Source of the DNA: Armatimonadota bacterium
GTDB lineage: Bacteria; Armatimonadota; UBA5829; DSUL01
DNA length: 64,000 nt
Assembly (NCBI GenBank): GCA_025998755.1
Contig: AP024674.1
Location: 2,434,162-2,498,161 of the forward strand
Direction: 5' to 3'
Shown: positions 1 through 64,000 of the stretch, piece after piece
How the letters are laid out: each line of letters starts with the position of its first letter
Position numbering within the stretch: the first letter of the stretch is position 1
Notes under the pieces: generated by a model
The model's database searches: none
Told to the model about the DNA's origin: nothing
The model's input: only the letters and a program-made list of their open reading frames with translations
Made by a program: the position numbers and the translations under genes

Positions 1-384
1 GCCGTGCAGGAGACCTTCCTGGCAGCCTACCGCGCGCTCAAAAAGTTCCGGGGAGATTCCAAGGTCTCCACCTGGCTGTACCGTATCGCCGTGCGCGAGT
101 GCCTGGACATCTCCCGCAGACGCAAACGCTCCTCTAGTCTCGACGAGATCGTAAACGAGCCGTCGGTCGGCGACGGGGCGGACGATCGGGCTTTGGCGGG
201 CATGGTGCGCGCCACGCTGGACGAGTTGCCCGCTCATTACCGCTCGGCTCTCGTGCTCCGCTACTACGGCGGATTGTCCTATGATGAGATCGCAGAAGCC
301 ATGGGAAGCACCCCGGGGCGCGTCAAGATGATGCTGCATCGCGCGCGAAGGGCATTCCAGAATCGCTGGCCGGAGCAGGGATAG
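1..384 (+). CDS. ECF-family RNA polymerase sigma factor (5' end outside window)
   Basis: This is the C-terminal part of a sigma-70 family ECF factor; the reading frame is open to the first base of the window, so the true start lies upstream. The visible part holds the end of region 2 (QETFLAAYRALKKFRG, then STWLYRIAVRECLD) and a full region 4 (LDELPAHYRSALVLRYYGGLSYDEIAEAMGS then a recognition helix around GRVKMMLHRARR). The factor would direct core RNA polymerase to a small regulon. Its stop lies 15 bp before a zf-HC2 anti-sigma gene, the classic sigma/anti-sigma arrangement, so its activity is probably held by that membrane protein. The family is clear; the regulon cannot be seen. Confidence 0.93.
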   Translation, partial: AVQETFLAAYRALKKFRGDSKVSTWLYRIAVRECLDISRRRKRSSSLDEIVNEPSVGDGADDRALAGMVRATLDELPAHYRSALVLRYYGGLSYDEIAEAMGSTPGRVKMMLHRARRAFQNRWPEQG

Positions 385-399
385 GGAACAACAAGTACG

Positions 400-1284
400 A
401 TGTACCGGTGCAGGCGATACATCGATCAGTTTTCGGACTATATTGACGGCGAGCTGACTTCCGCCGAGCGGGACGAGCTCTCGCGCCATCTGGCGGAGTG
501 CGGTGCCTGCGCGCGGGAGTTCGAAGGGTTCCGGCGGGCGCATGAGGCGCTGTGTGTGCTGGCCCGGCCGGTGCAGGGCCGCCCGGTTCTCGCCAGTGTG
601 CGAGCGCGAATCCGCCAGGAGGAGGAGCGCCGCAGACGCCTCCTCTGGAGATGGCTTCCCGCTCCCGCTCTTGCAGCGGCAGCTCTTGCCGTGGCGGTCA
701 TCCTGCTGCGGAACGCTGTACCTGTGCCGCAGGACGTGGCCGTCGCGCCTCCGCCGGCGTCTGTCACGGCTCCCGCTCCCCTCCCTGCGCAGCCCGCCGT
801 GGAGGTGGCCCGGGAGCAGCCTGCCCGGCCCTCTCCGGCGCTTGCTCCGACAGTGACACACAAGCCTGACCGCCCTCCGCAGATGCGGGATATGCGGGCG
901 CCCGCCAGGCCGCGCCCGGCGCCTTTGGTCCGCGTGGCCAAAACCGCGCCGACGGTTGCGCCTGCGCTCGCGCCTGTTGCTCCTGCCGTGCGTCCGGAGC
1001 CTGACGTCAGGGCAGTCCCGGTGGAGCCGAAGATCGTGGTGGTGGCTTACCGGCCTCCCGCCAACTACTGCGCCCACTTCACGGACCCCGTCTCGGGCGC
1101 AGGAATCGCCGAAGTCTCCGTGAATTCAACCTATGCGCCGGACGGGACGGTGCGCAGCGCTAAGGTCGTGCTGCACTTCCCGGCGGCTGCGAAAGCTGCA
1201 GAAAGCAATGACGAGAAGAGCGACAGGTCTATTGATAGCAGCGACGGTCGCGCTTGGCCTATTCTGCTTCCCGGCGTCATTTGA
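400..1284 (+). CDS. zinc-finger (zf-HC2) transmembrane anti-sigma factor
   Basis: The 294-residue protein starts with a zf-HC2 anti-sigma domain: the H30-x3-C34-x2-C37 signature sits in SRHLAECGACARE. One membrane helix follows at about residues 86-103, then a long Pro/Ala-rich extracytoplasmic linker (about 105-225) and a short C-terminal domain near NYCAHFTDPVSGAG. It probably sequesters the ECF sigma factor encoded just upstream and releases it on an envelope signal. The last 25 codons overlap the start of the next gene by 77 bp in another frame, which is unusually long and leaves a C-terminus that looks unselected; a lost stop codon or a small frameshift there is possible. Confidence 0.85.
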   Translation: MYRCRRYIDQFSDYIDGELTSAERDELSRHLAECGACAREFEGFRRAHEALCVLARPVQGRPVLASVRARIRQEEERRRRLLWRWLPAPALAAAALAVAVILLRNAVPVPQDVAVAPPPASVTAPAPLPAQPAVEVAREQPARPSPALAPTVTHKPDRPPQMRDMRAPARPRPAPLVRVAKTAPTVAPALAPVAPAVRPEPDVRAVPVEPKIVVVAYRPPANYCAHFTDPVSGAGIAEVSVNSTYAPDGTVRSAKVVLHFPAAAKAAESNDEKSDRSIDSSDGRAWPILLPGVI

Positions 1285-2026
1285 GCCGGCGCTGGCGCAG
1301 GGAGGGCTGGTAAGCTGCTCCGTCACCGATGTTCCGGTGCGGCTGGCCATCAAGGTGCTCTGGTCGTCCGGAGCACCGCAGGGCAGCGCGTATGAGGTCT
1401 CGCCGGACGTGCCAGAGGAGACACGGGTGACGCTGTCTCTGGAAAATGTGCCGTTCGAGGCCGCACTGGACGCGTTCTGCCGCGCCGCGGGACTGAAGTT
1501 CGAGGTGCGCGACAACCGTTATCTGTTCTCGCGCAGCGATCGCCGGGCGTCCAGTATCTCCATCGTCCGATCCGGGGACCGGGTGAGTTGGAAGCTGCGG
1601 GATGCGGATCCGCTGGAAGTGCTTCTGCAGCTGCTGGAGGCATTCGGCAAGAAGGCGGAGTTGAAGCTGGATCAGGACCCGTCCACAGAGCTTCAGGAAC
1701 AGGCGCGTCGGTACGCTCAGGAGCTTCAGCAGGCGCAACAGGCTCCTCCCGCCGAGCAGGCCAACAGGATCCGTGAGATCCAAAGGGATGCCGAGCGCTT
1801 CCTCAAGCCGCCAAAGAGACTGCCAGCCGGTTCTTCGAGGTCCATTAGCATCGAGCAGACGCAGGTGCCCTTCTCTGAAGCTCTGGACGTTTTGGGCAAC
1901 GCGGGCGGGTTCCTGTGGTTCCGGGGACCAGAGGGAAGGATCCTGGTGCGGGACACGGCTTCGCCGGATGTCATCCGTAGCATCTTTCAGAGAGAGGGGG
2001 TCTGGGACGCGCTTCAAAGACGCTGA
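1208..2026 (+). CDS. exported STN (secretin/TonB N-terminal) domain protein
   Basis: The ATG at 1208 gives an N-terminus MTRRATGLLIAATVALGLF with a clear signal peptide ending near ALAQG; the open frame reaches further upstream but that part does not look coding. Residues about 35-105 resemble the STN domain found at the N-terminus of secretins and TonB-dependent receptors (alternating strands around VTLSLENVPFEAALDAF, then LKFEVRDNRYLFS). A second similar segment follows near the C-terminus (ISIEQTQVPFSEALDVLGNAGG). No beta-barrel or secretin pore domain follows, so this is a stand-alone periplasmic STN protein of 272 residues. It is the third gene of the sigma/anti-sigma operon. A similar protein is encoded at 15304-16143. 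Confidence 0.75.
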   Translation: MTRRATGLLIAATVALGLFCFPASFEPALAQGGLVSCSVTDVPVRLAIKVLWSSGAPQGSAYEVSPDVPEETRVTLSLENVPFEAALDAFCRAAGLKFEVRDNRYLFSRSDRRASSISIVRSGDRVSWKLRDADPLEVLLQLLEAFGKKAELKLDQDPSTELQEQARRYAQELQQAQQAPPAEQANRIREIQRDAERFLKPPKRLPAGSSRSISIEQTQVPFSEALDVLGNAGGFLWFRGPEGRILVRDTASPDVIRSIFQREGVWDALQRR

Positions 2027-2057
2027 GCGCTCACACCGGTTTTTCATCTCCTGCCTC

Positions 2058-2094
2058 ACCCCCTCCGGGAACACACCCCGGAGGGGGTTTTATT
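2058..2094 (+). terminator. Rho-independent terminator after the sigma/anti-sigma/STN operon
   Basis: An 11-bp GC-rich stem (CCCCCTCCGGG at 2059-2069 with CCCGGAGGGGG at 2077-2087) and a 7-nt loop are followed by TTTTATT. It lies 32 bp after the stop codon of the STN gene. Confidence 0.9.
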
Positions 2095-2220
2095 CACAGT
2101 GCTCGAGAAAAAAGCTGTTACTTTCGGCGTTGTGCGGTGTCTTTAGAGATGGAGAACCCGCCACGGGGCGGCGAGGGCGTTTGAAGGATGCCCCAGACTG
2201 CGGGAAGGCGGCCTGAGAAG

Positions 2221-3300
2221 ATGAACTGCGAACTGATGGAAGAACTGATCTCCTGCTACGCCGACGGGATGCTGGATGGCGAGTCGGCGGAGCTGGTGGA
2301 GCAACATCTCAGTTCCTGCGAGTCCTGTCGGGAGCTTCTGGATTTCACGCGGGAGTTGTCCGGAGCTTGCCGATCCGCCTGGCAGGATCCTCCCGCGGAC
2401 CTGCGCGCCTGCGTAATGGACCACATCCGCCAGCGGTCGCAGTGCGAGCGCTTCGAGCAGGAGATAGCACTCGCGCCGGACACTGGTGGAACCCTCTCGC
2501 TGGAGCTGAGCTCGCATCTGAAGGAGTGCCACTGGTGCGCGAACGAGCTGGAGGAACTTTGCGAGATCATCGCGGCCGCGCCTGCGGTGGAGCAGGAAGT
2601 CCCGGCTGGTCTTCGCGAGCGGATCGCCGTCAGAACATACGCCCGCGCTTCGGTCTTCGCCGTGCTGCGCCGCGCTCTCGCGCCCTCGCTCCGTTACGCC
2701 GCGGCGGGTTTGCTGGCTGGCGCGGCCGTCTTAGCTTTGCTTTGCCTGAAGCCTGCTCCGGATACCCGGCCCGCCGGGGATAGCGTTGCGGTGACACCCC
2801 CGGTGTCTACCACGGTTTCCCATGACATCCTTGAGCCTGAACCTTCGGCTGAGGCCAAAACCGCGGCAGTGACGGAGTCTGCTGCGTCCGCCCGGCCAGA
2901 ACCTGCGCGCCGGGTCCGCACTGCTCGCGTCTTTAAGGCGTCACGGCCACAGACGATCGCATCGAAACCGGCCGAGAGCGTTCCGGTCAGCAAGCCGGCC
3001 GCCCCGGCAGAGCCGGCGGTGGAGGAGGTCATTGTGCTGGTGGCCGGAACCGGCGAGTCTATGTCCGAAAGCGGGTCTGGTGATGAGGCTCCGGCATCTG
3101 AACCTGTGGAAATCCGTCCCGTGGCAGTGGCGATCGCGTCTCCTCAGGAAGTGCTGGAGCGGCATATGGCAGACGACCCGTTGAGCACGAGGATGAAAGA
3201 GATCTTGGAAGAGCGGCGAAAAAAGGCCGCCGCCGGAGCCAATCTGGACTTTGTGCGGACTTCGCGGCAGTCTTTGCGACTGATAGCCGCAGATTTTTGA
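2221..3300 (+). CDS. double zinc-finger anti-sigma-like membrane protein
   Basis: Starting at the ATG at 2221 (preceded by GAGAAG), the 359-residue protein carries two zf-HC2-type fingers in tandem: H29-x3-C33-x2-C36 in EQHLSSCESC, and H99-x3-C103-x2-C106 in SSHLKECHWC. A membrane helix spans about 159-176 and is followed by a Pro/Ala/Glu-rich extracytoplasmic stretch. A charged C-terminal segment ends the protein (VLERHMADDPLSTRMKEILE). The architecture is that of an anti-sigma factor, but no sigma gene is adjacent on this transcript, since a terminator separates it from the upstream operon. It may bind the ECF factor at the window start, the one at 47.8-48.4 kb, or a distant one. An upstream in-frame start at 2188 is possible but less likely. 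Confidence 0.75.
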   Translation: MNCELMEELISCYADGMLDGESAELVEQHLSSCESCRELLDFTRELSGACRSAWQDPPADLRACVMDHIRQRSQCERFEQEIALAPDTGGTLSLELSSHLKECHWCANELEELCEIIAAAPAVEQEVPAGLRERIAVRTYARASVFAVLRRALAPSLRYAAAGLLAGAAVLALLCLKPAPDTRPAGDSVAVTPPVSTTVSHDILEPEPSAEAKTAAVTESAASARPEPARRVRTARVFKASRPQTIASKPAESVPVSKPAAPAEPAVEEVIVLVAGTGESMSESGSGDEAPASEPVEIRPVAVAIASPQEVLERHMADDPLSTRMKEILEERRKKAAAGANLDFVRTSRQSLRLIAADF

Positions 3301-3329
3301 TTTTCCGGTCAGAATAGCGACTCCGGCGC

Positions 3330-3358
3330 TCTTGAGCAGTAAAGCAGCCGGGCATAAT
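3330..3358 (+). promoter_or_regulatory. possible promoter of the large beta-rich exported protein
   Basis: TCTTGA (3330-3335) and CATAAT (3353-3358) are separated by 17 bp. The -10 hexamer ends only 9 bp before the ATG at 3368, where no Shine-Dalgarno sequence is visible, so the message would be almost leaderless. The -35 match is weak. Confidence 0.3.
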
Positions 3359-3367
3359 CTTTGACAG

Positions 3368-4886
3368 ATGCCGAAAATACAGGGCAGATTCCTGATATGC
3401 GGACTGCTGGCCGTTGCGGGAGCATTCCTCCTTGCAGGAATGGCTCCGGCCGCGGATGATTCGCCGCGTCTGCTCTGGGGAAATGTGGGGCGTCTGGGCG
3501 TGGGCGGCGTTCTGGATGTGGACCAGCCGGACGATCCCTCTGACGCTGGAAAGCCCGGCGCCAAACTGGGGAACGGCTTCGATGTGCTTCGCGGGAACGG
3601 CTCGCCCGCGGGCTACATCCTGACCCACGGCAACATCGTCCTGGACACGCTCACGGTCTCCGTGGACGGACGGCGTCTGGTGCGCAACCGGGACTACTTC
3701 GTGGACCCGGTCAGCGGGGCGCTCAGCTTCACGGAGCCGGTGTCCTCGATGCAGAGCATCCGCGCCACCTACCGCTACAACGAGGGCAAGGCCGCGGCCC
3801 GCAGTCTGGTGGGCCTGCCACTCCTGCCCGGCTTCTTCGGAGGCAACTCCAACGCCAGCTTCCTGCACGCCTATCGCGGGGCAGACGCGAAAGGCGGGCT
3901 GCCGTTCGACGTCCTGACGTTCGGGATGAAGATGGACTTCGACCTGGGCAGCCTGGGGCTGGAAAGTATGCTCTACATGTCCGACCCGCGCAAGCCCGGC
4001 GCGAAGGGACTGTTCGAGAAGGATTCCGGCAAGGCCCCGCGTTCGCTGGAGAGCGACCAGATCGTCTCTCAGAAGGCCCGGGTGGAGATGGGCGATGCCC
4101 GCCTGAGCTTCGGGTATCAGGACGTGGGGGCCAACTTCACCGGATTCACCACACTTCGGGAGCAGGGCGCATTGCCGAAAGAGGTGGTGGATCAGCTTGA
4201 GCGTGAGAAGGGCGTGCGCCGCCTGTCGGCCGCGCTGGAGTTGAGGCCGAACTCCCTGATGCCGGAAGGCAGCCCGTGGAACCGCCTGAGCTGGATGCGG
4301 ATGTACGACAGCTCCGGAGCGCTGGATTCCATCCAGCTGGTCTATAACGAGCCGAAGGTCGGCTTCCTGGCGGCGTTCCGCTCCGTGGACCCATCCTTCA
4401 AGCGGCTGGCAAGCCTGAGTCAGGACGAGCTTTCGCAGCTCGCGCTGGCGGCCAAGCTACAGTTCGACCCGAACGCCACGGTGGGGCAGGTGACCGATGC
4501 GGACCGTAAGGCTGTCCTGCAGGAGGCTGGTATCTCCCGCCATCTGCTGAACACCTACGTGAAGCTCAACCCGAAGCTGACGGGGACGCTCTCGTTCGTG
4601 AACCTCACTGACGGCCGGGGCGACATCGCCCGGCAGATGTTCTCCATGTCCGGCGCGGACTGGCAGGGATGGATCGCCAGCCAGACCATCTCCAGCAGCT
4701 TCAGCCGGCTGGGGGCGCTGTCTCCGTCGGAGCAGGCGCGGTTCGGGAATGAATACGGAACGCACAGGATTGAAGGCGGTCTGAACGCGCGCGTGGCGGG
4801 ACGTCTGTCCCTGAACAGCGACTACACGTTGCTTCGCTCCGATGTGGGCGATGTTCGCAGAATGGGCATCGGACTGGCGGGCAAGT
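3368..4886 (+). CDS. large exported beta-rich surface/outer-membrane protein, 5' part (frameshifted)
   Basis: This is the first ~506 residues of a protein that continues in another frame (next entry). A signal peptide (MPKIQGRFLICGLLAVAGAFLL... ending near APAAD) is followed at about residues 75-135 by a module of the type seen in surface and translocon-like proteins: YILTHGNIVLDTLTVSVDGR, then VRNRDYFVDPVSGALSF. The remainder alternates short amphipathic segments rich in D/N/G and aromatic residues, as in outer-membrane beta-barrels. I do not recognise a named family. The same frame stays open to 5401, but beyond about 4886 it is Arg/Pro-rich and unlike protein, so the real gene leaves this frame there. 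Confidence 0.7.
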
Positions 4887-6368
4887 ACCCTCAACTTCAA
4901 GGCGGGATACCAGAACATAGACGCCACCTTCGGACGCATTGGAGATCTGGCGGACGCCCGCAAGCAGCAGATGGCCAACGACCGCGGCTTCCGCATCTAC
5001 GACGTCGCGCTGGGCGGCCAGCTCTCCCCTGCGCTAAAGCTGGATACGGCCTACCGCCGCGGAGACAACGACGCGGAAGATCTGTTCCGGCGCTCCGAAG
5101 TGCTGAACCTGTTGTATGCGCCTTCCGACAGGTCCAAGGTGACCCTGCAGCACAGCTTGTCACTGAACGGCTCGGCCGGCGAAGTGATCTCAGGGGCGAT
5201 GCGGGACATTTTCGCGATGGAGCAGCGGTTCCGCAACAACTGGTTCGTCAGCTTCTCGCGGGACTCCAACTTGACCCGCGCTGCGGGGGGCGCACTGGCC
5301 GGAGCAGTGGTGCGCGCGTATCAGGCCGAGACGGATCGTTCCCGTCCCATGTGGCTCAGCTGGAGCGAGCGGCGGACGGATTCGATGACCGGCGCTTTTG
5401 AGTATGTCACGTCCTGGAACATGCAGACCCGCGCGGGCGAGCGGGTGACGGTGAAGGGGGCGCGCACGGCGGTGGATCGCGGACGGGATCCATCCGAAGA
5501 GGTGAACCGGGTAGCGGTGGACTGGGCGGCCGCGCGCTCGTTGAACTTCACGATGGAGTCGTTCACCAAGAACACCAACTACGCCGGTGATGGCTTCGGC
5601 TACCGGCTGGCTCTGGGAGGTCAGGTGGCGGAGACGCTGGGACCGCTCTCGAAGTTGAACCTGACGGCGGAGTATGGATCCACGCGGCTGAACGGCAATG
5701 TAGTCACGTTCGTGCGCGGTCTGAATGTGGATGCGCTGTGGGGCAAGAACGTGCTGGGCGTGGAGTATTCCCATATGCTGCTGGCCAATGGCAAACACCA
5801 TCTGGGGCGCGGCTACAAGTTCAAGACAGACCCGGATAAGGAGAAGCCCTGGCATCTGGACCTGTACATCAAGGACAAGGATCAGGGGTGGGGTTCGGTG
5901 AAGCCCGTGCGCAATATCGCGTTCGATGTGCGTCTGGGGCCGGCTTCGCAGCTCGCCTACACGCTGAACCAGAACAAGGAGCTTCCGAACGGGGTCATCG
6001 AACTGGTCACCTCGCAGTCGCTGAAGCTCACCACGCGGCTGGCCGGAAGCCTGAACCTGGTTCTGGATCACCGTCTGGATGACAACGACAAGGCGAAGAC
6101 CTCCACGCTGAAGAACAGCATCGGGCTGCAGCGTCAGGCGCAGAAAGGGATGGTGGTGGATGTGTATTACGGCCGGGACGAGGCGCGTACTCCCACGGGT
6201 GAGGTGAAGGGCCACTCCGTGCGGCTCCGGTTGGACCAGCAGATCAGCCACGACCGGTTCCTGACCTTCACCGGTGAGGCCACGAAATGGGACAACTCCA
6301 ATCCGTCTATTCCGGATAAGACCACCGCGGAAGCCCGCCTGGACTTCCGCATGCCCTTCGACCTCTAA
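4884..6368 (+). CDS. large exported beta-rich surface/outer-membrane protein, 3' part (frameshifted)
   Basis: This is the continuation, one frame over, of the gene that starts at 3368. Coding character resumes at about 4884 (STLNFKAGYQNIDATFG) and runs to the stop at 6366-6368, giving about 494 residues. It is made of repeated strand-like segments such as LALGGQVAETLGPLSKLNLT and LTTRLAGSLNLVLDHRLDDN and ends in RLDFRMPFDL, with hydrophobic residues at alternating positions as in an outer-membrane beta-barrel; the final residue is Leu rather than the common Phe. An open frame begins at an ATG at 4842, but that start would duplicate coding already supplied by the 5' part. The two parts sum to about 1000 residues. 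Whether the frameshift is real or an assembly error cannot be told here. Confidence 0.7.
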   Translation, partial: STLNFKAGYQNIDATFGRIGDLADARKQQMANDRGFRIYDVALGGQLSPALKLDTAYRRGDNDAEDLFRRSEVLNLLYAPSDRSKVTLQHSLSLNGSAGEVISGAMRDIFAMEQRFRNNWFVSFSRDSNLTRAAGGALAGAVVRAYQAETDRSRPMWLSWSERRTDSMTGAFEYVTSWNMQTRAGERVTVKGARTAVDRGRDPSEEVNRVAVDWAAARSLNFTMESFTKNTNYAGDGFGYRLALGGQVAETLGPLSKLNLTAEYGSTRLNGNVVTFVRGLNVDALWGKNVLGVEYSHMLLANGKHHLGRGYKFKTDPDKEKPWHLDLYIKDKDQGWGSVKPVRNIAFDVRLGPASQLAYTLNQNKELPNGVIELVTSQSLKLTTRLAGSLNLVLDHRLDDNDKAKTSTLKNSIGLQRQAQKGMVVDVYYGRDEARTPTGEVKGHSVRLRLDQQISHDRFLTFTGEATKWDNSNPSIPDKTTAEARLDFRMPFDL

Positions 6369-6533
6369 TCTCTTCTCCGCCTGCAGGACTCCGCTTTCCT
6401 CCTGCGTCCCGCCTTGTGAGCTGCCCTTCAAGGCCCGCTGGCCCGAGCAGAAGGTCCGCCGAGAGCGCTGCAACCTTCAACCTTCACCTTTGACGCCCGA
6501 CTCTCGACACAAGACTGTCCGCCAGTACCGCGC

Positions 6534-6573
6534 TGGTCGAGTAGCGCGGCGCAAGCCGCGCGTATCGAGACCA
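6534..6573. repeat. REP-like palindrome, copy 1
   Basis: An imperfect hairpin in the 412-bp gap 6369-6780. The core TAGCGCGGC-GCAA-GCCGCGC is nested inside outer arms TGGTCGA and TCGAGACCA. On the minus strand it reads TGGTCTCGATACG...CTACTCGACCA, a format I know from intergenic REP-like repeats of high-GC genomes. The same core occurs at 53909-53930. The rest of the gap left of this element holds nothing I recognise. Confidence 0.55.
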
Positions 6574-6590
6574 CGAACCGCCACACTTGA

Positions 6591-6630
6591 TTTCGACACG
6601 CCCGGCTTCGTCGGGCGGCTCAACCGGCGT
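6591..6630. repeat. second REP-like palindrome, adjacent to copy 1
   Basis: TTTCGACACGCCCG and CGGGCGGCTCAACCG flank a 7-nt loop; the perfect stem is CGCCCG (6599-6604) with CGGGCG (6612-6617). It lies 17 bp from the first element and shares the TCGA/GACAC-type flanks, suggesting a REP pair. Confidence 0.45.
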
Positions 6631-6703
6631 AAGGCGGGTTCCGGAAACAAGAGCCCGCAACATTGAACGAGTGCCCGGACTACCGGACCGGCTCAAGTTA
6701 CGC

Positions 6704-6733
6704 AAAAAACGGCCCGCCCTGGGAGGCGGGCCG
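6704..6733 (-). terminator. Rho-independent terminator of the permease/redox cluster
   Basis: On the minus strand a 9-bp stem (CGGCCCGCC at 6733-6725 with GGCGGGCCG at 6718-6710) is followed by six T residues (6709-6704). It sits 48 bp after the last gene of the cluster. Confidence 0.9.
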
Positions 6734-6780
6734 GTCCAACTGCAACGTCTTAGTCAGGTGGGCAGGGAACGAAGGGGTCT

Positions 6781-7014
6781 TCAGGCTCCGATGAGTCTCT
6801 TGATATCGTCCGGCCGGGGCACTTTCCCGGCGATCTTCACCTGACCGTCAATCTCCACCGCCGGAGTGCTGACCACACCCGCGGCGACGATGGCCTGAAT
6901 GTCCTCCACCTTCTCCACATCCGCCTCGATGCCGGCCTCCGCCAGCACGTTGCGGACGATCTTCTCCGTCTCCCGGCACTTCATGCAACCGGGCCCGAAA
7001 ATGCGGATCTTCAT
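6781..7014 (-). CDS. small thioredoxin-fold protein (MTH895/glutaredoxin-like)
   Basis: This is a 77-residue one-domain thioredoxin-fold protein with a CxxC active site (C10-M-K-C13 in IFGPGCMKCRETE) and the cis-Pro loop STPAVEIDGQ. It belongs to the family of small archaeal/bacterial redox proteins named after MTH895, which often sit beside DUF318 permeases. The ATG at 7014 is chosen because GGAGG lies 5 bp upstream; the open frame extends 14 codons further without coding character. It is the last gene of the seven-gene cluster. It probably passes electrons or binds a metal(loid) in the cytoplasm, since there is no signal peptide. Confidence 0.88.
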   Translation of the reverse strand: MKIRIFGPGCMKCRETEKIVRNVLAEAGIEADVEKVEDIQAIVAAGVVSTPAVEIDGQVKIAGKVPRPDDIKRLIGA

Positions 7015-7052
7015 ATGTCCTCCATCCTTTTCCGTTCCTGTGCAGCCAGCCC

Positions 7053-7463
7053 TCAAACGCTGTTCGCGCCCGCCGGCTGCCGAAGGGCAGCCAGCCGATC
7101 CGTAACTGCTCCGGCCACCAGTCCGACCTGCTCTGGAGTTATGTCGAACCGATGCTCCTTCTCGATTCCAAGGTCCGTCACCACGACGTGCACATCCACG
7201 CGGCGCTGCAGATGCTCCACAGCCTTACGCGCGCACGCGGTATCGCACCCGTCAATGGCCACTATGACGCTGGCATCCTCCATCCTCTCGTCGAACTCCG
7301 GGATGTGGGCTGCCAGACCCACGACGCAGGACATCTTCCCGCGCTTCAACTGGGTCAAAGCGACAGCCGCATTGTTTGCAATCTGTCCCACATTGGAGCC
7401 TCCAGAGCACGAAAGAAGGACGACACCCTGCGCTGAACAACTACAATTCCCAATCTGATCCAC
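7053..7463 (-). CDS. DGC-domain putative zinc-binding protein
   Basis: The protein of about 136 residues has the pattern of the DGC family: an early CSGGSNVGQIANNAA loop and the name-giving IDGCDTACARKAV motif, plus conserved cysteines in NCSCSAQG and KMSCVVG. The biochemical role of the family is not established; metal binding is inferred from the cysteines. The GTG at 7463 has AGGAGG 11 bp upstream; a TTG at 7472 would lie only 1-2 bp from that Shine-Dalgarno sequence and is less likely. It lies between a TlpA-like gene and a small thioredoxin in the cluster, which suggests handling of metal or sulfur. Confidence 0.82.
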   Translation of the reverse strand: MDQIGNCSCSAQGVVLLSCSGGSNVGQIANNAAVALTQLKRGKMSCVVGLAAHIPEFDERMEDASVIVAIDGCDTACARKAVEHLQRRVDVHVVVTDLGIEKEHRFDITPEQVGLVAGAVTDRLAALRQPAGANSV

Positions 7464-7513
7464 GGCGAACAACTCCTCCTATTTTCCGCCGGAGCAGTCG
7501 ATTACTCCGGACT

Positions 7514-8011
7514 TCACTTCTCGGCAAGCAGGCGGTCAATCTCCCGTGAGATCTCCTGCTTGAAGTCACGGGAGTGGCCGACTGTCGTCCGCGAGATTCG
7601 GCCTTTCTTGTCTATGAGCACGAGATACGGAATGGTCCGCACCTCGTACTTCCGGGTGACCTCGTAACCCGGATCCTCCAGGAAGGGATACTGCAGCTTC
7701 TTTTCGCTAACGAAACGCTTTACGATCTCCGGCGGCACCCCCAGGTTCACGGAGAAAACCGCCACGTTCTTCCCGCGATACTGGCGCTCGATTTCCCCGA
7801 GATCCACGAGCGCCTGCTGACAGGCCACACAGATGACCCTGCCAAAGTCCAACACCACAACTTTCCCGCGCAGCTTCTCCAGCTCGTGCAGCTTGCCCGA
7901 CTGATCCTTCAGAGCGAAGGCCGGCGCGGCTTTGCGCCCCTCCGGAGCCGATCCCGCCGCCGCCACAGCCAGGGTCAGCACACAGACTGCCAGCGCTATT
8001 CTCTTGATCAT
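7514..8011 (-). CDS. TlpA/ResA-like periplasmic thiol-disulfide oxidoreductase
   Basis: The 165-residue protein begins with a signal peptide (MIKRIALAVCVLTLAVAAAG). An AhpC/TSA-Redoxin fold follows: APAFALKDQSGKLHELEKLR, then a CxxC at C61-V-A-C64 (RVICVACQQ), and a cis-Pro loop at RTIPYLVLID. The Trp that normally precedes the CxxC in TlpA/ResA proteins is absent here (VICVAC), so the redox potential may differ. It would act outside the cytoplasm and receive electrons from the CcdA protein encoded directly upstream in the same transcript. Confidence 0.88.
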   Translation of the reverse strand: MIKRIALAVCVLTLAVAAAGSAPEGRKAAPAFALKDQSGKLHELEKLRGKVVVLDFGRVICVACQQALVDLGEIERQYRGKNVAVFSVNLGVPPEIVKRFVSEKKLQYPFLEDPGYEVTRKYEVRTIPYLVLIDKKGRISRTTVGHSRDFKQEISREIDRLLAEK

Positions 8012-8038
8012 CGCCTCACCATACCCCTCTGCAGGCTC

Positions 8039-8716
8039 TCAAGCCCGCCACCAGAAAAACAACCCCACCCCGATCAACACCACTCCTGCCACTCTCTCCA
8101 GCGCGGCCGACGCCGACGCAAGACGCGGTGAGGCCACCACGGCTCCTGCTGACGCCCCCGCAACGATGATGGGGACGCCACGCCCCAGACCGTATGCAAA
8201 CAGCAAAGCCGCTCCGTAGGCGATCTTGCCCTGCGCCATTGCAACAGACAGGATGGCAGCGAGCGCAGGCGTGCCGCACTGCGACCCGGCCAGCCCCACC
8301 ACCATTCCGAGCAGGAATGCCCCGGGGATCCCCCGTCCCACTCTTGCCGCTGCCCCCTGAGCCGAAAAGCCGGGAAGCTGCAGGCGGATGGCCCCCAGCA
8401 TGGACAACCCCAGTAGGATGCACACCGCACTGACAATGTAATACAGAAGACTCTTGTGGGGGCCGAAAAGTCCCCCGACAACAGCGGCGGCCACACCCAG
8501 CAGGGTAAAGGTGACAGCAGCACCCAGCGCGAAGGCTGCTGAAAGGGCGACTGCACGCCCTCGCGAGATGTCGCTGGATCCTCCCACAAAGGCGACGATC
8601 ACCGGTACCATCGCCATGTTGCAGGGCCCGATGCTGGTCACCACTCCTGCTGCCACAACAAGCGCGTAAGCGAAGATGGAGCCAGAAGCTATCAGTCCGG
8701 AGAGGTCTGCAAGCAT
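8039..8716 (-). CDS. CcdA/DsbD-type transmembrane electron carrier
   Basis: The 225-residue protein has about six hydrophobic helices and the family pattern: SIGPCNMAMVPVIVAF near the N-terminus, GLAGSQCGTPALAAIL in the second half, and the LGRGVPIIV segment. The cysteines in GPCN and SQCG match the pair that carries electrons across the membrane. The protein would take reducing power from cytoplasmic thioredoxin and pass it to periplasmic thioredoxin-fold proteins. It is flanked in the same transcript by two such partners (8721-9182 and 7514-8011). Confidence 0.9.
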   Translation of the reverse strand: MLADLSGLIASGSIFAYALVVAAGVVTSIGPCNMAMVPVIVAFVGGSSDISRGRAVALSAAFALGAAVTFTLLGVAAAVVGGLFGPHKSLLYYIVSAVCILLGLSMLGAIRLQLPGFSAQGAAARVGRGIPGAFLLGMVVGLAGSQCGTPALAAILSVAMAQGKIAYGAALLFAYGLGRGVPIIVAGASAGAVVASPRLASASAALERVAGVVLIGVGLFFWWRA

Positions 8717-8720
8717 GCGT

Positions 8721-9182
8721 CTAGCGCGCCTCCGCCAGAGATTGGAGCTTTATCTTGAGATCCTTCTCCGGTATGACGCCCAACACCCGATCTCTCTCTT
8801 TGCCAGTCGCGTCCAGGAAAATGGAGGTGGGGATGACACTGATCTTGAGTTTCTGTACCATGGCCTGCTGCGCCGGGTCGTCCACCTTCACCTCAACAAA
8901 GGCCACCTTGCCGGAAAAGGCTGGAGCCACTTTCGAGGCGATCCTGGACATCTCCTGGCACTGAGCGCACCAGTCCGAGTGAGCCAGCACCCACACTGGC
9001 TTGCCTTCAGGAACAAGGGCGGCAGGGTCTTTGCCTTCGGACTGAGAAGGCGCAAGAGCCTTCGGGTCCGGTGTCGAGCCGGGGCAACAGCTACTGGAAG
9101 ACGGCTGCGGCCCAAAGCTTTTCACGGCGGACAGAACAGCTATTGCCGCGATAACGCCCAGAATCACGATTTTCTCTTTCAT
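8721..9182 (-). CDS. membrane-anchored or exported thioredoxin
   Basis: The protein has 153 residues: an N-terminal hydrophobic segment (about 4-22, signal anchor or signal peptide), a short linker with a CC pair, then a thioredoxin domain. The active site is W71-C72-A-Q-C75 (HSDWCAQCQEM) and the cis-Pro loop is ISVIPTSIFLD. Its ATG overlaps the stop of the arsR-like gene (ATGA), so translation is coupled. It is a likely periplasmic partner of the CcdA protein encoded 4 bp downstream. Confidence 0.9.
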   Translation of the reverse strand: MKEKIVILGVIAAIAVLSAVKSFGPQPSSSSCCPGSTPDPKALAPSQSEGKDPAALVPEGKPVWVLAHSDWCAQCQEMSRIASKVAPAFSGKVAFVEVKVDDPAQQAMVQKLKISVIPTSIFLDATGKERDRVLGVIPEKDLKIKLQSLAEAR

Positions 9183-9562
9183 AAGTCGCTCGTCCTCACA
9201 ATTTCCTCAGCGTTCGACGTGGAGGAGACTTTCTGCCTTGCATCGGCGAAAGAGAAGGCTGCCGGCGCTTTCTCTGTGCCTGATGCCAACTCGATGCGCT
9301 CAACTGTTTTCAGCGCCTCTTTCAGCAACGGGGAGTCATTCAGAGCATAAAAAATCATCTGTCCCGCACGGCGCTGGGTCACCAGCCCTGCGTGCCGCAG
9401 CGTGGCAAGGTGATGAGAGACCGTGGACTGAGGCAGTCCCAGGGCTGGCACTATCTTGCAAACGCACATTTCGCCTTCCCTGGCCAGCAGATCTACCAGG
9501 CGCAGCCGACTGACATCACCGAGAGCACGGAAAAACTGCGCCAGTTGTTGAAGATTCTTCAT
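9179..9562 (-). CDS. ArsR/SmtB-family metal-sensing repressor
   Basis: A winged-helix ArsR protein of 127 residues: FFRALGDVSRLRLVDLLAREGE, recognition helix LGLPQSTVSHHLATLRHAGL, and wing RRAGQMIFYAL. The metal box EMCVCKI (C33 and C35) matches the ELCVCDL site with which ArsR-type sensors bind As(III)/Sb(III) or soft metals. The ATG at 9562 is preceded by GGGGGA; a further ATG 15 bp upstream lacks a ribosome site. Being inside the operon, second after the permease gene, it probably represses its own promoter, where AT-rich repeats are present (10969-11000). The ligand cannot be identified from sequence. Confidence 0.92.
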   Translation of the reverse strand: MKNLQQLAQFFRALGDVSRLRLVDLLAREGEMCVCKIVPALGLPQSTVSHHLATLRHAGLVTQRRAGQMIFYALNDSPLLKEALKTVERIELASGTEKAPAAFSFADARQKVSSTSNAEEIVRTSDL

Positions 9563-9636
9563 CGGCTTTTCCCCCATCCATTGAAAACCGCAACACTTGT
9601 TCTCGCCCGACGTTGGCTCCTATTACCGTTTCGCCA

Positions 9637-10968
9637 TCAACCCAGCGCGCCGTAAATCATCCCTGCGGCGGTGGCCATCACGATGACCAACAACACGAAG
9701 GCCACAGTCTTCTGGGTTCCCATAATGGAGCGGATCACCAGCATGTTCGGCAGAGACAGGGCCGGTCCAGCCAGTAGCAGAGCCAGCGCGGGTCCCTTGC
9801 CCATCCCGCTGCCCAGAAGTCCCTGAAGGATGGGCACCTCGGTCAATGTGGCGAAATACATGAAGGCGCCCACGACCGATGCGAACAGGTTCGCCTGCAG
9901 ACTGTTGCCTCCCACGGCCTTCGAGACCCACTCCGAGGGAATGAGCCCCTCGTGGCCGGGCCGCCCCAGCAAAAGGCCGGCAACCAGCACACCCATCAGG
10001 AGCAGAGGCAGGATCTGCTTCGCGAAGCTCCAGCTGGACTCGAACCAGCTGCCCGCCTCGTCTGTCCGGGTTCCAGTGATGACGCTGAGGCCGATGACGC
10101 CCACGGTGAACGGGGCCAGTGGCTCGTGCGGGACCGCCAGGGCCGTTACCGCGACGGCCACCGCCGCAAGCGCCAGCTTCCAGGCCTCCACACTCATCCA
10201 CAAAACCATCACTACGGCGAGCGCGGCGGCCGCCGCAGCCGTGATGGCCCACTTAGCGCTGTAGATGGCAGCCCAGGCGCCTGTCTGGACGGCGGGCTTT
10301 CCCCAGTTGGCGAACACCAGAATGGCCACCAGCAAGGCGAAAAAGACCGCGTTCTGCCACAGGGGACGAGCAGGGTCTTCATCCGGAAGCGCCATGGCGG
10401 CCTCTGCGCGCGTCTCCTCTTCTTGCCGAAAGAGAAGGTGCATGAGCAACCCGATGATCACACTGAAAGAGATGGCTCCCACCGCGCGGGCGATACCCAT
10501 CTCCAGTCCCAGCACGCGCGCCGTCAGGATGATGGCCAGCACATTGATGGCCGGCCCGGAGTAAAGGAAGGCGGTCGCCGGACCCAGTCCCGCGCCCATC
10601 CGATAGATACCCGCAAACAGAGGGAGCACGGTACAGGAACAGACGGCCAGAAGCGTGCCGGAGACGGACGCCACCCCGTAGGCAAGCAGCCGATTAGCCT
10701 TCGGCCCCAGATACCGGATAACGGACGCCTGACTGACAAACACCGCAATGGCCCCCGCGATGAAGAAGGCGGGAATCAGACAGAGCAGGACGTGCTCGCG
10801 GGCGTACCACTTTGCCAGGTGCATCGCCTCCAGCACCGCACCGTCGAACCGCGGGGTGCCGGCGGGCAGGAAGAAGAAAACGAGGAAGACGGCCGTGATG
10901 ATCGCCAGGGGGCGGTATTCGGTTTTCCAGTCCAAGGGTCGGCCTCCAAATTCGCGAGGAGCGGGCAT
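9637..10968 (-). CDS. DUF318/YraQ-family permease (ArsP-like)
   Basis: The 443-residue membrane protein has about ten hydrophobic helices in two halves separated by a hydrophilic loop (RQEEETRAEAAMALPDEDPA). It carries the family motifs: AVCSCTVLPLFAG (C110, C112), FLYSGPAINVLAI, and, in the second half, LTEVPILQGLLGSGMG and LAGPALSLPNMLVI. Family members include ArsP, which exports methylarsenite; many others are of unknown substrate. The vicinal cysteines in CSC are candidates for binding a soft metal or metalloid. It is the first gene of the seven-gene cluster, so it is probably the transport component to which the redox and sensor genes are dedicated. Confidence 0.88.
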   Translation of the reverse strand: MPAPREFGGRPLDWKTEYRPLAIITAVFLVFFFLPAGTPRFDGAVLEAMHLAKWYAREHVLLCLIPAFFIAGAIAVFVSQASVIRYLGPKANRLLAYGVASVSGTLLAVCSCTVLPLFAGIYRMGAGLGPATAFLYSGPAINVLAIILTARVLGLEMGIARAVGAISFSVIIGLLMHLLFRQEEETRAEAAMALPDEDPARPLWQNAVFFALLVAILVFANWGKPAVQTGAWAAIYSAKWAITAAAAAALAVVMVLWMSVEAWKLALAAVAVAVTALAVPHEPLAPFTVGVIGLSVITGTRTDEAGSWFESSWSFAKQILPLLLMGVLVAGLLLGRPGHEGLIPSEWVSKAVGGNSLQANLFASVVGAFMYFATLTEVPILQGLLGSGMGKGPALALLLAGPALSLPNMLVIRSIMGTQKTVAFVLLVIVMATAAGMIYGALG

Positions 10969-11000
10969 CTATCGATATATCTACATATTTGGATGCTTCG
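10969..11000 (-). promoter_or_regulatory. AT-rich repeats, candidate ArsR operator
   Basis: Between the promoter and the permease start lies an AT-rich stretch that stands out from its GC-rich surroundings, reading on the minus strand CAAATATGTAGATATATC then GATAGATG, with a TATCGATA palindrome (10970-10977). ArsR-family operators are typically AT-rich imperfect repeats of this kind overlapping the start of transcription. Assignment to the ArsR gene in the same operon is inference. Confidence 0.5.
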
Positions 11001-11030
11001 ATTATATCTCAAGGTTCATCACATCGGCAA
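11001..11030 (-). promoter_or_regulatory. sigma-70-type promoter of the permease/redox cluster
   Basis: On the minus strand a -35 TTGCCG (11030-11025) and a perfect -10 TATAAT (11006-11001) are separated by 18 bp. Transcription would begin about 11 bp further on, inside the AT-rich repeats. Confidence 0.6.
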
Positions 11031-11398
11031 TGTTTCGCCCCGGGAGATGGAGCCGAAGATTGCGGGAATCACCTTGCTGGCGGCAAATCGCCGCTCACGT
11101 CCCAAGCTGAAGCTCTTGGCCTGCCTGACTCCGTTCGCCGGAAAGACCCGAGGCGGACAACGCGAGCCAGGAGTTGAAGCCAGCGATCAAAGCAGCGGAA
11201 TGGCTAGCCACATCCTCCCGAGACAGACTGACCAAGCCTGCAGAGTAGCCGCCCAGCTAGTGATTGCCCCCTCTTCGTGAAGGGCCAAGGCAGGTCAACA
11301 CCCTGGGACTATCCAAGGCCCGCAGCAGTATCCGAGGAGCCAACGGGGGATATCGCGATCTGCATCCTGCGCCGACAGACCCATCGCCCCTCGCCCCC
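11031..11398. other. intergenic stretch without recognisable feature
   Basis: About 370 bp between the permease-cluster promoter and the 3' end of queG. I see no coding potential, tRNA-like fold or strong terminator here; the open frames are short and lack family resemblance. Confidence 0.5.
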
Positions 11399-12523
11399 TC
11401 ACCCCAGTGCCGCGCGGATCTCTTCCAGAACGTCCGGGTCGGATTCGCGTATGAGGAGTTTCTGCAGGATCTCCAGCCCGCGCCGATCGCCGATCCGGCC
11501 CAGAGCCCACGCGGCGTGAGCACGCACCACCGTGCTGGGGTCGTGAAGCGCCTTCAGCAAGGCCGGCACAGCCGCTGGGTCGCCGATGTTTCCCAAGGCG
11601 ACGCACGCGTTGCGCCGTAGGCGATTGCGCCCGATCCATCCGGGCGAACCCGTTTTCAGAGAGGTCTCGAACTCGGCCTGTGTCATCTCCAACAACCGGA
11701 TGAGATCCGGAAAAGCCGGCACCGGGCCGGGCTCGAAATCCGACGGATCTCCCGGAACAGCCGCCGCATTCTGGGGACAGACTTCCTGACAGATGTCGCA
11801 GCCGTAGATCATCGTTCCCATCAGGGGTCGCAGCTCGCGCGGAATGATGCCGCTCATCTGAGTGAGATGCGATATGCAGCGGTTCAGATCTATTTCGAAC
11901 GGCGAGACGATGGCTCCCGTGGGGCAGGCCGCCAGACACAGCTCGCAACTGCCACAGCGGTGGTCCTGAAAAGGCTCATCAAAGGGCAACTCCGCGTCAG
12001 TGACGATCTCCCCGAGAACCACCCAGCTCCCGGCCTCCCCCGCAAACACGCAGGCGTTTTTCCCGGCCCAGGCCAGGCCGCTCGACAGCGCGGCGGCGCG
12101 GTCCATCAGCGGGCCCGTGTCGCACAGGATGCGCGTGGCGCACCCGGGAAGTAGATCCTTCAGACGGCCCTCCACCACAGAAAGCTTCTCCCGCATCACA
12201 AGATGATAATCCCTGCCGCGGGCGAATCGGGCGATCACTCCGCTCAGGGTCCCCGGCGGTGGTGCAGGCGGGTCGCAGGGCCGCAGATACGACAGTGCGC
12301 AACAGATCACGGACTTGGCTCCGGGCAGCAGCAAGTCCGGGCGACAGAAACGCTCCTCGCTGCCCTCCACCAGCCCGTAGTGGCCCGCGAACCCTTTCGC
12401 CACGCGTTCGCGCAGACGGCGGCCAGCCTCCTGAAGCGGGCGCGCCGGCCCGATGGCCAGGCCGGTTAGTCCGGCCCTGCTTGCGCACTCCTTGAGTTCA
12501 GCAACGATCCGCACGGCCTCCAT
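11399..12523 (-). CDS. queG: epoxyqueuosine reductase QueG
   Basis: The 374-residue protein catalyses the last step of queuosine synthesis, reduction of epoxyqueuosine in tRNA, using cobalamin and two [4Fe-4S] clusters. The ferredoxin-like cysteines are C190-x2-C193-x2-C196-x3-C200 (CGSCELCLAACPTGAI), C216, and C242-x2-C245-x3-C249 (CDICQEVCP). The catalytic Asp lies in LCDTGPLMDR (D135), followed by the GLAWAGKN motif. Two HEAT-like repeats close the protein (RNACVALGNIGDPAAVPALL and VVRAHAAWALGRIGD). The ATG at 12523 begins the family's usual N-terminus; the long upstream extension of the frame is not coding. It is transcribed divergently from the dehydrogenase gene. Confidence 0.95.
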   Translation of the reverse strand: MEAVRIVAELKECASRAGLTGLAIGPARPLQEAGRRLRERVAKGFAGHYGLVEGSEERFCRPDLLLPGAKSVICCALSYLRPCDPPAPPPGTLSGVIARFARGRDYHLVMREKLSVVEGRLKDLLPGCATRILCDTGPLMDRAAALSSGLAWAGKNACVFAGEAGSWVVLGEIVTDAELPFDEPFQDHRCGSCELCLAACPTGAIVSPFEIDLNRCISHLTQMSGIIPRELRPLMGTMIYGCDICQEVCPQNAAAVPGDPSDFEPGPVPAFPDLIRLLEMTQAEFETSLKTGSPGWIGRNRLRRNACVALGNIGDPAAVPALLKALHDPSTVVRAHAAWALGRIGDRRGLEILQKLLIRESDPDVLEEIRAALG

Positions 12524-12672
12524 CAATTGAGCATTGTAACCCGACCGGGAAGGAGCGAGGCACAGGCGCGCAGAAACGGCCGATGGACGAGATACCCGGC
12601 GGACGCCGCTTTCACCGCCCGAAGAGCATTTCTTATGCCATGATCCCAACCCTGGGAGGAGCCCCACCAAAA

Positions 12673-13674
12673 GTGCCTGAGAAAGTCGCCATCCTGATAT
12701 CCAACGAACTCCGACGCGACATCTTCGATGACGCCACCTGGGAAGACCTGCTGCGCGTGGCTGAGCCCGTCCTGCCCAGCGCGGACGGGCCAGTGACTGC
12801 TCAGATGGCCCGGAATCTTTTGCGAGGAGCCCGTGCGTGCATTACCGGATGGGGAAGCCCCGCCCTCACGGCAGACGTTCTTGCGGAGGCGGAGTTGCTG
12901 GGTCTGGTGGCACACGCTGCCGGAAGCGTAAAAGCTTTCGTAAGCGATGCGCTCTGGGAGAGAGGCGTTCGCGTGACCAGCGCGGCCCCCGCGCTGGCCG
13001 TGGATGTGGCCTGGACCACCGTTGCCCTGATGGTTCTGGCCAGGAAGAATGTTTTTCTGTTACGGGAGCATCTCCGCCAGGGCGGTTGGAAACCGATGCC
13101 GGGCTGGCCATCCAGCGAACTGTACGGCGCGGTCATCGGTTTGGTCGGCGCAAGCCACGTGGGCCGCTGCGTGATCCGGCTTCTGGAGAACTCCGGGGCC
13201 AGGCTCCTGCTCTATGACCCATACGTGTCCGGAGAGGAAGCGGCGCGCTTGGGAGTGGAAAAACGGGAAGCACTGGACCAACTCATCGCGGAGTCCGACA
13301 TCGTGAGCCTGCACGCTCCAAAGCTGCCGGAGACCCACCATATGCTGAACGCCGGAAACCTGCACCTGATGAAGGATCATAGCATCCTCATCAATACGGC
13401 CCGAGGCGCGCTGATTGACGAGGCGGCGCTGATAGAACTGCTGCGGACGCGTCCCATCTTCGCCTGCCTGGACGTGACGGACCCGGAGCCTCCCGCGCCG
13501 GACAGTCCTCTGCGGACGCTGCCGAACGTGCTGCTGACGCCGCACGTGGCCGGCTGCGTGGGAAGCGGTCTGAAGCGGCTGGGCGCGGCAGCCGCGGAGG
13601 AGGTCCGCCGTTTTCTGGCCGGCGAGCCGCTTCTCAACGAAGTGACCCGCGAGATGCTTCCGCGGCTGGCGTAG
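12673..13674 (+). CDS. D-isomer-specific 2-hydroxyacid dehydrogenase
   Basis: An NAD-dependent dehydrogenase of the D-2-hydroxyacid family with an N-terminal catalytic lobe and a Rossmann domain. The nucleotide loop is IGLVGASHVGR, and an acidic residue after the second strand (LLLYDPYVS) favours NAD over NADP. The catalytic triad is visible: Arg in LINTARGALIDE, Glu in VTDPEPP and His in LLTPHVAG. The substrate is unknown. The GTG at 12673 is chosen because GGGAGGA lies 12 bp upstream and the family N-terminus (VAILISNEL) starts right after it; ATG codons at 12640 and 12583 in the same frame are alternatives. The gene converges on the symporter gene with a 4-bp gap. Confidence 0.85.
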   Translation: MPEKVAILISNELRRDIFDDATWEDLLRVAEPVLPSADGPVTAQMARNLLRGARACITGWGSPALTADVLAEAELLGLVAHAAGSVKAFVSDALWERGVRVTSAAPALAVDVAWTTVALMVLARKNVFLLREHLRQGGWKPMPGWPSSELYGAVIGLVGASHVGRCVIRLLENSGARLLLYDPYVSGEEAARLGVEKREALDQLIAESDIVSLHAPKLPETHHMLNAGNLHLMKDHSILINTARGALIDEAALIELLRTRPIFACLDVTDPEPPAPDSPLRTLPNVLLTPHVAGCVGSGLKRLGAAAAEEVRRFLAGEPLLNEVTREMLPRLA

Positions 13675-13678
13675 CGGC

Positions 13679-15040
13679 TTAGGCGCGACGTTCCGTGTCC
13701 TCTTCCTCTATTCGTCCCGACCAAAGATATTTGCGCGTTTCCGCGACGATGACACCGTTCAACAGAAGCAAAGACGCCAGATTGGGGATGGCCATCAGGG
13801 CGTTAGCCGCGTCGGCGAATTCCCACACCAGCGGCAGAGCCGTGACCGATCCGGCCATCACCGCGCAGACCCACAGCACGCGATACGGCAGCACCGCCCG
13901 GCTCCCGAAAAGGTACTCCACCGCTTTTTCGCCGTAGTAAGACCATCCCAGGATGGTGGAGAAGACAAAAATAGCCAGACCGGCGTTCAGGATTAGCGGA
14001 CCGATATCGTGGAGCTGTGCGAAGGCCTGCCGCGCCAGCGCAACTCCCTGCACACCCTCCTTCCAGTGTCCCGAGTTGACGATGACCAGGCCGGTCATGG
14101 CGCAGACCACCACCGTATCCCAGAAAGTGCCCGTGGAGGAGACCAGGGCTTGACGCACGGGGTTGCGCGTGCGCGCCGCGGCGGCCACGATGGGCGCGGA
14201 CCCCAGCCCTGATTCGTTGGAGAAAAGGCCGCGGGCAATTCCGTAGCGCGCAGCTCCGGCGATGACCCCTCCCAGGAAGCCTCCGGCTGCTGCGCCAGGG
14301 TCAAACGCCATCCGCACAATGAGCGCCAGCGTAGCCGGCAGACTGCGATAACCGACCGCCAGAATTAGCAGGCATCCGAGCACGTAGAACGCCGCCATGA
14401 ACGGCACCAGAACCTCGCAGACGCGGGCGATGGATCGGATGCCGCCCAGAATGGTCAGCCCGGTCAGCAGCATGAGCACTGCGCCCACCACCCAGGCGGC
14501 CCGTCCATCGGAGGTGATCTCAGCAGCCATGGATGCCACCGCGTTCGCCTGCACCATATTGCCGATTCCGAAGGCCGCAACGGCGGTAAACACGGCGAAC
14601 AATACCCCGGCCCACCTTGCGTTCAGGCCGCGCTCCAGAACATACATGGGTCCGCCCGCCATCGCCCCGGACTCCGTCCTGATACGATACTTCACGGAAA
14701 GGAGCGCCTCGGCGTATTTGGTGGCTATCCCGAAGACACCGGTCAGCCACATCCAGAGCACGGCTCCCGGCCCTCCAAGCGACACCGCCGTCGCCACGCC
14801 AACGATGTTTCCCGTCCCAATGGTGGCAGCCAGAGCCGTGGTCAGCGCGCCGAAGTGGCTGACATCGCCTTCAGCCTCTGCCCCTGTGCGCAGCGAAAGA
14901 CGGATGGCCAGCGGCAGGTAACGCTGGATGAAGGCCAGCCGGAACGTCAGAACCAGATGCGTGCCGAACAGCAGGACCAGCATCGGCGGCCCCCAGAGAT
15001 AGCTGTTCAGGACACCCAAAGCGCTGTGCAGTCTTTCCAA
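13679..15040 (-). CDS. sodium:alanine symporter family (AGCS) transporter
   Basis: The 453-residue membrane protein has about ten or eleven helices and the AGCS signatures: GDVSHFGALTTALAATIGTG and NIVGVATAVSLGGPGAVLWM early on, FSNESGLGSAPIVAAAA in the middle, and LGWSYYGEKAVEYLFG late. It would take up alanine or glycine with Na+. It starts with TTG at 15040, 4 bp after GGAGG. It stands alone and ends tail-to-tail with the 2-hydroxyacid dehydrogenase gene. Confidence 0.92.
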   Translation of the reverse strand: MERLHSALGVLNSYLWGPPMLVLLFGTHLVLTFRLAFIQRYLPLAIRLSLRTGAEAEGDVSHFGALTTALAATIGTGNIVGVATAVSLGGPGAVLWMWLTGVFGIATKYAEALLSVKYRIRTESGAMAGGPMYVLERGLNARWAGVLFAVFTAVAAFGIGNMVQANAVASMAAEITSDGRAAWVVGAVLMLLTGLTILGGIRSIARVCEVLVPFMAAFYVLGCLLILAVGYRSLPATLALIVRMAFDPGAAAGGFLGGVIAGAARYGIARGLFSNESGLGSAPIVAAAARTRNPVRQALVSSTGTFWDTVVVCAMTGLVIVNSGHWKEGVQGVALARQAFAQLHDIGPLILNAGLAIFVFSTILGWSYYGEKAVEYLFGSRAVLPYRVLWVCAVMAGSVTALPLVWEFADAANALMAIPNLASLLLLNGVIVAETRKYLWSGRIEEEDTERRA

Positions 15041-15303
15041 TCCCCCTCCATTCTGCTAAACTGGCAGGAATCAAGAACATCAGCGGTAATGTGCCGCCGT
15101 CATCCCGGCTTTCTGCTCGTCGTCCGCGGATTCCTGCCGGGAGGAGTTCCCTCAAGGGGCTCCAGGTTTCGGAACCGGACGGTCTGGCTATACCATCCAT
15201 GAGGTAACTTCGAGAACGAAGACGGCTTCGCTTCATCCGCGAGCGACTGAAACGCGACAGTCCGGAGAAACAACTGACGCGGCTCACCAACAGGAGTGGC
15301 TTT

Positions 15304-16143
15304 ATGAAGACCACTGCAACAGTCCTGGCAACCATTGCGCTTATGGCCATGACACTGGCGGGCAAGCCCGCTGGCGCTGCTAATGAGGACGTCAAAGTCT
15401 CGATATCCGCAGCCGGGAGCCCCATAGAGCGCGTGCTGCAGGAGATGACGCAGCTGGCGGAAATCGAATTTCTGCTGGAGCCCGGCGCGTCCGGATCCGT
15501 CACTGTGAATCTGGAGAGGACGCCTCTTGAGGCCGCGCTAGGTGCGATCACGCGCTCGGCGGGTCTGGAGTGGTCGCGCCTGCTGGTGCCGAAGGATGCG
15601 AGCCCGCGCCAGATCCAGGATGCCTTTAACGCCGTGCGCTACGCTCCGAAAGCGAGCATTGTGGTAGACGCAAGCCCCACTCAGCCCGCCGCGGGGGTTC
15701 TGACGGGGAAGGAGTTGGAAGCAGCCTGGAAACAGCCCTCCGCGCTCGGGATGAAGGAGGTTTACTGGGTGCACCGGCCCCGGGTAATCGTGGCCGAGCC
15801 GGAGGAGAAAAACCCGGCGGAGCAGACCCAACCCGACCAGGAGTCCGCATCGCCGGAAAACGTCTATCGCAGCGTGACGAAATCCCTTTCGGCCTTGCCG
15901 CCTGAGCAGGCCTATGCCCTGCTGATGCGCGTCACCGATGAGGTGGTCGCCGCCTTGGAGCCCGGTTCAGTACCAGGGCTGACCGCCGGACTCCCGGTGG
16001 AACCCTCATTCCTGCCGCCGCCTCCTCCGTTGCAGGGACCGATCCGGTTGACCCCCGGGCCCAGCCGCCCCACCATCCGGATGGGTGCGCCCGGGTTTGA
16101 TCCGGTCCTGCGGTATCCGGGGTTCTATTACTGGCCTTACTGA
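15304..16143 (+). CDS. exported STN-like domain protein, second copy
   Basis: The 279-residue protein has a signal peptide (MKTTATVLATIALMAMTLAG, cleavage near GAANE). An STN-like segment at about residues 30-80 follows: VKVSISAAGSPIERVLQEMT, EIEFLLEPGASGSVTVNLER, TPLEAALGAITRSAGLEW. The C-terminal third is rich in Pro and Gly and ends in aromatic residues (GFYYWPY), so it may be unstructured or surface-exposed. The module resembles that of the protein at 1208-2026. The start has a GGAG 8 bp upstream. It stands alone between a symporter gene and a glycosyltransferase gene. Its function is unknown; a periplasmic docking role is only inference. Confidence 0.65.
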   Translation: MKTTATVLATIALMAMTLAGKPAGAANEDVKVSISAAGSPIERVLQEMTQLAEIEFLLEPGASGSVTVNLERTPLEAALGAITRSAGLEWSRLLVPKDASPRQIQDAFNAVRYAPKASIVVDASPTQPAAGVLTGKELEAAWKQPSALGMKEVYWVHRPRVIVAEPEEKNPAEQTQPDQESASPENVYRSVTKSLSALPPEQAYALLMRVTDEVVAALEPGSVPGLTAGLPVEPSFLPPPPPLQGPIRLTPGPSRPTIRMGAPGFDPVLRYPGFYYWPY

Positions 16144-16162
16144 ACTGCTCCCGCCAAGCGTT

Positions 16163-17188
16163 TCAGGCGACAAAGCGGAAATCACGCTCCTCGACGAGTC
16201 CGGCGGAGCGCATCCATTCCCGGATGTCCTCCCGCGCTCCCGGAGCGCCCACGGCGCATAAGGTCAGCCAACCGTCAGCGCGGCGCTGCAGGAACTCTTC
16301 AGGCGTCCACACCGGGCATCCGTGGATGACCTTGCCGAACTTGCGCGGGTCCAGATCCACAAACGCCCGCGGCTGCCGTCCGTGCTTCTGCAGGCAGATT
16401 ACGAAACGCTTCCCCACGTCTCCCGCTCCCCACACGAGAAAGGGCCTAGTGCCGGCCAGATCCGTAAGGCACAGATGCCGAACTTTCAGCTCCCGTAGCG
16501 CATCGATGCTGTAAGCTGGATGCGTGCGGGACGCCCGTCCAGGCCTGTCGGTCCATTCCACCACCTCCTGCGGCACTTTGGCGACAGCAAGCCCCCTTCG
16601 GTGGAGACGCAGAACCAGGTCATAATCCTCCGGCACAGGCTCAAGCGTGTAGCCGCCCATTTCAACCAGCAGGCTGCGGCGCAGGAAAAACGTGGGATGC
16701 GGCACCGGGCAGTCCACCAGCAGATCCCGCCGGATGGCCTCTGGCGTTACCACGCTGTTGACCCAGTGCACGAAGCGCTCCATCCCCGTGGTGTTCGGCA
16801 TCTGCGCGGGATCCGCCACATGCCGGACCAGCCCGCCCGTCAGGGCGATCTCCGGGTGGGCCTGTGCGAACTCCAGTTGCGCATCCAGCCGCCCGGGCAG
16901 CATCCGATCGTCGGCGTCCATCCGGGCGATCCACTCTCCACGGCAGACGGCAAGACCGGCATTCAAAGCCGCTGAGATTCCCCTGCGGCGCCCGCGCAGG
17001 ACTTGCACGCGGCGATCCCTCCCCCGCCAGCGCTCCAGAAGCTCCGGCGTGCAGTCCGTCGACCCGTCGTCCACACACACAAGCTCCCATGCGGTGAAGG
17101 TCTGCCCCAGGATGCTGGTGAGCGACTCCTCCAGCGTATCCCCGGCATTCCAGACGGGCATCAGGATGCTGACCTCGGGCTCAGACAT
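16163..17188 (-). CDS. family 2 glycosyltransferase with extra C-terminal domain
   Basis: The 341-residue protein begins with a GT-A fold typical of GT2: VSILMPVWNAGDTLEESL, VDDGSTDCTPELL, and the DxD motif in WIARMDADDRMLPGRLDAQL. The catalytic end of the GT2 domain is near VPEDYDLVLRLHRRG. After residue about 245 comes a second domain that looks Rossmann-like (FLVWGAGDVGKRFVICLQK, then AFVDLDPRKFGKVIHGCPVW). The ATG at 17188 fits the family N-terminus; a TTG six codons upstream is the alternative. It probably adds sugars to a surface polysaccharide or lipid. No membrane helix is seen. Confidence 0.88.
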   Translation of the reverse strand: MSEPEVSILMPVWNAGDTLEESLTSILGQTFTAWELVCVDDGSTDCTPELLERWRGRDRRVQVLRGRRRGISAALNAGLAVCRGEWIARMDADDRMLPGRLDAQLEFAQAHPEIALTGGLVRHVADPAQMPNTTGMERFVHWVNSVVTPEAIRRDLLVDCPVPHPTFFLRRSLLVEMGGYTLEPVPEDYDLVLRLHRRGLAVAKVPQEVVEWTDRPGRASRTHPAYSIDALRELKVRHLCLTDLAGTRPFLVWGAGDVGKRFVICLQKHGRQPRAFVDLDPRKFGKVIHGCPVWTPEEFLQRRADGWLTLCAVGAPGAREDIREWMRSAGLVEERDFRFVA

Positions 17189-17199
17189 GTTCGGATGAA

Positions 17200-17236
17200 A
17201 GCGCAAAGGAAGCGGGGCGCGTCAGTCGCGCCCCGC
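17200..17236 (-). terminator. terminator downstream of gyrB
   Basis: On the minus strand a 10-bp stem (GCGGGGCGCG with CGCGCCCCGC, 17236-17212) and a 5-nt loop are followed by TTCCTTTG. It lies 34 bp after the gyrB stop codon. Confidence 0.7.
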
Positions 17237-17270
17237 ATTACGGAAAGAACAGGTTGCCCGGCAGCATGGC

Positions 17271-19370
<2,100 letters not shown>

Positions 19371-19372
19371 CT

Positions 19373-19402
19373 ATGATAGCACAAACCGCGTTTCCCGGTC
19401 AA
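19373..19402 (-). promoter_or_regulatory. sigma-70-type promoter of gyrB
   Basis: On the minus strand TTGACC (19402-19397) and TATCAT (19378-19373) are separated by 18 bp. The -10 hexamer ends 20 bp before the gyrB ATG, and a GGAGG lies between them. Confidence 0.75.
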
Positions 19403-19436
19403 ATTACCGGCAGAGCGCGCCGGATTGCGGTCATTG

Positions 19437-19466
19437 TTGACTGTCCGGGCGCGGGTGGGCTATACT
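19437..19466 (+). promoter_or_regulatory. sigma-70-type promoter of rplY
   Basis: TTGACT (19437-19442) and TATACT (19461-19466) are separated by 18 bp. Transcription from here would give a leader of about 145 nt before the rplY ATG at 19619, containing a CCCCGG/CCGGGG hairpin near 19571-19587. The promoter is back-to-back with that of gyrB. Confidence 0.75.
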
Positions 19467-19618
19467 GACGCGGTTTAGGCACGTTTGCACGGAAGCATTC
19501 GAACGACACAGGGCCGCTCCGGGAGGTCTCCCGGCTGCCCGGCCTCGACCCCCATAGCGGGATCCAGCACCCCGGCCCGGACCGGGGACATCTTCCAGAG
19601 GAGAGCGTCATACACACC

Positions 19619-20275
19619 ATGGCACGACCCGTGATTCAGGCGGAGGTCCGCCCGGAACTGACTAAGAGCGCAAAAAAGGCTTTGCGCACCGCCGGCATCG
19701 TGCCCGCGGCGGTTTACGGCAGCAAGGTGGAGGGCTCCATCCTCATCCAGTTGAAGCTCGCCGATCTGACCCGGGCGGTCAAGGAGGGCGGGGAGAACGT
19801 CATCATTGACCTGGAGATTCAGGGCAACGGCTCCAAAAGCATCCCCGTGATGGTCCACCAGGTGCAGCGCGACCCCCGGAGCCGGCGCATCCTGCACGTG
19901 GACCTCAGAGCCATCTCGCTGGACGAGAAGGTCACCACCACCGTCCCGGTGCACCTGGAAGGGGAGCCGGTGGGTGTAAAGCAGGGCGGCATACTCGACC
20001 AGCTTCACAGCGAGATCACCATCACGGCCCTGCCGCAGGACATTCCCCCGCATATCACCCTGGATGTCTCCGGGATGCAGGTGGGTGACATCATCCGGCT
20101 GGGGGATATCAAGGTGGAGAAGGCCGAAGTAGTGGGGCAGGCGGACGATGCCGTGGTAATGGTTCGCCAGCCGCACGTCGGTCACGTGGAGGCCGCCGCA
20201 CCGGCGCCGGAGGCTGCGGAGGAACCCGCCGAAGAGTCCGCCACGGAGCAGGCGGAGGAAACCTCCGAGGGCTGA
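19619..20275 (+). CDS. rplY: 50S ribosomal protein L25/general stress protein Ctc
   Basis: This is a long (Ctc-type) L25 that binds 5S rRNA in the large subunit. The N-terminal L25 domain (about 1-90) shows AEVRPELTKSAKKALRTAG, IVPAAVYGSK and the VMVHQVQRDPRSRRILHVDL block. A TL5-type C-terminal beta domain follows (VPVHLEGEPVGVKQGGILDQ, LPQDIPPHITLDVSGMQVGD). The protein ends with an acidic Ala/Glu tail (about 190-218), common in this class. A GAGGAG lies upstream of the ATG. The gene stands alone with its own promoter and terminator. No pth, its common neighbour, follows. Confidence 0.95.
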   Translation: MARPVIQAEVRPELTKSAKKALRTAGIVPAAVYGSKVEGSILIQLKLADLTRAVKEGGENVIIDLEIQGNGSKSIPVMVHQVQRDPRSRRILHVDLRAISLDEKVTTTVPVHLEGEPVGVKQGGILDQLHSEITITALPQDIPPHITLDVSGMQVGDIIRLGDIKVEKAEVVGQADDAVVMVRQPHVGHVEAAAPAPEAAEEPAEESATEQAEETSEG

Positions 20276-20311
20276 CGTCCCGGCCTTGTCCATTTTTCTG
20301 GTTGAACGCTC

Positions 20312-20345
20312 AGCGGCCCGCCTGCCGGCGGGCCGCTCTATTTGT
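20312..20345 (+). terminator. terminator after rplY
   Basis: An 11-bp GC-rich stem (AGCGGCCCGCC at 20312-20322 with GGCGGGCCGCT at 20327-20337) and a 4-nt loop are followed by CTATTT. The U-tract is short, so strength is uncertain. Confidence 0.65.
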
Positions 20346-20371
20346 GGAAGGGTGAGAAGTTTCCTCGCCGT

Positions 20372-21283
20372 CTAGAACCGGGCGATCTCCTGGAGCTCAC
20401 GGAAGCGCTGCTCGATCTCATCCGCCGTGAGGGCGCAGAGGCGGCGCAGGCTGAAGTCCTCCACATTGAATGAAGCCACCGTGCAGCCGTAGACCACGGC
20501 TCGGCGCAGGTTATCGCGGGACAGGTCGCCCGTCCGCGCCAGATAGCCCACCAGCGCCCCCGCAAAGCAATCCCCCGCCCCTGTAGGATCCACGATCCGG
20601 CGCAGGGGATAGGACGGCGCTGAGAAGTGCAGACCCTCCCCGAACAGCAGCGCCCCGTGCTCACCCTTCTTGATGGCCACCCAGGACGGCCCCAGAGCCA
20701 ACAAGTCGTCCGCGGCGTCCACCAGCAGTTTTCGGCCGGTCAGCATGCGCGCTTCGGCGTCGTTCAACAGCACCAGGTCCACGCGCTTCAGCACTTCGAT
20801 CAGCTCGTCGCGCTTGCCTGTGATCCAGAAGTTCATGGTGTCGCAGGCGGTAAAGGCGGGAGCGCTCATCTGATCCAGAACCTGCCTCTGCAGGGAGGGA
20901 TCAATATTCGCAAGGAAGACGAACGGGATCTGGCGGTGGGTCTCCGGCAGGACGGGATCGAACCCGGCGAAGACGTTCAGCTCCGTCATCTTCGTAATGG
21001 CTTGGTTGGGATCTTCGCCGTATTCGCCTGCCCACCGGAATGTGGCCCCCGGGCGCTCCTCCATGGCGGAAAGATCAATCCCCCGGGAGGCGAAAAGCTC
21101 CCGCTCCGATTGCGGGAAGTCCTGCCCCACCACAGCCACCATCGCCACCGGAGCGAAGAAGCTGGCCGCAACGGAGGAATAGCTGGCGGCCCCTCCCAGC
21201 ACCCGTTCCACGCTGCCATAGGGAGTGGTGACATCGTCCAGCCCCACACTTCCGACAATCAGAACCTTCTGCGGCACGCTCAC
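20372..21283 (-). CDS. PfkB-family carbohydrate/nucleoside kinase
   Basis: The 303-residue protein is a ribokinase-type enzyme. The N-terminal glycine region is VLGGAASYSSVAASFF, and the PfkB signature with the catalytic base is VDPTGAGDCFAGALVGYLAR (Asp of GAGD). NDAEARMLTG and WVAIKKGEHGALLF are typical of the family. Substrate residues cannot be assigned with certainty; adenosine or a sugar are both possible. Adenosine kinase would fit functionally with ahcY at the head of the same transcript, since AhcY releases adenosine; this is inference. The start is GTG at 21283 with a GGGAGAG upstream, 15 bp after proS. Confidence 0.88.
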   Translation of the reverse strand: MSVPQKVLIVGSVGLDDVTTPYGSVERVLGGAASYSSVAASFFAPVAMVAVVGQDFPQSERELFASRGIDLSAMEERPGATFRWAGEYGEDPNQAITKMTELNVFAGFDPVLPETHRQIPFVFLANIDPSLQRQVLDQMSAPAFTACDTMNFWITGKRDELIEVLKRVDLVLLNDAEARMLTGRKLLVDAADDLLALGPSWVAIKKGEHGALLFGEGLHFSAPSYPLRRIVDPTGAGDCFAGALVGYLARTGDLSRDNLRRAVVYGCTVASFNVEDFSLRRLCALTADEIEQRFRELQEIARF

Positions 21284-21298
21284 TTTCTCTCTCCCGGA

Positions 21299-22801
21299 TC
21301 AGTATGCCTTGGCGAAGACGGCATCCAGAGTGGCCTCGCGTCCGGTCAGCACGCAGCGCCCGGCCGTACCGCTCTGGGCGAGGGGAAGATTGCGGATACT
21401 GACCTTCATCTCCTCCAGCACTTCGACGCTCGCCACATCTCCGCACCATTTGGCCACCACGAAGCCATCTTGCTCACCGGTGGCGAAGAACTCCCTCATC
21501 TCTTCCAGGGTGGCGATGTCCGTCCTGGTGCGGCTCTGGCGCATCTCAAGCGCCTGGCGGAAAAGATTGTCCTGGATCTCCTGCAGCAGGCACGGCATAT
21601 CGGTCACCAGCTTCTCCAGCGGGACGAACTCCTTCTCCCGCGGCGGACGGTCTCTGCGATAGAGGGCCACCGTGCGCCCCTCCACGTCGCGCGGTCCCAC
21701 CTCCAGCCGCAGGGGAGCCCCCTTCTTGACCCACTGCCAGTTCTTCTCACCCCCACGCAGGTCGCGCCGGTCCACCGACACCCGGATGCTCTGGCCGTCG
21801 TAGCAGACGGCGGACAGCCGGGCGGCCACCTCATCGGCGTAGGCAAGAACCGCAGATTCCTGCTCCGGCTTGGGGATGACGGGAAGAACCACCGCGTGCT
21901 TCGGTGCGATCCGGGGCGGCAGCCGCAACCCGTCGTCGTCGGCGTGAGTCATCACCACCCCGCCGATCAGCCGTGTGGACACCCCCCAGGATGTGGTGTA
22001 TGCGAACTTGCGCTGCCCGTCCGAATCCAGAAACTCGATGCCGGCAGCGCGGGAGAAATTCTGCCCCAGGTAGTGCGACGTGCCTGCCTGGAGGGCCTTC
22101 CCGTCCTGCATCATCGCTTCGATAGAGTAGGTGTTCACGGCCCCCGGGAAGCGCTCGTTTTCCGGTTTCTCACCCGGGATCACCGGAAGCGCCAGCACAT
22201 CCTCCGCGAAGGAGCGGTAGACCTCCAGCATCTTCAGCGTCTCTTCACGCGCCTCAGCCTCGGTGGCGTGGGCGGTATGGCCCTCCTGCCACAGGAACTC
22301 CGCCGTGCGCAGGAAAAGGCGGGGGCGCATCTCCCAGCGCACCACATTGGCCCACTGATTGATGAGCAGCGGCAGGTCCCGGTAGGACTGCACCCAGCGG
22401 GCGAAGCTGTCGCCGATCACCGTCTCGGAGGTGGGGCGAACCACCAGCGGTTCCTCCAGCTCCGCCGCCGGTACAAGCCGCCCGTCGCGCATCTCCAGCC
22501 GGTGATGCGTGACCACGGCGCACTCCTTGGCGAACCCCTCCACGTGTTCGGCTTCCTTCTGCAGGAAGCTGAGCGGGATGAACAGGGGAAAATAGGCGTT
22601 TTCGTGACCGGTCGCTTTGATGCGGTCGTCCAGCTGCCTCTGGATGAGCTCCCAGATGGCGTATCCCCATGGTTTGATGACCATGCAGCCCCGCACCGGC
22701 GAGTTCTCCGCCAGGTCGGCCGCACGTACCACCGCCTGATACCATTCCGGATAGTTCTCCGCCCGGGTGGGCGATATCGCGCTAGTCTCCGCTTTGCTCA
22801 T
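21299..22801 (-). CDS. proS: prolyl-tRNA synthetase, archaeal/eukaryal-like type
   Basis: The 500-residue class II synthetase charges tRNA(Pro). Motif 1 lies around GCMVIKPWGYAIWELIQRQL, motif 2 near QWANVVRWEMRPRLFLRTAE with FLWQEGHTAHAT, and motif 3 near GGVVMTHADDDGLRLPPRIA. An anticodon-binding domain and a zinc-binding-like C-terminal domain follow. Length and motifs match the shorter ProS type 3 that lacks the editing insertion of the long bacterial form. It overlaps the upstream WecG/TagA gene by 20 bp, pointing to coupled translation. Confidence 0.95.
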   Translation of the reverse strand: MSKAETSAISPTRAENYPEWYQAVVRAADLAENSPVRGCMVIKPWGYAIWELIQRQLDDRIKATGHENAYFPLFIPLSFLQKEAEHVEGFAKECAVVTHHRLEMRDGRLVPAAELEEPLVVRPTSETVIGDSFARWVQSYRDLPLLINQWANVVRWEMRPRLFLRTAEFLWQEGHTAHATEAEAREETLKMLEVYRSFAEDVLALPVIPGEKPENERFPGAVNTYSIEAMMQDGKALQAGTSHYLGQNFSRAAGIEFLDSDGQRKFAYTTSWGVSTRLIGGVVMTHADDDGLRLPPRIAPKHAVVLPVIPKPEQESAVLAYADEVAARLSAVCYDGQSIRVSVDRRDLRGGEKNWQWVKKGAPLRLEVGPRDVEGRTVALYRRDRPPREKEFVPLEKLVTDMPCLLQEIQDNLFRQALEMRQSRTRTDIATLEEMREFFATGEQDGFVVAKWCGDVASVEVLEEMKVSIRNLPLAQSGTAGRCVLTGREATLDAVFAKAY

Positions 22802-23588
22802 GGTCTCCTGTAGTCTGCCTGTCTTTCCGCCTGCGTCTGGCCTCCGCGAAGGTCAGACCGGCGAACAGCGGCAGCAGAACGATCTTCCTCGACGATTTCT
22901 TCGGGGCGCACGCGAACCGGTACAGCCATTCCAGACCGTGCCGCTGAAAGAACTCGGGAGCGCGCTTTACCCGCCCGCTCAACACGTCCAGCGAACCTCC
23001 CACTCCCATCGCCAGACGGACGCCCAGCTCGTTCCGGTGCTCCCAGAACCATTTCTCCTGGCGGGGCATGCCCATGCCGATGAACAGCAGATCGGCGCGT
23101 GAGTCCCGGATCTGGCGCACGATGGATGCGTCATCGCTAAAAAAGCCGTGGTGGACTCCGGCGAGCTGAAGACCCGGGAATCTCTTCTGAAGATTCTCCG
23201 CAGCGCGCTCCGCTACACCCGGCGCAGCTCCCAGCAGAAAGATGCGCCAACCGCGCTCCGCGGCGAGGCCCGAAAGATCCACCACAAGATCCACCCCGCA
23301 GACGCGTTCCCGCACCGGATGCCCCAGATGCCTGAGAGCCCGCACCACTCCGGCCCCGTCGGCAGTGACAAGATCTGCGGAACGCATGATGCGGGCGAAC
23401 GCGTCGTCGCGTCTTGCGATGATGAGCGCGGATGCATCCGCGGTGACAATGAGCCCGGGCCCGCCGCGCTCAATGATGCTGGCAGCCTCCTGCAGCGCCT
23501 GCGGCCGGTCCACCAGATCCACCGGCAGACCGAAGATCCAGGCCCGGTCCCTCTCCTGCCGCTCTTCAGACGGAAGCGCCCCGATCAC
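22782..23588 (-). CDS. WecG/TagA/CpsF-family glycosyltransferase (GT26)
   Basis: The 268-residue GT26-type enzyme transfers a sugar, often N-acetylmannosamine(uronic acid), to an undecaprenyl-linked acceptor at the inner face of the membrane. Motifs: TADASALIIARRD, LVTADGAGVVRALRHLG, RVCGVDLVVDL, IFLLGAAPGVAERAAENLQK, LLFIGMGMPRQEKWFWEHR and MGVGGSLDVLSGRVKRAP. The basic C-terminus is typical for membrane association. It starts with GTG at 23588, 9 bp after ahcY, and overlaps proS. Its place among housekeeping genes gives no clue to the polymer it makes. Confidence 0.92.
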   Translation of the reverse strand: MIGALPSEERQERDRAWIFGLPVDLVDRPQALQEAASIIERGGPGLIVTADASALIIARRDDAFARIMRSADLVTADGAGVVRALRHLGHPVRERVCGVDLVVDLSGLAAERGWRIFLLGAAPGVAERAAENLQKRFPGLQLAGVHHGFFSDDASIVRQIRDSRADLLFIGMGMPRQEKWFWEHRNELGVRLAMGVGGSLDVLSGRVKRAPEFFQRHGLEWLYRFACAPKKSSRKIVLLPLFAGLTFAEARRRRKDRQTTGDHEQSGD

Positions 23589-23597
23589 AGCCGCCTT

Positions 23598-24890
<1,293 letters not shown>

Positions 24891-24903
24891 TCAGATACGC
24901 CGC

Positions 24904-24932
24904 ATTGTAACCTACAGAGGCCGGAACGTCAC
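24904..24932 (-). promoter_or_regulatory. candidate promoter of the ahcY transcript
   Basis: On the minus strand GTGACG (24932-24927) and TACAAT (24909-24904) are 17 bp apart, with the -10 element about 31 bp before the TTG start. I see no room or fold for an SAH riboswitch. Confidence 0.5.
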
Positions 24933-24955
24933 AGGCGGAGAGCGGGCAGGCAACC

Positions 24956-24995
24956 GAAAGGGGCTCCGGGCTGCTCTGTGAGCCCCCGGAGCCCC
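24956..24995 (-). terminator. terminator of the PEP-CTERM gene
   Basis: On the minus strand an 11-bp stem (GGGGCTCCGGG at 24995-24985 with CCCGGAGCCCC at 24970-24960) is followed by TTTCGG. It lies 52 bp after the stop of the exported protein gene. Confidence 0.75.
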
Positions 24996-25046
24996 TCTTC
25001 GCACGGCCTGTCCCGGACCAGGCCGGGTGTCGTGAGTGAGGTCAGA

Positions 25047-26027
25047 CTATGCCCTGCGCGAGCGGCGGAGCAGTCCGGCCATTCCCAGCAGACCGCTCCC
25101 CAGAACCAGCATGCTGGCGGGTTCCGGGACGATCTCAAAGTCGTATAGCCACTCCTGGCCACCGTAGGCAATCTCCAGGCGGTCCACAACACACGTGGAG
25201 ATCTGGTTCTGATACCAGGCGTCGCCACCGTTGTTGGCCATTCCGGCCTGGAGCAGCTTGGGGGCTCCCATCTGGAATGTGAAGCTGGTGCCGGTCAGGT
25301 TCTTGCCTGCATCCACATCATCCCCGAACGGGAGGGAGTTCTCAAAGTACCAGTTGCCATAGGCGGCCTGGAACTGGCTCCAGGTCAGGCTCTGGACGGG
25401 ATCCTGATACACGCGGAACGTGCCGTGGGAATCGTCCAGCACGTTCCACTCGTTCCACTGCCAGCGATTCACGCCGTCCACCATAACCTGACCCAACTTG
25501 ACCAGTGAATGGTTGGGCTGCCATTCGACGAACCGCTTGTTGACGCCGTCAGTCAACCAGAGCTGGAGGCTGACGGGAATCTCGTTGGAATACGAGAAAG
25601 AGGTGCGAGGATAGGATGTCCAGTAAGACAGCTTCGTTATGCTACCGATGGAGACCCCCGCGAAGGTGTTGGTTCCCACCAGGCCCTTGCTCATAGGCGG
25701 CCCATTGACATCCTCGCGCGCCGTGAACAGAAGGCCCGTAGTGCCGGCGGGGAAGAACTTCCCCTCGGACGGTTTGATGTAATAAGCCTGATGACCGTAA
25801 GGACGGGCGGCCGCGTCTTTGGTGGCCGTGTAGGTTCCCTTGGTCGCAGCGGCGCGCCAAGTGACCGTCATGGTGTAGGTATCGAGCAACGGCGTATACT
25901 TGCCAAAATCCGCCGGCCCTGCTATCAGAGTATCCGTGGCGGGCCCGACCACCATCACCTCAGTCCCCTGCACTGCGGGCGCGGCAAACAGAAGGGCGAC
26001 TGCCCCAGCGACAAACAGTGCTCGCAT
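25047..26027 (-). CDS. PEP-CTERM sorted exported protein
   Basis: The protein of 326 residues has a signal peptide (MRALFVAGAVALLFAAPAVQ) and a C-terminal PEP-CTERM anchor: the VPEPA motif, a hydrophobic helix (SMLVLGSGLLGMAGLL) and a basic tail (RRSRRA). Such proteins are processed by an exosortase and placed at the cell surface; no exosortase gene is in the window. The ectodomain (LSYWTSYPRTSF, SLQLWLTDGVNKRFVEWQ, TGTSFTFQMGAPK, WLYDFEIVPEPAS) aligns by eye with that of the protein at 29152-30270. The ATG at 26027 has AGGAG 8 bp upstream; the frame extends further upstream without coding character. Confidence 0.85.
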   Translation of the reverse strand: MRALFVAGAVALLFAAPAVQGTEVMVVGPATDTLIAGPADFGKYTPLLDTYTMTVTWRAAATKGTYTATKDAAARPYGHQAYYIKPSEGKFFPAGTTGLLFTAREDVNGPPMSKGLVGTNTFAGVSIGSITKLSYWTSYPRTSFSYSNEIPVSLQLWLTDGVNKRFVEWQPNHSLVKLGQVMVDGVNRWQWNEWNVLDDSHGTFRVYQDPVQSLTWSQFQAAYGNWYFENSLPFGDDVDAGKNLTGTSFTFQMGAPKLLQAGMANNGGDAWYQNQISTCVVDRLEIAYGGQEWLYDFEIVPEPASMLVLGSGLLGMAGLLRRSRRA

Positions 26028-26142
26028 CTTCTCTTCTCCTTCTGACTCTTCTTTCCGTCTCCGGATAGCGGGTTCCGGAGTCTGTTCATCCGGCCGCGAC
26101 CCGCGTGCCCGCAGCCGGACGTCTCCAATGATACTACCTTTC

Positions 26143-26171
26143 ACGATAAGGCTTCTCACGTCCTCTGTCAA
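26143..26171 (-). promoter_or_regulatory. promoter of the PEP-CTERM gene, with adjacent inverted repeat
   Basis: On the minus strand a perfect -35 TTGACA (26171-26166) and TATCGT (26148-26143) are separated by 17 bp; the leader would be about 110 nt. A perfect inverted repeat CCGGTA-N4-TACCGG (26173-26188) abuts the -35 element and may be an operator. Confidence 0.6.
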
Positions 26172-26257
26172 CCCGGTACTTTTACCGGCTTTGTGGAGAA
26201 TGCCGGGGTTCTGCGCGGCTTGACGGCCGCACGTGGGCGGGACAGAATGCCTTTGAG

Positions 26258-27004
26258 ATGGCCAGACCTGCGCTTCTTGCCCTTATTCTGCTTCTGGTGA
26301 CCCCGGGGACACCGGCCGGCGCAGCCGATGCCGGGACCGTTTCAGAACGAGAATTCCAGAAGACGATTCAGAAGCGTGTCCATTACCGCTACCTGCTGTT
26401 CTTGCCTGCCAGCTATGCAACCGGGAAAGAAAAGCGCTTTCCGCTCATCCTGTTCCTGCACGGCGCCGGCGAGCGGCGGGGCGGGCTGGAGGTTCTCCGG
26501 GATCTCGGACCGATGGCCTACGCCGTCAAAACGAAGGATTTCCCCTTCATCGTGGCCGCTCCGAAATGTCCCGAGGGGCGCGACTGGGATCCGGACGCCC
26601 TGGGGGCGCTACTGGACGACCTGCAGGCCAGACTGCGCGTGGATCCAAAGCGCGTCTATCTGACCGGCTTCAGCATGGGCGGCGCGGGAACCTGGGAACT
26701 GGCGATGGAGCAGAGCTCCCGCTTCGCGGCTGTCGCGCCTGTGTGTGGGAGGGCCATCCCGCTTCTGGCCGGCAACCTGTGGCGGACTCCCGTGCACGCT
26801 TTCCACGGGGAAGACGACGACGTGGTGCCACTCTCCAACTCCCGGGATATGATCGAGCTCCTGCGTGGGATGGGGAACCGAGATGCCAACCTGACCGTCT
26901 TTCCCGGCGAGAAGCATGAGATCTGGGGCCGGGTATATTCAGACCCCGGACTCTATCAGTGGTTCCTGCAGCACTCCCTCCCCGACAAGCCTGCAGGCCG
27001 GTGA
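26258..27004 (+). CDS. exported alpha/beta-hydrolase (esterase/peptidase S9-like)
   Basis: The 248-residue protein has a signal peptide (MARPALLALILLLVTPGTPAG). It is an alpha/beta hydrolase of the carboxylesterase/dienelactone-hydrolase type: LILFLHGAGERRGG (oxyanion region), the nucleophile elbow GFSMGGAGTWELA, and probable catalytic Asp in HGEDDDVVPLSNS and His in GEKHEIWGRVY. The substrate is not predictable; proteins of this build hydrolyse acyl esters of plant polysaccharides in other bacteria. The last codon overlaps the GTG of the next gene (GTGA), suggesting coupled expression. Confidence 0.88.
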   Translation: MARPALLALILLLVTPGTPAGAADAGTVSEREFQKTIQKRVHYRYLLFLPASYATGKEKRFPLILFLHGAGERRGGLEVLRDLGPMAYAVKTKDFPFIVAAPKCPEGRDWDPDALGALLDDLQARLRVDPKRVYLTGFSMGGAGTWELAMEQSSRFAAVAPVCGRAIPLLAGNLWRTPVHAFHGEDDDVVPLSNSRDMIELLRGMGNRDANLTVFPGEKHEIWGRVYSDPGLYQWFLQHSLPDKPAGR

Positions 27005-27678
27005 CTCCCCGCGCCAGGCTGTCCGAAGCCATCCGCCTGTTGCGGCGGCATTACGGGAACCCTCCCGCTCCGGAGCCTGAGGATCCGCTGGATGCCCTGA
27101 TCGCCACCATCCTTTCGCAGAACACCGCTGGCGCCAACTCGTCGCGGGCGTTCTCGCGCCTGAAACAGCGCTTCCCACGTTGGGAGGACGTTCTGAAAGC
27201 TCCACTGGCAGATCTGGAAGAGGCCATCCGGCCGGGCGGTCTGGCTCCGCAAAAGGCCCCGCGCATACGCGAGATTCTGATGCACCAGTTGCGTGAACAG
27301 GGAGAACTCTCCCTGGACTTCCTGAAAGGAATGCACGACACCGCGGCGATGGAATGGTTGCAGTCCCTGCCCGGCGTTGGCCCGAAAACCGCGGCCTGCG
27401 TGCTGCTCTTCTCTCTGGGCAGAGCCGTCTATCCCGTGGACACGCACGTGCATCGGGTGGCTTTGAGGCTTGGACTCGCTCCGCAGGGCACTGCGCCGGG
27501 CAAGCTGCAGGAGATCCTGCAAAATCTTTCCAGACCGGAAGACCGGTTCGCCGGACACGTGCTGATGGTACGGCTGGGACGGGAGATATGCCGCCCGCGC
27601 AATCCCCGATGCCACTCCTGCCCACTGGGGGAGGTCTGTCCCGCCGCGGCCTGCCAAGGCGCCCGCGTTGGTGCATAA
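27001..27678 (+). CDS. endonuclease III-like DNA glycosylase with [4Fe-4S] cluster
   Basis: The 225-residue HhH-GPD glycosylase has the helix-hairpin-helix LPGVGPKTAACVLLF, with the catalytic Lys in GPKTA, and the conserved Asp in YPVDTHVHRVALRLG. The C-terminal iron-sulfur loop is C-x6-C-x2-C-x5-C (CRPRNPRCHSCPLGEVC). The N-terminal block LIATILSQNTAGANSSRAF matches the family. It would remove oxidised pyrimidines and may have lyase activity. The GTG at 27001 overlaps the stop of the esterase gene; an upstream in-frame GTG at 26959 lies inside that gene and is less likely. Confidence 0.93.
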   Translation: MTPRARLSEAIRLLRRHYGNPPAPEPEDPLDALIATILSQNTAGANSSRAFSRLKQRFPRWEDVLKAPLADLEEAIRPGGLAPQKAPRIREILMHQLREQGELSLDFLKGMHDTAAMEWLQSLPGVGPKTAACVLLFSLGRAVYPVDTHVHRVALRLGLAPQGTAPGKLQEILQNLSRPEDRFAGHVLMVRLGREICRPRNPRCHSCPLGEVCPAAACQGARVGA

Positions 27679-28549
27679 TCCGGGCGTGCAAGAGAGACGT
27701 CCCAGGTCCAGAGAGCCTTTGCCGGAATACCGTGTGCCGGGTGGGCGGCAGATCGCCTTTGAGACCCATCCCGCCGCTGCCCTTCAGTTCGTCGTCGGGG
27801 GGCTGGTTCCGGAAAATAGCGACGGTTCGGCTCCGGGGTTGCGGGCGTATCTGGATAGCTTGAGCACCCCGCTCGATCTGGGCGAAGCCATCAGCGCGCA
27901 CCTGGAACCTCTGCGCCACAGCATGGAGGAGTGGAAACGGGTGGCGCGCAGGCTGGTAAGGTCAGGACGTCCCGCACCGGCTCCCTCCGGAACCGCCGCC
28001 GCGCTGGAGCAGATCCGCTCCGCTCTGGAGCAACGGTGCCTGGAAGCGGCGACGATGCTCCGCGAAGCAGACCGAGCGCTTCGGCGCTGCGCCGCAGCAC
28101 TGCAGGAAGCACCCTACCGGCTTCACCTGGGCTTGCCCGAACCGCAGGATCCTCAGACGCTGCAGACGGCTGCCAGCGACTGGAAGGCCGCCCTTGTGTC
28201 GCTGGGGGCCTTCCGTACACCGCAGGATCCGGATCTGCCTCTCTTCTTCGCGAAGGCCGATCTCCTCGTGGAGGAAGCAGAGGAAAGCCTGCGTCACATC
28301 GGCCGTCTGGCGCGATGGCTCTGGACCAACGAGCCCGACCTCCACCGCCTGACGGAACTGCTGCAGTGGGCCTTCGACCTGCGCTGCGAATGTCTGGAGC
28401 TGGCCCCCGTCCTGGCGTGCCTGCAAACGCCGCTTGAAATCTGGCGCTCCTCCGAAAGCGCCTCCCCGGAGCCAAGCGGCGAGTCTGCAGGACAGGCCGG
28501 GGAAAAAACAGCTGCTCAGGAACCGGAAACGCCGGGTGCGTCCCCGTAG
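27671..28549 (+). CDS. hypothetical helical protein
   Basis: I do not recognise this protein of about 292 residues. It has no signal peptide or membrane helix. The middle is strongly helical with heptad-like hydrophobic spacing (LEQIRSALEQRCLEAATMLR, LLVEEAEESLRHIGRLARWL), and the N-terminal segment IAFETHPAAALQFVVGG may form a small domain. The Glu/Ser/Pro-rich tail is probably disordered. It overlaps the end of the endonuclease gene by 8 bp and converges on the CBS gene with a 34-bp 3' overlap. The start is uncertain: TTG 27668, GTG 27671 and GTG 27686 are all possible. Confidence 0.6.
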   Translation: MHNPGVQERRPRSREPLPEYRVPGGRQIAFETHPAAALQFVVGGLVPENSDGSAPGLRAYLDSLSTPLDLGEAISAHLEPLRHSMEEWKRVARRLVRSGRPAPAPSGTAAALEQIRSALEQRCLEAATMLREADRALRRCAAALQEAPYRLHLGLPEPQDPQTLQTAASDWKAALVSLGAFRTPQDPDLPLFFAKADLLVEEAEESLRHIGRLARWLWTNEPDLHRLTELLQWAFDLRCECLELAPVLACLQTPLEIWRSSESASPEPSGESAGQAGEKTAAQEPETPGASP

Positions 28550-28968
28550 ATGTATTCGTGGAGCATCTGCACGGCGGCTTCCAACTCAACCTTCTGGCTG
28601 GCCATGATGTCACCGCTGCTGATGATTCCCACCAACCGTCCCTCGTCCACCACGGGGAGGTGACGAATGCGCTTCTCGGACATGATGGCCTGGCACTGCT
28701 CCAGCTCGGTATCCGGTGTCACCACGACGCACGGTGTGGTCATCACCTCGCCGACTTTGGTGGTTGCCGGATCGCGCTGCTCGGCCACCACGCGAGTCAG
28801 GATGTCGCGTTCACTGAAGATGCCGACCACCGTCTCCCCGCGCGTAACCACCAGACACCCGATGCGCCGGTCGTTCATCAGCTTCGCGGCGTCAAGCACA
28901 GTCTGGTCGGTGTAGGCGGAAGCCACCTGGTGGCCCTTCTTGGCAAGGATGTCTCTCGCGTATCGCAT
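28516..28968 (-). CDS. CBS-domain pair protein
   Basis: The 150-residue protein consists of two CBS motifs: TVLDAAKLMNDRRIGCLVV with GIFSERDILTRVV, and ELEQCQAIMSEKRIRHLPVV with GIISSGDIMASQ. Such Bateman modules bind adenine nucleotides or SAM and report on cell energy or redox state. The protein has no attached enzyme domain, so it may act on a partner. The ATG at 28968 has GAGGAG 8 bp upstream. Confidence 0.92.
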   Translation of the reverse strand: MRYARDILAKKGHQVASAYTDQTVLDAAKLMNDRRIGCLVVTRGETVVGIFSERDILTRVVAEQRDPATTKVGEVMTTPCVVVTPDTELEQCQAIMSEKRIRHLPVVDEGRLVGIISSGDIMASQKVELEAAVQMLHEYIYGDAPGVSGS

Positions 28969-29093
28969 GGGCAACTCCTCGGATGGTCCCGGCCGGTCGG
29001 ACCGGCCAGCAGTACAGCGCTGGTTCTATGATACCCCTCCGGGATTCCTTCCCCAACCCTCCTCTGAGCGCCGGTGTCGAGCCGATGACTCCC

Positions 29094-29130
29094 AAAAGCC
29101 TCCGGCCCGGCGAAATGCGCCGGGCCGGAG
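29094..29130 (-). terminator. terminator of the exported protein gene at 29152-30270
   Basis: On the minus strand a 13-bp perfect stem (CTCCGGCCCGGCG with CGCCGGGCCGGAG, 29130-29100) and a 5-nt loop are followed by GCTTTTGG, 21 bp after the stop codon. Confidence 0.8.
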
Positions 29131-29151
29131 CAACGACAAGAAAGCGGAATG

Positions 29152-30270
29152 CTAGAAAGCGAAGCCGGACAGCACCGTCACCCGGTCTGCGGTAGTGGTC
29201 AGTTCCACCGGCTCCTTCGTGTTGTCCAGGGTCCCGGTGGCCTTTACATATTCGAAAGGGTTCACTCCGTGGTTAAACGCCCGCACCAGCACAGGCCTGC
29301 CGGAGCCGTCGTCGACGGTAAACGTGTCCGCGGTAAAGTACTGATTGAAGTCCACCTTCCCGAAGACCGTGAACACAAAGCGGTTCTTCGCGTCTGAGAT
29401 GATCGGGTCGCGGGTGGCCCGGTTGTTCAGGATGACCTCAGCCCTGGGAGCCACATCGAAATCATAGGTGGTCTCCACACCGTTCACCCCGATGGTGAAA
29501 GCGTCGATGAACGCGTCACCCCAGTAGCCCTCTTTCCACCAGGGGCCGGTCACCCGGTCCGTCACCTTTCGACCACCCCATTCGAAGTTCAGACTGCAAC
29601 CGGTAAGCGTCTGTGCCGCTCCCCACGTGTTCCCTACCGAGACAGGGGTCTTCAGCTGGGCTAGCGGGTAGCGCTGGAGTAGCTCACTCCACGTGCCTCC
29701 CCAGTCTCCCCCGTAAGGATCCCACCAAACGCCCTGGGTCATGCAGTCCACCATCTTCCAGGCCCCGTAGTCACTGAGAGGTCCGATACCGTCGTTCCTC
29801 AACTCCCCGTTTTCCCAGGTGGGAGTGCCCCACGGCATATGGATGAAGTAACGGTAGTTGATGCCGTCGCGGGTCACCAAGAGCTGCAGGTTCGGGGGCT
29901 GTGAGACACGCTCGTTTGGCGGATTGTTGCCTGTCAGTTTGGTGTAGTGCCAGTAGGTCAGCCTGGTTATGTCCCGGAGATACACCCCGTTGTAGGCATC
30001 CGTCCCCAGCCAAACCTGGCCGGGAATATCCAGCCCCCCGCCAGGCTGCATGTTATATGCGCCGGGACCCAACGGGTTGCCCGGCGGCGACGACTCCCGG
30101 AATTCTCCCTGGGCGGGGTAATTTCTCGGGTCTCCAGTGACTTTGCCATCCGCCGAGGCCGCCACCCAGCCCTGCATGTTGGACGGTGTCACCAGCACGG
30201 TATCCGCCCGGCAGTCGGCGCAGAGATCCAGCAGCAGGGCGAGACCGGCCACAAGTGCAAGCCTTAGCAT
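29152..30270 (-). CDS. exported protein, paralogue of the PEP-CTERM protein but without the anchor
   Basis: The 372-residue protein has a signal peptide (MLRLALVAGLALLLDLCADC, cleavage near CRADT). Residues about 25-285 follow the same plan as the PEP-CTERM protein at 25047-26027: VYLRDITRLTYWHYTKLTGN, LQLLVTRDGINYRYFIHMPW, TWSELLQRYPLAQL, LTGCSLNFEWGGRKV and ETTYDFDVAP. At the point where the paralogue carries VPEPA and a membrane helix, this one continues with an unrelated segment of about 85 residues (NRFVFTVFGKVDFNQYFTAD, ITVDD-like strands, ending VTVLSGFAF). It is therefore probably released or bound through another partner. The ATG has AAGGAGAGG upstream. Confidence 0.75.
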   Translation of the reverse strand: MLRLALVAGLALLLDLCADCRADTVLVTPSNMQGWVAASADGKVTGDPRNYPAQGEFRESSPPGNPLGPGAYNMQPGGGLDIPGQVWLGTDAYNGVYLRDITRLTYWHYTKLTGNNPPNERVSQPPNLQLLVTRDGINYRYFIHMPWGTPTWENGELRNDGIGPLSDYGAWKMVDCMTQGVWWDPYGGDWGGTWSELLQRYPLAQLKTPVSVGNTWGAAQTLTGCSLNFEWGGRKVTDRVTGPWWKEGYWGDAFIDAFTIGVNGVETTYDFDVAPRAEVILNNRATRDPIISDAKNRFVFTVFGKVDFNQYFTADTFTVDDGSGRPVLVRAFNHGVNPFEYVKATGTLDNTKEPVELTTTADRVTVLSGFAF

Positions 30271-30299
30271 GGTCCTCTCCTTTCCGGCAATAAGCCAGG

Positions 30300-30323
30300 A
30301 GGCTGTCTCGAGCGAGACAGCCT
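30300..30323. repeat. perfect inverted repeat in the leader of the exported protein gene
   Basis: AGGCTGTCTCG and CGAGACAGCCT pair perfectly (11 bp, 2-nt loop). The element lies between the promoter at 30338-30366 and the start at 30270, so it could be a leader hairpin or operator; on the other hand it also lies 63 bp past the nfu stop and could help end that transcript, although no T-run follows. Confidence 0.6.
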
Positions 30324-30337
30324 ATGATCCCACCTCA

Positions 30338-30366
30338 ACAATAACAGGAGCAGGACCCGCGGTCAA
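30338..30366 (-). promoter_or_regulatory. promoter of the exported protein gene
   Basis: On the minus strand TTGACC (30366-30361) and TATTGT (30343-30338) are 17 bp apart, about 68 bp upstream of the ATG. Confidence 0.55.
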
Positions 30367-30385
30367 GACATCCGTCACAGCCTCT

Positions 30386-30937
30386 TTAGATCTGCACGAC
30401 CTCTTTCACCTCGGGGATCAGCTGCCTGAGACGGTTCTCCACCCCCATCTTGAGGGTCAGCGCCGAGCTGGGACAGGAGCCGCAGGCTCCCTGCAGGCGC
30501 AAAGTGACCACTCCATCGTCGAAGCTGTAGAACTCGATATCACCCCCGTCCATCGCCACGGCTGGGCGGATGTCCCGGTCCAGCACTTCGCGGATCCGCT
30601 GCTCGATCTCGCTGGTGGCCTCATCCGGCTCTGCCGTCCTCTCGGGGAAAAGCCTTTCGCCGGATTCCAGCAGCTTGCGGATGGTATCCACTTCCGGGGC
30701 GACATCGGCCCACTGAGCCTCGGGCCGCTTGGTCAGCGAAATGAAATCCCTGCCGATCATCACGCCCGCGATGGCTTCGTTCTCAAACAGCTTCGACGCA
30801 AGAAGCGACTCTTCAGCCCGCTCCCGGCTGGTATAGTTCAGGACTCCGCGCTCCAGCAGCACCCGCCCCACGTTGAGCTTGACGGTGTTCGGGTTGGGTG
30901 TGGCTTCGGCGGATATGGTGACCACCTGTGTGCTCAT
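30386..30937 (-). CDS. Nfu-type Fe-S cluster scaffold/carrier
   Basis: The 183-residue protein has an N-terminal Nfu_N domain (ATPNPNTVKLNVGRVLLERG, LFENEAIAGVMIGRDFISLT) and a C-terminal NifU-like domain (IRPAVAMDGGDIEFYSFDDG, LQGACGSCPSSALTLKMGVE). C152 and C155 of the CxxC would hold a [4Fe-4S] cluster at a dimer interface and pass it to apo-proteins. Possible clients in this window are QueG and the endonuclease III-like enzyme. The ATG has GAGGAGG about 9 bp upstream. No isc or suf genes are adjacent. Confidence 0.93.
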   Translation of the reverse strand: MSTQVVTISAEATPNPNTVKLNVGRVLLERGVLNYTSRERAEESLLASKLFENEAIAGVMIGRDFISLTKRPEAQWADVAPEVDTIRKLLESGERLFPERTAEPDEATSEIEQRIREVLDRDIRPAVAMDGGDIEFYSFDDGVVTLRLQGACGSCPSSALTLKMGVENRLRQLIPEVKEVVQI

Positions 30938-31020
30938 TGAAGGAATCCTCCTCTGCGAGGTAACCGGACCTGAAACGCAACATCAGCAGCGCGTTCTGGC
31001 AATCGCGTATCACAATCAAT

Positions 31021-31296
31021 AACGGATTATACCCACAGGGCGTGCCCGGCAGCGCACAACCCTGGATCACCCTGCACATCTCGCCGCCGGTCGATTGTGG
31101 ATACGGGATGGACTCAGCGCCCTACTCCCGCCCCCTGTACGGGATGAGCCTCGAAAGAAAGATCGTCCATCCTCCCGACACGTTTCTGATGGCGGACGCG
31201 CATGAGCCCACCAGTGTGCGCGATTGGAACGACTGAGGTGGCCCGTACGCTTGGGCCAACTATGACAAACTGCCGAGCGCACTGGTGCGCTGCTAG
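31021..31296 (+). pseudogene. remnant of a DUF1559/H-X9-DG pseudopilin-like gene
   Basis: The frame reads NNGLYPQGVPGSAQPWITLH, then VDCGYGMDSAPYSRPLYGMS, then VHPPDTFLMADAHEPTS. It meets a TGA at 31234-31236 and continues in the same frame as GGPYAWANYDKLPSALVRC to a TAG at 31294. The GYGM...ADAH pattern resembles the C-terminal half of type II secretion-like pseudopilins with the H-X9-DG motif. The N-terminal methylation helix and the final H-X9-DG are absent, so this looks like a decayed fragment. The surrounding 30938-31458 gap (521 bp) otherwise holds nothing I recognise. Confidence 0.45.
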
Positions 31297-31458
31297 TATG
31301 CGGTCGGGCTGGGGAAAGGCGGCAGGCAATTGACCGCGCGCCTTGCAGAATTCGCAATCCCGTTGAACCAAAACGATACGGGCTTCCGGGAATACCGTGC
31401 CATCCGGCCCCTTGTCTAGCCTTACCTCCGGACCTCCGACCGGTGCTTGGGGGCCCGG

Positions 31459-32454
31459 TCAGCCGCCCGGCACAGTCCGTCGCAGGTAGAACACCGCGCT
31501 GTCCCCTTCACCGCGGCGGTTCAGATCGTCGGCCTCGCGCACAAAGTGGCGGATTTGATCGGGAGTGAAGATGGAGCGCGCCGGATTCAGAAAATAAGAG
31601 TCCTCCGCCACCAGCGGGACTTCGCGGCGGTACTGCTCACTGCCCCAGAACTGGAAATCCGTCGAGTCGTAGACGACATGTTCCAGCGTCAGGCCGCTTG
31701 AGGCCGCCAGATGCTCCATCGCGCGGATGGACGGGATGTGCAGGTGCCTGGGTGCGTCTGCCTGGACCCAGTGCTCCCCGTAGCGCCGGAACGCCTCGCA
31801 GGGAACCACCGGAGTGCGGATGAGGATCCAGCCATCTCCTCCGAGACGCTCGGCAGCGGCCTGAAGACTGGTTTGCGGGTCGGGCACGTGCTCAAAGGAA
31901 TCTATGAACGTTATGATGTCCCACTCTCCAGCAACGTCAGCCAGCTCCTTCTTCAGCAGTACTAGTCCCGGGGCCAGCTCTTTCTCTTCCGGCAGGTAGG
32001 GATCTATCCCGAGCAGGTTCCTGAACCCTGCGTTGTACAGAGACCAGAGGAAGTATCCGGACCCGCACCCCACGTCCAGGATGCGGGCCGTCCTTGGCGG
32101 ATGAAGCCGCGCCAGAGCTTGCAGGGCCGGCATCGGGGGTTGCAACAGTCCCAGAAGCGAGCCCACGGTGCCTCTGCCGGTCACGGTGTGGAGGTCGCGC
32201 AAGCGCCTTAGCAGGCGTTTGAGCGCCGAGCCCGCCAGTATCTGCGGATCCGCCACCAGCCCTGCATGCCCCGTGCCGTAAAAACGCCCCAGGTCAGGCG
32301 GGATCTCCGCAATCTGAAGGCAGCCGCAGGAACCGCACTCCAGATAAAGGAACTCCTCGCCCGTCCCGAACATCATCTCCCGGAAGCGATGCTCCCGGTT
32401 GCCCGCCCCGTTACCGCAAATGCGGCAAGGAGGGATGTTAGCGGCCCGAGTCAT
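31459..32454 (-). CDS. class I SAM-dependent methyltransferase with zinc-ribbon N-terminus
   Basis: The 331-residue protein begins with two CxxC pairs (PPCRICGNGAG and LECGSCGCLQIA) that look like a zinc ribbon, as in sugar C-methyltransferases. A Rossmann methyltransferase follows: ARILDVGCGSGYFLWSLYNA, LGIDPYLPEEKELAPG and IITFIDSFEHVPDPQTSL. It is the last gene of the envelope block and overlaps the GT9 gene by 4 bp (ATGA), so it may methylate a surface sugar. The acceptor is unknown. Confidence 0.85.
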   Translation of the reverse strand: MTRAANIPPCRICGNGAGNREHRFREMMFGTGEEFLYLECGSCGCLQIAEIPPDLGRFYGTGHAGLVADPQILAGSALKRLLRRLRDLHTVTGRGTVGSLLGLLQPPMPALQALARLHPPRTARILDVGCGSGYFLWSLYNAGFRNLLGIDPYLPEEKELAPGLVLLKKELADVAGEWDIITFIDSFEHVPDPQTSLQAAAERLGGDGWILIRTPVVPCEAFRRYGEHWVQADAPRHLHIPSIRAMEHLAASSGLTLEHVVYDSTDFQFWGSEQYRREVPLVAEDSYFLNPARSIFTPDQIRHFVREADDLNRRGEGDSAVFYLRRTVPGG

Positions 32455-33512
32455 TGCAGGGAAGACTGCCAGTCATCGGCCGCCCAACGCGTCGCGGCCA
32501 GGACCTCCTCGGCTGCCTGGATAACGGCAGACGGAGGCAGATCTTTCATGCAGATGCGCCCAATGGAACACTCCTTCAGATGGCACGGGCTGCAGGGAAC
32601 GCCCAGACGCACCACCCGGTGTCCGATCCCCATCGGTCCGGTCAGCGCGGGATCCGTCGGGCCGTAAATTCCGACTACCGGGGTGGCCATCGCCGCAGCC
32701 ATGTGCAGGGGCCCGCTGTCCACGGAGATCAGGAGGTCGGCCCGGTCCAGCAGGGCCGCAAGTTCCGGCAGGGTGGTGGCACCCGAAAAATCAAGGACCG
32801 GATGCGAGACCCGGGAGACAATGCCGGACAAACTCTCGCCTCCCGCGAATGCGACCGCCGTGCCGGGCTGGGCGGCAAAATGATCGGCCACGGCGGCGAA
32901 ACCCTCGTCCGTCCACAGCTTGAGGGCCCTCCCGGCGCTCGCGCCGGGCGCAAGAACGATGAGGCGGGTATGCGCTCTCACACGGTGCTCCGCAAGCCGA
33001 CGCATCATCCGCATCCGTTCTCCCGCGGGAGGCCGCAGCAATCCCACGTAGTCTTTCCGGATGGAAGGTGCGCCGGCGGCCTCTCCGAGCCGGAGATTGT
33101 TGACAACCGAGGGGGGTGTGTCCTTCGGGATGGCCCGTGTGAGCAGAAAACGGTCCCACCACGCAATCCGAAAACCCACCCGTTCGCGGGCCCCGGACAG
33201 TTTCGCAAGCAGGGCCGGCTCCAACGTCTGGGACTGAACAATGCACAGGTCCGGCGATCGTTTGCGCAGAGCACGGACCAGGGGCAGAAAATCCCTGAGA
33301 CGTGACGACCTGTCCCGGATCAGGAACTCATCCCCCAACCCGGACATCTCCCACACTGCGCGAAGATTAGGCCGGAGCACACTGACAATCCTTGCGCGAG
33401 GATACCGGTAGCGCAGGTTCGCCAACAAGGGAAGGCTGAAAACCATGTCACCCAGCTGGTTCAGATGGAACACAGTGATACACCGGATGCGGCTTTCTTC
33501 TCTCCCCGCCAT
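32451..33512 (-). CDS. family 9 glycosyltransferase (heptosyltransferase-like), second copy
   Basis: The 353-residue GT-B enzyme of the ADP-heptose:LPS heptosyltransferase family. N-terminal motif: FHLNQLGDMVFSLPLLANLR; C-terminal donor site: DRADLLISVDSGPLHMAAAM, TPVVGIYGPTDPALTGPMG. Such enzymes add inner-core sugars to lipid A-Kdo at the cytoplasmic face. Late in the sequence four cysteines (PCSPCHLKECSIGRICM) form a pattern seen in several heptosyltransferases. It follows the other GT9 gene after 18 bp. Confidence 0.92.
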   Translation of the reverse strand: MAGREESRIRCITVFHLNQLGDMVFSLPLLANLRYRYPRARIVSVLRPNLRAVWEMSGLGDEFLIRDRSSRLRDFLPLVRALRKRSPDLCIVQSQTLEPALLAKLSGARERVGFRIAWWDRFLLTRAIPKDTPPSVVNNLRLGEAAGAPSIRKDYVGLLRPPAGERMRMMRRLAEHRVRAHTRLIVLAPGASAGRALKLWTDEGFAAVADHFAAQPGTAVAFAGGESLSGIVSRVSHPVLDFSGATTLPELAALLDRADLLISVDSGPLHMAAAMATPVVGIYGPTDPALTGPMGIGHRVVRLGVPCSPCHLKECSIGRICMKDLPPSAVIQAAEEVLAATRWAADDWQSSLQ

Positions 33513-33530
33513 CTTCCGGTCGCCCGTTGT

Positions 33531-34613
33531 CTACCGGTTCCGCTCCTGCCCGAGGAGCGGACGCAGCCGCTGGTATACCTCTTCCGGCGTGATGCTCGCC
33601 ATCGCAGACGTGTCTTCGGCGGCCACTTTCACACCGTCAATCGGACCGTCATATCGGCTGATAACACCATCCTCGCGTCCGAAGGGGGCAACACGGCGCG
33701 GGTTGGTAACCCCGAAAAGCGCCACCACAGGCCTGCCCAGGGCGGCAGCCAGATGAGTGGGGCCTGTATCGGCTCCGACATAAGCATCGCAAAGCTGGAC
33801 GAGCGCCCCCAGCGTGAAAAGCGTGGTGCGGAAGGAGACAACGCCTGCGCCCCCGGACAGGCGCGCCGCTTCCTCGGCCATCTCTTTTTCCCAGTCGCTT
33901 CCCCAGCAGAACACACTGACCCCGCCCGTATCCCGCCGGACCATCTCCGCCAGCCGGGCGAAGCTCGCGGCCTGCCAGCACTTCTCCCGTTTGCTGGCAC
34001 CCATGTTCATGACGACGACGGGTCCGTCTCCCCGGATGCTTTCCAGAAACGTGCGCGCTTCGGTCAGAGCGTCTTCCGGGACGCGCAGGGGAAAACGCAC
34101 CTGCTTCTCCCGGAACCCGGCGGCGCGGGTGAGGTCCAGCCAGGATTCAACGACGTGACAGTCGTTTCGCATAGGCAGGTGCACGTCCGTGAAAAGCCAA
34201 CTGAACTCCCGGGCCCACGGACGGCTCCATCCCATCTTGAGGCGCGCCCCCGAGATGGCGGTCGCAAGAGCGCTTTTCAGAAGCCCCTGCACATCCAGGG
34301 CCAGGTCATAGCAGCGCTCACCCATCTCCGCCTTCAGTTGGCGCAGCGTCCGGGAGAACTCCAGGGCTCCCGCCGGATCCTGTATGGCCATCCGGGGACC
34401 GTATACCTTGGGAAACGTGAAAATCCGCGAGACACCTTCGCACATCTCCACAATCTGACGGGACTTCTGGCCCACCACCCAGTCCACCTCCGTCTGGGGA
34501 GACGAATCCCGGATGGCCGCAAGCAGAGGGGTCGTGAGGATGGTGTCCCCGATGGAGGACAACCTGACGATCAATACCCTCCGCGCATTGCCGTTTGACT
34601 CGCCGATGCTCAA
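33531..34613 (-). CDS. family 9 glycosyltransferase (lipopolysaccharide heptosyltransferase-like), first copy
   Basis: The 360-residue GT-B enzyme has VLIVRLSSIGDTILTTPLLA at the N-terminus and QLCDAYVGADTGPTHLAAAL, RPVVALFGVTNPRRVAPFG at the donor-binding end, as in WaaC/WaaF. It probably adds the first core sugar onto Kdo-lipid A. The start is TTG at 34613, overlapping the stop of the lpxL-like gene as TTGA; GAGGAG in the end of that gene lies 5 bp upstream. The open frame runs 63 codons further upstream but there overlaps lpxL entirely. Confidence 0.92.
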   Translation of the reverse strand: MSIGESNGNARRVLIVRLSSIGDTILTTPLLAAIRDSSPQTEVDWVVGQKSRQIVEMCEGVSRIFTFPKVYGPRMAIQDPAGALEFSRTLRQLKAEMGERCYDLALDVQGLLKSALATAISGARLKMGWSRPWAREFSWLFTDVHLPMRNDCHVVESWLDLTRAAGFREKQVRFPLRVPEDALTEARTFLESIRGDGPVVVMNMGASKREKCWQAASFARLAEMVRRDTGGVSVFCWGSDWEKEMAEEAARLSGGAGVVSFRTTLFTLGALVQLCDAYVGADTGPTHLAAALGRPVVALFGVTNPRRVAPFGREDGVISRYDGPIDGVKVAAEDTSAMASITPEEVYQRLRPLLGQERNR

Positions 34614-35545
34614 ACCTGCTCCTCGTTCTGTTCTTCGTCCGGCCGGCGGCGCCAGCGGTCGTGGAACCAGAGCCACTGCTCCGGATAGCGTCTGATGTGC
34701 TGCTCGATGATCGCCGTATATGCGGCGGACACCTCCAGAATCCTGTCCTTCAGCGGACCCGACTGCGGCACCGGAACCTCGGGGTAACTGTCCACTCTCC
34801 ACCCGGTGGCGGTCCGGGTGGCGAACCCTGGCAGGATCGGGGACCCGGACCGGATAGCCAGGAGCGCCACACCGGGAGCGACGGAGGCCAGCCGCCCGAA
34901 AAACGGCACGAACAGCGGATCCCGAATGGTGTTCTGGTCCGGCAGGATCGCCAGAAACTCGTTGCGCCGCAACACCTCCAGCATCCTCCCCACAGGCTCT
35001 CCCCGGCTGATGATGCCCAATCCGCCCTGCGCTCTGATGCTGTTGACAAAACCGGCCTGAGTGGGATCGTCCGAATCCCTGGCCACAACGGAGAGAGGAT
35101 AACCTCTGGCGGCCATCACTCGCCCCAGAAGCTCCCAGTTGCCGAAATGCGCCGTAATCAGGATGGCACCACGGCCGCGGCCAATCAGCTGACGCAGAGT
35201 GTTCTGGAGCTCTTCGGGAAAGTCCACCAGTTGCATCAGACGCTCCGGCCGGACCCTCTGCAGCCAGAAGAACTCCAGCGCCACCCGTCCAAAATGCTCG
35301 AAGACCGAACGCGCCAGGTCTCGTATCTCAGCCGCAGAACGTTCAGCAGCGAAGACAGACTGCAGGTTCCGCAGCGCCACTTCCCGATATCTCCGGGACG
35401 CCCGGAAGACGAAACGTCCCACACCTTTCCCCAGCGGCTCCAGCAACGCCTCCGGACAGCGGCGCGCCACGGCGTTCAATCCCTGAAGCGCCATAAGTCC
35501 CGCTCCGGCCTCCAAACGCCCGACCCAGTTGTCGCGCAGTGCCAT
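34610..35545 (-). CDS. lipid A late acyltransferase (LpxL/HtrB family)
   Basis: The 311-residue LPLAT-fold enzyme adds a secondary acyl chain to Kdo-lipid A. The catalytic HxxxxE box is HFGNWE (133-138), followed by LSVVARDSDDPTQAGFVNSI, FLAILPDQNTIRD and FVPFFGRLASVAPGVALLA. The C-terminal HIRRYPEQWLWFHDRWRRRP is typical of the family. It is the only such acyltransferase in the block, so lipid A may carry one secondary chain or another enzyme lies elsewhere. It is two bases downstream of lpxK. Confidence 0.93.
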   Translation of the reverse strand: MALRDNWVGRLEAGAGLMALQGLNAVARRCPEALLEPLGKGVGRFVFRASRRYREVALRNLQSVFAAERSAAEIRDLARSVFEHFGRVALEFFWLQRVRPERLMQLVDFPEELQNTLRQLIGRGRGAILITAHFGNWELLGRVMAARGYPLSVVARDSDDPTQAGFVNSIRAQGGLGIISRGEPVGRMLEVLRRNEFLAILPDQNTIRDPLFVPFFGRLASVAPGVALLAIRSGSPILPGFATRTATGWRVDSYPEVPVPQSGPLKDRILEVSAAYTAIIEQHIRRYPEQWLWFHDRWRRRPDEEQNEEQV

Positions 35546-35547
35546 CC

Positions 35548-36633
35548 TCAGCCGCTCCCGCCCGCAGCCAGGGCTGTCAGCCGCTCGAAACCGTCAATCA
35601 CCATCTCGGCCTTCAGGATACGCAGGCGCTCCGGCAGCCGCAGCCCGCGCAGCCGAACGGCGTCCTTCGCGGTGGTGACGATCCACTCCGCTCCCGCATC
35701 CTCCGCGATCTTCGCGGCGCCGTCCAGCTCCTGCTGGCTGAACGGATGGTGATCGGGCAGGAACCACTCTGCCACCACCTCCGCGCCGGCATCTTTCAGG
35801 GTGGCCGAGAACGAAGCCGGAGAGCCGATGCCGCAAAACGCCATCACGCGCACCCCACGTAGCGAATCCGCAGGTTCTTCCCGCCCATCAGGAAAGGCGA
35901 CCCTAACGGGGGAGTACCAAGCTTCGAAAAGTTCGGCTCCGGGAGCCAGGCACCGCACTTTCCGCCGGAGACGCTCCCGCTCCTCCTCCCCGACCTCGTT
36001 GGCGTGCGAGATCACAACCGCGCCCGCCCTGCGCAGTCCGCCTGCAGGTTCCCGCAGCATCCCGGCGGGCATCACGCGACCGTTGCCGAACGGCGAACGC
36101 GCATCCACCAGAACGATGTCCACATCCCGGTGCAGCTGCCAGTACTGAAGACCATCATCCAGCAGCAGAACATCTGCGCCCATCTGCTGGATGGCCATTC
36201 TGCCCGTCACACGCCGGTCCTTGCCGGCAAGGATAACCACCCCCGCAAGATTCGCCGCCAGCAGGGCAGCCTCGTCGCCGCACTGACGCCAGTCCACCAG
36301 GGGGCCGGACCCGTTTGAGACGATCAGACCCTGATCTCCCTCCTGACCGCCATATCCACGAAGCAAAACTGCGCAACGGCGCTCCCGGCTCAGGCGGCGC
36401 GCCAGAGCCTCGGTCACCCCCGTCTTGCCTGTTCCGCCCAAGGTCAGGTTTCCAATGCTGACCACGCGGGCTTCCAGGCGCTCACGCCTGCGCAGGCCCA
36501 ACCGCTCTGTGGCCAGGTAGACAGCCAACCCCAGGCGGTACAGCAACTCCAGCGGCGTCAATCCTGCCACCAGAAGCCGGCCGGCCAGCCCGGCCGGCTC
36601 GCCCCGCGCCGCTGCGATCCAGAGATCACGCAC
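35548..36633 (-). CDS. lpxK: tetraacyldisaccharide 4'-kinase
   Basis: The 361-residue LpxK phosphorylates the 4' position of the lipid A disaccharide. The P-loop is GGTGKT (66-71) within SIGNLTLGGTGKTGVTEALA; then LLRGYGGQEGD, GDEAALLAANL, VLLLDDGLQYWQLHRDVDIV, VDARSPFGNGRVMPAGMLRE and FCGIGSPASFSATLKDAG. It starts with GTG at 36633 and overlaps the end of waaA by 8 bp. Confidence 0.95.
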   Translation of the reverse strand: MRDLWIAAARGEPAGLAGRLLVAGLTPLELLYRLGLAVYLATERLGLRRRERLEARVVSIGNLTLGGTGKTGVTEALARRLSRERRCAVLLRGYGGQEGDQGLIVSNGSGPLVDWRQCGDEAALLAANLAGVVILAGKDRRVTGRMAIQQMGADVLLLDDGLQYWQLHRDVDIVLVDARSPFGNGRVMPAGMLREPAGGLRRAGAVVISHANEVGEEERERLRRKVRCLAPGAELFEAWYSPVRVAFPDGREEPADSLRGVRVMAFCGIGSPASFSATLKDAGAEVVAEWFLPDHHPFSQQELDGAAKIAEDAGAEWIVTTAKDAVRLRGLRLPERLRILKAEMVIDGFERLTALAAGGSG

Positions 36634-37945
36634 GGGGCTGCCCCGCTCCTTCCGCCAACTCGAAGATGGCCCTGGCGCACGCTTCGGAAGCGCCTCTGCT
36701 GGACCGGATCAGGTCGAGAGCCCGGCGGCGGTACTCCTCCTCATCCCGGCCCGAAACCAGCTCAGCCACGCGGGACGCCATCGCCTCTGGGGTCTCCTCG
36801 CGGAATGCCACTCCGGCCTGGCGAGCTCTGGCTCCAATATCGCGGATCTTGTAATCATAGGGACCATAGACCACGGGCACCCCCTGCGCCAGCGGCTGCA
36901 GGATATTGTGCCCCCCTTTGTCCACGAACGTGCCTCCCACAAACGCCACTCGCCCCAGGGCATACGCCGACGCCAGCTCCCCGAATGTGTCCAGCACCAG
37001 CACGTCGACGCTTCCGGCATGGCATCCGGCTGACCTTCGGACAGCGCTCAGGCCAGCGCTCTCCGCCAGCCGGCAGACATCAGGAGCCCGCTCCACTTGC
37101 CGCGGTGCAATCAGCAAGAAAAGCTCCGGTTCCCGGCGCCGGGCTTCAAGAAACGCCTGCAGCGCGACCTCATCCTCGCCGGGATTGGTGCTTCCCGCCA
37201 CGAACGCCGGCCTGCCAGGCTCCACGCCCAAACGCTCCGCCAGATCGCGCTTCTGTTCTGCAGACAGGGGCTCTTCAGCCTCGTCGAATTTGGTGTTGCC
37301 GGTCACCGCAACCGCTTCCGGATGAGCGCCCAGCGAGATGATGCGCTCCGCATCCTCTTCTGTCTGCATCAGAAAGCGGTCTATTCGCGAGAGTGCCCAG
37401 CGGAAGATCCAGCCGTGCTTGGAGGCGTTTTGCAGCATGTGGTCAGTTACGCGGCCGTTGAACAGCGCCAACGCGGCGCCGGCACGGGATGTCTCGCTTA
37501 GCAGATTCGGCCAGATCTCCGCTTCGCAAAGTGCCAGGCAACGCGGTTTGAGCCGCCCCACCACAGCGCGCACCGGGGGCAGCAGATCCACGGGCAGATA
37601 GAACGCTGTCACCTCCGGCAGGACCTTGCGCGCCATCTGATGGCCGGTGGCTGTGATGGTGGAGATGGCGGGCTGCCTGGATCCCGGCAGGGCCTGATAA
37701 GCCCGGACCACGGGGGCGGTGGCCGCCACCTCGCCCACCGAGACCGCGTGGAACCAGACCACATCCCCTCGCCTCAGCGCCCTCTGACGCTCCGTGGGCC
37801 AGCCCAGACGCTCGGCCCATCCATCGCGCGACTTGCCGTTCACCAGCACCCGGTACCCGAACCAACCCAGCAAAACCGGGCTGGCAACCGTCAGGGCCGC
37901 GTTATATGCCAGAAACGCCCCGCGTCCCGATTTGCCCTCAGACAT
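36626..37945 (-). CDS. waaA: 3-deoxy-D-manno-octulosonic-acid (Kdo) transferase
   Basis: The 439-residue GT-B enzyme attaches Kdo to the lipid A precursor. It has an N-terminal membrane-associated segment (FLAYNAALTVASPVLLGWFG), then VWFHAVSVGEVAATAPVVRA, the catalytic-region LALCEAEIWPNLLSETSRAG, LFNGRVTD, and C-terminal LVLDTFGELASAYALGRVAF, VGGTFVDKGGHNILQPLAQG. The ATG at 37945 overlaps the msbA stop by 8 bp. The Kdo synthesis genes (kdsA, kdsB) are not in the window. Confidence 0.95.
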   Translation of the reverse strand: MSEGKSGRGAFLAYNAALTVASPVLLGWFGYRVLVNGKSRDGWAERLGWPTERQRALRRGDVVWFHAVSVGEVAATAPVVRAYQALPGSRQPAISTITATGHQMARKVLPEVTAFYLPVDLLPPVRAVVGRLKPRCLALCEAEIWPNLLSETSRAGAALALFNGRVTDHMLQNASKHGWIFRWALSRIDRFLMQTEEDAERIISLGAHPEAVAVTGNTKFDEAEEPLSAEQKRDLAERLGVEPGRPAFVAGSTNPGEDEVALQAFLEARRREPELFLLIAPRQVERAPDVCRLAESAGLSAVRRSAGCHAGSVDVLVLDTFGELASAYALGRVAFVGGTFVDKGGHNILQPLAQGVPVVYGPYDYKIRDIGARARQAGVAFREETPEAMASRVAELVSGRDEEEYRRRALDLIRSSRGASEACARAIFELAEGAGQPRA

Positions 37946-39686
37946 CGGCAACCCCCGCATCCGCCAGGCGATGCTGCACCTCATACAGCTTACGGAACAG
38001 AGTGTCTCCGGACATCAGCTCTGTAAACGATCCCTCTTCCACAAGCCGCCCCCGCTCCAGAACAAGGATGCGGTCCGCCTTCGTGATGGTGGCCAGACGG
38101 TGCGCGATGATGAACGTGGTGCGCCCCTGCATCAGCTTCTCCAGCGCTTCCTGCACCAACCGTTCGGATTCGGCGTCCAGGGAGGAGGTTGCCTCGTCCA
38201 GAATCAGGATGCGCGGGTCCGCCAGGATGGCCCGCGCGATCGCAAGACGCTGCCTCTGACCCTGGGACAGGCGCGCGCCCCGCTCGCCCAGCACCGTCTC
38301 ATAGCCCTCCGGCGTCCGCAGGATAAAATCGTGAGCGTTTGCGGCCTTTGCAGCGGCTTCGATCTCTTCCTGCGTCGCATCCCGCCGGCCATAGGCGATA
38401 TTCTCGCGGATGGTGGTGGCGAACAGCACCGTCTCCTGAGGAACAATGGCGATCTGGCGGCGCAGCGGGGCCAGCTGCAGAGTGCGCACATCCCGACCGT
38501 CCACCAGAACCCTGCCCTCCACCGGGTCATAGAAGCGGGGGATCAGGCTTGCCACGGTGGACTTGCCCGCTCCGCTTGGTCCCACCAGCGCCACCACCTC
38601 CCCGCTGTTCACCCGGAACGTGACGTTAGTCAGGGCAGGCGTCCCGGTGGCGTAACGGAAGGACACGTTCTCGAAAGCCACATCTCCACGAATGCGTCCC
38701 GGATCCACCGCGTCGGGAGGTTCCACGATGTCGGGATGATCGTCCAGGATATCGAAGATGCGCTGAGAGGCGGCGGAGATGGTCTGGTAATTCACATTGA
38801 TGCGCCCGATCATCCGGGCCGCGCCGGCCACCTGCGTCATCAGAAAAACGAACTGACCCAGCTCTTCCCAGGTCAGCAGATTCTGACTGACCTGCCAGCC
38901 GCCGTAAAGCAGGATGCCGATGGTTCCGAACGCCCCCACCAGCTCCACGGTGGGGTTCAGCATGGCGGTGCGTTTGGCTCCCTTCATAGCGGCGCGGTAG
39001 CCTTCCCGGTTCTGACGGGCAAAGCGGTCCATCTCATAGTCTTCCGCCGCGAAGCTCTTGATGATGCGCATCCCGGAGATGGTCTCTTCCATCAGCGAGG
39101 TAAGATCCGCAAGGCGCATCTGAAGCAGCGAAGTCAGCGATCGCATCTTCCCGGCAATCCGGGCGATGACCAGCGCCATCACCGGGACGGCCACCAGCGC
39201 CGCCAGGGTGAGCGATGGACTCAAGCGGAACATCCACGCCAGCCCGACAAGACCCTTGACCGGACCCTGAATCACCTCGATGAACAGGGGGGAACTGGTC
39301 TGGATGACGTTGACGTCATTGGTCATCCGGCTCAGGATCTGCCCGGTCCGCTGCCGGTCGAAAAAGCTGAGGGAGAGTGCGTGCAGGTGATTATACAGTC
39401 TACCTCTCAGGTCCATCGCCAGGCGGAAGATGCCCGCCGAGAGCAGCACGGTTTGCTGGTAGCTGAAGAACCACTTGCCCCCGTAAATGAACAGGACGAA
39501 CCAGCACAGCTCCAGCAGAAGCTGCTGGGCCCGGTCCGGCGAAGCCATTCCCAGCTCGATGAACTTCTTCAGCGCCAGCGCGATGGACAGGTCGAACAGA
39601 GAGGCCACTCCTGCCGCGAGCAATCCGCCGGCGAAGTACTTGAGATGCGGCCTGGCGATGTCAAGCAACCGGCGGAACGGGCTCAA
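37938..39686 (-). CDS. msbA: MsbA-type lipid A ABC exporter
   Basis: The 582-residue half-transporter has an N-terminal six-helix membrane domain and a C-terminal nucleotide-binding domain: Walker A GPSGAGKST, signature SQGQRQRLAIARAIL, Walker B RILILDEATSSLD, and H-loop IIAHRLATI. It would flip Kdo-lipid A across the inner membrane, which its location between lpxB and waaA supports. The start is TTG at 39686, overlapping the lpxB stop (TTGA), with AGGAGG 5 bp upstream inside lpxB; longer starts in the frame are less likely. Confidence 0.93.
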   Translation of the reverse strand: MSPFRRLLDIARPHLKYFAGGLLAAGVASLFDLSIALALKKFIELGMASPDRAQQLLLELCWFVLFIYGGKWFFSYQQTVLLSAGIFRLAMDLRGRLYNHLHALSLSFFDRQRTGQILSRMTNDVNVIQTSSPLFIEVIQGPVKGLVGLAWMFRLSPSLTLAALVAVPVMALVIARIAGKMRSLTSLLQMRLADLTSLMEETISGMRIIKSFAAEDYEMDRFARQNREGYRAAMKGAKRTAMLNPTVELVGAFGTIGILLYGGWQVSQNLLTWEELGQFVFLMTQVAGAARMIGRINVNYQTISAASQRIFDILDDHPDIVEPPDAVDPGRIRGDVAFENVSFRYATGTPALTNVTFRVNSGEVVALVGPSGAGKSTVASLIPRFYDPVEGRVLVDGRDVRTLQLAPLRRQIAIVPQETVLFATTIRENIAYGRRDATQEEIEAAAKAANAHDFILRTPEGYETVLGERGARLSQGQRQRLAIARAILADPRILILDEATSSLDAESERLVQEALEKLMQGRTTFIIAHRLATITKADRILVLERGRLVEEGSFTELMSGDTLFRKLYEVQHRLADAGVADV

Positions 39687-40927
39687 ACAGCACCTCCTGA
39701 CTGCGGCTCGCCCCGCGTCTCGCGCAACCACGCGAGGAGCGCTTCCGCGGTCCGATCAAGCGCCCCGGGCGGCTCAAGCATGCTCCTGAGTTCGCAAAGA
39801 GTCCGCCCCTGCGCGGCACGCTCCGGCGTGTCTTCCAGAAGCGAAAGCAGATGCGCGGCGATCGCTTCTCCCGTCGCCTCATCCTGACGCAATTCGGGAA
39901 CCACCGGCGCATCGGCCAGGATGTTAGGCATTGCGATATAGCGAATGCGGATACGGCGCAAGCGATACTCCAACTTCATCAGCCGAGACCCGCGATAGGC
40001 CACCACCATCGGGGTTCCGGCCACCAGCGCCTCCAGAGTGACGGAGCCGGAGCAGGCTGCGGCGGCCCTCGCGTGGCAGAGCGCCTCGATGGTGGCACCC
40101 CGCGCCAACGCCACGCAGGGACGCACCCCGGTGCGCTTCTCCTGCCGCTCCAGCTCCTTCCGCGTGATGGCGGCCGCCTCTGCAGCCGGGAAATGATCCG
40201 ACAGCGCAACGGCGAAGGCCGTCCGGCCCGGGCGCTGCTTCTCGATCAGAGCCGCCGCTTCCAGCACCACCGGCAGCAAGTGGCGCACCTCGTGGCCGCG
40301 GCTGCCGGGCAGTAATGCGACAAGGCTTCGCCCCGGGTCCAGGTCCAGCGCATCCGAGAACTCGCGCGCCGTCATCCGGGGACGCACCTGGTCCAGCAGG
40401 GGATGCCCGAGGAAGTCCGCCCTTGCTCCTGCCTGCCGGAGCATCTCGGCATACCAGGGATACGGGCTGATGAAGTAATCTGCCGCCTGCTCCACGCCGG
40501 CCGAAAGGCGATCCCTGCGCCAGGATCCGGGCGGAAACCAGTATGCCACCGGGATCCCGATGGAACGGGCAAAGGGGGTGATTCGCAGATTGAACGCTCC
40601 CGCGTCCACAGCCAGCACCATGTCCGGCCTGCGGAGCTCCAGCTCCCGGCGCGCGCGTTTCAGCAGCCGGAGCATATCCGGTATCAGCCGCGCCACCTGC
40701 ACGAATCCGATGGCGGAAACCTGAGAAGCGTCGAACAGAAGCTCCATCCCCGCCTCGCGCAGCCTCCGCCCGCCGATTCCCCAGCATCTCAGAGAAGGAA
40801 CTCTCTTCCGTAGCGCCGGCAGAAGAAGGGACGCCTGGTGATCCCCCGAAGCGTCCCCGGCAAAGACCGCTATTTCCAGCCCGCCCGGCCGGGCCGCTGT
40901 CTCCAAGCCCCCGGAACCGGCTTGCAT
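39683..40927 (-). CDS. lpxB: lipid-A-disaccharide synthase
   Basis: The 414-residue GT19 enzyme joins UDP-diacylglucosamine and lipid X. Motifs: VFAGDASGDHQASLLLPALR, SVSAIGF-type QVSAIGFVQVARLIPDMLRL, VDAGAFNLRI, YWFPPGSWRRDR, LGHPLLDQVRP, VALLPGSRGHEVRHLLPVVL, and the C-terminal SGSVTLEALVAGTPMVVAYR. The first ~15 residues are an extension before the family's usual start. It follows lpxA after 8 bp. Confidence 0.95.
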   Translation of the reverse strand: MQAGSGGLETAARPGGLEIAVFAGDASGDHQASLLLPALRKRVPSLRCWGIGGRRLREAGMELLFDASQVSAIGFVQVARLIPDMLRLLKRARRELELRRPDMVLAVDAGAFNLRITPFARSIGIPVAYWFPPGSWRRDRLSAGVEQAADYFISPYPWYAEMLRQAGARADFLGHPLLDQVRPRMTAREFSDALDLDPGRSLVALLPGSRGHEVRHLLPVVLEAAALIEKQRPGRTAFAVALSDHFPAAEAAAITRKELERQEKRTGVRPCVALARGATIEALCHARAAAACSGSVTLEALVAGTPMVVAYRGSRLMKLEYRLRRIRIRYIAMPNILADAPVVPELRQDEATGEAIAAHLLSLLEDTPERAAQGRTLCELRSMLEPPGALDRTAEALLAWLRETRGEPQSGGAV

Positions 40928-40935
40928 TCCGGGCG

Positions 40936-41754
40936 TCAGCCCCTCGGAGTATCCAGCTGCCGCCCCCCGAATCCGAACTTGATGTTCTTCACGAACTCCA
41001 GCAGGTAATCCCGCTCCGGGCTGGGTTCCACCTCGGCCTCGATGGCCTCGATGGCCTGCGAGACGTTGAAATTGGAGCGGTAAAGCAGCTTATACGCCTG
41101 ACGCAAGCCGCCCCTCACCCGGGCCGAGATGCCGGCGCGGCGGCAGCCGACGACGTTCAGGTCGTAGACATGCGCCGGACGTCCGTCCACCATCATGAAA
41201 GGTGGAACATCCTGCACCACCTTGCTCATCCCGCCGATCATTGCCAGGCGGCCGATTCGCGTGTACTGATGGACTCCCACCATCCCGCCGAAGACTACTC
41301 GGTCCTCCACCTGCACGTGTCCGCTGATCCCCACCATATTCGCCATGGTGATGTGGCTGCCGATCTTACAGTTGTGGCCGATGTGGCAGTAGGCCATGAG
41401 AAGGTTGTCGTCCCCGATGACGGTGGACTCCCCTTCGCCCGTCGCCCGGTGGATGGTGACGAACTCCCGAATGATGTTGTTGTCCCCGATGATGAGAAAA
41501 CTCTGCTCGCCCTTGTACTTATGATCCTGCGGCTCGCCGCCCAGGAAGGCGGCCGTCTTCACCACGCAGTTGCGGCCGATCCGGGTCCATTGCTGGATGA
41601 CGGCGTGGCTCTCGATGCGGGTGTTGTCCCCAATCACCACATCCGGGCCGATGACGACATACGGCCCGATCTCCACTCCGCGTCCCAGTTCCGCCGAGGG
41701 GTGCACTTCGGCCGTCGGGTGCAGCCGGGTGCCGACTTCTTCATCTATTTTCAT
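40936..41754 (-). CDS. lpxA: acyl-ACP:UDP-N-acetylglucosamine O-acyltransferase
   Basis: The 272-residue enzyme catalyses the first step of lipid A synthesis. It is a left-handed beta-helix made of hexapeptide repeats (VEIGPYVVIGPDVVIGDNTR and following) and ends in a helical domain. The catalytic His is H127 in AYCHIGHNCKIG, and the family blocks KYKGEQSFLIIGDNNIIREF and MVGISGHVQVED are present. It lies between fabZ and lpxB, the usual order. Confidence 0.96.
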   Translation of the reverse strand: MKIDEEVGTRLHPTAEVHPSAELGRGVEIGPYVVIGPDVVIGDNTRIESHAVIQQWTRIGRNCVVKTAAFLGGEPQDHKYKGEQSFLIIGDNNIIREFVTIHRATGEGESTVIGDDNLLMAYCHIGHNCKIGSHITMANMVGISGHVQVEDRVVFGGMVGVHQYTRIGRLAMIGGMSKVVQDVPPFMMVDGRPAHVYDLNVVGCRRAGISARVRGGLRQAYKLLYRSNFNVSQAIEAIEAEVEPSPERDYLLEFVKNIKFGFGGRQLDTPRG

Positions 41755-41786
41755 CTCTGGCGCACCAAGCTTCCTGAAAGGATTGG

Positions 41787-42263
41787 TTACTTTCCCACCG
41801 CCACCGGCTGCTTCTCTTCAGCGACCATCGGCTCGTCGCGCTCCACCAGTGCGAACATCAGCTCGCCGTCGGCCACCATCTGGCCGTCCACATAGGCGGA
41901 GGCCCGGACTTTGCCGATGTTGCCCCGGGCCTTCAGCATCTCCACCTCCGTGATCAGCGTGTCCCCCGGGAGCACCGGCTTGCGGAAGCGGAACCGGTCT
42001 ATGCCAGCGAAATAGGCAAGCTTGCCCATGTGCTCCGGCAGCGAAAGGATGAGGACGCCGCCCACCTGAGCCATCGCCTCCACGATCAGAACGCCGGGCA
42101 TCACGGCGTGGCCCGGGAAGTGTCCGTTGAAGAACTCCTCGTTGATGGTGACGTTCTTCAGCCCCGTCGCCCGAACGCCAGGCTCCATTTTCAGGATACG
42201 GTCCACCAGCAGGAAGGGATACCTGTGGGGGAGTATCGCGCGGATCTGCTCCACGTCCAGCAT
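41787..42263 (-). CDS. fabZ: 3-hydroxyacyl-ACP dehydratase FabZ
   Basis: The 158-residue hot-dog enzyme removes water from beta-hydroxyacyl-ACP in fatty acid synthesis and competes with LpxA/LpxD for the same acyl-ACP pool. Motifs: [17 protein letters not shown], the catalytic His in [13 protein letters not shown] (H48) and Glu in [11 protein letters not shown] (E62). The ATG at 42263 is chosen because GGAGG lies 8 bp upstream and it starts the usual N-terminus; an ATG 66 bp further upstream adjoins the lpxC stop and would add 22 residues. In some bacteria lpxC and fabZ are fused; here they are separate. Confidence 0.94.
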
Positions 42264-42329
42264 TCCGTAAGCCTCCGTAAAGGGGCCAACACCGGCCCCG
42301 TGGTCTCTTTGCTCTGTAATAGACGCCAT

Positions 42330-43157
42330 CTATACCGCCTTTCCTTCGACGATCCGCCGCGCCATCTCAACGTTCGCCCGGTGGCCGGTGGCCACTCCGA
42401 ACAACGCCGTCCGGAGAGCGCACCCGCACAGAGCGAGATCGCCGAGCATATCCAGCAACTTGTGCCTCACCAGCTCGTCGCTGAAGCGCAGCGGCGGCCG
42501 GATGGCGTCATCGTAAACGATGATAGCATTCTCCTCGCTTGCTCCCCGCGCCAGTCCTTTCGCCTGCAGTTCCCGGGCTTCCCGGAACAGCCCGAACGTC
42601 CGCGCGGGAGCCACGCGCTCCACCGCATTTTCCCCCTCGGAGAACTCAGCAAACTGCAGCCCGATCAGCGGATGACCATAGCGCATCAGATAGCGCGCCG
42701 CAAATGCCTGCGATGCGCTAGCCAGCAGCGTGCTGGCGCCCTCCGTCACGCACTCCAACCCATCCGGACGGCGCACGATGCGCTCACGCCCCTGCGGGCA
42801 CGTTCCCACCCGCAAAAACGCCTGGCAGAACGGCATCGCGCTCCCATCCATCGCGGGAAGCTCCGGCCCCTCTACCTCGCAGACGGCGTTGTCTATTCCG
42901 CAGATGGCCAGAGCCGCCAGCAGATGCTCCACGCAGACCACCCGCTCGCCGCCGCCGCCCAATGTCGTGCCCCGCGAAGTATCCACCACGCTCGATGGAA
43001 CGGCAGAGATCTGCTGCTCCCCCTTCCGGAACACGATACCTGCTCCGGCCGGGCCTTCGTGCACCCGGAGCTTGCAAAGCTCCCCGCTGTGAATGCCGAT
43101 GCCCTCAAAAGCCGCGGTCCCCGCCAGGGTCCTCTGCTCTCCCGGAGTAAAGATCAC
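42330..43157 (-). CDS. lpxC: UDP-3-O-acyl-N-acetylglucosamine deacetylase
   Basis: The 275-residue zinc amidase makes the first committed step of lipid A synthesis. The zinc ligands are visible: H78 in CVEHLLAAL, and H232 and D236 in ELVRHKLLDMLGDLAL; the general-base Glu is E77 and the catalytic His is H259 (GHRANVEM). N-terminal TLAGTAAFEGIGIHSGE is typical. It overlaps the lpxD stop by 4 bp and is followed by fabZ. Confidence 0.96.
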   Translation of the reverse strand: MIFTPGEQRTLAGTAAFEGIGIHSGELCKLRVHEGPAGAGIVFRKGEQQISAVPSSVVDTSRGTTLGGGGERVVCVEHLLAALAICGIDNAVCEVEGPELPAMDGSAMPFCQAFLRVGTCPQGRERIVRRPDGLECVTEGASTLLASASQAFAARYLMRYGHPLIGLQFAEFSEGENAVERVAPARTFGLFREARELQAKGLARGASEENAIIVYDDAIRPPLRFSDELVRHKLLDMLGDLALCGCALRTALFGVATGHRANVEMARRIVEGKAV

Positions 43158-44197
43158 TTCTCCCCGGCTTCCCGCAGCCGCTCCTCAAGCTCCGCCAAAC
43201 GCTGCTCCAGGGAACGGACCTGCTTCACCATCTCCGGAAGTCGTCCCAGGCTGGCCCAGATGCGCATCTCCTCGCCGTAGGGGCGTGCGGGATATCCCGC
43301 GATCTTGGCTCCAGGCGGTATGTCAGAGATGAGACCCGCCCGCGCCGCCACCTGGGCGCCATCCCCCACCTTCACGTGGTTCTTGATGCCCACCTGCCCG
43401 GCAAGCAGGACCCCGTCACCGATCACGCAGCTGCCCGAAATGCCCACCTGCGCGATGATGATGCAGTTCTTACCGATGCGCACATTGTGCGCCACGTGGA
43501 CAAGATTGTCTATCTTCGTCCCTGCCCCGATCTCCGTGAAGCCGGTGCGCGCCCGGTCTATGGTGACGCAGGATCCGATCTCTACGTCGTCGCCAATGAT
43601 GACCCCGCCGATATGAGGGACTTTCTGGTGCCCGTTCTCGGACGGATTGTAGCCGAAGCCGTCCGCGCCGATGACGCTGCCGGCGTGGATGTTCACCCGC
43701 CGACCGATGCGCGTGCCGGGATAGATCACCACGTGGGGATACAGAAAGGAATCCTCTCCCACGGTGACATCATCACCCACGTACGTGAAGGGAGAGATCA
43801 CGACCCCCCGTTCGATCACCGCCCGCTCCCCAATATAGGCGCAGTGCCCCACGCACGCCTCAGGCGAAACCGACGCCCCCGGCGCCACATAGGCGGTGGG
43901 ACGGATCCCTGGCTGCTCTTTGACAGCCGGAGCGAACATCTGCAGCACACGCGAGAAGGCGAGGCGCGGGTTGGGCACCATCACCATGGGCTTCGCCGGA
44001 TTCTCCGGCTGAAAGCGTGTCAGGACCGCCGCCGCAGCTGACTGCTGGGCGATGGAGAGATGTTTCGGAGACTCCGCGAACACCAGATCCCCCGGCCGGG
44101 CGTCGTCGATGGACGACACACCCGACACAATGGTGTCCGGATCCCCCACAATTTCGCCGCTTACCAGTTCGGCGATCTGCCGAAGATTGACCGTCAT
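43154..44197 (-). CDS. lpxD: UDP-3-O-acylglucosamine N-acyltransferase
   Basis: The 347-residue enzyme adds the N-linked acyl chain in lipid A synthesis. An N-terminal uridine-binding domain (VSGVSSIDDARPGDLVFAES) precedes a left-handed beta-helix of hexapeptide repeats, including GSVIGADGFGYNPSENGHQK, the segment that positions the catalytic His (QKVPHIGGVIIGDDVEIG), and DNLVHVAHNVRIGKNCIIIA. A helical coiled C-terminus ends the protein (LEQRLAELEERLREAG). The ATG at 44197 matches the family start (MTVNLRQIAELVSGEIVGD); the frame extends 18 codons upstream. Confidence 0.95.
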   Translation of the reverse strand: MTVNLRQIAELVSGEIVGDPDTIVSGVSSIDDARPGDLVFAESPKHLSIAQQSAAAAVLTRFQPENPAKPMVMVPNPRLAFSRVLQMFAPAVKEQPGIRPTAYVAPGASVSPEACVGHCAYIGERAVIERGVVISPFTYVGDDVTVGEDSFLYPHVVIYPGTRIGRRVNIHAGSVIGADGFGYNPSENGHQKVPHIGGVIIGDDVEIGSCVTIDRARTGFTEIGAGTKIDNLVHVAHNVRIGKNCIIIAQVGISGSCVIGDGVLLAGQVGIKNHVKVGDGAQVAARAGLISDIPPGAKIAGYPARPYGEEMRIWASLGRLPEMVKQVRSLEQRLAELEERLREAGEK

Positions 44198-44271
44198 TGC
44201 GTGTAATCCGTGAACGCACCAGCCGCCGCTATGAGGACTTCGCCCCCGCACGGCCCAATCGCCGGAATCCC

Positions 44272-45312
44272 TCAGGGCTTGCCGCCAAGCAGGACTGCAG
44301 CCCGGCGCCTCACCCGTAAAGAGCTGCTCCCCGGTTCAGCAGTCTCCCGCGCAAGCTCTGCCGCCAGACGCACGTCTTCGCGCATCTTCCTCTGGGCGGC
44401 TCCCTTGGACCCACGAAAGTCCGGCGCTGCGGACGGCCTGCTTCCTTTTATTTGAGAGACCGGCGCACCATACCCCGCCCCCCGGGCCGAGCCAGCCGTC
44501 CCAAGCTGCGCCAGCACTTCCTCTAAAGCCGCCTCCGCTTCCTGCCGTTTGCTCTGGACCTGATCGGCTGCGCGCTTTCGGGCGGACAGCATCTCCTCCT
44601 GTTCCAGATACGCCATCTGCTCTTCAAAGGCCGTGCGCATCCGCGCGATGCGCCCCTCAGTCTCGGCCTCAAGCGCCCGGATTCGGGACTCGGTTTGCGC
44701 TTCCAGCTGGCGGATCTGGGCGGCTACCTGCTCACGCTCCTCGCTGAGGCCGGAAGGGACCTCCCACAGACTGGCCCGGATGCGGCTATCAAGCGCCGCC
44801 AGACGAAGCTGCAGCGCGGTCCTCTGCGGGCCCGCCTCTCGCCGGATGGCCGCCGCGCGTTCCTTGCTCTCCTGCCGTACCTTCTCGATCTGGCGCTCCA
44901 GCTCCGGCTCCGCCTCCGCGCGCTTCACCCGCACCTCCAGCCTGGCCGAATCCATCTCCCGACGCAGGACATTTTCACCGTACCGCTGCGCCATGGCATC
45001 AGCCCGTCCACGCAGTCCCTTCTCCACTGCGCGGATGTCCATCACCCCACTCCGACCCGTGGGAGCCGTCGTCGAGGGTGCCCCCATACCTCCCTCCTCG
45101 AGCGGCCGACCAGGAAAGGAGAGCGTCGCAGCACGCATCCGATTATAGGGATGAAGCCCTTCCAGCAGTCGGATGTCCGGCTCAGGAGGAGAAGCCAGCT
45201 GGACCGGACGCGCGCTGCGGCCGCAACCGGCCGCGCTCAGCACGAAAGCGAGGGCCAGCGCAGCCGCGAGGCCACTACGAGCCTCACCCCGAGTTGAGCG
45301 TCGCGATAACAT
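44272..45312 (-). CDS. coiled-coil lipoprotein, function unknown
   Basis: I do not recognise this 346-residue protein. It has a type II signal peptide with lipobox LSAAGC (mature Cys about residue 30) and then a long charged coiled coil, about 90-270, rich in Arg/Glu/Gln (LERQIEKVRQESKERAAAIR, QIRQLEAQTESRIRALEAET). The Gly/Ser-rich C-terminus is followed by a basic end. Its place right after skp, and its Skp-like helical build, suggest a periplasmic or outer-membrane-attached helper in envelope assembly. The ATG at 45312 overlaps the end of skp by 29 bp. Confidence 0.7.
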   Translation of the reverse strand: MLSRRSTRGEARSGLAAALALAFVLSAAGCGRSARPVQLASPPEPDIRLLEGLHPYNRMRAATLSFPGRPLEEGGMGAPSTTAPTGRSGVMDIRAVEKGLRGRADAMAQRYGENVLRREMDSARLEVRVKRAEAEPELERQIEKVRQESKERAAAIRREAGPQRTALQLRLAALDSRIRASLWEVPSGLSEEREQVAAQIRQLEAQTESRIRALEAETEGRIARMRTAFEEQMAYLEQEEMLSARKRAADQVQSKRQEAEAALEEVLAQLGTAGSARGAGYGAPVSQIKGSRPSAAPDFRGSKGAAQRKMREDVRLAAELARETAEPGSSSLRVRRRAAVLLGGKP

Positions 45313-45922
45313 CCTCGGTGATGTCCACTCCTCCATACAGCACGGCTACCTTGTCCACCACCGTCGCCAGCCCCTTCTCCTGCGCCACCTTGGCGATCGC
45401 CTCCTTGAGGTCGGCCGTAATCTTGTCCGAAAGCTGGGACTTGCGCTGCTCAACCTGCTGGCTGTAATCCTCCGCCAGCGTTCGCCCGTTCGCGTCGTTC
45501 CTGTTGGCCAGGTCCCGCAACTCCTTCAGCCGCGCCCGCTCCTGCTCCGTCAGCTCGCTCTTGTTGCTGAGAGCATTCAGCTCTTCGTCACGCTGCTTGG
45601 AGATGCGCTCCAGCTCGTCTATGCGGCTCCTGTCGGCATCCGTCAAAGGGCTCTTTGCCCGGAGCTCCACAAGCTGCTTGATCTCCTCCTCGGTGAGCAA
45701 CCTGTGAGACGCACGGATGTCCAGCTCCCGCCGGAAGCTCTCCACCATCCGGTTGATCTCTTCATTGGAAGCAGTGGTGACTTTGTACTCGTTAAACGCC
45801 TTCTGCACGTCCACCACACCGACCGCAGGCTGAGTTGCCCCTTGCGCCGCAACCGGTGCGCACGCCGCCAAGACCACAGCAACGACAACCGCCAGAGCGC
45901 TGATTGCCCTAATGCTATTCAA
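45284..45922 (-). CDS. Skp/OmpH-type periplasmic chaperone
   Basis: The 212-residue protein has a signal peptide (ISALAVVVAVVLAACAPVAAQ) and a Skp core: VGVVDVQKAFNEYKVTTASN, a long helical hairpin (ELERISKQRDEELNALSNKS, LKELRDLANRNDANGR) and the C-terminal IAKVAQEKGLATVVDKVAVL. It would hold unfolded outer-membrane proteins for BamA, encoded directly upstream. An LAAC sequence in the signal could also be read as a lipobox. The helical arms are longer than in E. coli Skp. The start is TTG at 45922 with GAGGAG 9 bp upstream. Confidence 0.88.
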   Translation of the reverse strand: MNSIRAISALAVVVAVVLAACAPVAAQGATQPAVGVVDVQKAFNEYKVTTASNEEINRMVESFRRELDIRASHRLLTEEEIKQLVELRAKSPLTDADRSRIDELERISKQRDEELNALSNKSELTEQERARLKELRDLANRNDANGRTLAEDYSQQVEQRKSQLSDKITADLKEAIAKVAQEKGLATVVDKVAVLYGGVDITEDVIATLNSG

Positions 45923-45977
45923 TGTCGCAGTCTCCTCAAAGTATCCAACCTGTCGCCACGCCCGCGCCGCTAACGGC

Positions 45978-47780
45978 TCAGAAAGCCTGGCCGATACTGA
46001 AATGCGTCCGGGACCCTTCGTCCCCGAAACCGTAATCGAACCGCAGGTTTCCAATGGGGGTGGCCACCCGGATGCCCAACCCGTATCCCAAATGCCCCTT
46101 GAACGAGCTGGACTGGCTCAGTTCCGGGATGACATCCACGTAGTCGTTCCCCCACGCGCCGCCGTAATCCGCGAAGATCACACCACCCAGACCGCCGGTC
46201 AGGGGTACGCGGTATTCGACGCTGGTGAGAAACATAGAGTTGCCCCAGAAGCGGTCCTCACGGTATCCCCTCAGACGCTCCGCGCCGCCAACGAAATACT
46301 GCTCCCAGAACGGCAGCTTGCCGGTGCTGGTGGCAGCCCTCAAGCGCACCGCAATGGTCCGCCGCCGGTCCTTCACGGTCTCCTTCGGCCCTTCCGGGCT
46401 GAAATAGCGCCTGATGTCCAGTTCGGTCTTGGTGAAACCACCCTTTCCCGCGCGGCTGACATCGGAGTACCCCGGCTCGAAGGATAGGGACAAATAGCTG
46501 CCCACGCCGGGATCCAGCGCGAAGTCGCGCCTGTCGACTACTCCTTTGAAGGCAACCCCTGTCACCGAACCGGACTGCGCGATGGCCACCAGCATGGGAT
46601 CCAGCGCGCTGCCCTCCCGGAAACTGGAATCCACGGACTCCGTCCGGAACGTGACGAAGCCTCGCAACTTCTCCCCGAACGGGCGCGACAAGCCCAGGTT
46701 GACCCCCTTGCGCCGCTCCGTGTAGTCGGCGTCCTCGCCGATGTTGACGCCGCCGCCGAAGGCGCTGGAGGAGAACCGATACACCGCCCGATCATACAGC
46801 CGGATGGACAGGCTGGTGTTGTCCGGCCGGAACCAGGGGCTGTAGTAGCCCAGCTCGTAGCTGTCACCGCGGCTTCCGCCGGCTTCGTAAAGGGCGTTCA
46901 ACCCCAACCCCTTGCCCTGGAAGTTGGTCTCGGAGAGCTCCACCCTTCCCACCACCTTCTGATAGGAGCTATAGCCAAGCCCCACACTCACCTGCCCCGT
47001 CTTCTTCTCCTGCACGGGGATGATGATATTCAGATATCCCTCGCGATCGCCCGGCTCCCTTCGCGGGGGTTCATACTTCTCCGCGTCCAGATAGTCCAGC
47101 TCATAAATGCGCGTGATATCTCTCTGAAGCTGCTGGGCGTTGTAGAGATCTCCTTCCTTCAGCTTCATCTCCCGCTTCAGCACCCAGGGCTTGGTCTTTT
47201 TGAGCCCTGTGAACTCGATCCGTCCGACGCGGAACTCCATGATGGGCAGGGTCAGCACGCCCGTGGCCGGGTCAATTTCGGCCTCGTTCGTGACGTAGGC
47301 CAGATACTGCTTGCGGGCATACAGGTTCTCGATGTCGCGCAGGTCCTGCTCCAGGGTGTTGATATTGTAGACCTGTCCAACCTTGGTGCGGATGGCATCC
47401 AGCAACTCTTGCTCGCTGACCACCGTGTTCCCTCGGAAGACGATGGCCGTAACCACCGGGTTCTCCACCACCTCGAAGACCACACGCACTCCGCCGGGAG
47501 CAGCTTCTTCCCTGGCACTCACCACCTGGAAGAAGCCCATCCGGTCTATGGCGTTGCGCGCCTCCTGCATCTTCTGCCGGTCGAAGGGCATACCGGGCGT
47601 GAGCTCAATGGCCGAAAGAATGGCATCGCGGCCGATGTTCTTGTTACCGGTGATCTGGATCTCCACGATATTCCTGGCATCCTCCTGCTGGGCAGGGGTG
47701 TCCGTCCCAACAGCAAGCAACAGGATGGCCGCCGCCATCATCGCAAAGACCTGTTTGAGTTGCACGCGCTTCTCCTGCAT
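45978..47780 (-). CDS. bamA: outer membrane protein assembly factor BamA (Omp85)
   Basis: The 600-residue protein has a signal peptide (ending near DTPAQQ), about three POTRA domains (VEIQITGNKNIGRDAILSAI; AIVFRGNTVVSEQELLDAIR; GRIEFTGLKKTKPWVLKREM) and a 16-strand-type barrel. The barrel holds the Omp85 RGY/RGF motif in ERLRGYREDRFWGNSMF and ends in Phe (THFSIGQAF). It inserts beta-barrel proteins into the outer membrane. Three POTRAs are fewer than the five of E. coli and closer to cyanobacterial Omp85. It is followed by skp, the classic order, and preceded by an ECF sigma gene. Confidence 0.95.
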   Translation of the reverse strand: MQEKRVQLKQVFAMMAAAILLLAVGTDTPAQQEDARNIVEIQITGNKNIGRDAILSAIELTPGMPFDRQKMQEARNAIDRMGFFQVVSAREEAAPGGVRVVFEVVENPVVTAIVFRGNTVVSEQELLDAIRTKVGQVYNINTLEQDLRDIENLYARKQYLAYVTNEAEIDPATGVLTLPIMEFRVGRIEFTGLKKTKPWVLKREMKLKEGDLYNAQQLQRDITRIYELDYLDAEKYEPPRREPGDREGYLNIIIPVQEKKTGQVSVGLGYSSYQKVVGRVELSETNFQGKGLGLNALYEAGGSRGDSYELGYYSPWFRPDNTSLSIRLYDRAVYRFSSSAFGGGVNIGEDADYTERRKGVNLGLSRPFGEKLRGFVTFRTESVDSSFREGSALDPMLVAIAQSGSVTGVAFKGVVDRRDFALDPGVGSYLSLSFEPGYSDVSRAGKGGFTKTELDIRRYFSPEGPKETVKDRRRTIAVRLRAATSTGKLPFWEQYFVGGAERLRGYREDRFWGNSMFLTSVEYRVPLTGGLGGVIFADYGGAWGNDYVDVIPELSQSSSFKGHLGYGLGIRVATPIGNLRFDYGFGDEGSRTHFSIGQAF

Positions 47781-47803
47781 AATCCTCCCACCGGAGTCGG
47801 ATA

Positions 47804-48355
47804 TTACAGACAGCCTTCGAGTCTGCGCCTCAGCATTCCTCTTGCCCGGGCCAGCCGCGTCCGCACCACGTCCAGCCCCAGGCCGGTCGCATCTGCTATC
47901 TCCTGATAGCTGAGCCCCTGCACATCGCGAAGCACCACCACCACGCGATACTCAGGAGGCAGACCATCTATGGCCAGACGGATGCGCCGCGTCCTCTCCG
48001 CCTTCTCCAGCGCTCCGTGCGGCTCCGCTTCGTCCGAGACCGGCTCCGTTTCCATCGGACCCTCCGGCCGCCGGTGCGCATCGCGCGCCCTGTTCCGGCA
48101 CAGATTCAGGGCAATCCGGCAAAGCCATGGATAAGCCCGCGAGCGGTCTTTGAGCGAATCCCAGGCGCGGAAGGCCCGGTAGAACGCCTCCTGAGTCAGG
48201 TCGGCCGCGTCCTCCCGGTCACCCACCAGCCGCAGAACCAGATTGTAAAGCTTCCTGTCATACAGCGCTACGAGGTCCTCGAAATCCCGGACCTCCTGCG
48301 TCCCCACGGAGTCCGTTTTTCCCGCGCCTGTGCTGTCCGCTCCAGCAGTGTCCAA
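47804..48355 (-). CDS. ECF-family sigma factor embedded in the envelope operon
   Basis: The 183-residue ECF factor has region 2 (FEDLVALYDRKLYNLVLRLV, DLTQEAFYRAFRAWDSLKD, YPWLCRIALNLCRNRARDAH) and region 4 (IDGLPPEYRVVVVLRDVQGL, SYQEIADATGLGLDVVRTRL, ARARGMLRRRLEG). It lies 44 bp after the tamB-like gene and 23 bp before bamA, all on one strand. No anti-sigma gene is next to it. By analogy with sigma-E, which controls bamA, skp and lpx genes in E. coli, it may regulate the envelope block it sits in; this is inference. Confidence 0.92.
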   Translation of the reverse strand: MDTAGADSTGAGKTDSVGTQEVRDFEDLVALYDRKLYNLVLRLVGDREDAADLTQEAFYRAFRAWDSLKDRSRAYPWLCRIALNLCRNRARDAHRRPEGPMETEPVSDEAEPHGALEKAERTRRIRLAIDGLPPEYRVVVVLRDVQGLSYQEIADATGLGLDVVRTRLARARGMLRRRLEGCL

Positions 48356-48399
48356 CAGGATTTCTTAGCCCCTCCCCTGCAAGCGGGTCCGCCGCCCCC

Positions 48400-51300
48400 T
48401 CAGAACCGGAACGCGCCTTCCAGTCCGAGTATGCGGTCTCCGAACCGGCTTTCGCCATAGCTGACCCGTGTCCGGCCTTTGAGGTCGTAAGTCAGCTTCC
48501 ACTCGGACCACTCCGCGGCCTCTCCCAATCCTCTCCAGAGGGTCAGACTGAGCCCCCCGAAAAGGCACCGTGTGAGAGACAGGTTCAACCTTTCCGGGCC
48601 GCCGAAGCCGAAGGCCAGCTCCTCCAGCCCGAACACATCCGCCAGAGCCTCCTCCACAGGCTGCAGCATCCCGGGAGCCACGCTCGCGGTGAAAAGCTGC
48701 GCCATCTCGCGTTGAAGCTGCGCACCGCCAGAAAACCCTCCTGGCCCCACACCGGCCCGCTGCGCCAGCAGGTTCATGATCTGCTGAGTCTCCAGCCCCG
48801 GCGGCGAGCTCTGGAAAGTCAGTTGCGGCTCCTGCAGGGATCCCCGGAGAGCGGCTTCTATTCTGTAGCTCGGCCCGCCCGGCCCTACCCCCACCGCTGA
48901 CGCCAGCGTAGTCTCAGCGCGGATGTCCAGCGTCACGGCCGGCGCGTTGGGAGAATCCCAGCTGAAATCTATCGTTCCCGGTGGCACCACGCGGAAACGG
49001 CTGCCCGGAAACAGTAGATATCCCGACCGCACCACCAGCCGTCCCGCGACGGATGGGTTTTCAAGGTCCCGGGACACCGCCACATTGCCTTCCACCCCCG
49101 CATTGAGCCTTGGGCCGCGCACCCTTAGGCCTTCACCGGCCCTCAGGGCCAGGGTGAGCCGCGGATTCCAGACAGGCTTCCGGCGCTCCTCGCGCTCCTC
49201 CGGTATGACCGGCAGTCCGACTGTTCCGTTTCGCGCCGTCACTTCGCCGGAGACCAGCGGCGACCGCACAGGCCCGGCCATTCGCAGATCCACATCCACC
49301 TTGCCCGAGTAGCTCTCGTCGTAGACGCCGGAAACGTTCCGGAACCTCAGACCCAAACCGCGAGCCCTGGCGGAGGCGTCCACCTGCCACCCCTCTGGCT
49401 CCAGTCCGGCGCCGCCTTCCACCACCAGCGTTCCCCCGTCGCTCGAATCCATCCGGAACTCGCGGATGGCCACCCGCGTCCCCTGAAGGTCCAGATCCAC
49501 CCGAACATTCTGGAAGAGCATGCTCATGCCGGTGATCGCGAGCTGTCCATCCGTCACCCGGACCAGTCCCCGCAGTTGAGGAACCGGCCACGTTCCGTCC
49601 ACCGTGATGCCAGCCTCGACATCCCCCGACGATCGCTCTGCATCCAGACGCGGGATGACCAGAGCCAGCAGGTCCATATCGGGATTGACCAGACGCGCCT
49701 CCAGGGATACCGGTGCTCCTTCACGGAACGCCAGCTCACGTATACTGAAGGGGACCGAGCCGGAGATCCGGACAACATTCTTCCCCGCCGCAATTGAGCC
49801 TTCCCGGACCTCCACTGAGTCTTCGCGGAAGAGCATCCGGCCAGTGGCGATGCGCTCCAGCTTGAGTCCCGCAAATTCTGCGTCGCTGATCAGGACCGAC
49901 CCCTCCACCTCGGGCGACTCCAGTGTACCGGACGCAGTGAAGCTAAAGTCCGCGGAGCCCGGGGCGGAAGAGAACTCCAGCAGCTGGGGGACGCGCTTCA
50001 AATCCACATTGTAGCCTTCCAGGTCGGCCTTCAGACGGCCCTGGGTGTCAAGGGATCCGTTGCCCACCACCACCATCTCACCGTCTTCGATCTTGAGGCT
50101 GTGAACCGCGTATCCCTCAGAACTGGCGGAGGCCGATAGCTCCGCATGACCCAGGTCGGCTCCCCAGACGGTGATCTGCGAAGAAGTTAGCTCCGCCTTC
50201 CCGGAGTAGGATCCGTTGTCCCTGCTGATGCGGATCTCCCCCGTGAGGCGTCCCTGCACGCGCTCTGGCAGCTGCAGCAGGATCTGCCGGGTCGCGCCTT
50301 CCACTCCCAGGGAGAGCCCAATCCCCCGGGCGATCGCCAGCAGTTCCGCCGCATCCACCGGCTGCTCCCCGCTGCCATCCGCGCCTAACCGTACCACAAC
50401 CTCCGAAAGCCCTCCGTCGCCGCTCTCCGTGGAGAGGATGGCCCGCTCGATGAGGATGCGCCCCCCCGCCACCCGGGCGGAACCGTCCCGCAGCGAGAGC
50501 TTGCCCTCAGCCCAGACCAGGTCGCAATCATCCAGTTCCACTTTGCGGGCCGCAAGCTGCAGATCGCGAGACGAGAACCTGGCACGGACCTCAGGGGTGG
50601 AGATGGAGCCCTCCAACCGGCCTTCGATATCCACCCGTCCGGACGCCGGGATGCCTCGCTGGGCGGCCATCGCCAGGGCTTCGGCGACATCCAGATCCTT
50701 CAGCCGGAATGCGAAGTCCAGCCGGCCGGTCTCCTCCAGCACACCGGATGCCGTTGCCGCCGCAGCTCCTCGTTGAGCCCGGAACTCGGCCAGCTCCAGC
50801 CGTCCTGCGTCATAGGATCCGCGGGCGGAGGCCAGCGGGATGGTCAGGCCGGCAACGTCCAGATCTTCAGCGCGCACGTCGAAGGCAGCGCGCAGATCCG
50901 GCCAAGAGCCCGTTATAGCCGAGACCTCCCCACTCACCCGGCCTTCCATCCCTTCCAGCGCAGGAACATAAGCAGCGACCTGCCCCAGCTCCAGTGACCG
51001 GATGGTTGCGGACAGGTCGAACGACCTCGAAGCCTGCAGCGGGTTTCGGATTCTCCCCCGCAGGGCAATCTCGCTGGTGCCGTGATAGAGCCTGGCCTCA
51101 TGGATGTCCACAACATTGCGGTTGGCCATCAGCCTTGCCAGCGCCCCGTCCAGCTCAAGCCCCTCCCATCGCAGATCCATCCCCTGAAGGGCTCCCTCAA
51201 ACGTGGGATCCGTGAGCGGGCCGGAGATCCGGCCGCGGGCATCGAGTATCCCGCCCGAACCCGGCGGCGTACGAGGTCCCAGGAGCTCCGGTAGGGGCAT

Positions 51301-52926
51301 ACCTGCCGCCACAGCAGAGAGGTCCGCACGTCCGTCCAGTCCGATGCTTCCCGCGGCACTAACAAACCCGGAACGCGTGGAGATCAGCAGCGAATCCAGC
51401 AAAAGCCGCTCCCCGTGCAGTCGCCCGGACGCCCTCAGGGATGTAGCCTCAAGGCCGAAAGCCCGAGGCCGGTCCACGTCCAGTGTCAACCTTCCCTGGG
51501 TGGATTCACCGGACCAGCGCAAAGCGGCCTCTCCTGAAGCGTCGCCATTGACATCCCGAAAGCCCGCAGCCTCCAGGAGACGTCCGACGCGGACCCCGTG
51601 GAACACTGTGTGCAACTCGCCTTTCCGGCCACCGGAGGCATCCGCCGAAAGGCGGACCTCTGCGCGGCCCCCCTCAAGCTCCCCGCCGGCGAGCAGGGAC
51701 AACTCGCCTTTGGCCAGTCGGAAGCTGCTTCGGACGTCCGTTGCGCGGTTGCCGCGCCAGACCGCTTCAGGGATCCTTGCTTCGCCCTCGATACTCAGAT
51801 CCGCCGCCGGACCCGTCACGCGCACCTTTGCAGGCCCGCGTCCCCGGACAGCAATTCCCGCAGGGAGGCTGGAACGGGGAAGGAGACGCAGCATTGCGGC
51901 GTAGTCCGCCCGTGAGCTGGATGCCTCCGCCGCCACCTGAGGACTCCCGAGCGGACCCACCGTCGCCCTAACGTTCCAGGGGGAACCGGCAACCCGCCCC
52001 GAACCATCGAATGTCATCAGATCCGTGTCCGCAACGGTCACCGCACCGACGATACTGCTGATGCGCGGCAGCCCTCCCGGCAGCGCAACCTCTCCTTGCC
52101 GAACCCTGCCAGATACCCAGAAGTGCGTGCCGGACGCACGATGCGTCACCAGAAGCGACCCGTCGGCAAACCCTGCCTGAATGGGGGGCGTCCCGCGGGG
52201 CAGGAGGAACCGGCTGATGAAAGGCAGCGAGAGGCGCTCGGTGCGCACCGACAAAGAGGCGCGCTTGCGGTAGTCGAAGGCCACCTGCAGCCTGACCCGT
52301 CCGGAGACGTCCGTCCTGAGGACGCTCGCCGTGCAGTAAGCCCCGTTTCCCGACCGGAAGTCCAGGGTCCCGTCCACTCCCTGGCCATGAATCTCAAGAG
52401 GAACGCCGGTCCCGGACGGAGGTTTGCGGTCAATGTAGCGCACCCGACCGTTCGAGACGCGAACAATCCCACGGAATGGCTTGGCCTTCGGGCGCGGTCT
52501 CTTTGGCCGGAACGCCTCCACAAGACTGATCGTACCGTCGCGGCGCCTTTCGACGGTGATCTCCGGACGGTCCACAAAGACGGACGTCACGTGGGCCGAA
52601 GCGTTTTGCGGATCCCGGAGGAGCTCTCCCAGGTCGTAGCGCACAGTGACCGATCGGGCGCGCGCGATCTCGCCGAAACCATTCCGCGAAAGGGCAATAT
52701 CCTCCACCTTCAGCCTGCCCGGCATGGAAGCGTCGGCCGAGGAGAACGTTATCTCGATTCCGGTGGCAGCGGAGATCTCCGCGGTCACGAGGCGGATGAT
52801 CTCGGGGCGCGAATGCTGGAACTCTCGCCGGAGAAGGAAAATGGCGAATATCAGCAGTATTAGCGGAGGGAGCGCCGCCAGCAGGCGGGCAGCTGTCCAC
52901 AAGCTTCGGTTGAAAAGGCGTGTCAC
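48400..52926 (-). CDS. TamB-like/AsmA-family translocation and assembly protein
   Basis: The 1508-residue protein has one N-terminal membrane helix (LLAALPPLILLIFAIFLLRR). It then forms a very long beta-rich periplasmic body of repeated short strands, of the kind predicted to make a lipid-conducting groove. The C-terminal ~350 residues match the DUF490/TamB domain: TLDIRAETTLASAVGVGPGG, SYRIEALRGSLQEPQ-like, LTFQSSPPGLETQQIMNLLA, ending in barrel-like strands (RTRVSYGESRFGDRILGLEG, final Phe). Such proteins bridge the two membranes and help phospholipid transport or autotransporter assembly with an Omp85 partner. The GTG at 52926 is chosen for the membrane helix; a possible -10 (TATACT) lies at 52980-52975. 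It is the first gene of the envelope block. Confidence 0.88.
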   Translation of the reverse strand: MTRLFNRSLWTAARLLAALPPLILLIFAIFLLRREFQHSRPEIIRLVTAEISAATGIEITFSSADASMPGRLKVEDIALSRNGFGEIARARSVTVRYDLGELLRDPQNASAHVTSVFVDRPEITVERRRDGTISLVEAFRPKRPRPKAKPFRGIVRVSNGRVRYIDRKPPSGTGVPLEIHGQGVDGTLDFRSGNGAYCTASVLRTDVSGRVRLQVAFDYRKRASLSVRTERLSLPFISRFLLPRGTPPIQAGFADGSLLVTHRASGTHFWVSGRVRQGEVALPGGLPRISSIVGAVTVADTDLMTFDGSGRVAGSPWNVRATVGPLGSPQVAAEASSSRADYAAMLRLLPRSSLPAGIAVRGRGPAKVRVTGPAADLSIEGEARIPEAVWRGNRATDVRSSFRLAKGELSLLAGGELEGGRAEVRLSADASGGRKGELHTVFHGVRVGRLLEAAGFRDVNGDASGEAALRWSGESTQGRLTLDVDRPRAFGLEATSLRASGRLHGERLLLDSLLISTRSGFVSAAGSIGLDGRADLSAVAAGMPLPELLGPRTPPGSGGILDARGRISGPLTDPTFEGALQGMDLRWEGLELDGALARLMANRNVVDIHEARLYHGTSEIALRGRIRNPLQASRSFDLSATIRSLELGQVAAYVPALEGMEGRVSGEVSAITGSWPDLRAAFDVRAEDLDVAGLTIPLASARGSYDAGRLELAEFRAQRGAAAATASGVLEETGRLDFAFRLKDLDVAEALAMAAQRGIPASGRVDIEGRLEGSISTPEVRARFSSRDLQLAARKVELDDCDLVWAEGKLSLRDGSARVAGGRILIERAILSTESGDGGLSEVVVRLGADGSGEQPVDAAELLAIARGIGLSLGVEGATRQILLQLPERVQGRLTGEIRISRDNGSYSGKAELTSSQITVWGADLGHAELSASASSEGYAVHSLKIEDGEMVVVGNGSLDTQGRLKADLEGYNVDLKRVPQLLEFSSAPGSADFSFTASGTLESPEVEGSVLISDAEFAGLKLERIATGRMLFREDSVEVREGSIAAGKNVVRISGSVPFSIRELAFREGAPVSLEARLVNPDMDLLALVIPRLDAERSSGDVEAGITVDGTWPVPQLRGLVRVTDGQLAITGMSMLFQNVRVDLDLQGTRVAIREFRMDSSDGGTLVVEGGAGLEPEGWQVDASARARGLGLRFRNVSGVYDESYSGKVDVDLRMAGPVRSPLVSGEVTARNGTVGLPVIPEEREERRKPVWNPRLTLALRAGEGLRVRGPRLNAGVEGNVAVSRDLENPSVAGRLVVRSGYLLFPGSRFRVVPPGTIDFSWDSPNAPAVTLDIRAETTLASAVGVGPGGPSYRIEAALRGSLQEPQLTFQSSPPGLETQQIMNLLAQRAGVGPGGFSGGAQLQREMAQLFTASVAPGMLQPVEEALADVFGLEELAFGFGGPERLNLSLTRCLFGGLSLTLWRGLGEAAEWSEWKLTYDLKGRTRVSYGESRFGDRILGLEGAFRF

Positions 52927-53078
52927 GGGGCTACCGGCCTCTTGCGCGCTTCCGGCCTTCGCCGGACAAACGGGAGTATATCCCAAAAGTATTAGAGACC
53001 GGGACGGCCATCCAGGTGTCACCCGGTGCGGCGGTGGGAGCATTCTCTCCGGTCGTGCGCATCCTCCGCCTGTCAGAC

Positions 53079-53876
53079 ATGAGCGTGAAAGGAATCTTGG
53101 ACGATGGGTCTCCTCTTTGCGCGCGCGCCGAGGGCAAGCGTGCAAGCGATATGCCCGTGGATTTCATGGCCTCGCGCGCCAATATCCGCCGGGTCTTCGA
53201 TGACCTGCAGAGGGTAGTGACCCCGAAGGACACCGTGTTCATCCACATCAATGATCACGGCGGTGGATGTCTCACGCGGAGGAGCGGTGGGCTGGAGCCG
53301 AAACTGTACGGCGGACGCATTGACGACAACGACGACGAACTCCTGGACCGCATCTGCGAGAACTCCATTGGAGTGGATCTCAACCGGGATGGTGATCGCC
53401 TGGATTGCGTGAAGGTGGATGAGAGCTTCTCGCTGTGGCAGTCCAGCCCGATGTATGACGACGAATTCGCCGCAGAAGTGGCCAAAGTAACGCATTGCGG
53501 GACGCTGATCCTCATCGCGACCCAGTGTTTCAGCGGCGGCTTCCTGGACGACCTGACAGGACCCGGCCGCATCCTGATGTCCGCCGCCGACGATGTGCAG
53601 ATCAGCCGGGCGCGCAGACCGGACCTGCTCTATAACGAGTTCCCCTTCTGGATCATGGCGGCTCTTGGCGGACAGAAACCGGACGGATCAGGGAGCGTCA
53701 ACGCCGACTCCAACGGAGACGGCCGGGTGAGTCTTGGAGAAGCCTACAACTTCGCCGTCGGAAATGACAGCACCGACGAGACTCCCTGTTTCGAGGACAA
53801 CGACGCCCGCTCATTCGCGCGCGGAGCCATTCCGGCAGGAACCGAGGGAGCGCTGGGCCTGAAGATTTATCTATAG
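53079..53876 (+). CDS. C13 (legumain-like) cysteine peptidase, N-terminally truncated
   Basis: The protein of about 265 residues shows the catalytic dyad of clan CD peptidases: His60 in VFIHINDHGGG and Cys150 in LILIATQCFSGGFLDDL, each preceded by a hydrophobic strand. VDFMASRANIRRVFDDLQRV, VTPKDTVF and MSAADDVQISRARRPDLLY also match bacterial C13 proteins. Two EF-hand-like Ca2+ loops occur (VDLNRDGDRLD and ADSNGDGRVSLGEAY). Family members usually have ~100 more residues and a signal peptide before this point. Here only a short, non-conserved open frame (to 52920) precedes it and it runs into the tamB start on the other strand. It may be a pseudogene remnant. The start is uncertain. Confidence 0.65.
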   Translation: MSVKGILDDGSPLCARAEGKRASDMPVDFMASRANIRRVFDDLQRVVTPKDTVFIHINDHGGGCLTRRSGGLEPKLYGGRIDDNDDELLDRICENSIGVDLNRDGDRLDCVKVDESFSLWQSSPMYDDEFAAEVAKVTHCGTLILIATQCFSGGFLDDLTGPGRILMSAADDVQISRARRPDLLYNEFPFWIMAALGGQKPDGSGSVNADSNGDGRVSLGEAYNFAVGNDSTDETPCFEDNDARSFARGAIPAGTEGALGLKIYL

Positions 53877-53908
53877 GCCTCTCCGAAAAGCGGCTGTGGC
53901 CCCGACTA

Positions 53909-53930
53909 GCGCGGCTTGAGCCGCGCTACT
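53909..53930. repeat. REP-like palindrome, copy 3
   Basis: A perfect 10-bp inverted repeat, TAGCGCGGCT and AGCCGCGCTA with a TG loop, 33 bp after the C13 peptidase gene. The core TAGCGCGGC-N4-GCCGCGC is shared with the element at 6534-6573. The rest of the 252-bp gap holds only the hairpin at 54055-54081. Confidence 0.55.
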
Positions 53931-54054
53931 CCACCCTTGTGGGCCGGACGCCGGCACTGAAAATCCGGCGCCCTGAACCTGTCCCGTCCCTGTGCGCACT
54001 CCTTGTCAGACGGGTCTTGCAAGTGTGCCTGTCCGCACGCCGGCGTAAACACTA

Positions 54055-54081
54055 GCCGCCCCCGCAATTTGCGAGGGCGGC
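54055..54081 (-). terminator. hairpin, possible terminator of the PEP-CTERM gene at 54129-54833
   Basis: GCCGCCC and GGGCGGC with inner CGCA/TGCG pairing form a strong hairpin 47 bp after the stop codon. On the minus strand it is followed by TAGTGTTTA, a poor U-tract, so termination is uncertain. Confidence 0.45.
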
Positions 54082-54128
54082 GATCCCGGCTGTGATAGAA
54101 AACCGCTTCCCGATGTCTGGTCGAAAGG

Positions 54129-54833
54129 TCAGCTCCTCCTGCGGAGCCTCAACAATCCGAGACCTCCCATCCCGGCAAGTGCCCCCAACTGGAAGAACAC
54201 CGGCTCTGGAATGGGGAGGGCATTGCCTTCCAAAAACTCCACCCGCAAGCCTGTGGGATTGCCTGTTCCCTGTCCCGGGGTGCCCCCCCAGGCGAGTGGC
54301 TGGTTCACCACGTGGAACTCAAGGGTATTGACTCCGGCGACAAATCCGCTATTCAGCGTAAACGAATACCAACTGGTGAATGCGCTCTGGGGAATGCTGC
54401 TGACCGGCGTATTGTTCAGGCTGATATTTACGAACATCTGGGCGTTATTATCCGAACTCCACCGCCCTGTGACGACAACGGAGGAAGGCACATACCCGGT
54501 AAGATCCAACTGGTAGCTGTACTTATATGTCCCCGCGTGAGCGGTGGTCTGGCCGTTGACATACGGCCCGATCCACGCCGAGGCGGAAGTGTTCGGCAGC
54601 CAGTTCGGATGGGCGATCATCTTGAGCGCCGTGCTCGGAGATCCGGCCGGCACCGAAAACAGCGTGTAGTGCGGATCGGGCGTGCCGTCTGACAGCACGT
54701 TCTTGGCCGCATCCACACCCGTATTGAACAGCAGATGGGCAAGATTGCCCGTCTGGCCGTATGCCGCCGGCGTACTCACCACGAGGACCGCAGCCAGTAA
54801 GATGAGAAAGCTTGTCCTTTTCATCGTGATCAA
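54129..54833 (-). CDS. PEP-CTERM sorted exported protein, second family
   Basis: The 234-residue protein has a signal peptide (MKRTSFLILLAAVLVVSTPA, cleavage near AYGQT). The C-terminal anchor is IPEPVFFQ, a hydrophobic helix (LGALAGMGGLGLL) and RLRRRS. The ectodomain is beta-rich with galactose-binding-like features (WIGPYVNGQTTAHAGTYKYS, LDLTGYVPSSVVVTGRWSSD, NNAQMFVNISLNNTPVSSIP), as seen in several surface proteins of this class. It is not evidently related to the ectodomain at 25047-26027. The start may be TTG at 54833 (AGGAGG 5 bp upstream) or ATG at 54824. Confidence 0.85.
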   Translation of the reverse strand: MITMKRTSFLILLAAVLVVSTPAAYGQTGNLAHLLFNTGVDAAKNVLSDGTPDPHYTLFSVPAGSPSTALKMIAHPNWLPNTSASAWIGPYVNGQTTAHAGTYKYSYQLDLTGYVPSSVVVTGRWSSDNNAQMFVNISLNNTPVSSIPQSAFTSWYSFTLNSGFVAGVNTLEFHVVNQPLAWGGTPGQGTGNPTGLRVEFLEGNALPIPEPVFFQLGALAGMGGLGLLRLRRRS

Positions 54834-54901
54834 GGATCCCTCCTTTCAGCTCAGGGCGGATACGGAAGCGACCGGGTACCAAGGTTTAGAACAGGCCCGC
54901 T

Positions 54902-54928
54902 GCGGCTGCTTTCCATGCAGCCGCTTTT
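54902..54928 (+). terminator. orphan terminator-like hairpin
   Basis: GCGGCTGC and GCAGCCGC (8-bp stem, 7-nt loop) are followed by TTTT on the plus strand. No plus-strand gene ends nearby, so it may close a short unannotated transcript, or act as a leader hairpin for the minus-strand PEP-CTERM gene. The rest of the 351-bp gap 54834-55184 holds only the promoter listed next. Confidence 0.45.
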
Positions 54929-55100
54929 GGCCTTGCAGGGGACCATCGAGCGCCCGTGCTCCTGACCTAAGCCACAATCAAACCCACGTTCATAGTACCC
55001 ATTACCAGCACGCAGGGCAATGAACGGGCCATGGCAAACAGAGAAATTTCAATGAAAACCTCGCGTACCCTGACGCAAACCGCCCGCTAGGCGCCCAATG

Positions 55101-55129
55101 TTCGCAAATGCACGTCTTTGTGGTATCCT
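55101..55129 (+). promoter_or_regulatory. candidate promoter of the isochorismatase-family gene
   Basis: TTCGCA (55101-55106) and TATCCT (55124-55129) are 17 bp apart, 56 bp before the ATG at 55185. Confidence 0.4.
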
Positions 55130-55184
55130 ATGAACACCCGTTTGAGGTGCCAGGGAGAGCAAAGGAGGCAGCGCAGCGCATTCC

Positions 55185-55751
55185 ATGGGATTCGCCGACG
55201 CATATCTGCTGGAGACCGGTCGCAGCTTGCTGGTCGTCGTGGACCCGCAGACCGCTTTTATGAATGTGATCTTCGAGCCGGAGCGGCTGCGGTCCAACAT
55301 CATCAAGCTTCTGGCAGCGGCAAAGACGCTCCAGATCCCGGTGCTGGCCACCACTCAAAACGCCGAGAAGCTCGGCCCCCTGGATCCCGCCATTGCCGAA
55401 CATCTCCCGGAGGGAACGCCGGTCATCGATAAGATGACCTTCAGCTGCATGGGTAGCACAGCGTTCCGCAACGAACTGGAAAAGCTCTCGGACCGAACCC
55501 AGGCAGTGCTGTGCGGTCTGGAGACGCATGTGTGCATCACCCAGACCGCTCACGATCTTCTCGATGACGGACTGGTGGTCCATCTTGCGGCGGATGCCAT
55601 CAGCTCCCGCACGGAGTGGAACTATCGCTACGGTCTGGAGCGGCTGCGCCACGTCGGAGCCACCGTCTCCTGCACCGAAAGCGTTATCTTCGAGTGGCTT
55701 CGTAGGGCCGGCACTCCCGAGTTCCGCGAAGTCGCGAAATGGCTAAAGTGA
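55185..55751 (+). CDS. isochorismatase-family cysteine hydrolase
   Basis: The 188-residue single-domain hydrolase shows the catalytic triad of the family: Asp in LLVVVDPQTAFM, Lys in PVIDKMTFSCMGS, and the nucleophilic Cys in LCGLETHVCITQTAHDLL. After the Cys the ADAISSRTEWNYRYGLERLR block resembles the YcaC/nicotinamidase-like branch. The substrate is unknown. It is followed by acs after a 143-bp gap and may be expressed on its own. Confidence 0.9.
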   Translation: MGFADAYLLETGRSLLVVVDPQTAFMNVIFEPERLRSNIIKLLAAAKTLQIPVLATTQNAEKLGPLDPAIAEHLPEGTPVIDKMTFSCMGSTAFRNELEKLSDRTQAVLCGLETHVCITQTAHDLLDDGLVVHLAADAISSRTEWNYRYGLERLRHVGATVSCTESVIFEWLRRAGTPEFREVAKWLK

Positions 55752-55894
55752 TCAATCCTCACTGACCGGGGGCATCCCGGACCTGATTTCACCTCCCCGA
55801 AGGCGAACCCGGCCGGGTGGGAATGGTGAAGTAAGAGCGACATGGTCGCAGTATCATGGTGTATCGCGCAACGATGCGCAGAGAGGAGGCAGAA

Positions 55895-57868
55895 GTGGCA
55901 GTAGAGACTCAGGCCATAGAGGCCCTGCTGAAAGAGAACCGGTCCTTTCCTCCCCCGGAGGACTTCGCGCGGCAGGCCAACCTGAACGATCCCGAAATCT
56001 ACACACGGGCGGCAGAGGACCCGGAGGCGTTCTGGGCTGATGTGGCCCGGGGGCTGGACTGGTTCCGGCCCTGGGAGCAGGTGCTGCACTGGGAGGTGCC
56101 ATTCGCCAAGTGGTTCGTGGGCGGCAAGCTGAATGCGTGCTACAACTGCGTGGACCGGCACGTGCGGACCGCCCGGCGCAACAAGGCGGCCATCATCTGG
56201 GAAGGCGAAAACGGCGAGAGCCGCGTGCTCACCTACTGGGACCTTTACCGCGAAGTCAACCGATTTGCCAGCGTGCTGCGGGAGCATTTCGGCATCCGCA
56301 AAGGAGACCGGGTCTGCATCTATATGCCGATGGTGCCCGAGCTGCCCATCGCTATGCTGGCCTGCGCGCGGATCGGGGCGGTGCATACGGTGGTATTCGG
56401 CGGCTTCTCGGCGGAATCGCTCAAGGAGCGCATCAACGACTGCCAGTGCCGCCTGGTGATCACCGCTGACGGCGGCTACCGCCGCGGAACGGTCATCCCC
56501 CTGAAGCGCAGCGTGGACGAGGCCCTCCAGGAGTGCCCCAGCGTGGAAGGCGTGGTGGTGGTGCGCAGGCTGGGGCTTGGTCTGACAGACGCCACCTTCA
56601 CCCACATGCAGGAGGTGCGCGACCACTGGTGGCACAGGGTCGTCGAGGACGTCAGCCCTCGCTCCGATTGCGAGGAGATGGACTCGGAGGATCTGCTGTT
56701 CATCCTATACACATCTGGGAGCACCGGGAAGCCCAAGGGTATCGTCCACACAACAGGAGGCTACCTGACCGGCGTCTACGCCACCACAAAGTGGGTGTTC
56801 GACCTGAAGGAGGAAGATGTCTTCTGGTGCACGGCGGACTGTGGGTGGGTGACCGGGCACAGCTATCTGGTCTACGGCCCGCTGGCCAACGGCGCGACAA
56901 TCGTGATGTATGAGGGCGCGCCGGACTTCCCCGACCGCGACCGGTTCTGGACCATCTGTGAGAAGTATGGCGTCACGGTGTTCTACACCGCCCCTACCGC
57001 CATCCGCGCCTTCATGAAGTGGGGCACGGAGCACGTGGAAAAGCACGATCTCTCCACGCTCAGGCTCATCGGGTCGGTGGGAGAGCCCATCAACCCGGAA
57101 GCGTGGATGTGGTACCACCAGAACATCGGGGGCGGACGCTGCCCCGTGGTGGACACCTGGTGGCAGACCGAGACCGGGCACATCCTGATCAGTCCTCTGC
57201 CCGGCATTACCACTACGCGTCCGGGCTCCGCGACTTTCCCGCTGCCCGGCATAGAGGCGGACGTTGTGGACGAGGCAGGCCAGTCCGTGCCGCTGGGAGG
57301 AGGCGGCTATCTGGTGCTCAAGCGGCCCTGGCCGGGGATGCTGCGCGGACTGTACGGGGATCCGGAGCGCTACCGGGAGGTCTACTGGTCGCGATACGGC
57401 ACGATGTATTTCGCCGGAGACGGAGCCAAACGCGACGAAGATGGCTACTTCTGGCTGCTGGGACGGGTGGATGACGTTATGAACGTCGCTGGACACCGCA
57501 TCAGCACCATGGAGGTGGAAAGCGCACTGGTGGATCATCCTGCCGTGGCCGAGGCGGCGGTCATCGGGAAGCACCACGACCTTAAGGGTCAGGCCATCGC
57601 GGCCTTCGTTACGGTGAAGGACGGGTTCAAGGCCGGCGCGGAGCTTCAGGACGAGCTGAAGGAGCACGTGGTCAAGAAGATTGGAGCCATCAGCCGCCCG
57701 GATGACATCATCTTCACATCGGAGCTCCCGAAGACCCGTTCCGGTAAGATCATGCGCCGGTTGCTCCGGGATATCGCCGAGGGCCGGGCGCTGGGCGACA
57801 CGACGACTCTGGCAGACCCGAACGTGGTGGCGATGTTGCGCGAGCGCTACGAAGAGGAGGGCGGCTAG
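55895..57868 (+). CDS. acs: acetyl-CoA synthetase (AMP-forming)
   Basis: The 657-residue enzyme activates acetate through acetyl-AMP. Motifs in order: [37 protein letters not shown], the P-loop [75 protein letters not shown] and the C-terminal Lys in [16 protein letters not shown], the residue acetylated in other bacteria. The GTG at 55895 is favoured by AGGAGG 6 bp upstream; the frame opens earlier at 55856. Confidence 0.96.
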
Positions 57869-57917
57869 GGCCGGGTTTGGCCCGCTCCCGGCCAGGGGAA
57901 AGACAGTCAACGGGCGA

Positions 57918-57948
57918 GCGGCCCGCCCCGGAAGGAAGGGCGGGCCGC
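57918..57948. repeat. long GC-rich inverted repeat between acs and sucC
   Basis: GCGGCCCGCCC (57918-57928) and GGGCGGGCCGC (57938-57948) form an 11-bp perfect stem. It is not followed by T residues on the plus strand, so it is not a typical terminator; it may stabilise or separate the acs and sucC messages. Confidence 0.55.
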
Positions 57949-57989
57949 TGCCGCAAAAGAAGACGAAACTCAAGAACGGAAAGCGCGCG

Positions 57990-59123
57990 ATGAAGATCCA
58001 CGAATATCAGGCGAAACAGGTGCTGAGGCGTTACGGGGCCCCAGCTCCGGATGGTGCGGTCTGCGAGACCCCCGAAGACGCTCGCGAGCACGCGGCGGCT
58101 CTTGGAGCGCCGGTGGTCATCAAGGCTCAGGTGCACGTGGGCGGCAGAGGCAAAGCGGGCGGCGTGAAGGTGGCCCGGACACCGGAGGAAGCCTTCAATG
58201 CCGCAGGTGCCATCCTGGGGATGGACATCAAAGGGCTGACTGTGCGCAAGGTGCTGGTGGAGCCCGCGCTGGATATCCGGGAAGAGTACTATCTGGGGAT
58301 TGCGCTGGACCGGGCCTCCCAGCGAAACACGGTCATCGTGAGCGCGGCGGGCGGGGTGGACATCGAGGAGGTGGCGGAGAAGACCCCTGAGAAGATCGCC
58401 CGGCATTCCGTGGATCCGGTTGTCGGCTTCCGGAGCTGGCACGCTCTGGACGTGGCAAAGCGCGGGGGCATACCGGCAGGGGTTCTGCAGGGGGCCGTGG
58501 ATCTGCTTCAGAAGCTGATGCAGGCATATCTGGAATCGGACGCCGTGCTGGCCGAAGTGAATCCTCTGGCGCTCACCGAGGAGGGCGAGCTGGTGGCGGC
58601 GGACGCCAAGATGGTGATAGACGACAACGCCCTGTTCCGCCAACAGGAGCTCGCCGCGCTGCGGGAGGATGAGGGGGAAGACCCAATTGAGGCGGAAGCG
58701 CGGCGCCGGGGCATCCAGTATGTGCGACTGGAGGGGGATATTGGGGTCATCGGAAACGGTGCGGGGCTAGTGATGGCGACCATTGACGAGGTCCGCATGG
58801 CCGGAGGAAAAGCGGCCAACTTTCTGGACATCGGCGGAGGAGCCAGAGCTGAGCTGGTCCGCAACGCCCTGGAGATCGTGCTGCTGGATCCGCGTGTGCG
58901 CTGTGTCTTCTTCAACGTCTTCGGCGGCATCACTCGCGGGGACGAGGTGGCCCGGGGGATCCTGGCAGCCCGCGAAGGTTTGGATGTCCGTGTCCCGATG
59001 GTCATCCGTCTTGCGGGAACGGAGGCCGAGGCGGGCAGGAAACTGCTGGATGGCTCCGGCCTGATCCCGGCGGAGACCATGCAGGAAGCCGCGGCCAAGG
59101 CGGTGGAACTGGCGCGCGCCTGA
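57990..59123 (+). CDS. sucC: succinyl-CoA synthetase (ADP-forming) beta subunit
   Basis: The 377-residue ATP-grasp subunit begins MKIHEYQAKQVLRRYGAP. It shows VVIKAQVHVGGRGKAGGVKV, EYYLGIALDRASQRNTVIVS, LAEVNPLALTEEGELVAADA, KMVIDDNALFRQQELA, and the C-terminal phosphohistidine-partner region GGKAANFLDIGGGA and VFFNVFGGITRGDEVARGI. It would form succinyl-CoA synthetase with SucD. The sucD gene, normally next, is absent: a DUF5069 gene follows instead. The frame opens upstream at 57681 inside acs but only the ATG at 57990 fits the family. Confidence 0.95.
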   Translation: MKIHEYQAKQVLRRYGAPAPDGAVCETPEDAREHAAALGAPVVIKAQVHVGGRGKAGGVKVARTPEEAFNAAGAILGMDIKGLTVRKVLVEPALDIREEYYLGIALDRASQRNTVIVSAAGGVDIEEVAEKTPEKIARHSVDPVVGFRSWHALDVAKRGGIPAGVLQGAVDLLQKLMQAYLESDAVLAEVNPLALTEEGELVAADAKMVIDDNALFRQQELAALREDEGEDPIEAEARRRGIQYVRLEGDIGVIGNGAGLVMATIDEVRMAGGKAANFLDIGGGARAELVRNALEIVLLDPRVRCVFFNVFGGITRGDEVARGILAAREGLDVRVPMVIRLAGTEAEAGRKLLDGSGLIPAETMQEAAAKAVELARA

Positions 59124-59216
59124 AGCCTGTTTGGGATGAGACGGCAGACCGTCCTCTGTTAGCGAACACGGTTTGAAGCCCACCCAATCAGGGGAGATCT
59201 GAGGAGGAGATCCGCA

Positions 59217-59657
59217 TTGAACAACGCACCCGATCTTACCAAGACATTTCCACGCAGCCCGGCCGAGGAGCTGGGCGGCTATGTGCTGCTGGCGCGCATC
59301 GTGGATAAGTGCCGCGCAACCATTGCGGGCACAAACGGGGAGTACAACTTCAACTGCCCGCTGGATCGACAGTTCTTCGACTTCACGGGGATAGACGCGG
59401 AAGAGTTCCGGCAGTTCGTCGCGTCCGGGGCGCAAGATGAAGAGATCGCCCACTGGGTACGCGAGCGGGACTCTGCCCATTCGGACAGCGAGATCCTTAC
59501 CTGGTGCTACGAGCAGCGCACGCGGGAACCCCGCACCGCGCAGGAGAAGGCTCTTTACGAGAGGCTGAGGCGGATGTTCGCCCCGGCTTTCGGACACATC
59601 CGCACCTGGTTCGAGCTGCTAGACGCCGAGGAGGGACGCATCCCGGCTGTGAAGTGA
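59217..59657 (+). CDS. DUF5069 domain protein
   Basis: The 146-residue protein matches the DUF5069 family: DLTKTFPRSPAEELGGYVLL, ARIVDKCRATIAGTNGEYNF, CPLDRQFFDFTGIDAEEFRQ and FELLDAEEGRIP. No function is established. It is small, soluble and without signal. The TTG at 59217 has GAGGAGGAG about 8 bp upstream. It may be co-transcribed with sucC (93-bp gap). Confidence 0.85.
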   Translation: MNNAPDLTKTFPRSPAEELGGYVLLARIVDKCRATIAGTNGEYNFNCPLDRQFFDFTGIDAEEFRQFVASGAQDEEIAHWVRERDSAHSDSEILTWCYEQRTREPRTAQEKALYERLRRMFAPAFGHIRTWFELLDAEEGRIPAVK

Positions 59658-59681
59658 GCTGCCCCGGGGTGGCCGGTTGAC

Positions 59682-59972
59682 TCAGAGCGAGCTGACAACG
59701 GCAAACTCGCCGAACTCGCCGGTCGGCTCGCTCCAATACTCTTCCACCACCTCCACCCGCGCGGAGCGCGGTCCCTGCCAGAGAGCCGAGATGAACTGCT
59801 CCAGAGCATCCTTCGAGCCCTCGGCCACCACCTCCACGCTTCCGTCCGGCAGATTGGCCACGCGGCCATCCAGGTGGAGGCCGATGGCCGCCATCTGAAC
59901 GAAATAGCGGTATCCGACGCCCTGCACGCGCCCCTTGACGATCGCCCTAAGCCTCTTCTCCGGTCCACTCAT
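59682..59972 (-). CDS. acyP: acylphosphatase
   Basis: The 96-residue alpha/beta protein hydrolyses acyl phosphates such as acetyl phosphate and 1,3-bisphosphoglycerate. The signature [20 protein letters not shown] carries the catalytic Arg (GVGYR), and the conserved Asn lies in [19 protein letters not shown]. It overlaps the end of the upstream helical gene by 26 bp. Acetyl-phosphate turnover could link it to acs nearby, but they are on opposite strands. Confidence 0.93.
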
Positions 59973-60357
59973 CTTCCTGATGCCTTCCCCAGGGATGCCT
60001 GCGCGTCCTTCTTCCAGGATACCTGAGATTGGGATCGGAAGGCTCCTTCCGGCCGCCCGTCACGCTCAGGCAGTCCATCAGCGCAACAGCCCGGGCGATC
60101 AACTCCTTCTGGGCGGTGAGCACGGAGACCTGCGCGAGGGACTCGTGCTCGATCTCGCGGGCTTGCAGCAATCTGACGGCCGCTTTCTCCAGTTTGTGCC
60201 ACTGGTAGAGACACGGCAGGGATTCCTGCTGTTCCCCCGCCTCCTCCATGCGGCGGGCGAACTCGACGGCAGTGCGACTGAGCTCCGTGACCGTCGAGTC
60301 CAGGAGCTCCAGCACCTCCTCCGCCGGAAGCAGCGGTTTTTTCGGTCCGTGCGGCAT
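59947..60357 (-). CDS. hypothetical small helical protein
   Basis: I do not recognise this 136-residue protein. It is largely helical ([57 protein letters not shown]), probably a helical bundle, with a basic disordered tail rich in Arg, His and Pro. No signal peptide or membrane helix is seen. The ATG at 60357 has GGAGG 9 bp upstream; an ATG 9 bp earlier abuts the Shine-Dalgarno sequence. It shares a transcript with the acylphosphatase gene. Confidence 0.6.
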
Positions 60358-60444
60358 GCCTTCCATCCTCCCCCTCCCGTCCCGCTTTCAGACAGGATAC
60401 CCCTCTTGCAGGACAGCCGGCATAGTGGAAGCAGCATACAGAAC

Positions 60445-60468
60445 GAAGGAGCGGCCCTTTTGGGCCGC
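60445..60468 (-). terminator. terminator-like hairpin after the Gfo/Idh/MocA gene
   Basis: GCGGCCC and GGGCCGC (7-bp stem, TTTT loop) lie 30 bp after the oxidoreductase stop; on the minus strand TCCTTCGTTC follows. The U-tract is imperfect. Confidence 0.4.
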
Positions 60469-60497
60469 CCTCGGAAAGACACCGCCGCTCGGCGGGA

Positions 60498-61658
60498 TCA
60501 ATACTCCACAGCCACCCACTGCCCGCTCTTGCTAGACTTCAGGACAGCCTCCACGATGGCGATCTCATTGTGGCCGTCCACGAATGTGGGAAACGGGATG
60601 TCTCCACTCAAAGGATCCCTCCCTTCGGCCACAAACGTGTAGAACGCCTTCATGAAGTTCTTCAGGCCGTCGGGATACCCCTCCGGATGCCCACCCGGAT
60701 AGCTGACGCACTTCTTCGTCTCGTCTGCCAAAAGCGACGGGTCGCGCATCAGAATGCGGTTCTCGCCCTCCCGGCTGCCGATCCAGAGCCGCTCCGGATC
60801 CTCCTGATCGAAGGCGAACGCGGCGGTCTCACAGTCTATCTCATAGTACAGGCGGTTCTTGCGGCCGGCGGCCACCTGGCATACCGTGAAGGTTCCTCGG
60901 GTCCCGCCCTCCATCTCGAAGAGCACTGTCCCGTAGTCCTCGGTGGTTACGTCCACCGGCTCGTAATCCTCCGGCTTTAGCTCCTTGCCGGCATAAGTCT
61001 CCACAGCCTTCTTGGGCTTCATCCTTTGCTTGTGGATGACCGCCAGATCCGCAAAGACACGGGTGATCTTCCGTCCGGTGATGAACATCAACAGGTCGCA
61101 CCAGTGACTGCCCACATCCGCCACGGCACGGCTCTCGCCTCCCGCGTCCGGCTCGATGCGCCAGTTGTAGTCCGTCGGCAGAAGCAGCCAGTCCTGCAGG
61201 TAGCTGCCTGTGATGACAAGCGGGCGGCCGTACTGGCCGCTCTGAACCCGGATGCGCGCCTCCTGGTTCAACGGGTAGAACCGGTAGTTGAAGTCCACCG
61301 CATTGACCTTGCCGGTCTTCCGGGCCAGCTCCACCAGCTCGGAAGACTCCTTGCTGTTCATGGCAAGAGGCTTCTCGCAGAAGACGTGCTTGCCCGCCTC
61401 CAGCGCTTCCTTTGCCTGGGGATAGTGCAGGGTGTTGGGCGTGCAGATGTGCACCACCTCGATGGACGGATCGTCCAGCAGGGCGCGATAGTCGCCGTAA
61501 GCCTTTTCGATGGACAGTTGAGCGGCCTTGGCATCCGCGGTGGCCTGGTCCATCTCCGCGAGGGCGGCCATCTCCACGAAGCCGAGCCGCCGCGCGGCCT
61601 CAACGTGCGCAGGCCCGATGAACCCGGTGCCGATGATTCCAGCCTTTACTTTTCGCAT
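60498..61658 (-). CDS. Gfo/Idh/MocA-family sugar oxidoreductase
   Basis: The 386-residue NAD(P)-dependent oxidoreductase has an N-terminal Rossmann domain (VKAGIIGTGFIGPAHVEAAR, IEVVHICTPNTLHYPQAKEA) with the catalytic EKPLAMN motif (HVFCEKPLA). A C-terminal alpha/beta substrate domain follows (GSYLQDWLLLPTDYNWRIEP, VADVGSHWCDLLMFITGRKI). It probably oxidises a sugar or inositol-type substrate, and lies head-to-head with a glycosidase-like gene, which may supply that sugar. The ATG at 61658 has GGGAGAG 8 bp upstream; the much longer open frame upstream is not coding. Confidence 0.93.
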   Translation of the reverse strand: MRKVKAGIIGTGFIGPAHVEAARRLGFVEMAALAEMDQATADAKAAQLSIEKAYGDYRALLDDPSIEVVHICTPNTLHYPQAKEALEAGKHVFCEKPLAMNSKESSELVELARKTGKVNAVDFNYRFYPLNQEARIRVQSGQYGRPLVITGSYLQDWLLLPTDYNWRIEPDAGGESRAVADVGSHWCDLLMFITGRKITRVFADLAVIHKQRMKPKKAVETYAGKELKPEDYEPVDVTTEDYGTVLFEMEGGTRGTFTVCQVAAGRKNRLYYEIDCETAAFAFDQEDPERLWIGSREGENRILMRDPSLLADETKKCVSYPGGHPEGYPDGLKNFMKAFYTFVAEGRDPLSGDIPFPTFVDGHNEIAIVEAVLKSSKSGQWVAVEY

Positions 61659-61775
61659 TGCAGACTCTCCCGGAAGAAAACGTTGCCAGCGCATTGTTCG
61701 CCGGACACCCTCCGCAGACCTGCGTCGGACATTCGGGGGTTGTCGTCCAATGACCAGCGGCGGTGGAAGCTGAAA

Positions 61776-61787
61776 GTGATCGATCAC
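61776..61787. promoter_or_regulatory. palindrome in the divergent intergenic region, possible operator
   Basis: A perfect 12-bp palindrome GTGATCGATCAC lies in the 366-bp gap (61659-62024) between the oxidoreductase and the glycosidase-like gene. The length and symmetry fit a repressor site, but it could occur by chance. I find no clear promoter elsewhere in the gap. Confidence 0.3.
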
Positions 61788-62024
61788 GAGCTTGAAGAGG
61801 GTGGCTTCCGGGCAGATGCGCCGGCCAGTGCGGTATGCGCCACTCCGGGGAAACGATGACAGAGCTTGTGTGGCCGACCTCCGTCTTCGTTTTGTCAGGC
61901 GCGGCGCGTTGGCGTCCGGACCGTGCCGGGTGTCCGCAAAGCAGATCGGCAGTCCATAATGCAGACGCGTTTCGCCCGGGCTCGATGGGACACTTCCGGG
62001 CGCGCGAAGGAGAGACCTGCATCC

Positions 62025-63152
62025 ATGAACCGTTTTCTGCCTGCGACGGTGCTTCTGGCGGCCCTGCTCTGCACTGCAGCAGGCCCCGCCACCTGCGATC
62101 GGGGGAGGGCAAAGCCCCCCTGGCTGGATCTTGCAGACTATCCCCGGCCGCCCGCGCCGGACACGGGATGGGGAATCCATGACCGGACGGACTGCTCGTC
62201 CATCGTGGCGCCGGAGGATCTGGACGGCTTCTTCCGGGAGCTGAAAGGCCGCTACGGTTTTAGCTGGTTCAAAGTGCTGGCGTGCGGGAGCGGCAAGGAA
62301 GAGATGGTGCGCGCGGCGCGGCGTCAGGGGGTGGAGCCCGTTGTGCGCCTCTACGCACCCGAACCGCATCCGTTCTTCCCCCGCCCCGGCCGGGAGGAAG
62401 AAGAGTTCCGGCGGCACGTGCGCCAGTATGTCGAAGCCGGCGCCCACTACTTTGAGGCCGGCAACGAGCCCAATCTTGGCATCGAGTGGGTAAAAGAGGA
62501 GTTCGAGAAACCTGACGCCCTGGAAGCGCTTTGCCGCCAGTGGCTTCGGGTCAAAAAGATCATCCAGGAAGAGGGCGGAATCCCTGTCTTCTATGCGATG
62601 AGCCCCGGCTCGGCCGGGCAGTGGTGGCTGGATTGCTTCGAGACCTTCCGCCGGTGGGGGAAGATCGAGGAGGCGTTCGCCGGAGCGGCGTTCGGGGCGC
62701 ACCTGGGTCCAATCAACCACCCTCTCGACTATCCGTTCAACCGCGAGAAGAACCTGCCCGGGTCCACTCCCGAGGAGCGGCTTCGGAGTCTGCTACAGGA
62801 CAACACCTGCTACCGCGCCGGAGAACTGATCACGCTGCTGATGGACCGCTACCTGCCCTATCCCATTCCGATCCTCAGCACGGAGGGCGGGGCCTTTCTG
62901 GGCAATCGGGACGACTCCACGTACCCGCCCGTGGGGTTCGTGCGACACGCCGTTCTGAACATGGGCATCTTCGAGTGTTTCAACCCGGACCATCCGGAAT
63001 ACTGGGGGGACGCGCTCTTCGCCCAGATGAGCTGGGAATACGACAGCTGGTTCAACGAGTGGACCCACGGCAAGATGCCTGTGCTGCGGCTGATGGAGAA
63101 GGCCGAGAAGTTCGACCGGGGGAAGGCGTTCCAACGCCGGTCTCATAGATAA
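62025..63152 (+). CDS. exported glycoside hydrolase-like (clan GH-A type) protein
   Basis: The 375-residue protein has a signal peptide (MNRFLPATVLLAALLCTAAG, cleavage near GPATC). It reads as a TIM barrel: FSWFKVLACGSGKEEMVRAA (early strand), HYFEAGNEPNLGIEWV with the NEP motif (candidate acid/base E148) and PIPILSTEGGAFLGN (candidate nucleophile E287), followed by ECFNPDHPEYWGDALFAQ. This pattern is typical of retaining GH-A glycosidases, but I cannot assign a numbered family. An N-terminal Cys in GPATCDRG might instead be a lipid anchor. The ATG has AAGGAGAG upstream. Confidence 0.75.
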   Translation: MNRFLPATVLLAALLCTAAGPATCDRGRAKPPWLDLADYPRPPAPDTGWGIHDRTDCSSIVAPEDLDGFFRELKGRYGFSWFKVLACGSGKEEMVRAARRQGVEPVVRLYAPEPHPFFPRPGREEEEFRRHVRQYVEAGAHYFEAGNEPNLGIEWVKEEFEKPDALEALCRQWLRVKKIIQEEGGIPVFYAMSPGSAGQWWLDCFETFRRWGKIEEAFAGAAFGAHLGPINHPLDYPFNREKNLPGSTPEERLRSLLQDNTCYRAGELITLLMDRYLPYPIPILSTEGGAFLGNRDDSTYPPVGFVRHAVLNMGIFECFNPDHPEYWGDALFAQMSWEYDSWFNEWTHGKMPVLRLMEKAEKFDRGKAFQRRSHR

Positions 63153-63183
63153 CCCTTCGTGTCACAACCGTTTCGCGGCAACT

Positions 63184-63197
63184 TTGACCCCGGTCAA
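63184..63197 (+). promoter_or_regulatory. FNR/HcpR-type palindrome upstream of the DUF438-hemerythrin gene
   Basis: TTGAC-CCCG-GTCAA is a perfect 5-4-5 inverted repeat, the format bound by CRP/FNR-superfamily regulators such as FNR (TTGAT-N4-ATCAA), DNR and HcpR. It ends 50 bp before the ATG at 63248. A role in oxygen or nitric-oxide control is inference. Confidence 0.5.
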
Positions 63198-63247
63198 GGC
63201 TCGCTTGTCCGCAGCAACCCATTATAGGATTGCAAGGAGGACGCGAG

Positions 63248-64000
63248 ATGAGCGAGCTGATCAATAATCGCCAGCACAGGATCGAGACACTCAAGCATAT
63301 CATCAAGCACATGCACTCCGGACAGGCCCCTGAGCAGGTGCGAAGCCAGCTGGCCGAGCTGGTGCGCCAGACCGACGCCACAGAGATCGCGGCGATGGAG
63401 CAGGAGCTCATCGCCGAGGGGATGAGCGTGCAGGAAGTGCAGTCCATGTGCGACCTGCACGCCTCTGTTCTACGAGACTTCATCGCGCCGCCGGCCGGCC
63501 TGGAGGTTCCGCCGGGGCATCCCGTGGATACGTTCCGGCGCGAGAATCAGGCGCTTGCCGCGTCCGTGACGGCGGCGCGCGAGGCGCTCCGCGATCTGGC
63601 ACACTCGGCGTCAGCTGACGAGGCCGAGCCACCCCTGCTGCGGCTGCGCGTGGCCCTGAACGAGTTGATGGACGTGGAGAAGCACTACTCGCGCAAGGAG
63701 CATCTGCTTTTCTCCTTCCTGGAGCGCCATGGCATCACCGGACCTTCCAAGGTGATGTGGGGCAAAGACGATGAGGCGCGAGCGCTGCTGAAGGCCGCCC
63801 ACGACGCGGCGGCGCGCTTCCAACCGGCATACGGCGTCAGGCCGGAGAGGCTGGCGGAGACCGTGGAGCCTGCGTTGCACGCGGTGGAGGAGATGATCTA
63901 CAAGGAGGAGAACATCCTGTTCCCGATGGCCCTCGAGACGCTCACCGAGGACGAATGGGCCGAAATCCATCAGCAGTCGCCGCAGTACGGCTGGTGTCTG
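63248..64000 (+). CDS. DUF438 plus hemerythrin-like domain protein (3' end outside window)
   Basis: The frame is open from the ATG at 63248 (AAGGAGG 8 bp upstream) to the last base of the window, 251 codons. The first ~75 residues match DUF438 (RIETLKHIIKHMHSGQAPEQ, ELIAEGMSVQEVQSMCDLHA). A hemerythrin-like HHE bundle follows from about residue 120: LRVALNELMDVEKHYSRKEH with HLLFSFLERHG, then LHAVEEMIYKEENILFPMAL. Full-length relatives usually continue into a PAS domain. Such proteins are linked to oxygen or nitric oxide sensing in anaerobes; the palindrome 50 bp upstream fits this. Confidence 0.88.
   Translation, partial: MSELINNRQHRIETLKHIIKHMHSGQAPEQVRSQLAELVRQTDATEIAAMEQELIAEGMSVQEVQSMCDLHASVLRDFIAPPAGLEVPPGHPVDTFRRENQALAASVTAAREALRDLAHSASADEAEPPLLRLRVALNELMDVEKHYSRKEHLLFSFLERHGITGPSKVMWGKDDEARALLKAAHDAAARFQPAYGVRPERLAETVEPALHAVEEMIYKEENILFPMALETLTEDEWAEIHQQSPQYGWCL

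Follow-up and report, generated by a model that had tools for sequence, protein, structure and literature searches.

Computational analysis of a 64,000-nt stretch of an Armatimonadota genome (contig AP024674.1; the window) established that two homologous proteins, P1 and P2, end in different tails: P1 carries a PEP-CTERM and P2 a module with a predicted OB fold, which is spread across one class of the phylum. The exchange is a repeated one, since OB and PEP-CTERM replace each other at or near the domain boundary in three ectodomain kinds. The OB tail in the place of the tag hints at a second, unstudied route by which proteins may be placed outside the cell. From the comparison of their sequences, P1 and P2 are supported as probable paralogs, yet not as a simple duplicated pair. 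The features of the two genes are listed in Table 1.

Table 1. Features of the P1 and P2 genes (positions in the window)
Feature	Position	Strand	Basis
P1: signal peptide + ectodomain + PEP-CTERM, 326 aa	25047..26027	-	reading frame
P1 signal peptide, approx. residues 1-21	25965..26027	-	hydropathy only
P1 ectodomain, homolog of P2 ectodomain	25131..25964	-	sequence comparison
P1 PEP-CTERM: VPEP + hydrophobic helix + RRSRRA	25050..25130	-	PF07589 at residues 300-322
Promoter-like site TTGACA-17-TATCGT upstream of P1	26143..26171	-	consensus only
Terminator-like hairpin 3' of P1	24960..24995	-	by eye, then folded
P2: signal peptide + ectodomain + OB-fold module, 372 aa	29152..30270	-	reading frame
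P2 signal peptide, approx. residues 1-23	30202..30270	-	hydropathy only
P2 ectodomain, possibly jelly-roll, CBM4- and MAM-like	29449..30201	-	structure model, low-confidence loops
P2 C-terminal OB-fold module, residues 275-372	29155..29448	-	structure model + profile A3
Promoter-like site TTGACC-17-TATTGT upstream of P2, conserved in genus mate	30338..30366	-	consensus
Perfect 5'-leader hairpin GCTGTCTC-NNNN-GAGACAGC upstream of P2	30302..30321	-	
Terminator-like hairpin 3' of P2	29100..29130	-	by eye, then folded

Both reading frames lie on the minus strand, where the first-pass annotation had placed them. The ATG start of P1 is preceded by GGAGAAGAGAAG; the orthologs in the genus mate are 67% (P1) and 93.5% (P2) identical. 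In the Pfam scan, PF07589 scored 22.4 bits in P1 against a cut-off of 20.7 and was its sole match at E ≤ 1, and mean hydropathy in the tail reaches 1.84 over a 17-residue stretch, in agreement with the PEP motif and membrane helix first described there. Given this C-terminal tag, a hydrophobic N-terminus (hydropathy only) and exosortases in the genome, P1 has the features expected of a PEP-CTERM substrate, and its cleavage is predicted. Three exosortase genes (PF09721 above cut-off) are present, with genes of the Wza export family about 1, 1 and 4 kb away. P2 had no Pfam or NCBIfam family match above a cut-off, PEP-CTERM included. After residue 40 it contains no 17-residue stretch with a mean hydropathy above 0.71, i.e., a hydrophobic tail is absent, and no canonical lipobox was seen by eye in its N-terminus. 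The proposed difference between one probable exosortase-type anchor and one protein lacking it is therefore supported.

Each gene had also been credited with its own promoter and terminator. A promoter-like site does occur upstream of both, by consensus only (the consensus scan found 7 such sites in the region vs 0.8 expected). A strong hairpin follows both stop codons, but neither hairpin is on the terminator scan list. An Rfam scan of 24500-30800 returned no matches.

The order of ectodomain motifs is common to both proteins: LSYW, LQLWLTDG, TWSQ, LTGTS and YDFE in P1 correspond to LTYW, LQLLVTRDG, TWSE, LTGCS and YDFD in P2, with one indel relative to P1 in the second motif. The claimed relation of the ectodomains goes beyond chance (blastp, 28% identity over 200 aa, E 7e-13), and in whole-genome searches P2 as a query found P1 at E 6.6e-10 and P1 found P2 at 9.8e-10. 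A search for further copies placed the family at seven sites in the same genome, including P1, P2 and one broken frame. Some of these copies link the two proteins: P2 matches the 2814-kb copy at E 7e-63, P1 matches the 1526-kb copy at E 7e-23, and the 2814-kb and 2816-kb copies match each other at E 3e-103 with 55% identity.

In the phylogenetic tree, the OB-tailed 1526-kb copy is closer to P1 than anything but P1's own ortholog, with a support of 93/92 for P1 on a long branch (long branches drew a warning from the tree program), and P2 is separated from P1 by a branch with a support of 98/96. The idea that P1 and P2 duplicated recently and that one of them then changed its anchor is thus rejected on the tree, with the caveat of long branches. 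The tree demands two changes between OB and PEP-CTERM tails, which is the number forced by the starred branches. It does not include the broken 2977-kb copy, the weak or truncated matches from G022 and G003, the interrupted locus L201 of G011 and three further matches, and the OB label of its rows G019a and G019g comes from a module truncated where the stretch ends. In genomes of the same order outside the genus (G010, G011 and G019), every one of the 11 members seen in full has an OB tail, three of them by weak matches; two more members are cut inside OB, and PEP-CTERM was found in none. The ectodomain with OB therefore looks like the older architecture of the family, from which, in the direction that we infer, PEP-CTERM versions would have arisen at least twice.

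The tail of P2 had been described as about 85 unrelated residues. It is indeed unrelated to the P1 tail and has no PEP motif, but it is really a 98-aa module with many relatives, and structure prediction of this alternative C-terminus gave an OB fold for residues 275-372. The model matches archaeal RPA14 (8aas_C) with Z 11.1 and 1.8 Å over 84 aa, and pLDDT in ten-residue blocks is 83-95 except for the final two residues. Foldseek against the PDB gave no matches at E ≤ 0.001 (the best was Stn1, 2.2e-3), and in a profile search no solved structure was matched below E 0.15. With the P2 module alone as the query, Pfam gave just two matches, both far below their cut-offs. Weak matches at E ≤ 1 among module members were to RMI2 (19/59), BOF (8/59), tRNA_anti-codon (7/59) and TIGR00156 (YgiW/YdeI, 5/59), none of them for P2's own copy. 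Members share the motifs N-[KR] and F-x-[VLI]-D-D-G-S-G. The OB structures closest to the module bind nucleic acids, and a fold does not reveal its ligand.

With profile A3, for which at most 17 candidates were scored per genome, the module was found in 24 of the 28 genomes of this class and in none of the 263 other genomes of the phylum; with the smaller profile A2, a fifth class genome (G027) was also without a match. It is carried by subtilase, amidase, C39 peptidase, LamG, RCC1, laminin-B and FGE-like proteins, a variety that fits the expectation for an accessory extracellular module; an NCBIfam scan of ten carriers was empty. Among 71 copies examined, a non-random sample comprising the window, stretches of the same genome and 60 stretches picked from the stronger matches listed, 65 are C-terminal. 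In the other six, over 30 aa separate the module from the C-terminus, and five of these copies are clearly internal; weak OB matches in G022 lie before the ectodomain. Because of the internal copies and the G022 arrangement, the module is better regarded as a domain than as a strict C-terminal sorting tag, an idea weakened by the internal copies.

Evidence for the tail exchange comes from three ectodomain kinds. Within the P1/P2 family, the PEP-CTERM-tailed 2816-kb copy lies beside the OB-tailed 2814-kb copy. The 2323/2324-kb pair, whose ectodomain is unrelated to that of P1/P2, shares 78.8% DNA identity over 608 nt, ending about 20 nt before the tail, and both members occur in the genus mate. 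PF07589 is above its cut-off in the 2816-kb and 2323-kb copies as well. In another family of the class, tandem genes for FGE-sulfatase-like proteins (G017) share 66% identity as far as the tail; the PEP-CTERM of this pair is just below the Pfam cut-off (20.0 vs 20.7 bits).

Genomic proximity of the two tails was considered separately. Among 39 OB sites in the genome of the window (counting every match at E ≤ 1, even weak ones), 11 have at least one of 47 PEP-CTERM sites within 5 kb (the 47 include the 2816-kb copy, added by hand as it was unlisted in the PEP-CTERM search). Random positions would give 5.0, and a count this high was reached in a share of 0.009 of random draws; for the four strong OB copies the count was three, with 0.5 expected and a share of 0.008. 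There are five tight same-strand OB/PEP-CTERM pairs, only one of which shows weak ectodomain similarity between neighbours. Outside this genome, at least 4 of 66 module genes have a PEP-CTERM frame within 5 kb, many contigs ending nearby; two of these four pairs are in the genus mate and one (G002) is without ectodomain similarity. Clustering of surface genes together with tandem duplication explains the proximity equally well. The A3-negative class genomes (G008, G009, G013 and G025) coincide exactly with those that lack both exosortase and PEP-CTERM. They belong to only two genera and have 1, 0, 0 and 0 fn3 matches, respectively, a count of 0 also being found in five exosortase-positive genomes, and the Wza family is kept in 28/28 class genomes. 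Co-loss of module and exosortase was accordingly discarded as evidence.

Based on the above results, we lean towards the following explanation: P1 and P2 would share one glycan-binding-like body with exchangeable tails, P1 being processed by exosortase and P2 exported without an anchor but with an OB binding module. Both would be exported by Sec, and the common body would be a jelly-roll, probably glycan-binding, domain. The P2 ectodomain model, which has low-confidence loops, matched 4gwm (Z 9.7, 146 aa, 3.8 Å) and the CBM4-2 structure 2y64 (Z 9.2, 142 aa, 3.3 Å); since the rows of the VIA-align list came mostly from the OB domain, folds other than the jelly-roll are possible. The P1 model was poor (pLDDT 48.3) and was kept out of the fold search. 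The PEP-CTERM may hold P1 in the inner membrane until it is cut by exosortase, which would pass the cut protein to the surface or to exopolysaccharide. For P2 it is possible that the OB domain keeps the anchorless protein non-covalently on a glycan or another extracellular partner; alternatively, it may at least stand where a sorting tag would, in a protein that leaves the cell. The homology, the tail types, the predicted OB fold, the repeated exchange and the spread of the module through the class come from computation; the direction of change, glycan binding, retention and exosortase cleavage we infer. Weighing against the explanation are the nucleic-acid binding of the closest OB structures, the empty Foldseek result at E ≤ 0.001, the module copies away from the C-terminus, the long-branch placement of P1 and the small number of PEP-CTERM frames near module genes outside this genome.

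It is quite possible, if on balance improbable, that the OB module merely adds another ligand-binding domain to free exoproteins, in which case P2 would simply be released and the exchange would mean only the loss or gain of the PEP-CTERM anchor. The internal copies, the varied exoenzyme-like carriers and the failure to find cognate machinery fit this possibility, as do the 0-1 fn3 matches of the four module-less genomes, which suggest a general loss of extracellular proteins. Against it, module and PEP-CTERM alternate at one position in three kinds of ectodomain that are unrelated to each other, and most copies are C-terminal. It is doubtful that the module serves as a general address tag, i.e., as a new C-terminal domain for targeting or retention that is peculiar to one class, independent of exosortase and in competition with PEP-CTERM for the same cargo. 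If true, an exchange of tails would allow duplicated genes to be directed to another extracellular location. It is distinctly unlikely that the module is a C-terminal domain dedicated to sorting or secretion and read by its own unknown machinery, like the C-terminal domains of type IX secretion. The C-terminal bias, the many unrelated cargoes, the exchange with a known sorting signal and the confinement to one class would suit it. Nevertheless, internal copies exist, and the RPA-like OB fold differs from the Ig-like fold of type IX C-terminal domains. Moreover, SprA, the type IX translocon, was above the cut-off in 0/28 class genomes (profile TIGR04189; one weak match in G020, 24.2 bits vs a cut-off of 200), the 14 control genomes also being matchless and thus giving no positive control. 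Finally, convergence on a common beta-sandwich, by which P1 and P2 would not be paralogs, could invoke their low identity but is virtually ruled out by the pairwise E-value and by the linking copies at 2814, 2816 and 1526 kb.

For the preferred explanation of one body with exchangeable tails, there are precedents. PEP-CTERM/exosortase (EpsH) sorting was described with a tag found on proteins whose homologs lack it (accessible part of Haft 2006, PMC1569441). Homologous proteins with alternative GlyGly-CTERM, LPXTG or PEP-CTERM tails are known, and one panel shows a tag in place of a longer alternative sequence (accessible part of Haft 2011, PMC3237569). Alternative tails on one family are therefore already known, and the OB-fold domain as the alternative is apparently new, as it was not found in the literature searched. 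Little literature was found on surface sorting in Armatimonadota and none on exosortase in this phylum; for Armatimonadetes with PEP-CTERM, the sources, accessible in part, contained only work on LuxI/LuxR homologs. The repeated exchange of a known tag for an undescribed domain provides natural matched pairs for testing the effect of a tail on protein destination, and the OB module offers an annotation handle for many large hypothetical exoproteins of this class.

The P2 module resembles the OB-fold domains of RPA14, Stn1/Ten1, RMI2 and bacterial BOF/YgiW in its predicted fold, but differs from them in being fused to proteins with signal-peptide-like starts and in being found in one class. The P2 ectodomain model aligns with the CBM4-2 and MAM (meprin) beta-sandwiches over about 145 residues, although identity is 13%, the deviation is 3.3-3.8 Å and a Pfam match is absent at E ≤ 1. 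As in known PEP-CTERM/exosortase systems, PF07589 is present in P1 and in the copies at 2816 and 2323 kb, and the exosortases lie near exopolysaccharide export genes, but proteins of the P2 kind bear a globular OB domain where the tag would be. The tails in the accessible part of Haft 2011 likewise differ at the C-terminus of one body; the contrasts there are between short tags or with an undefined region, whereas in the present case a folded OB domain restricted to one class takes that role, and a single genome contains paralogs with either tail.

The bodies of P1 and P2, each about 250 residues long, are homologous. The first-pass annotation had described them as paralogous surface proteins with ectodomains of one motif order and different C-termini; this motif order is present in both, and the relationship was confirmed by blastp (E 7e-13; 28% identical across 200 residues). 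Each protein found the other in a search of the complete 3.29-Mb genome, and a search for more copies with a body profile gave seven places in this genome, one of them with an in-frame stop. This last copy, L022 (G000:C1:2976570-2977637), has a broken frame and is either a pseudogene or an assembly error. A family profile search assigned the P1/P2 body to no sequence family. Based on VIA-align, the model of the P2 ectodomain (residues 22-265) matches promeprin beta (4gwm; Z 9.7, 146 residues, 3.8 Å) and the xylan-binding CBM4-2 (2y64; Z 9.2, 142 residues, 3.3 Å), which suggests a jelly-roll domain, possibly glycan-binding. When the window is compared with locus L141 from the other species of its genus, P2 is 93.5% identical, whereas P1 is only 67% identical; the PEP-CTERM copy changes much faster.

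Features of the two genes in the window
Feature	Position	Strand	Description
P1	25047-26027	minus	326 aa; hydrophobic N-terminus
P2	29152-30270	minus	372 aa; hydrophobic N-terminus
Perfect hairpin	30302-30321	minus	GCTGTCTC-N4-GAGACAGC; 5' leader of P2

The leader hairpin of P2 is kept in the second species with a changed loop, and has no other match in the window at up to two mismatches. Exact matches occurred in 8 of 224 fetched loci, all copies of the P2 leader or its ortholog, and Rfam gave no match. A role in mRNA stability or in regulation is possible.

P1 ends in a PEP-CTERM above the Pfam cut-off. In this genome, 43 of the 46 listed PEP-CTERM matches were over the cut-off, together with a family copy at 2816 kb outside that list. 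Three exosortases were found, and a comparison of positions shows Wza-family export genes at distances of about 1, 1 and 4 kb from them. The four members of the class without an exosortase (G008, G009, G013 and G025) have neither PEP-CTERM nor the OB module described below; they show 0-1 fn3 matches but keep the Wza family.

The tail of P2 (residues 275-372) is a separate domain. In the AlphaFold model (mean pLDDT 76.8 for the whole protein), its ten-residue blocks reach pLDDT 83-95, the last two residues excepted. VIA-align placed it on archaeal RPA14 (Z 11.1, 1.8 Å, 84 residues), with further matches to Stn1, Ten1, RMI2, RPA32 and OB domains of aminoacyl-tRNA synthetases; therefore, the C-terminal domain of P2 is a predicted OB fold. 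Foldseek E-values for the P2 model were weak, none at or below 0.001. Sequence profiles lend the fold weak backing: among 59 module members, matches at E up to 1 were obtained to RMI2 (19), BOF (8), tRNA_anti-codon (7) and TIGR00156 (5), none of them in P2's own copy. Motifs shared among the 59 members are F-x-x-[WF]-G-[KR]-V, F-x-[VLI]-D-D-G-S-G and an N-[KR] that precedes the barrel.

Computation shows that OB and PEP-CTERM tails have been exchanged at or near the domain boundary. Adjoining family members at 2814 and 2816 kb are 55% identical and carry OB and PEP-CTERM tails, respectively, and the OB-tailed copy at 1526 kb matches P1 (E 7e-23) and is its neighbour in the tree. In an adjoining pair at 2323/2324 kb, with bodies showing no similarity to P1 or P2, the DNA is 78.8% identical over 608 nt and the likeness ends about 20 nt before the tail, PEP-CTERM in one and OB in the other; both genes also occur in the second species. 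Tandem FGE-sulfatase-like genes of G017, from a different family of the class, are 66% identical with OB and PEP-CTERM tails, the latter just below the Pfam cut-off (20.0 vs 20.7 bits). Separately, at five loci (L226, L229, L230, L231 and L232) a short PEP-CTERM gene and a large OB-tailed gene are close neighbours on the same strand, separated by roughly 50-280 bp; at L226, an X25/pullulanase-type domain is present in the PEP-CTERM protein.

As for direction, all 11 fully seen family members of G010, G011 and G019 have the OB tail (3 by weak scores); in two others the sequence breaks off within the OB domain, and no PEP-CTERM was found in the members of these genomes. PEP-CTERM copies of the family were found only in this genome and G001. 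Two OB/PEP changes are required on a tree built from 24 ectodomains, which is the number forced by its starred branches (bootstrap range 2-2); support was 93/92 for P1 with the 1526-kb copy and 90/86 for the 2816- and 2814-kb copies. This is most simply read as an OB-tailed ancestor with two replacements by PEP-CTERM, with the caveat that branches are long and that the PEP-tailed copies come from just two genomes.

With the 59-member profile (E <= 1e-6, up to 17 candidates scored per genome), the module was detected in 24 of the phylum's 291 genomes, all of them within the window's class (24 of 28, against 0 of 263 elsewhere). Its carriers include subtilase, N-acetylmuramoyl-alanine amidase, C39 peptidase, LamG, PKD, Calx-beta, FGE-sulfatase-like, laminin-B and RCC1 proteins. 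In 65 of the 71 copies seen in the retrieved stretches, at most 30 residues separate the domain from the stop codon; five others are clearly internal, and one weak match lies about 50 residues from the end. At four loci of G022 (L197, L202, L207 and L217), weak ectodomain matches are C-terminal with weak OB matches upstream, so that the domain order is apparently reversed.

This genome has four strong copies of the module and 35 weaker places, of which 26 were inspected (L027-L052) and 24 scored; one is a family member at 1171 kb. The remaining 23 represent a second type of OB tail, borne by large proteins. Two OB matches occur in 17 of them, with a DRSSGIRV-type unit first and a DDGSG-type unit second, and in 22 no more than about 80 residues lie between the last match and the stop codon (the exception is L046). 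The carriers include a glucoamylase and fn3/phosphatase-N-like proteins.

In addition to the homology, tail types, OB prediction and tail exchange obtained by computation, we propose the following route. P1 and P2 would be exported by Sec. PEP-CTERM would hold P1 until cleavage by an exosortase, as proposed for the PEP-CTERM family, while P2 would leave the membrane and its OB domain would bind a glycan or another outside partner. Simple release of P2 is a rival reading that is only somewhat less likely, since the internal copies show the module to be a domain able to occupy other positions in a protein.

The OB domain as an alternative tail was compared with the literature, with most subscription journals outside the coverage. 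No report of an OB-fold domain as an alternative tail was found, nor any on an Armatimonadota exosortase, on PEP-CTERM with an OB fold, or on a C-terminal sorting domain with an OB fold. Judged by the listed entries, Armatimonadetes with PEP-CTERM yielded only LuxI/LuxR homologs, secreted OB folds with exosortase only archaeal transformation, and Armatimonadota with OB fold only a lipocone paper, whose OB-fold passages treat other systems; the listed papers on OB folds in extracellular, C-terminal-domain, carbohydrate-binding or Armatimonadetes contexts gave nothing on OB tails. That members of one protein family can carry different tails is already known. According to the available text of Haft (2006, PMC1569441), PEP-CTERM occurs on proteins whose homologs are without it, and that of Haft (2011, PMC3237569) describes families with members bearing GlyGly-CTERM, LPXTG or PEP-CTERM, and one family with the tag in place of a longer alternative sequence.

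Follow-up and report, generated by a model that had tools for sequence, protein, structure and literature searches.

An ECF sigma factor gene conserved between tamB and bamA in Armatimonadota without a neighbouring anti-sigma gene

To our knowledge, nearly all detailed work on how envelope stress governs the building of the outer membrane comes from Proteobacteria, in which the sigma factor and its targets are unlinked and the anti-sigma factor does the sensing. The Armatimonadota sigma factor analysed here resembles E. coli RpoE (sigma-E) with RseA in being an ECF sigma factor, in its link with bamA and LPS genes, in a putative GNAAC-N16-GTC-type promoter before its own gene in other classes of the phylum, and in the envelope-type candidate targets of one genome (G037). 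Unlike in the RpoE-RseA system, the gene lies inside a tamB-bamA block and has no RseA-like neighbour, the NCBIfam model of RpoE is not reached, and the autopromoter is absent in the class to which the analysed DNA belongs. Among named families and solved structures, Mycobacterium SigE, Bacillus SigW and Pseudomonas SigH/AlgU are closest to this sigma, but it reaches none of their curated cut-offs, and each of them has its own known anti-sigma factor and context.

ECF sigma factors without an anti-sigma factor are a recognised, poorly explored class (PMC8999054). The present sigma resembles them in that no cognate anti-sigma gene lies nearby, so that regulation must be transcriptional or otherwise non-canonical, and differs from them in having neither a regulatory extension nor an adjacent kinase, two-component or TetR gene, its neighbours being tamB and bamA. 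As to the block itself, the part of PMC5007114 considered here describes a tamB/bamA/skp order with clustered lpx genes in many diderm phyla and lists Armatimonadetes as having lpx genes. Our locus shares both the order and the clustering with this cluster of diderm Terrabacteria, but carries a sigma gene inserted between tamB and bamA, whereas that part of the source mentions a sigma factor 0 times. A literature search, extending to few of the subscription journals, found no description of a sigma gene in this place. An envelope ECF sigma is known in kind, and its phylum-wide conserved tamB-bamA setting appears to be new.

The sigma gene and its block

The window, i.e. the whole stretch of 64,000 nucleotides that was analysed, covers positions 2434162-2498161 of a single-contig genome of 3.29 Mb. 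Its outer-membrane block comprises the following features, with tamB, bamA and the lpx genes together on one strand:

48400..52926, minus strand: tamB, translocation/assembly inner-membrane protein, 1508 aa (PF04357, E 4e-36)
47804..48355, minus strand: ECF sigma factor, 183 aa, sigma2 and sigma4 only, with orthologues in 47 of 61 Armatimonadota genomes
45978..47780, minus strand: bamA, outer-membrane protein assembly factor (POTRA and Omp85, E about 1e-38; TIGR03303, E 6e-79)
44272..45336, minus strand: coiled-coil lipoprotein-like ORF, by position only in the place of the Skp/OmpH genes of other phyla
43154..44251, minus strand: lpxD (TIGR01853, 350 bits, above cut-off)
42330..43157, minus strand: lpxC (TIGR00325, 183 bits, slightly under the cut-off of 187)
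41787..42329, minus strand: fabZ (TIGR01750, above cut-off)
40936..41754, minus strand: lpxA (TIGR01852, above cut-off)
39683..40927, minus strand: lpxB (TIGR00215, above cut-off)
37938..39731, minus strand: msbA-like ABC transporter (TIGR02203, E 8.5e-150, below cut-off)
36626..37984, minus strand: waaA/kdtA, Kdo transferase (NF004388, E 1.2e-82, below cut-off)
35548..36633, minus strand: lpxK (TIGR00682, above cut-off)

An earlier note on this DNA had placed an ECF sigma gene on the same strand between tamB and bamA, built into a block for outer-membrane assembly and LPS synthesis, and both statements were borne out: the three genes are separated by gaps of 44 bp (tamB-sigma) and 23 bp (sigma-bamA), the protein has the expected domains, and the lpx genes follow. 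The tamB start was set at the likely GTG at 52926 by comparison with genomes G002 and G003, the ORF itself extending to 53145. Neither Pfam nor NCBIfam gave a match for the coiled-coil ORF. Upstream of tamB, the product of 54129-54833 on the minus strand is a secreted protein whose C-terminal tail is PEP-CTERM-like (IPEPVFFQLGALAGMGGLGLLRLRRRS).

Pfam places Sigma70_r2 at residues 28-95 (E 2.1e-15) and Sigma70_r4_2 at residues 123-173 (E 1.7e-15) of the sigma protein and finds no third domain beyond regions 2 and 4; the start codon, a TTG at 48355, is uncertain. With 100 bits against a cut-off of 42.9, TIGR02937 assigns the protein to the ECF (group IV) sigma-70 factors, while the RpoE model TIGR02939 gives it 96.8 bits against a cut-off of 236, which leaves it outside the RpoE family. 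The protein ends right after region 4, and the extensions of its orthologues are short and unconserved, with no conserved extension that might serve as a sensor. ECF43 factors are activated by phosphorylation and have lost the acidic DAED motif of region 2.2 (PMC8999054). This loss is not seen in our sigma, which retains acidic residues there (D52 in all and E56 in nearly all of 13 orthologues) and should therefore, unlike ECF43, bind polymerase without phosphorylation.

Conservation of the gene order and absence of a linked anti-sigma gene

Sigma and BamA were each searched in the same 61 Armatimonadota genomes, their surroundings were read from the fetched loci, and genome and family tallies were compiled by hand. 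The sigma gene adjoins bamA on the same strand in 45 of the 61 genomes, nearly all with tamB detected upstream, and in 23 of 27 families, so that the earlier expectation of a tamB-sigma-bamA order in relatives held. Two more genomes have tamB-sigma without bamA: the contig of G028 stops right behind this pair, while the bamA of G026 lies on another contig, the gene after tamB-sigma (locus L156 on contig C73) encoding an NADH-dehydrogenase-like iron-sulfur protein. In nine genomes bamA lacks this sigma upstream, either with tamB directly before it (G016, G021, G029, G038, G051 and G056) or with neither gene before it (G009, G013 and G055). Five of the 61 could not be judged owing to contig ends or a missing bamA (G020, G025, G043, G048 and G059). 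In the window's class the orthologues score well above paralogues, with best matches of more than 125 bits, and the grouping of the orthologues in the sigma gene tree follows taxonomic family. Among the best 80 matches listed, from named genomes, no tamB or bamA adjoined a sigma match of another phylum.

Because it is conserved across the phylum, this order is far beyond chance, and the sigma gene in the block is probably ancestral to Armatimonadota, with vertical descent and several losses; its loss from at least nine genomes that keep bamA shows it to be dispensable for the block. These same data bear on an alternative in which an old operon order holds the sigma gene in place, the protein controlling unrelated genes with no special outer-membrane link. 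Repeated loss of sigma while tamB-bamA stays, as well as the G026 genome in which sigma remained with tamB after bamA had relocated, would fit such a reading; the persistence of the order in nearly all families is against it. Spacing within the block varies, with tamB-sigma distances of 4 to 50 bp in several loci of the window's class and about 2.5 kb in the Fimbriimonadia-type loci L058, L069, L131 and L175. In L175 a translation near sigma resembles a beta-propeller of the TolB type (PDGGSIAFTSSRTGWWQVFLMDANGANPRQLT), which points to an additional gene of envelope type within the block.

We searched the tamB-bamA interval of 69 non-redundant loci (the window and 68 others), including the sigma-bamA gap, for the HxxxCxxC signature in the three coding-strand frames. 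No anti-sigma-type ORF with this signature was found in any of them, and no kinase, two-component or TetR gene was seen in the interval. The absence of an adjacent anti-sigma gene, claimed for the window, holds phylum-wide. As a control, all seven of the next-best ECF genes of the window's genome have an HxxxCxxC ORF directly downstream, so the lack of a partner is specific to the tamB-bamA sigma and does not extend to the genome as a whole.

The two-finger anti-sigma protein at 2221-3300 had been put forward as a possible unlinked partner. It belongs to a block at 1-6368 that consists of an ECF sigma gene (cut by the window start), an anti-sigma gene, a gene for an STN protein, a second zinc-finger gene and a gene for an outer-membrane-like protein:

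400-1284: anti-sigma of the window-start block
1133-2026: STN-domain protein of the same block
2188-3300: second zinc-finger anti-sigma-like protein, the two-finger candidate

The anti-sigma, STN, second zinc-finger and outer-membrane protein genes recur together in G001 and G003, where the orthologues of the candidate stay in this antiA-STN-OMP block of a different sigma. Because the same block recurs, the natural partner of the two-finger protein is the window-start sigma, and we rejected it as partner of the tamB-bamA sigma. In this block, the plus-strand ORFs 3368-5401 and 4842-6368 overlap and have the look of a single gene for an outer-membrane protein (3368-6368) that would be split by a frameshift near 4850, either a sequencing error or real.

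A canonical control of the RpoE-RseA kind, with the membrane anti-sigma gene relocated elsewhere in the genome, has some appeal, given that the sigma, with its typical sigma2 and sigma4 regions, is an ordinary ECF of the active type in need of some brake, and that the genome holds at least seven zinc-finger (HxxxCxxC) anti-sigma candidates. Yet each candidate found adjoins its own sigma gene, the two-finger protein has its place in another conserved block, and none of the 69 loci retains an anti-sigma gene in the interval, where retention somewhere would be expected after a recent split. We consider this alternative unlikely. The best reading is an envelope sigma of the sigma-E kind that lacks a linked anti-sigma factor, with self-amplification likely in relatives and not evident in the window.

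Putative promoters of the block inside and outside the window's class

When word pairs in the tamB-sigma gap were counted without bias, the ECF-type pairs AACC-N15-TGTC and GTAAC-N16-CGTC emerged, which we summarise as the motif GNAAC-N16-YGTCYA and scanned for with the strict pattern [GC]NAAC-N15..17-[CT]GTC[CT]. The strongest raw word pair in this gap, TGGA-N13-TTCT, was set aside as coding sequence of the tamB C-terminus. Of 50 non-redundant loci that belong to other classes, 26 carry the strict motif in the tamB-sigma gap, about half thus being without it. This compares with a mean of 0.83 and a maximum of 4 in 200 dinucleotide shuffles, a measure of enrichment and not a formal probability because the pattern was chosen after the gaps had been seen, and with 0 on the reverse strand. 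By density, 25 sites fall in tamB-sigma gaps against 24 in the remainder of 803 kb, and the sigma-bamA gap has the motif in just one of the 50 loci. As sigma and bamA are mostly close together without a further promoter, a site before sigma would drive both, and an autoactivation loop feeding sigma-bamA is likely in classes other than the window's.

In the window's class, the ECF motif is missing upstream of both sigma and bamA in all 19 loci. Instead, seven of them have TTG-N19..22-TATAAT between sigma and bamA, compared with 0.07 in shuffles. In the window, no target promoter for the sigma was found, and a possible housekeeping element lies before tamB:

52975..52980, minus strand: TATACT, putative -10 element located 49 bp upstream of the tamB start, with a weak -35 in the window

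The same TATACT precedes tamB in G002 and G003, there with TTGACC 17 bp ahead. Upstream of tamB in the window's family, GTAAC-N17-CGTCAAA occurs in G002 only, where it overlaps the better housekeeping match TTGACC-N17-TATACT, and it was discarded. A check for a shared promoter gave no common ECF motif at tamB, sigma and bamA in this class. The self-amplifying envelope regulon proposed from the window stands in part: it agrees with the motif before sigma in other classes and is not supported for the window and its class.

The control circuit looks rewired in the window's class. On the simplest reading of its sequences, the tamB transcript would carry sigma, the autoactivation promoter would be gone, and in some of its members bamA would have its own housekeeping promoter. 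A sigma that is housekeeping-like and always active, with the tamB promoter alone setting its level and the output of bamA and LPS hence tracking tamB expression, would be in keeping with the very short tamB-sigma distances in part of this class, the -10 element before tamB in the window's family and the existence of transcriptionally controlled ECFs without anti-sigma factors (PMC8999054). We regard it as quite improbable, given that the search upstream of bamA and the lpx genes in the class yielded no sigma-dependent promoter and that seven loci carry a housekeeping-type promoter before bamA.

Candidate regulon and proposed control of the sigma

In the uncultured Armatimonadota genome G037 (6.1 Mb), the exact pattern AACTTTY-N9..13-YGTCTAA gave eight sites (L254-L260), compared with 0 for the reversed pattern, which together form a candidate ECF regulon. 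One is the sigma's own site, and five of the eight, sigma-bamA counted among them, are at envelope genes. The envelope sites other than the sigma's own lie 20-72 bp before genes for an M48 peptidase, an LTXXQ (Spy/CpxP-type) protein, an efflux-type membrane-fusion protein and a probable outer-membrane protein, the last a barrel called by reading of the sequence without a Pfam match; the M48 family includes E. coli BepA, a sigma-E target. Of the remaining three sites, one precedes the gene of a SWIM-type protein, one that of ribosomal protein L31 together with a DUF1385 gene, and one an ORF of unclear identity. This gene set matches what an envelope-stress regulon would look like. Its assignment to this sigma is not proven, because the GNAAC/YGTC core is common to many ECFs and G037 has 34 ECF-like matches.

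Whole-genome scans with a looser motif gave no excess over the reversed-pattern control in most genomes (G000, G002, G004, G047, G033 and others). Families f8 (G030, G044 and G057) and f18 (G040 and G053) have numerous AACTTTT-N-YGTCTAA sites, some near a different ECF gene, which probably represent a further ECF regulon with this type of motif. Since the AACTTTT-YGTCTAA sites in f8 and G018 are close to other ECF genes, we did not count them for this sigma.

The promoter data also bear on the idea that sigma is held in the block by operon order alone. The lack of an ECF motif at tamB, sigma and bamA in the window's class would suit it, but the promoter before sigma is conserved in many classes and the G037 candidate targets are mostly envelope genes, and together with the persistent gene order this makes it, in our view, very doubtful.

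Taken as a whole, the explanation that we find somewhat probable is that of an envelope-dedicated ECF sigma, ancestral in the block, autoactivated in many classes and rewired in the window's class. The sigma would have belonged to the outer-membrane assembly and LPS block in the Armatimonadota ancestor and would drive transcription at GNAAC-N16-YGTCYA promoters. Where one of these directly precedes the sigma gene, as in many classes, the sigma would raise expression of its own gene, of bamA and of the co-directional genes, among them those for LPS enzymes, and it may also switch on distant envelope genes. Because there is no linked anti-sigma factor, expression level or an unlinked regulator must control the sigma; its amount would be set by the tamB transcription unit and autoactivation, or by an unlinked regulator acting as a brake. 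In the window's class the autoregulatory promoter would have been lost, part of the class giving bamA a housekeeping promoter, and sigma would probably be a read-through product of tamB with targets elsewhere. Of all this, the identity of the genes, their conserved order, the absence of an anti-sigma gene next to sigma and the enrichment of the motif are direct observations; recognition of the motif by this sigma, co-transcription, a role in envelope stress and the rewiring are inferred. That the phylum-ancestral envelope sigma has no dedicated anti-sigma factor at all, its activity set by transcription of its own block, most classes having direct autoactivation of sigma-bamA-lpx and the window's class a later exchange of promoters that released bamA from it, seems to us somewhat unlikely.

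Here a deep-branching diderm phylum outside Proteobacteria keeps the sigma gene within the very block that builds the outer membrane, and no anti-sigma gene adjoins it. Lineages with the putative ECF autopromoter, with a housekeeping promoter or with sigma lost offer a natural comparison, and the locus provides a testable case for how outer-membrane assembly and LPS synthesis may be coordinated in Terrabacteria.
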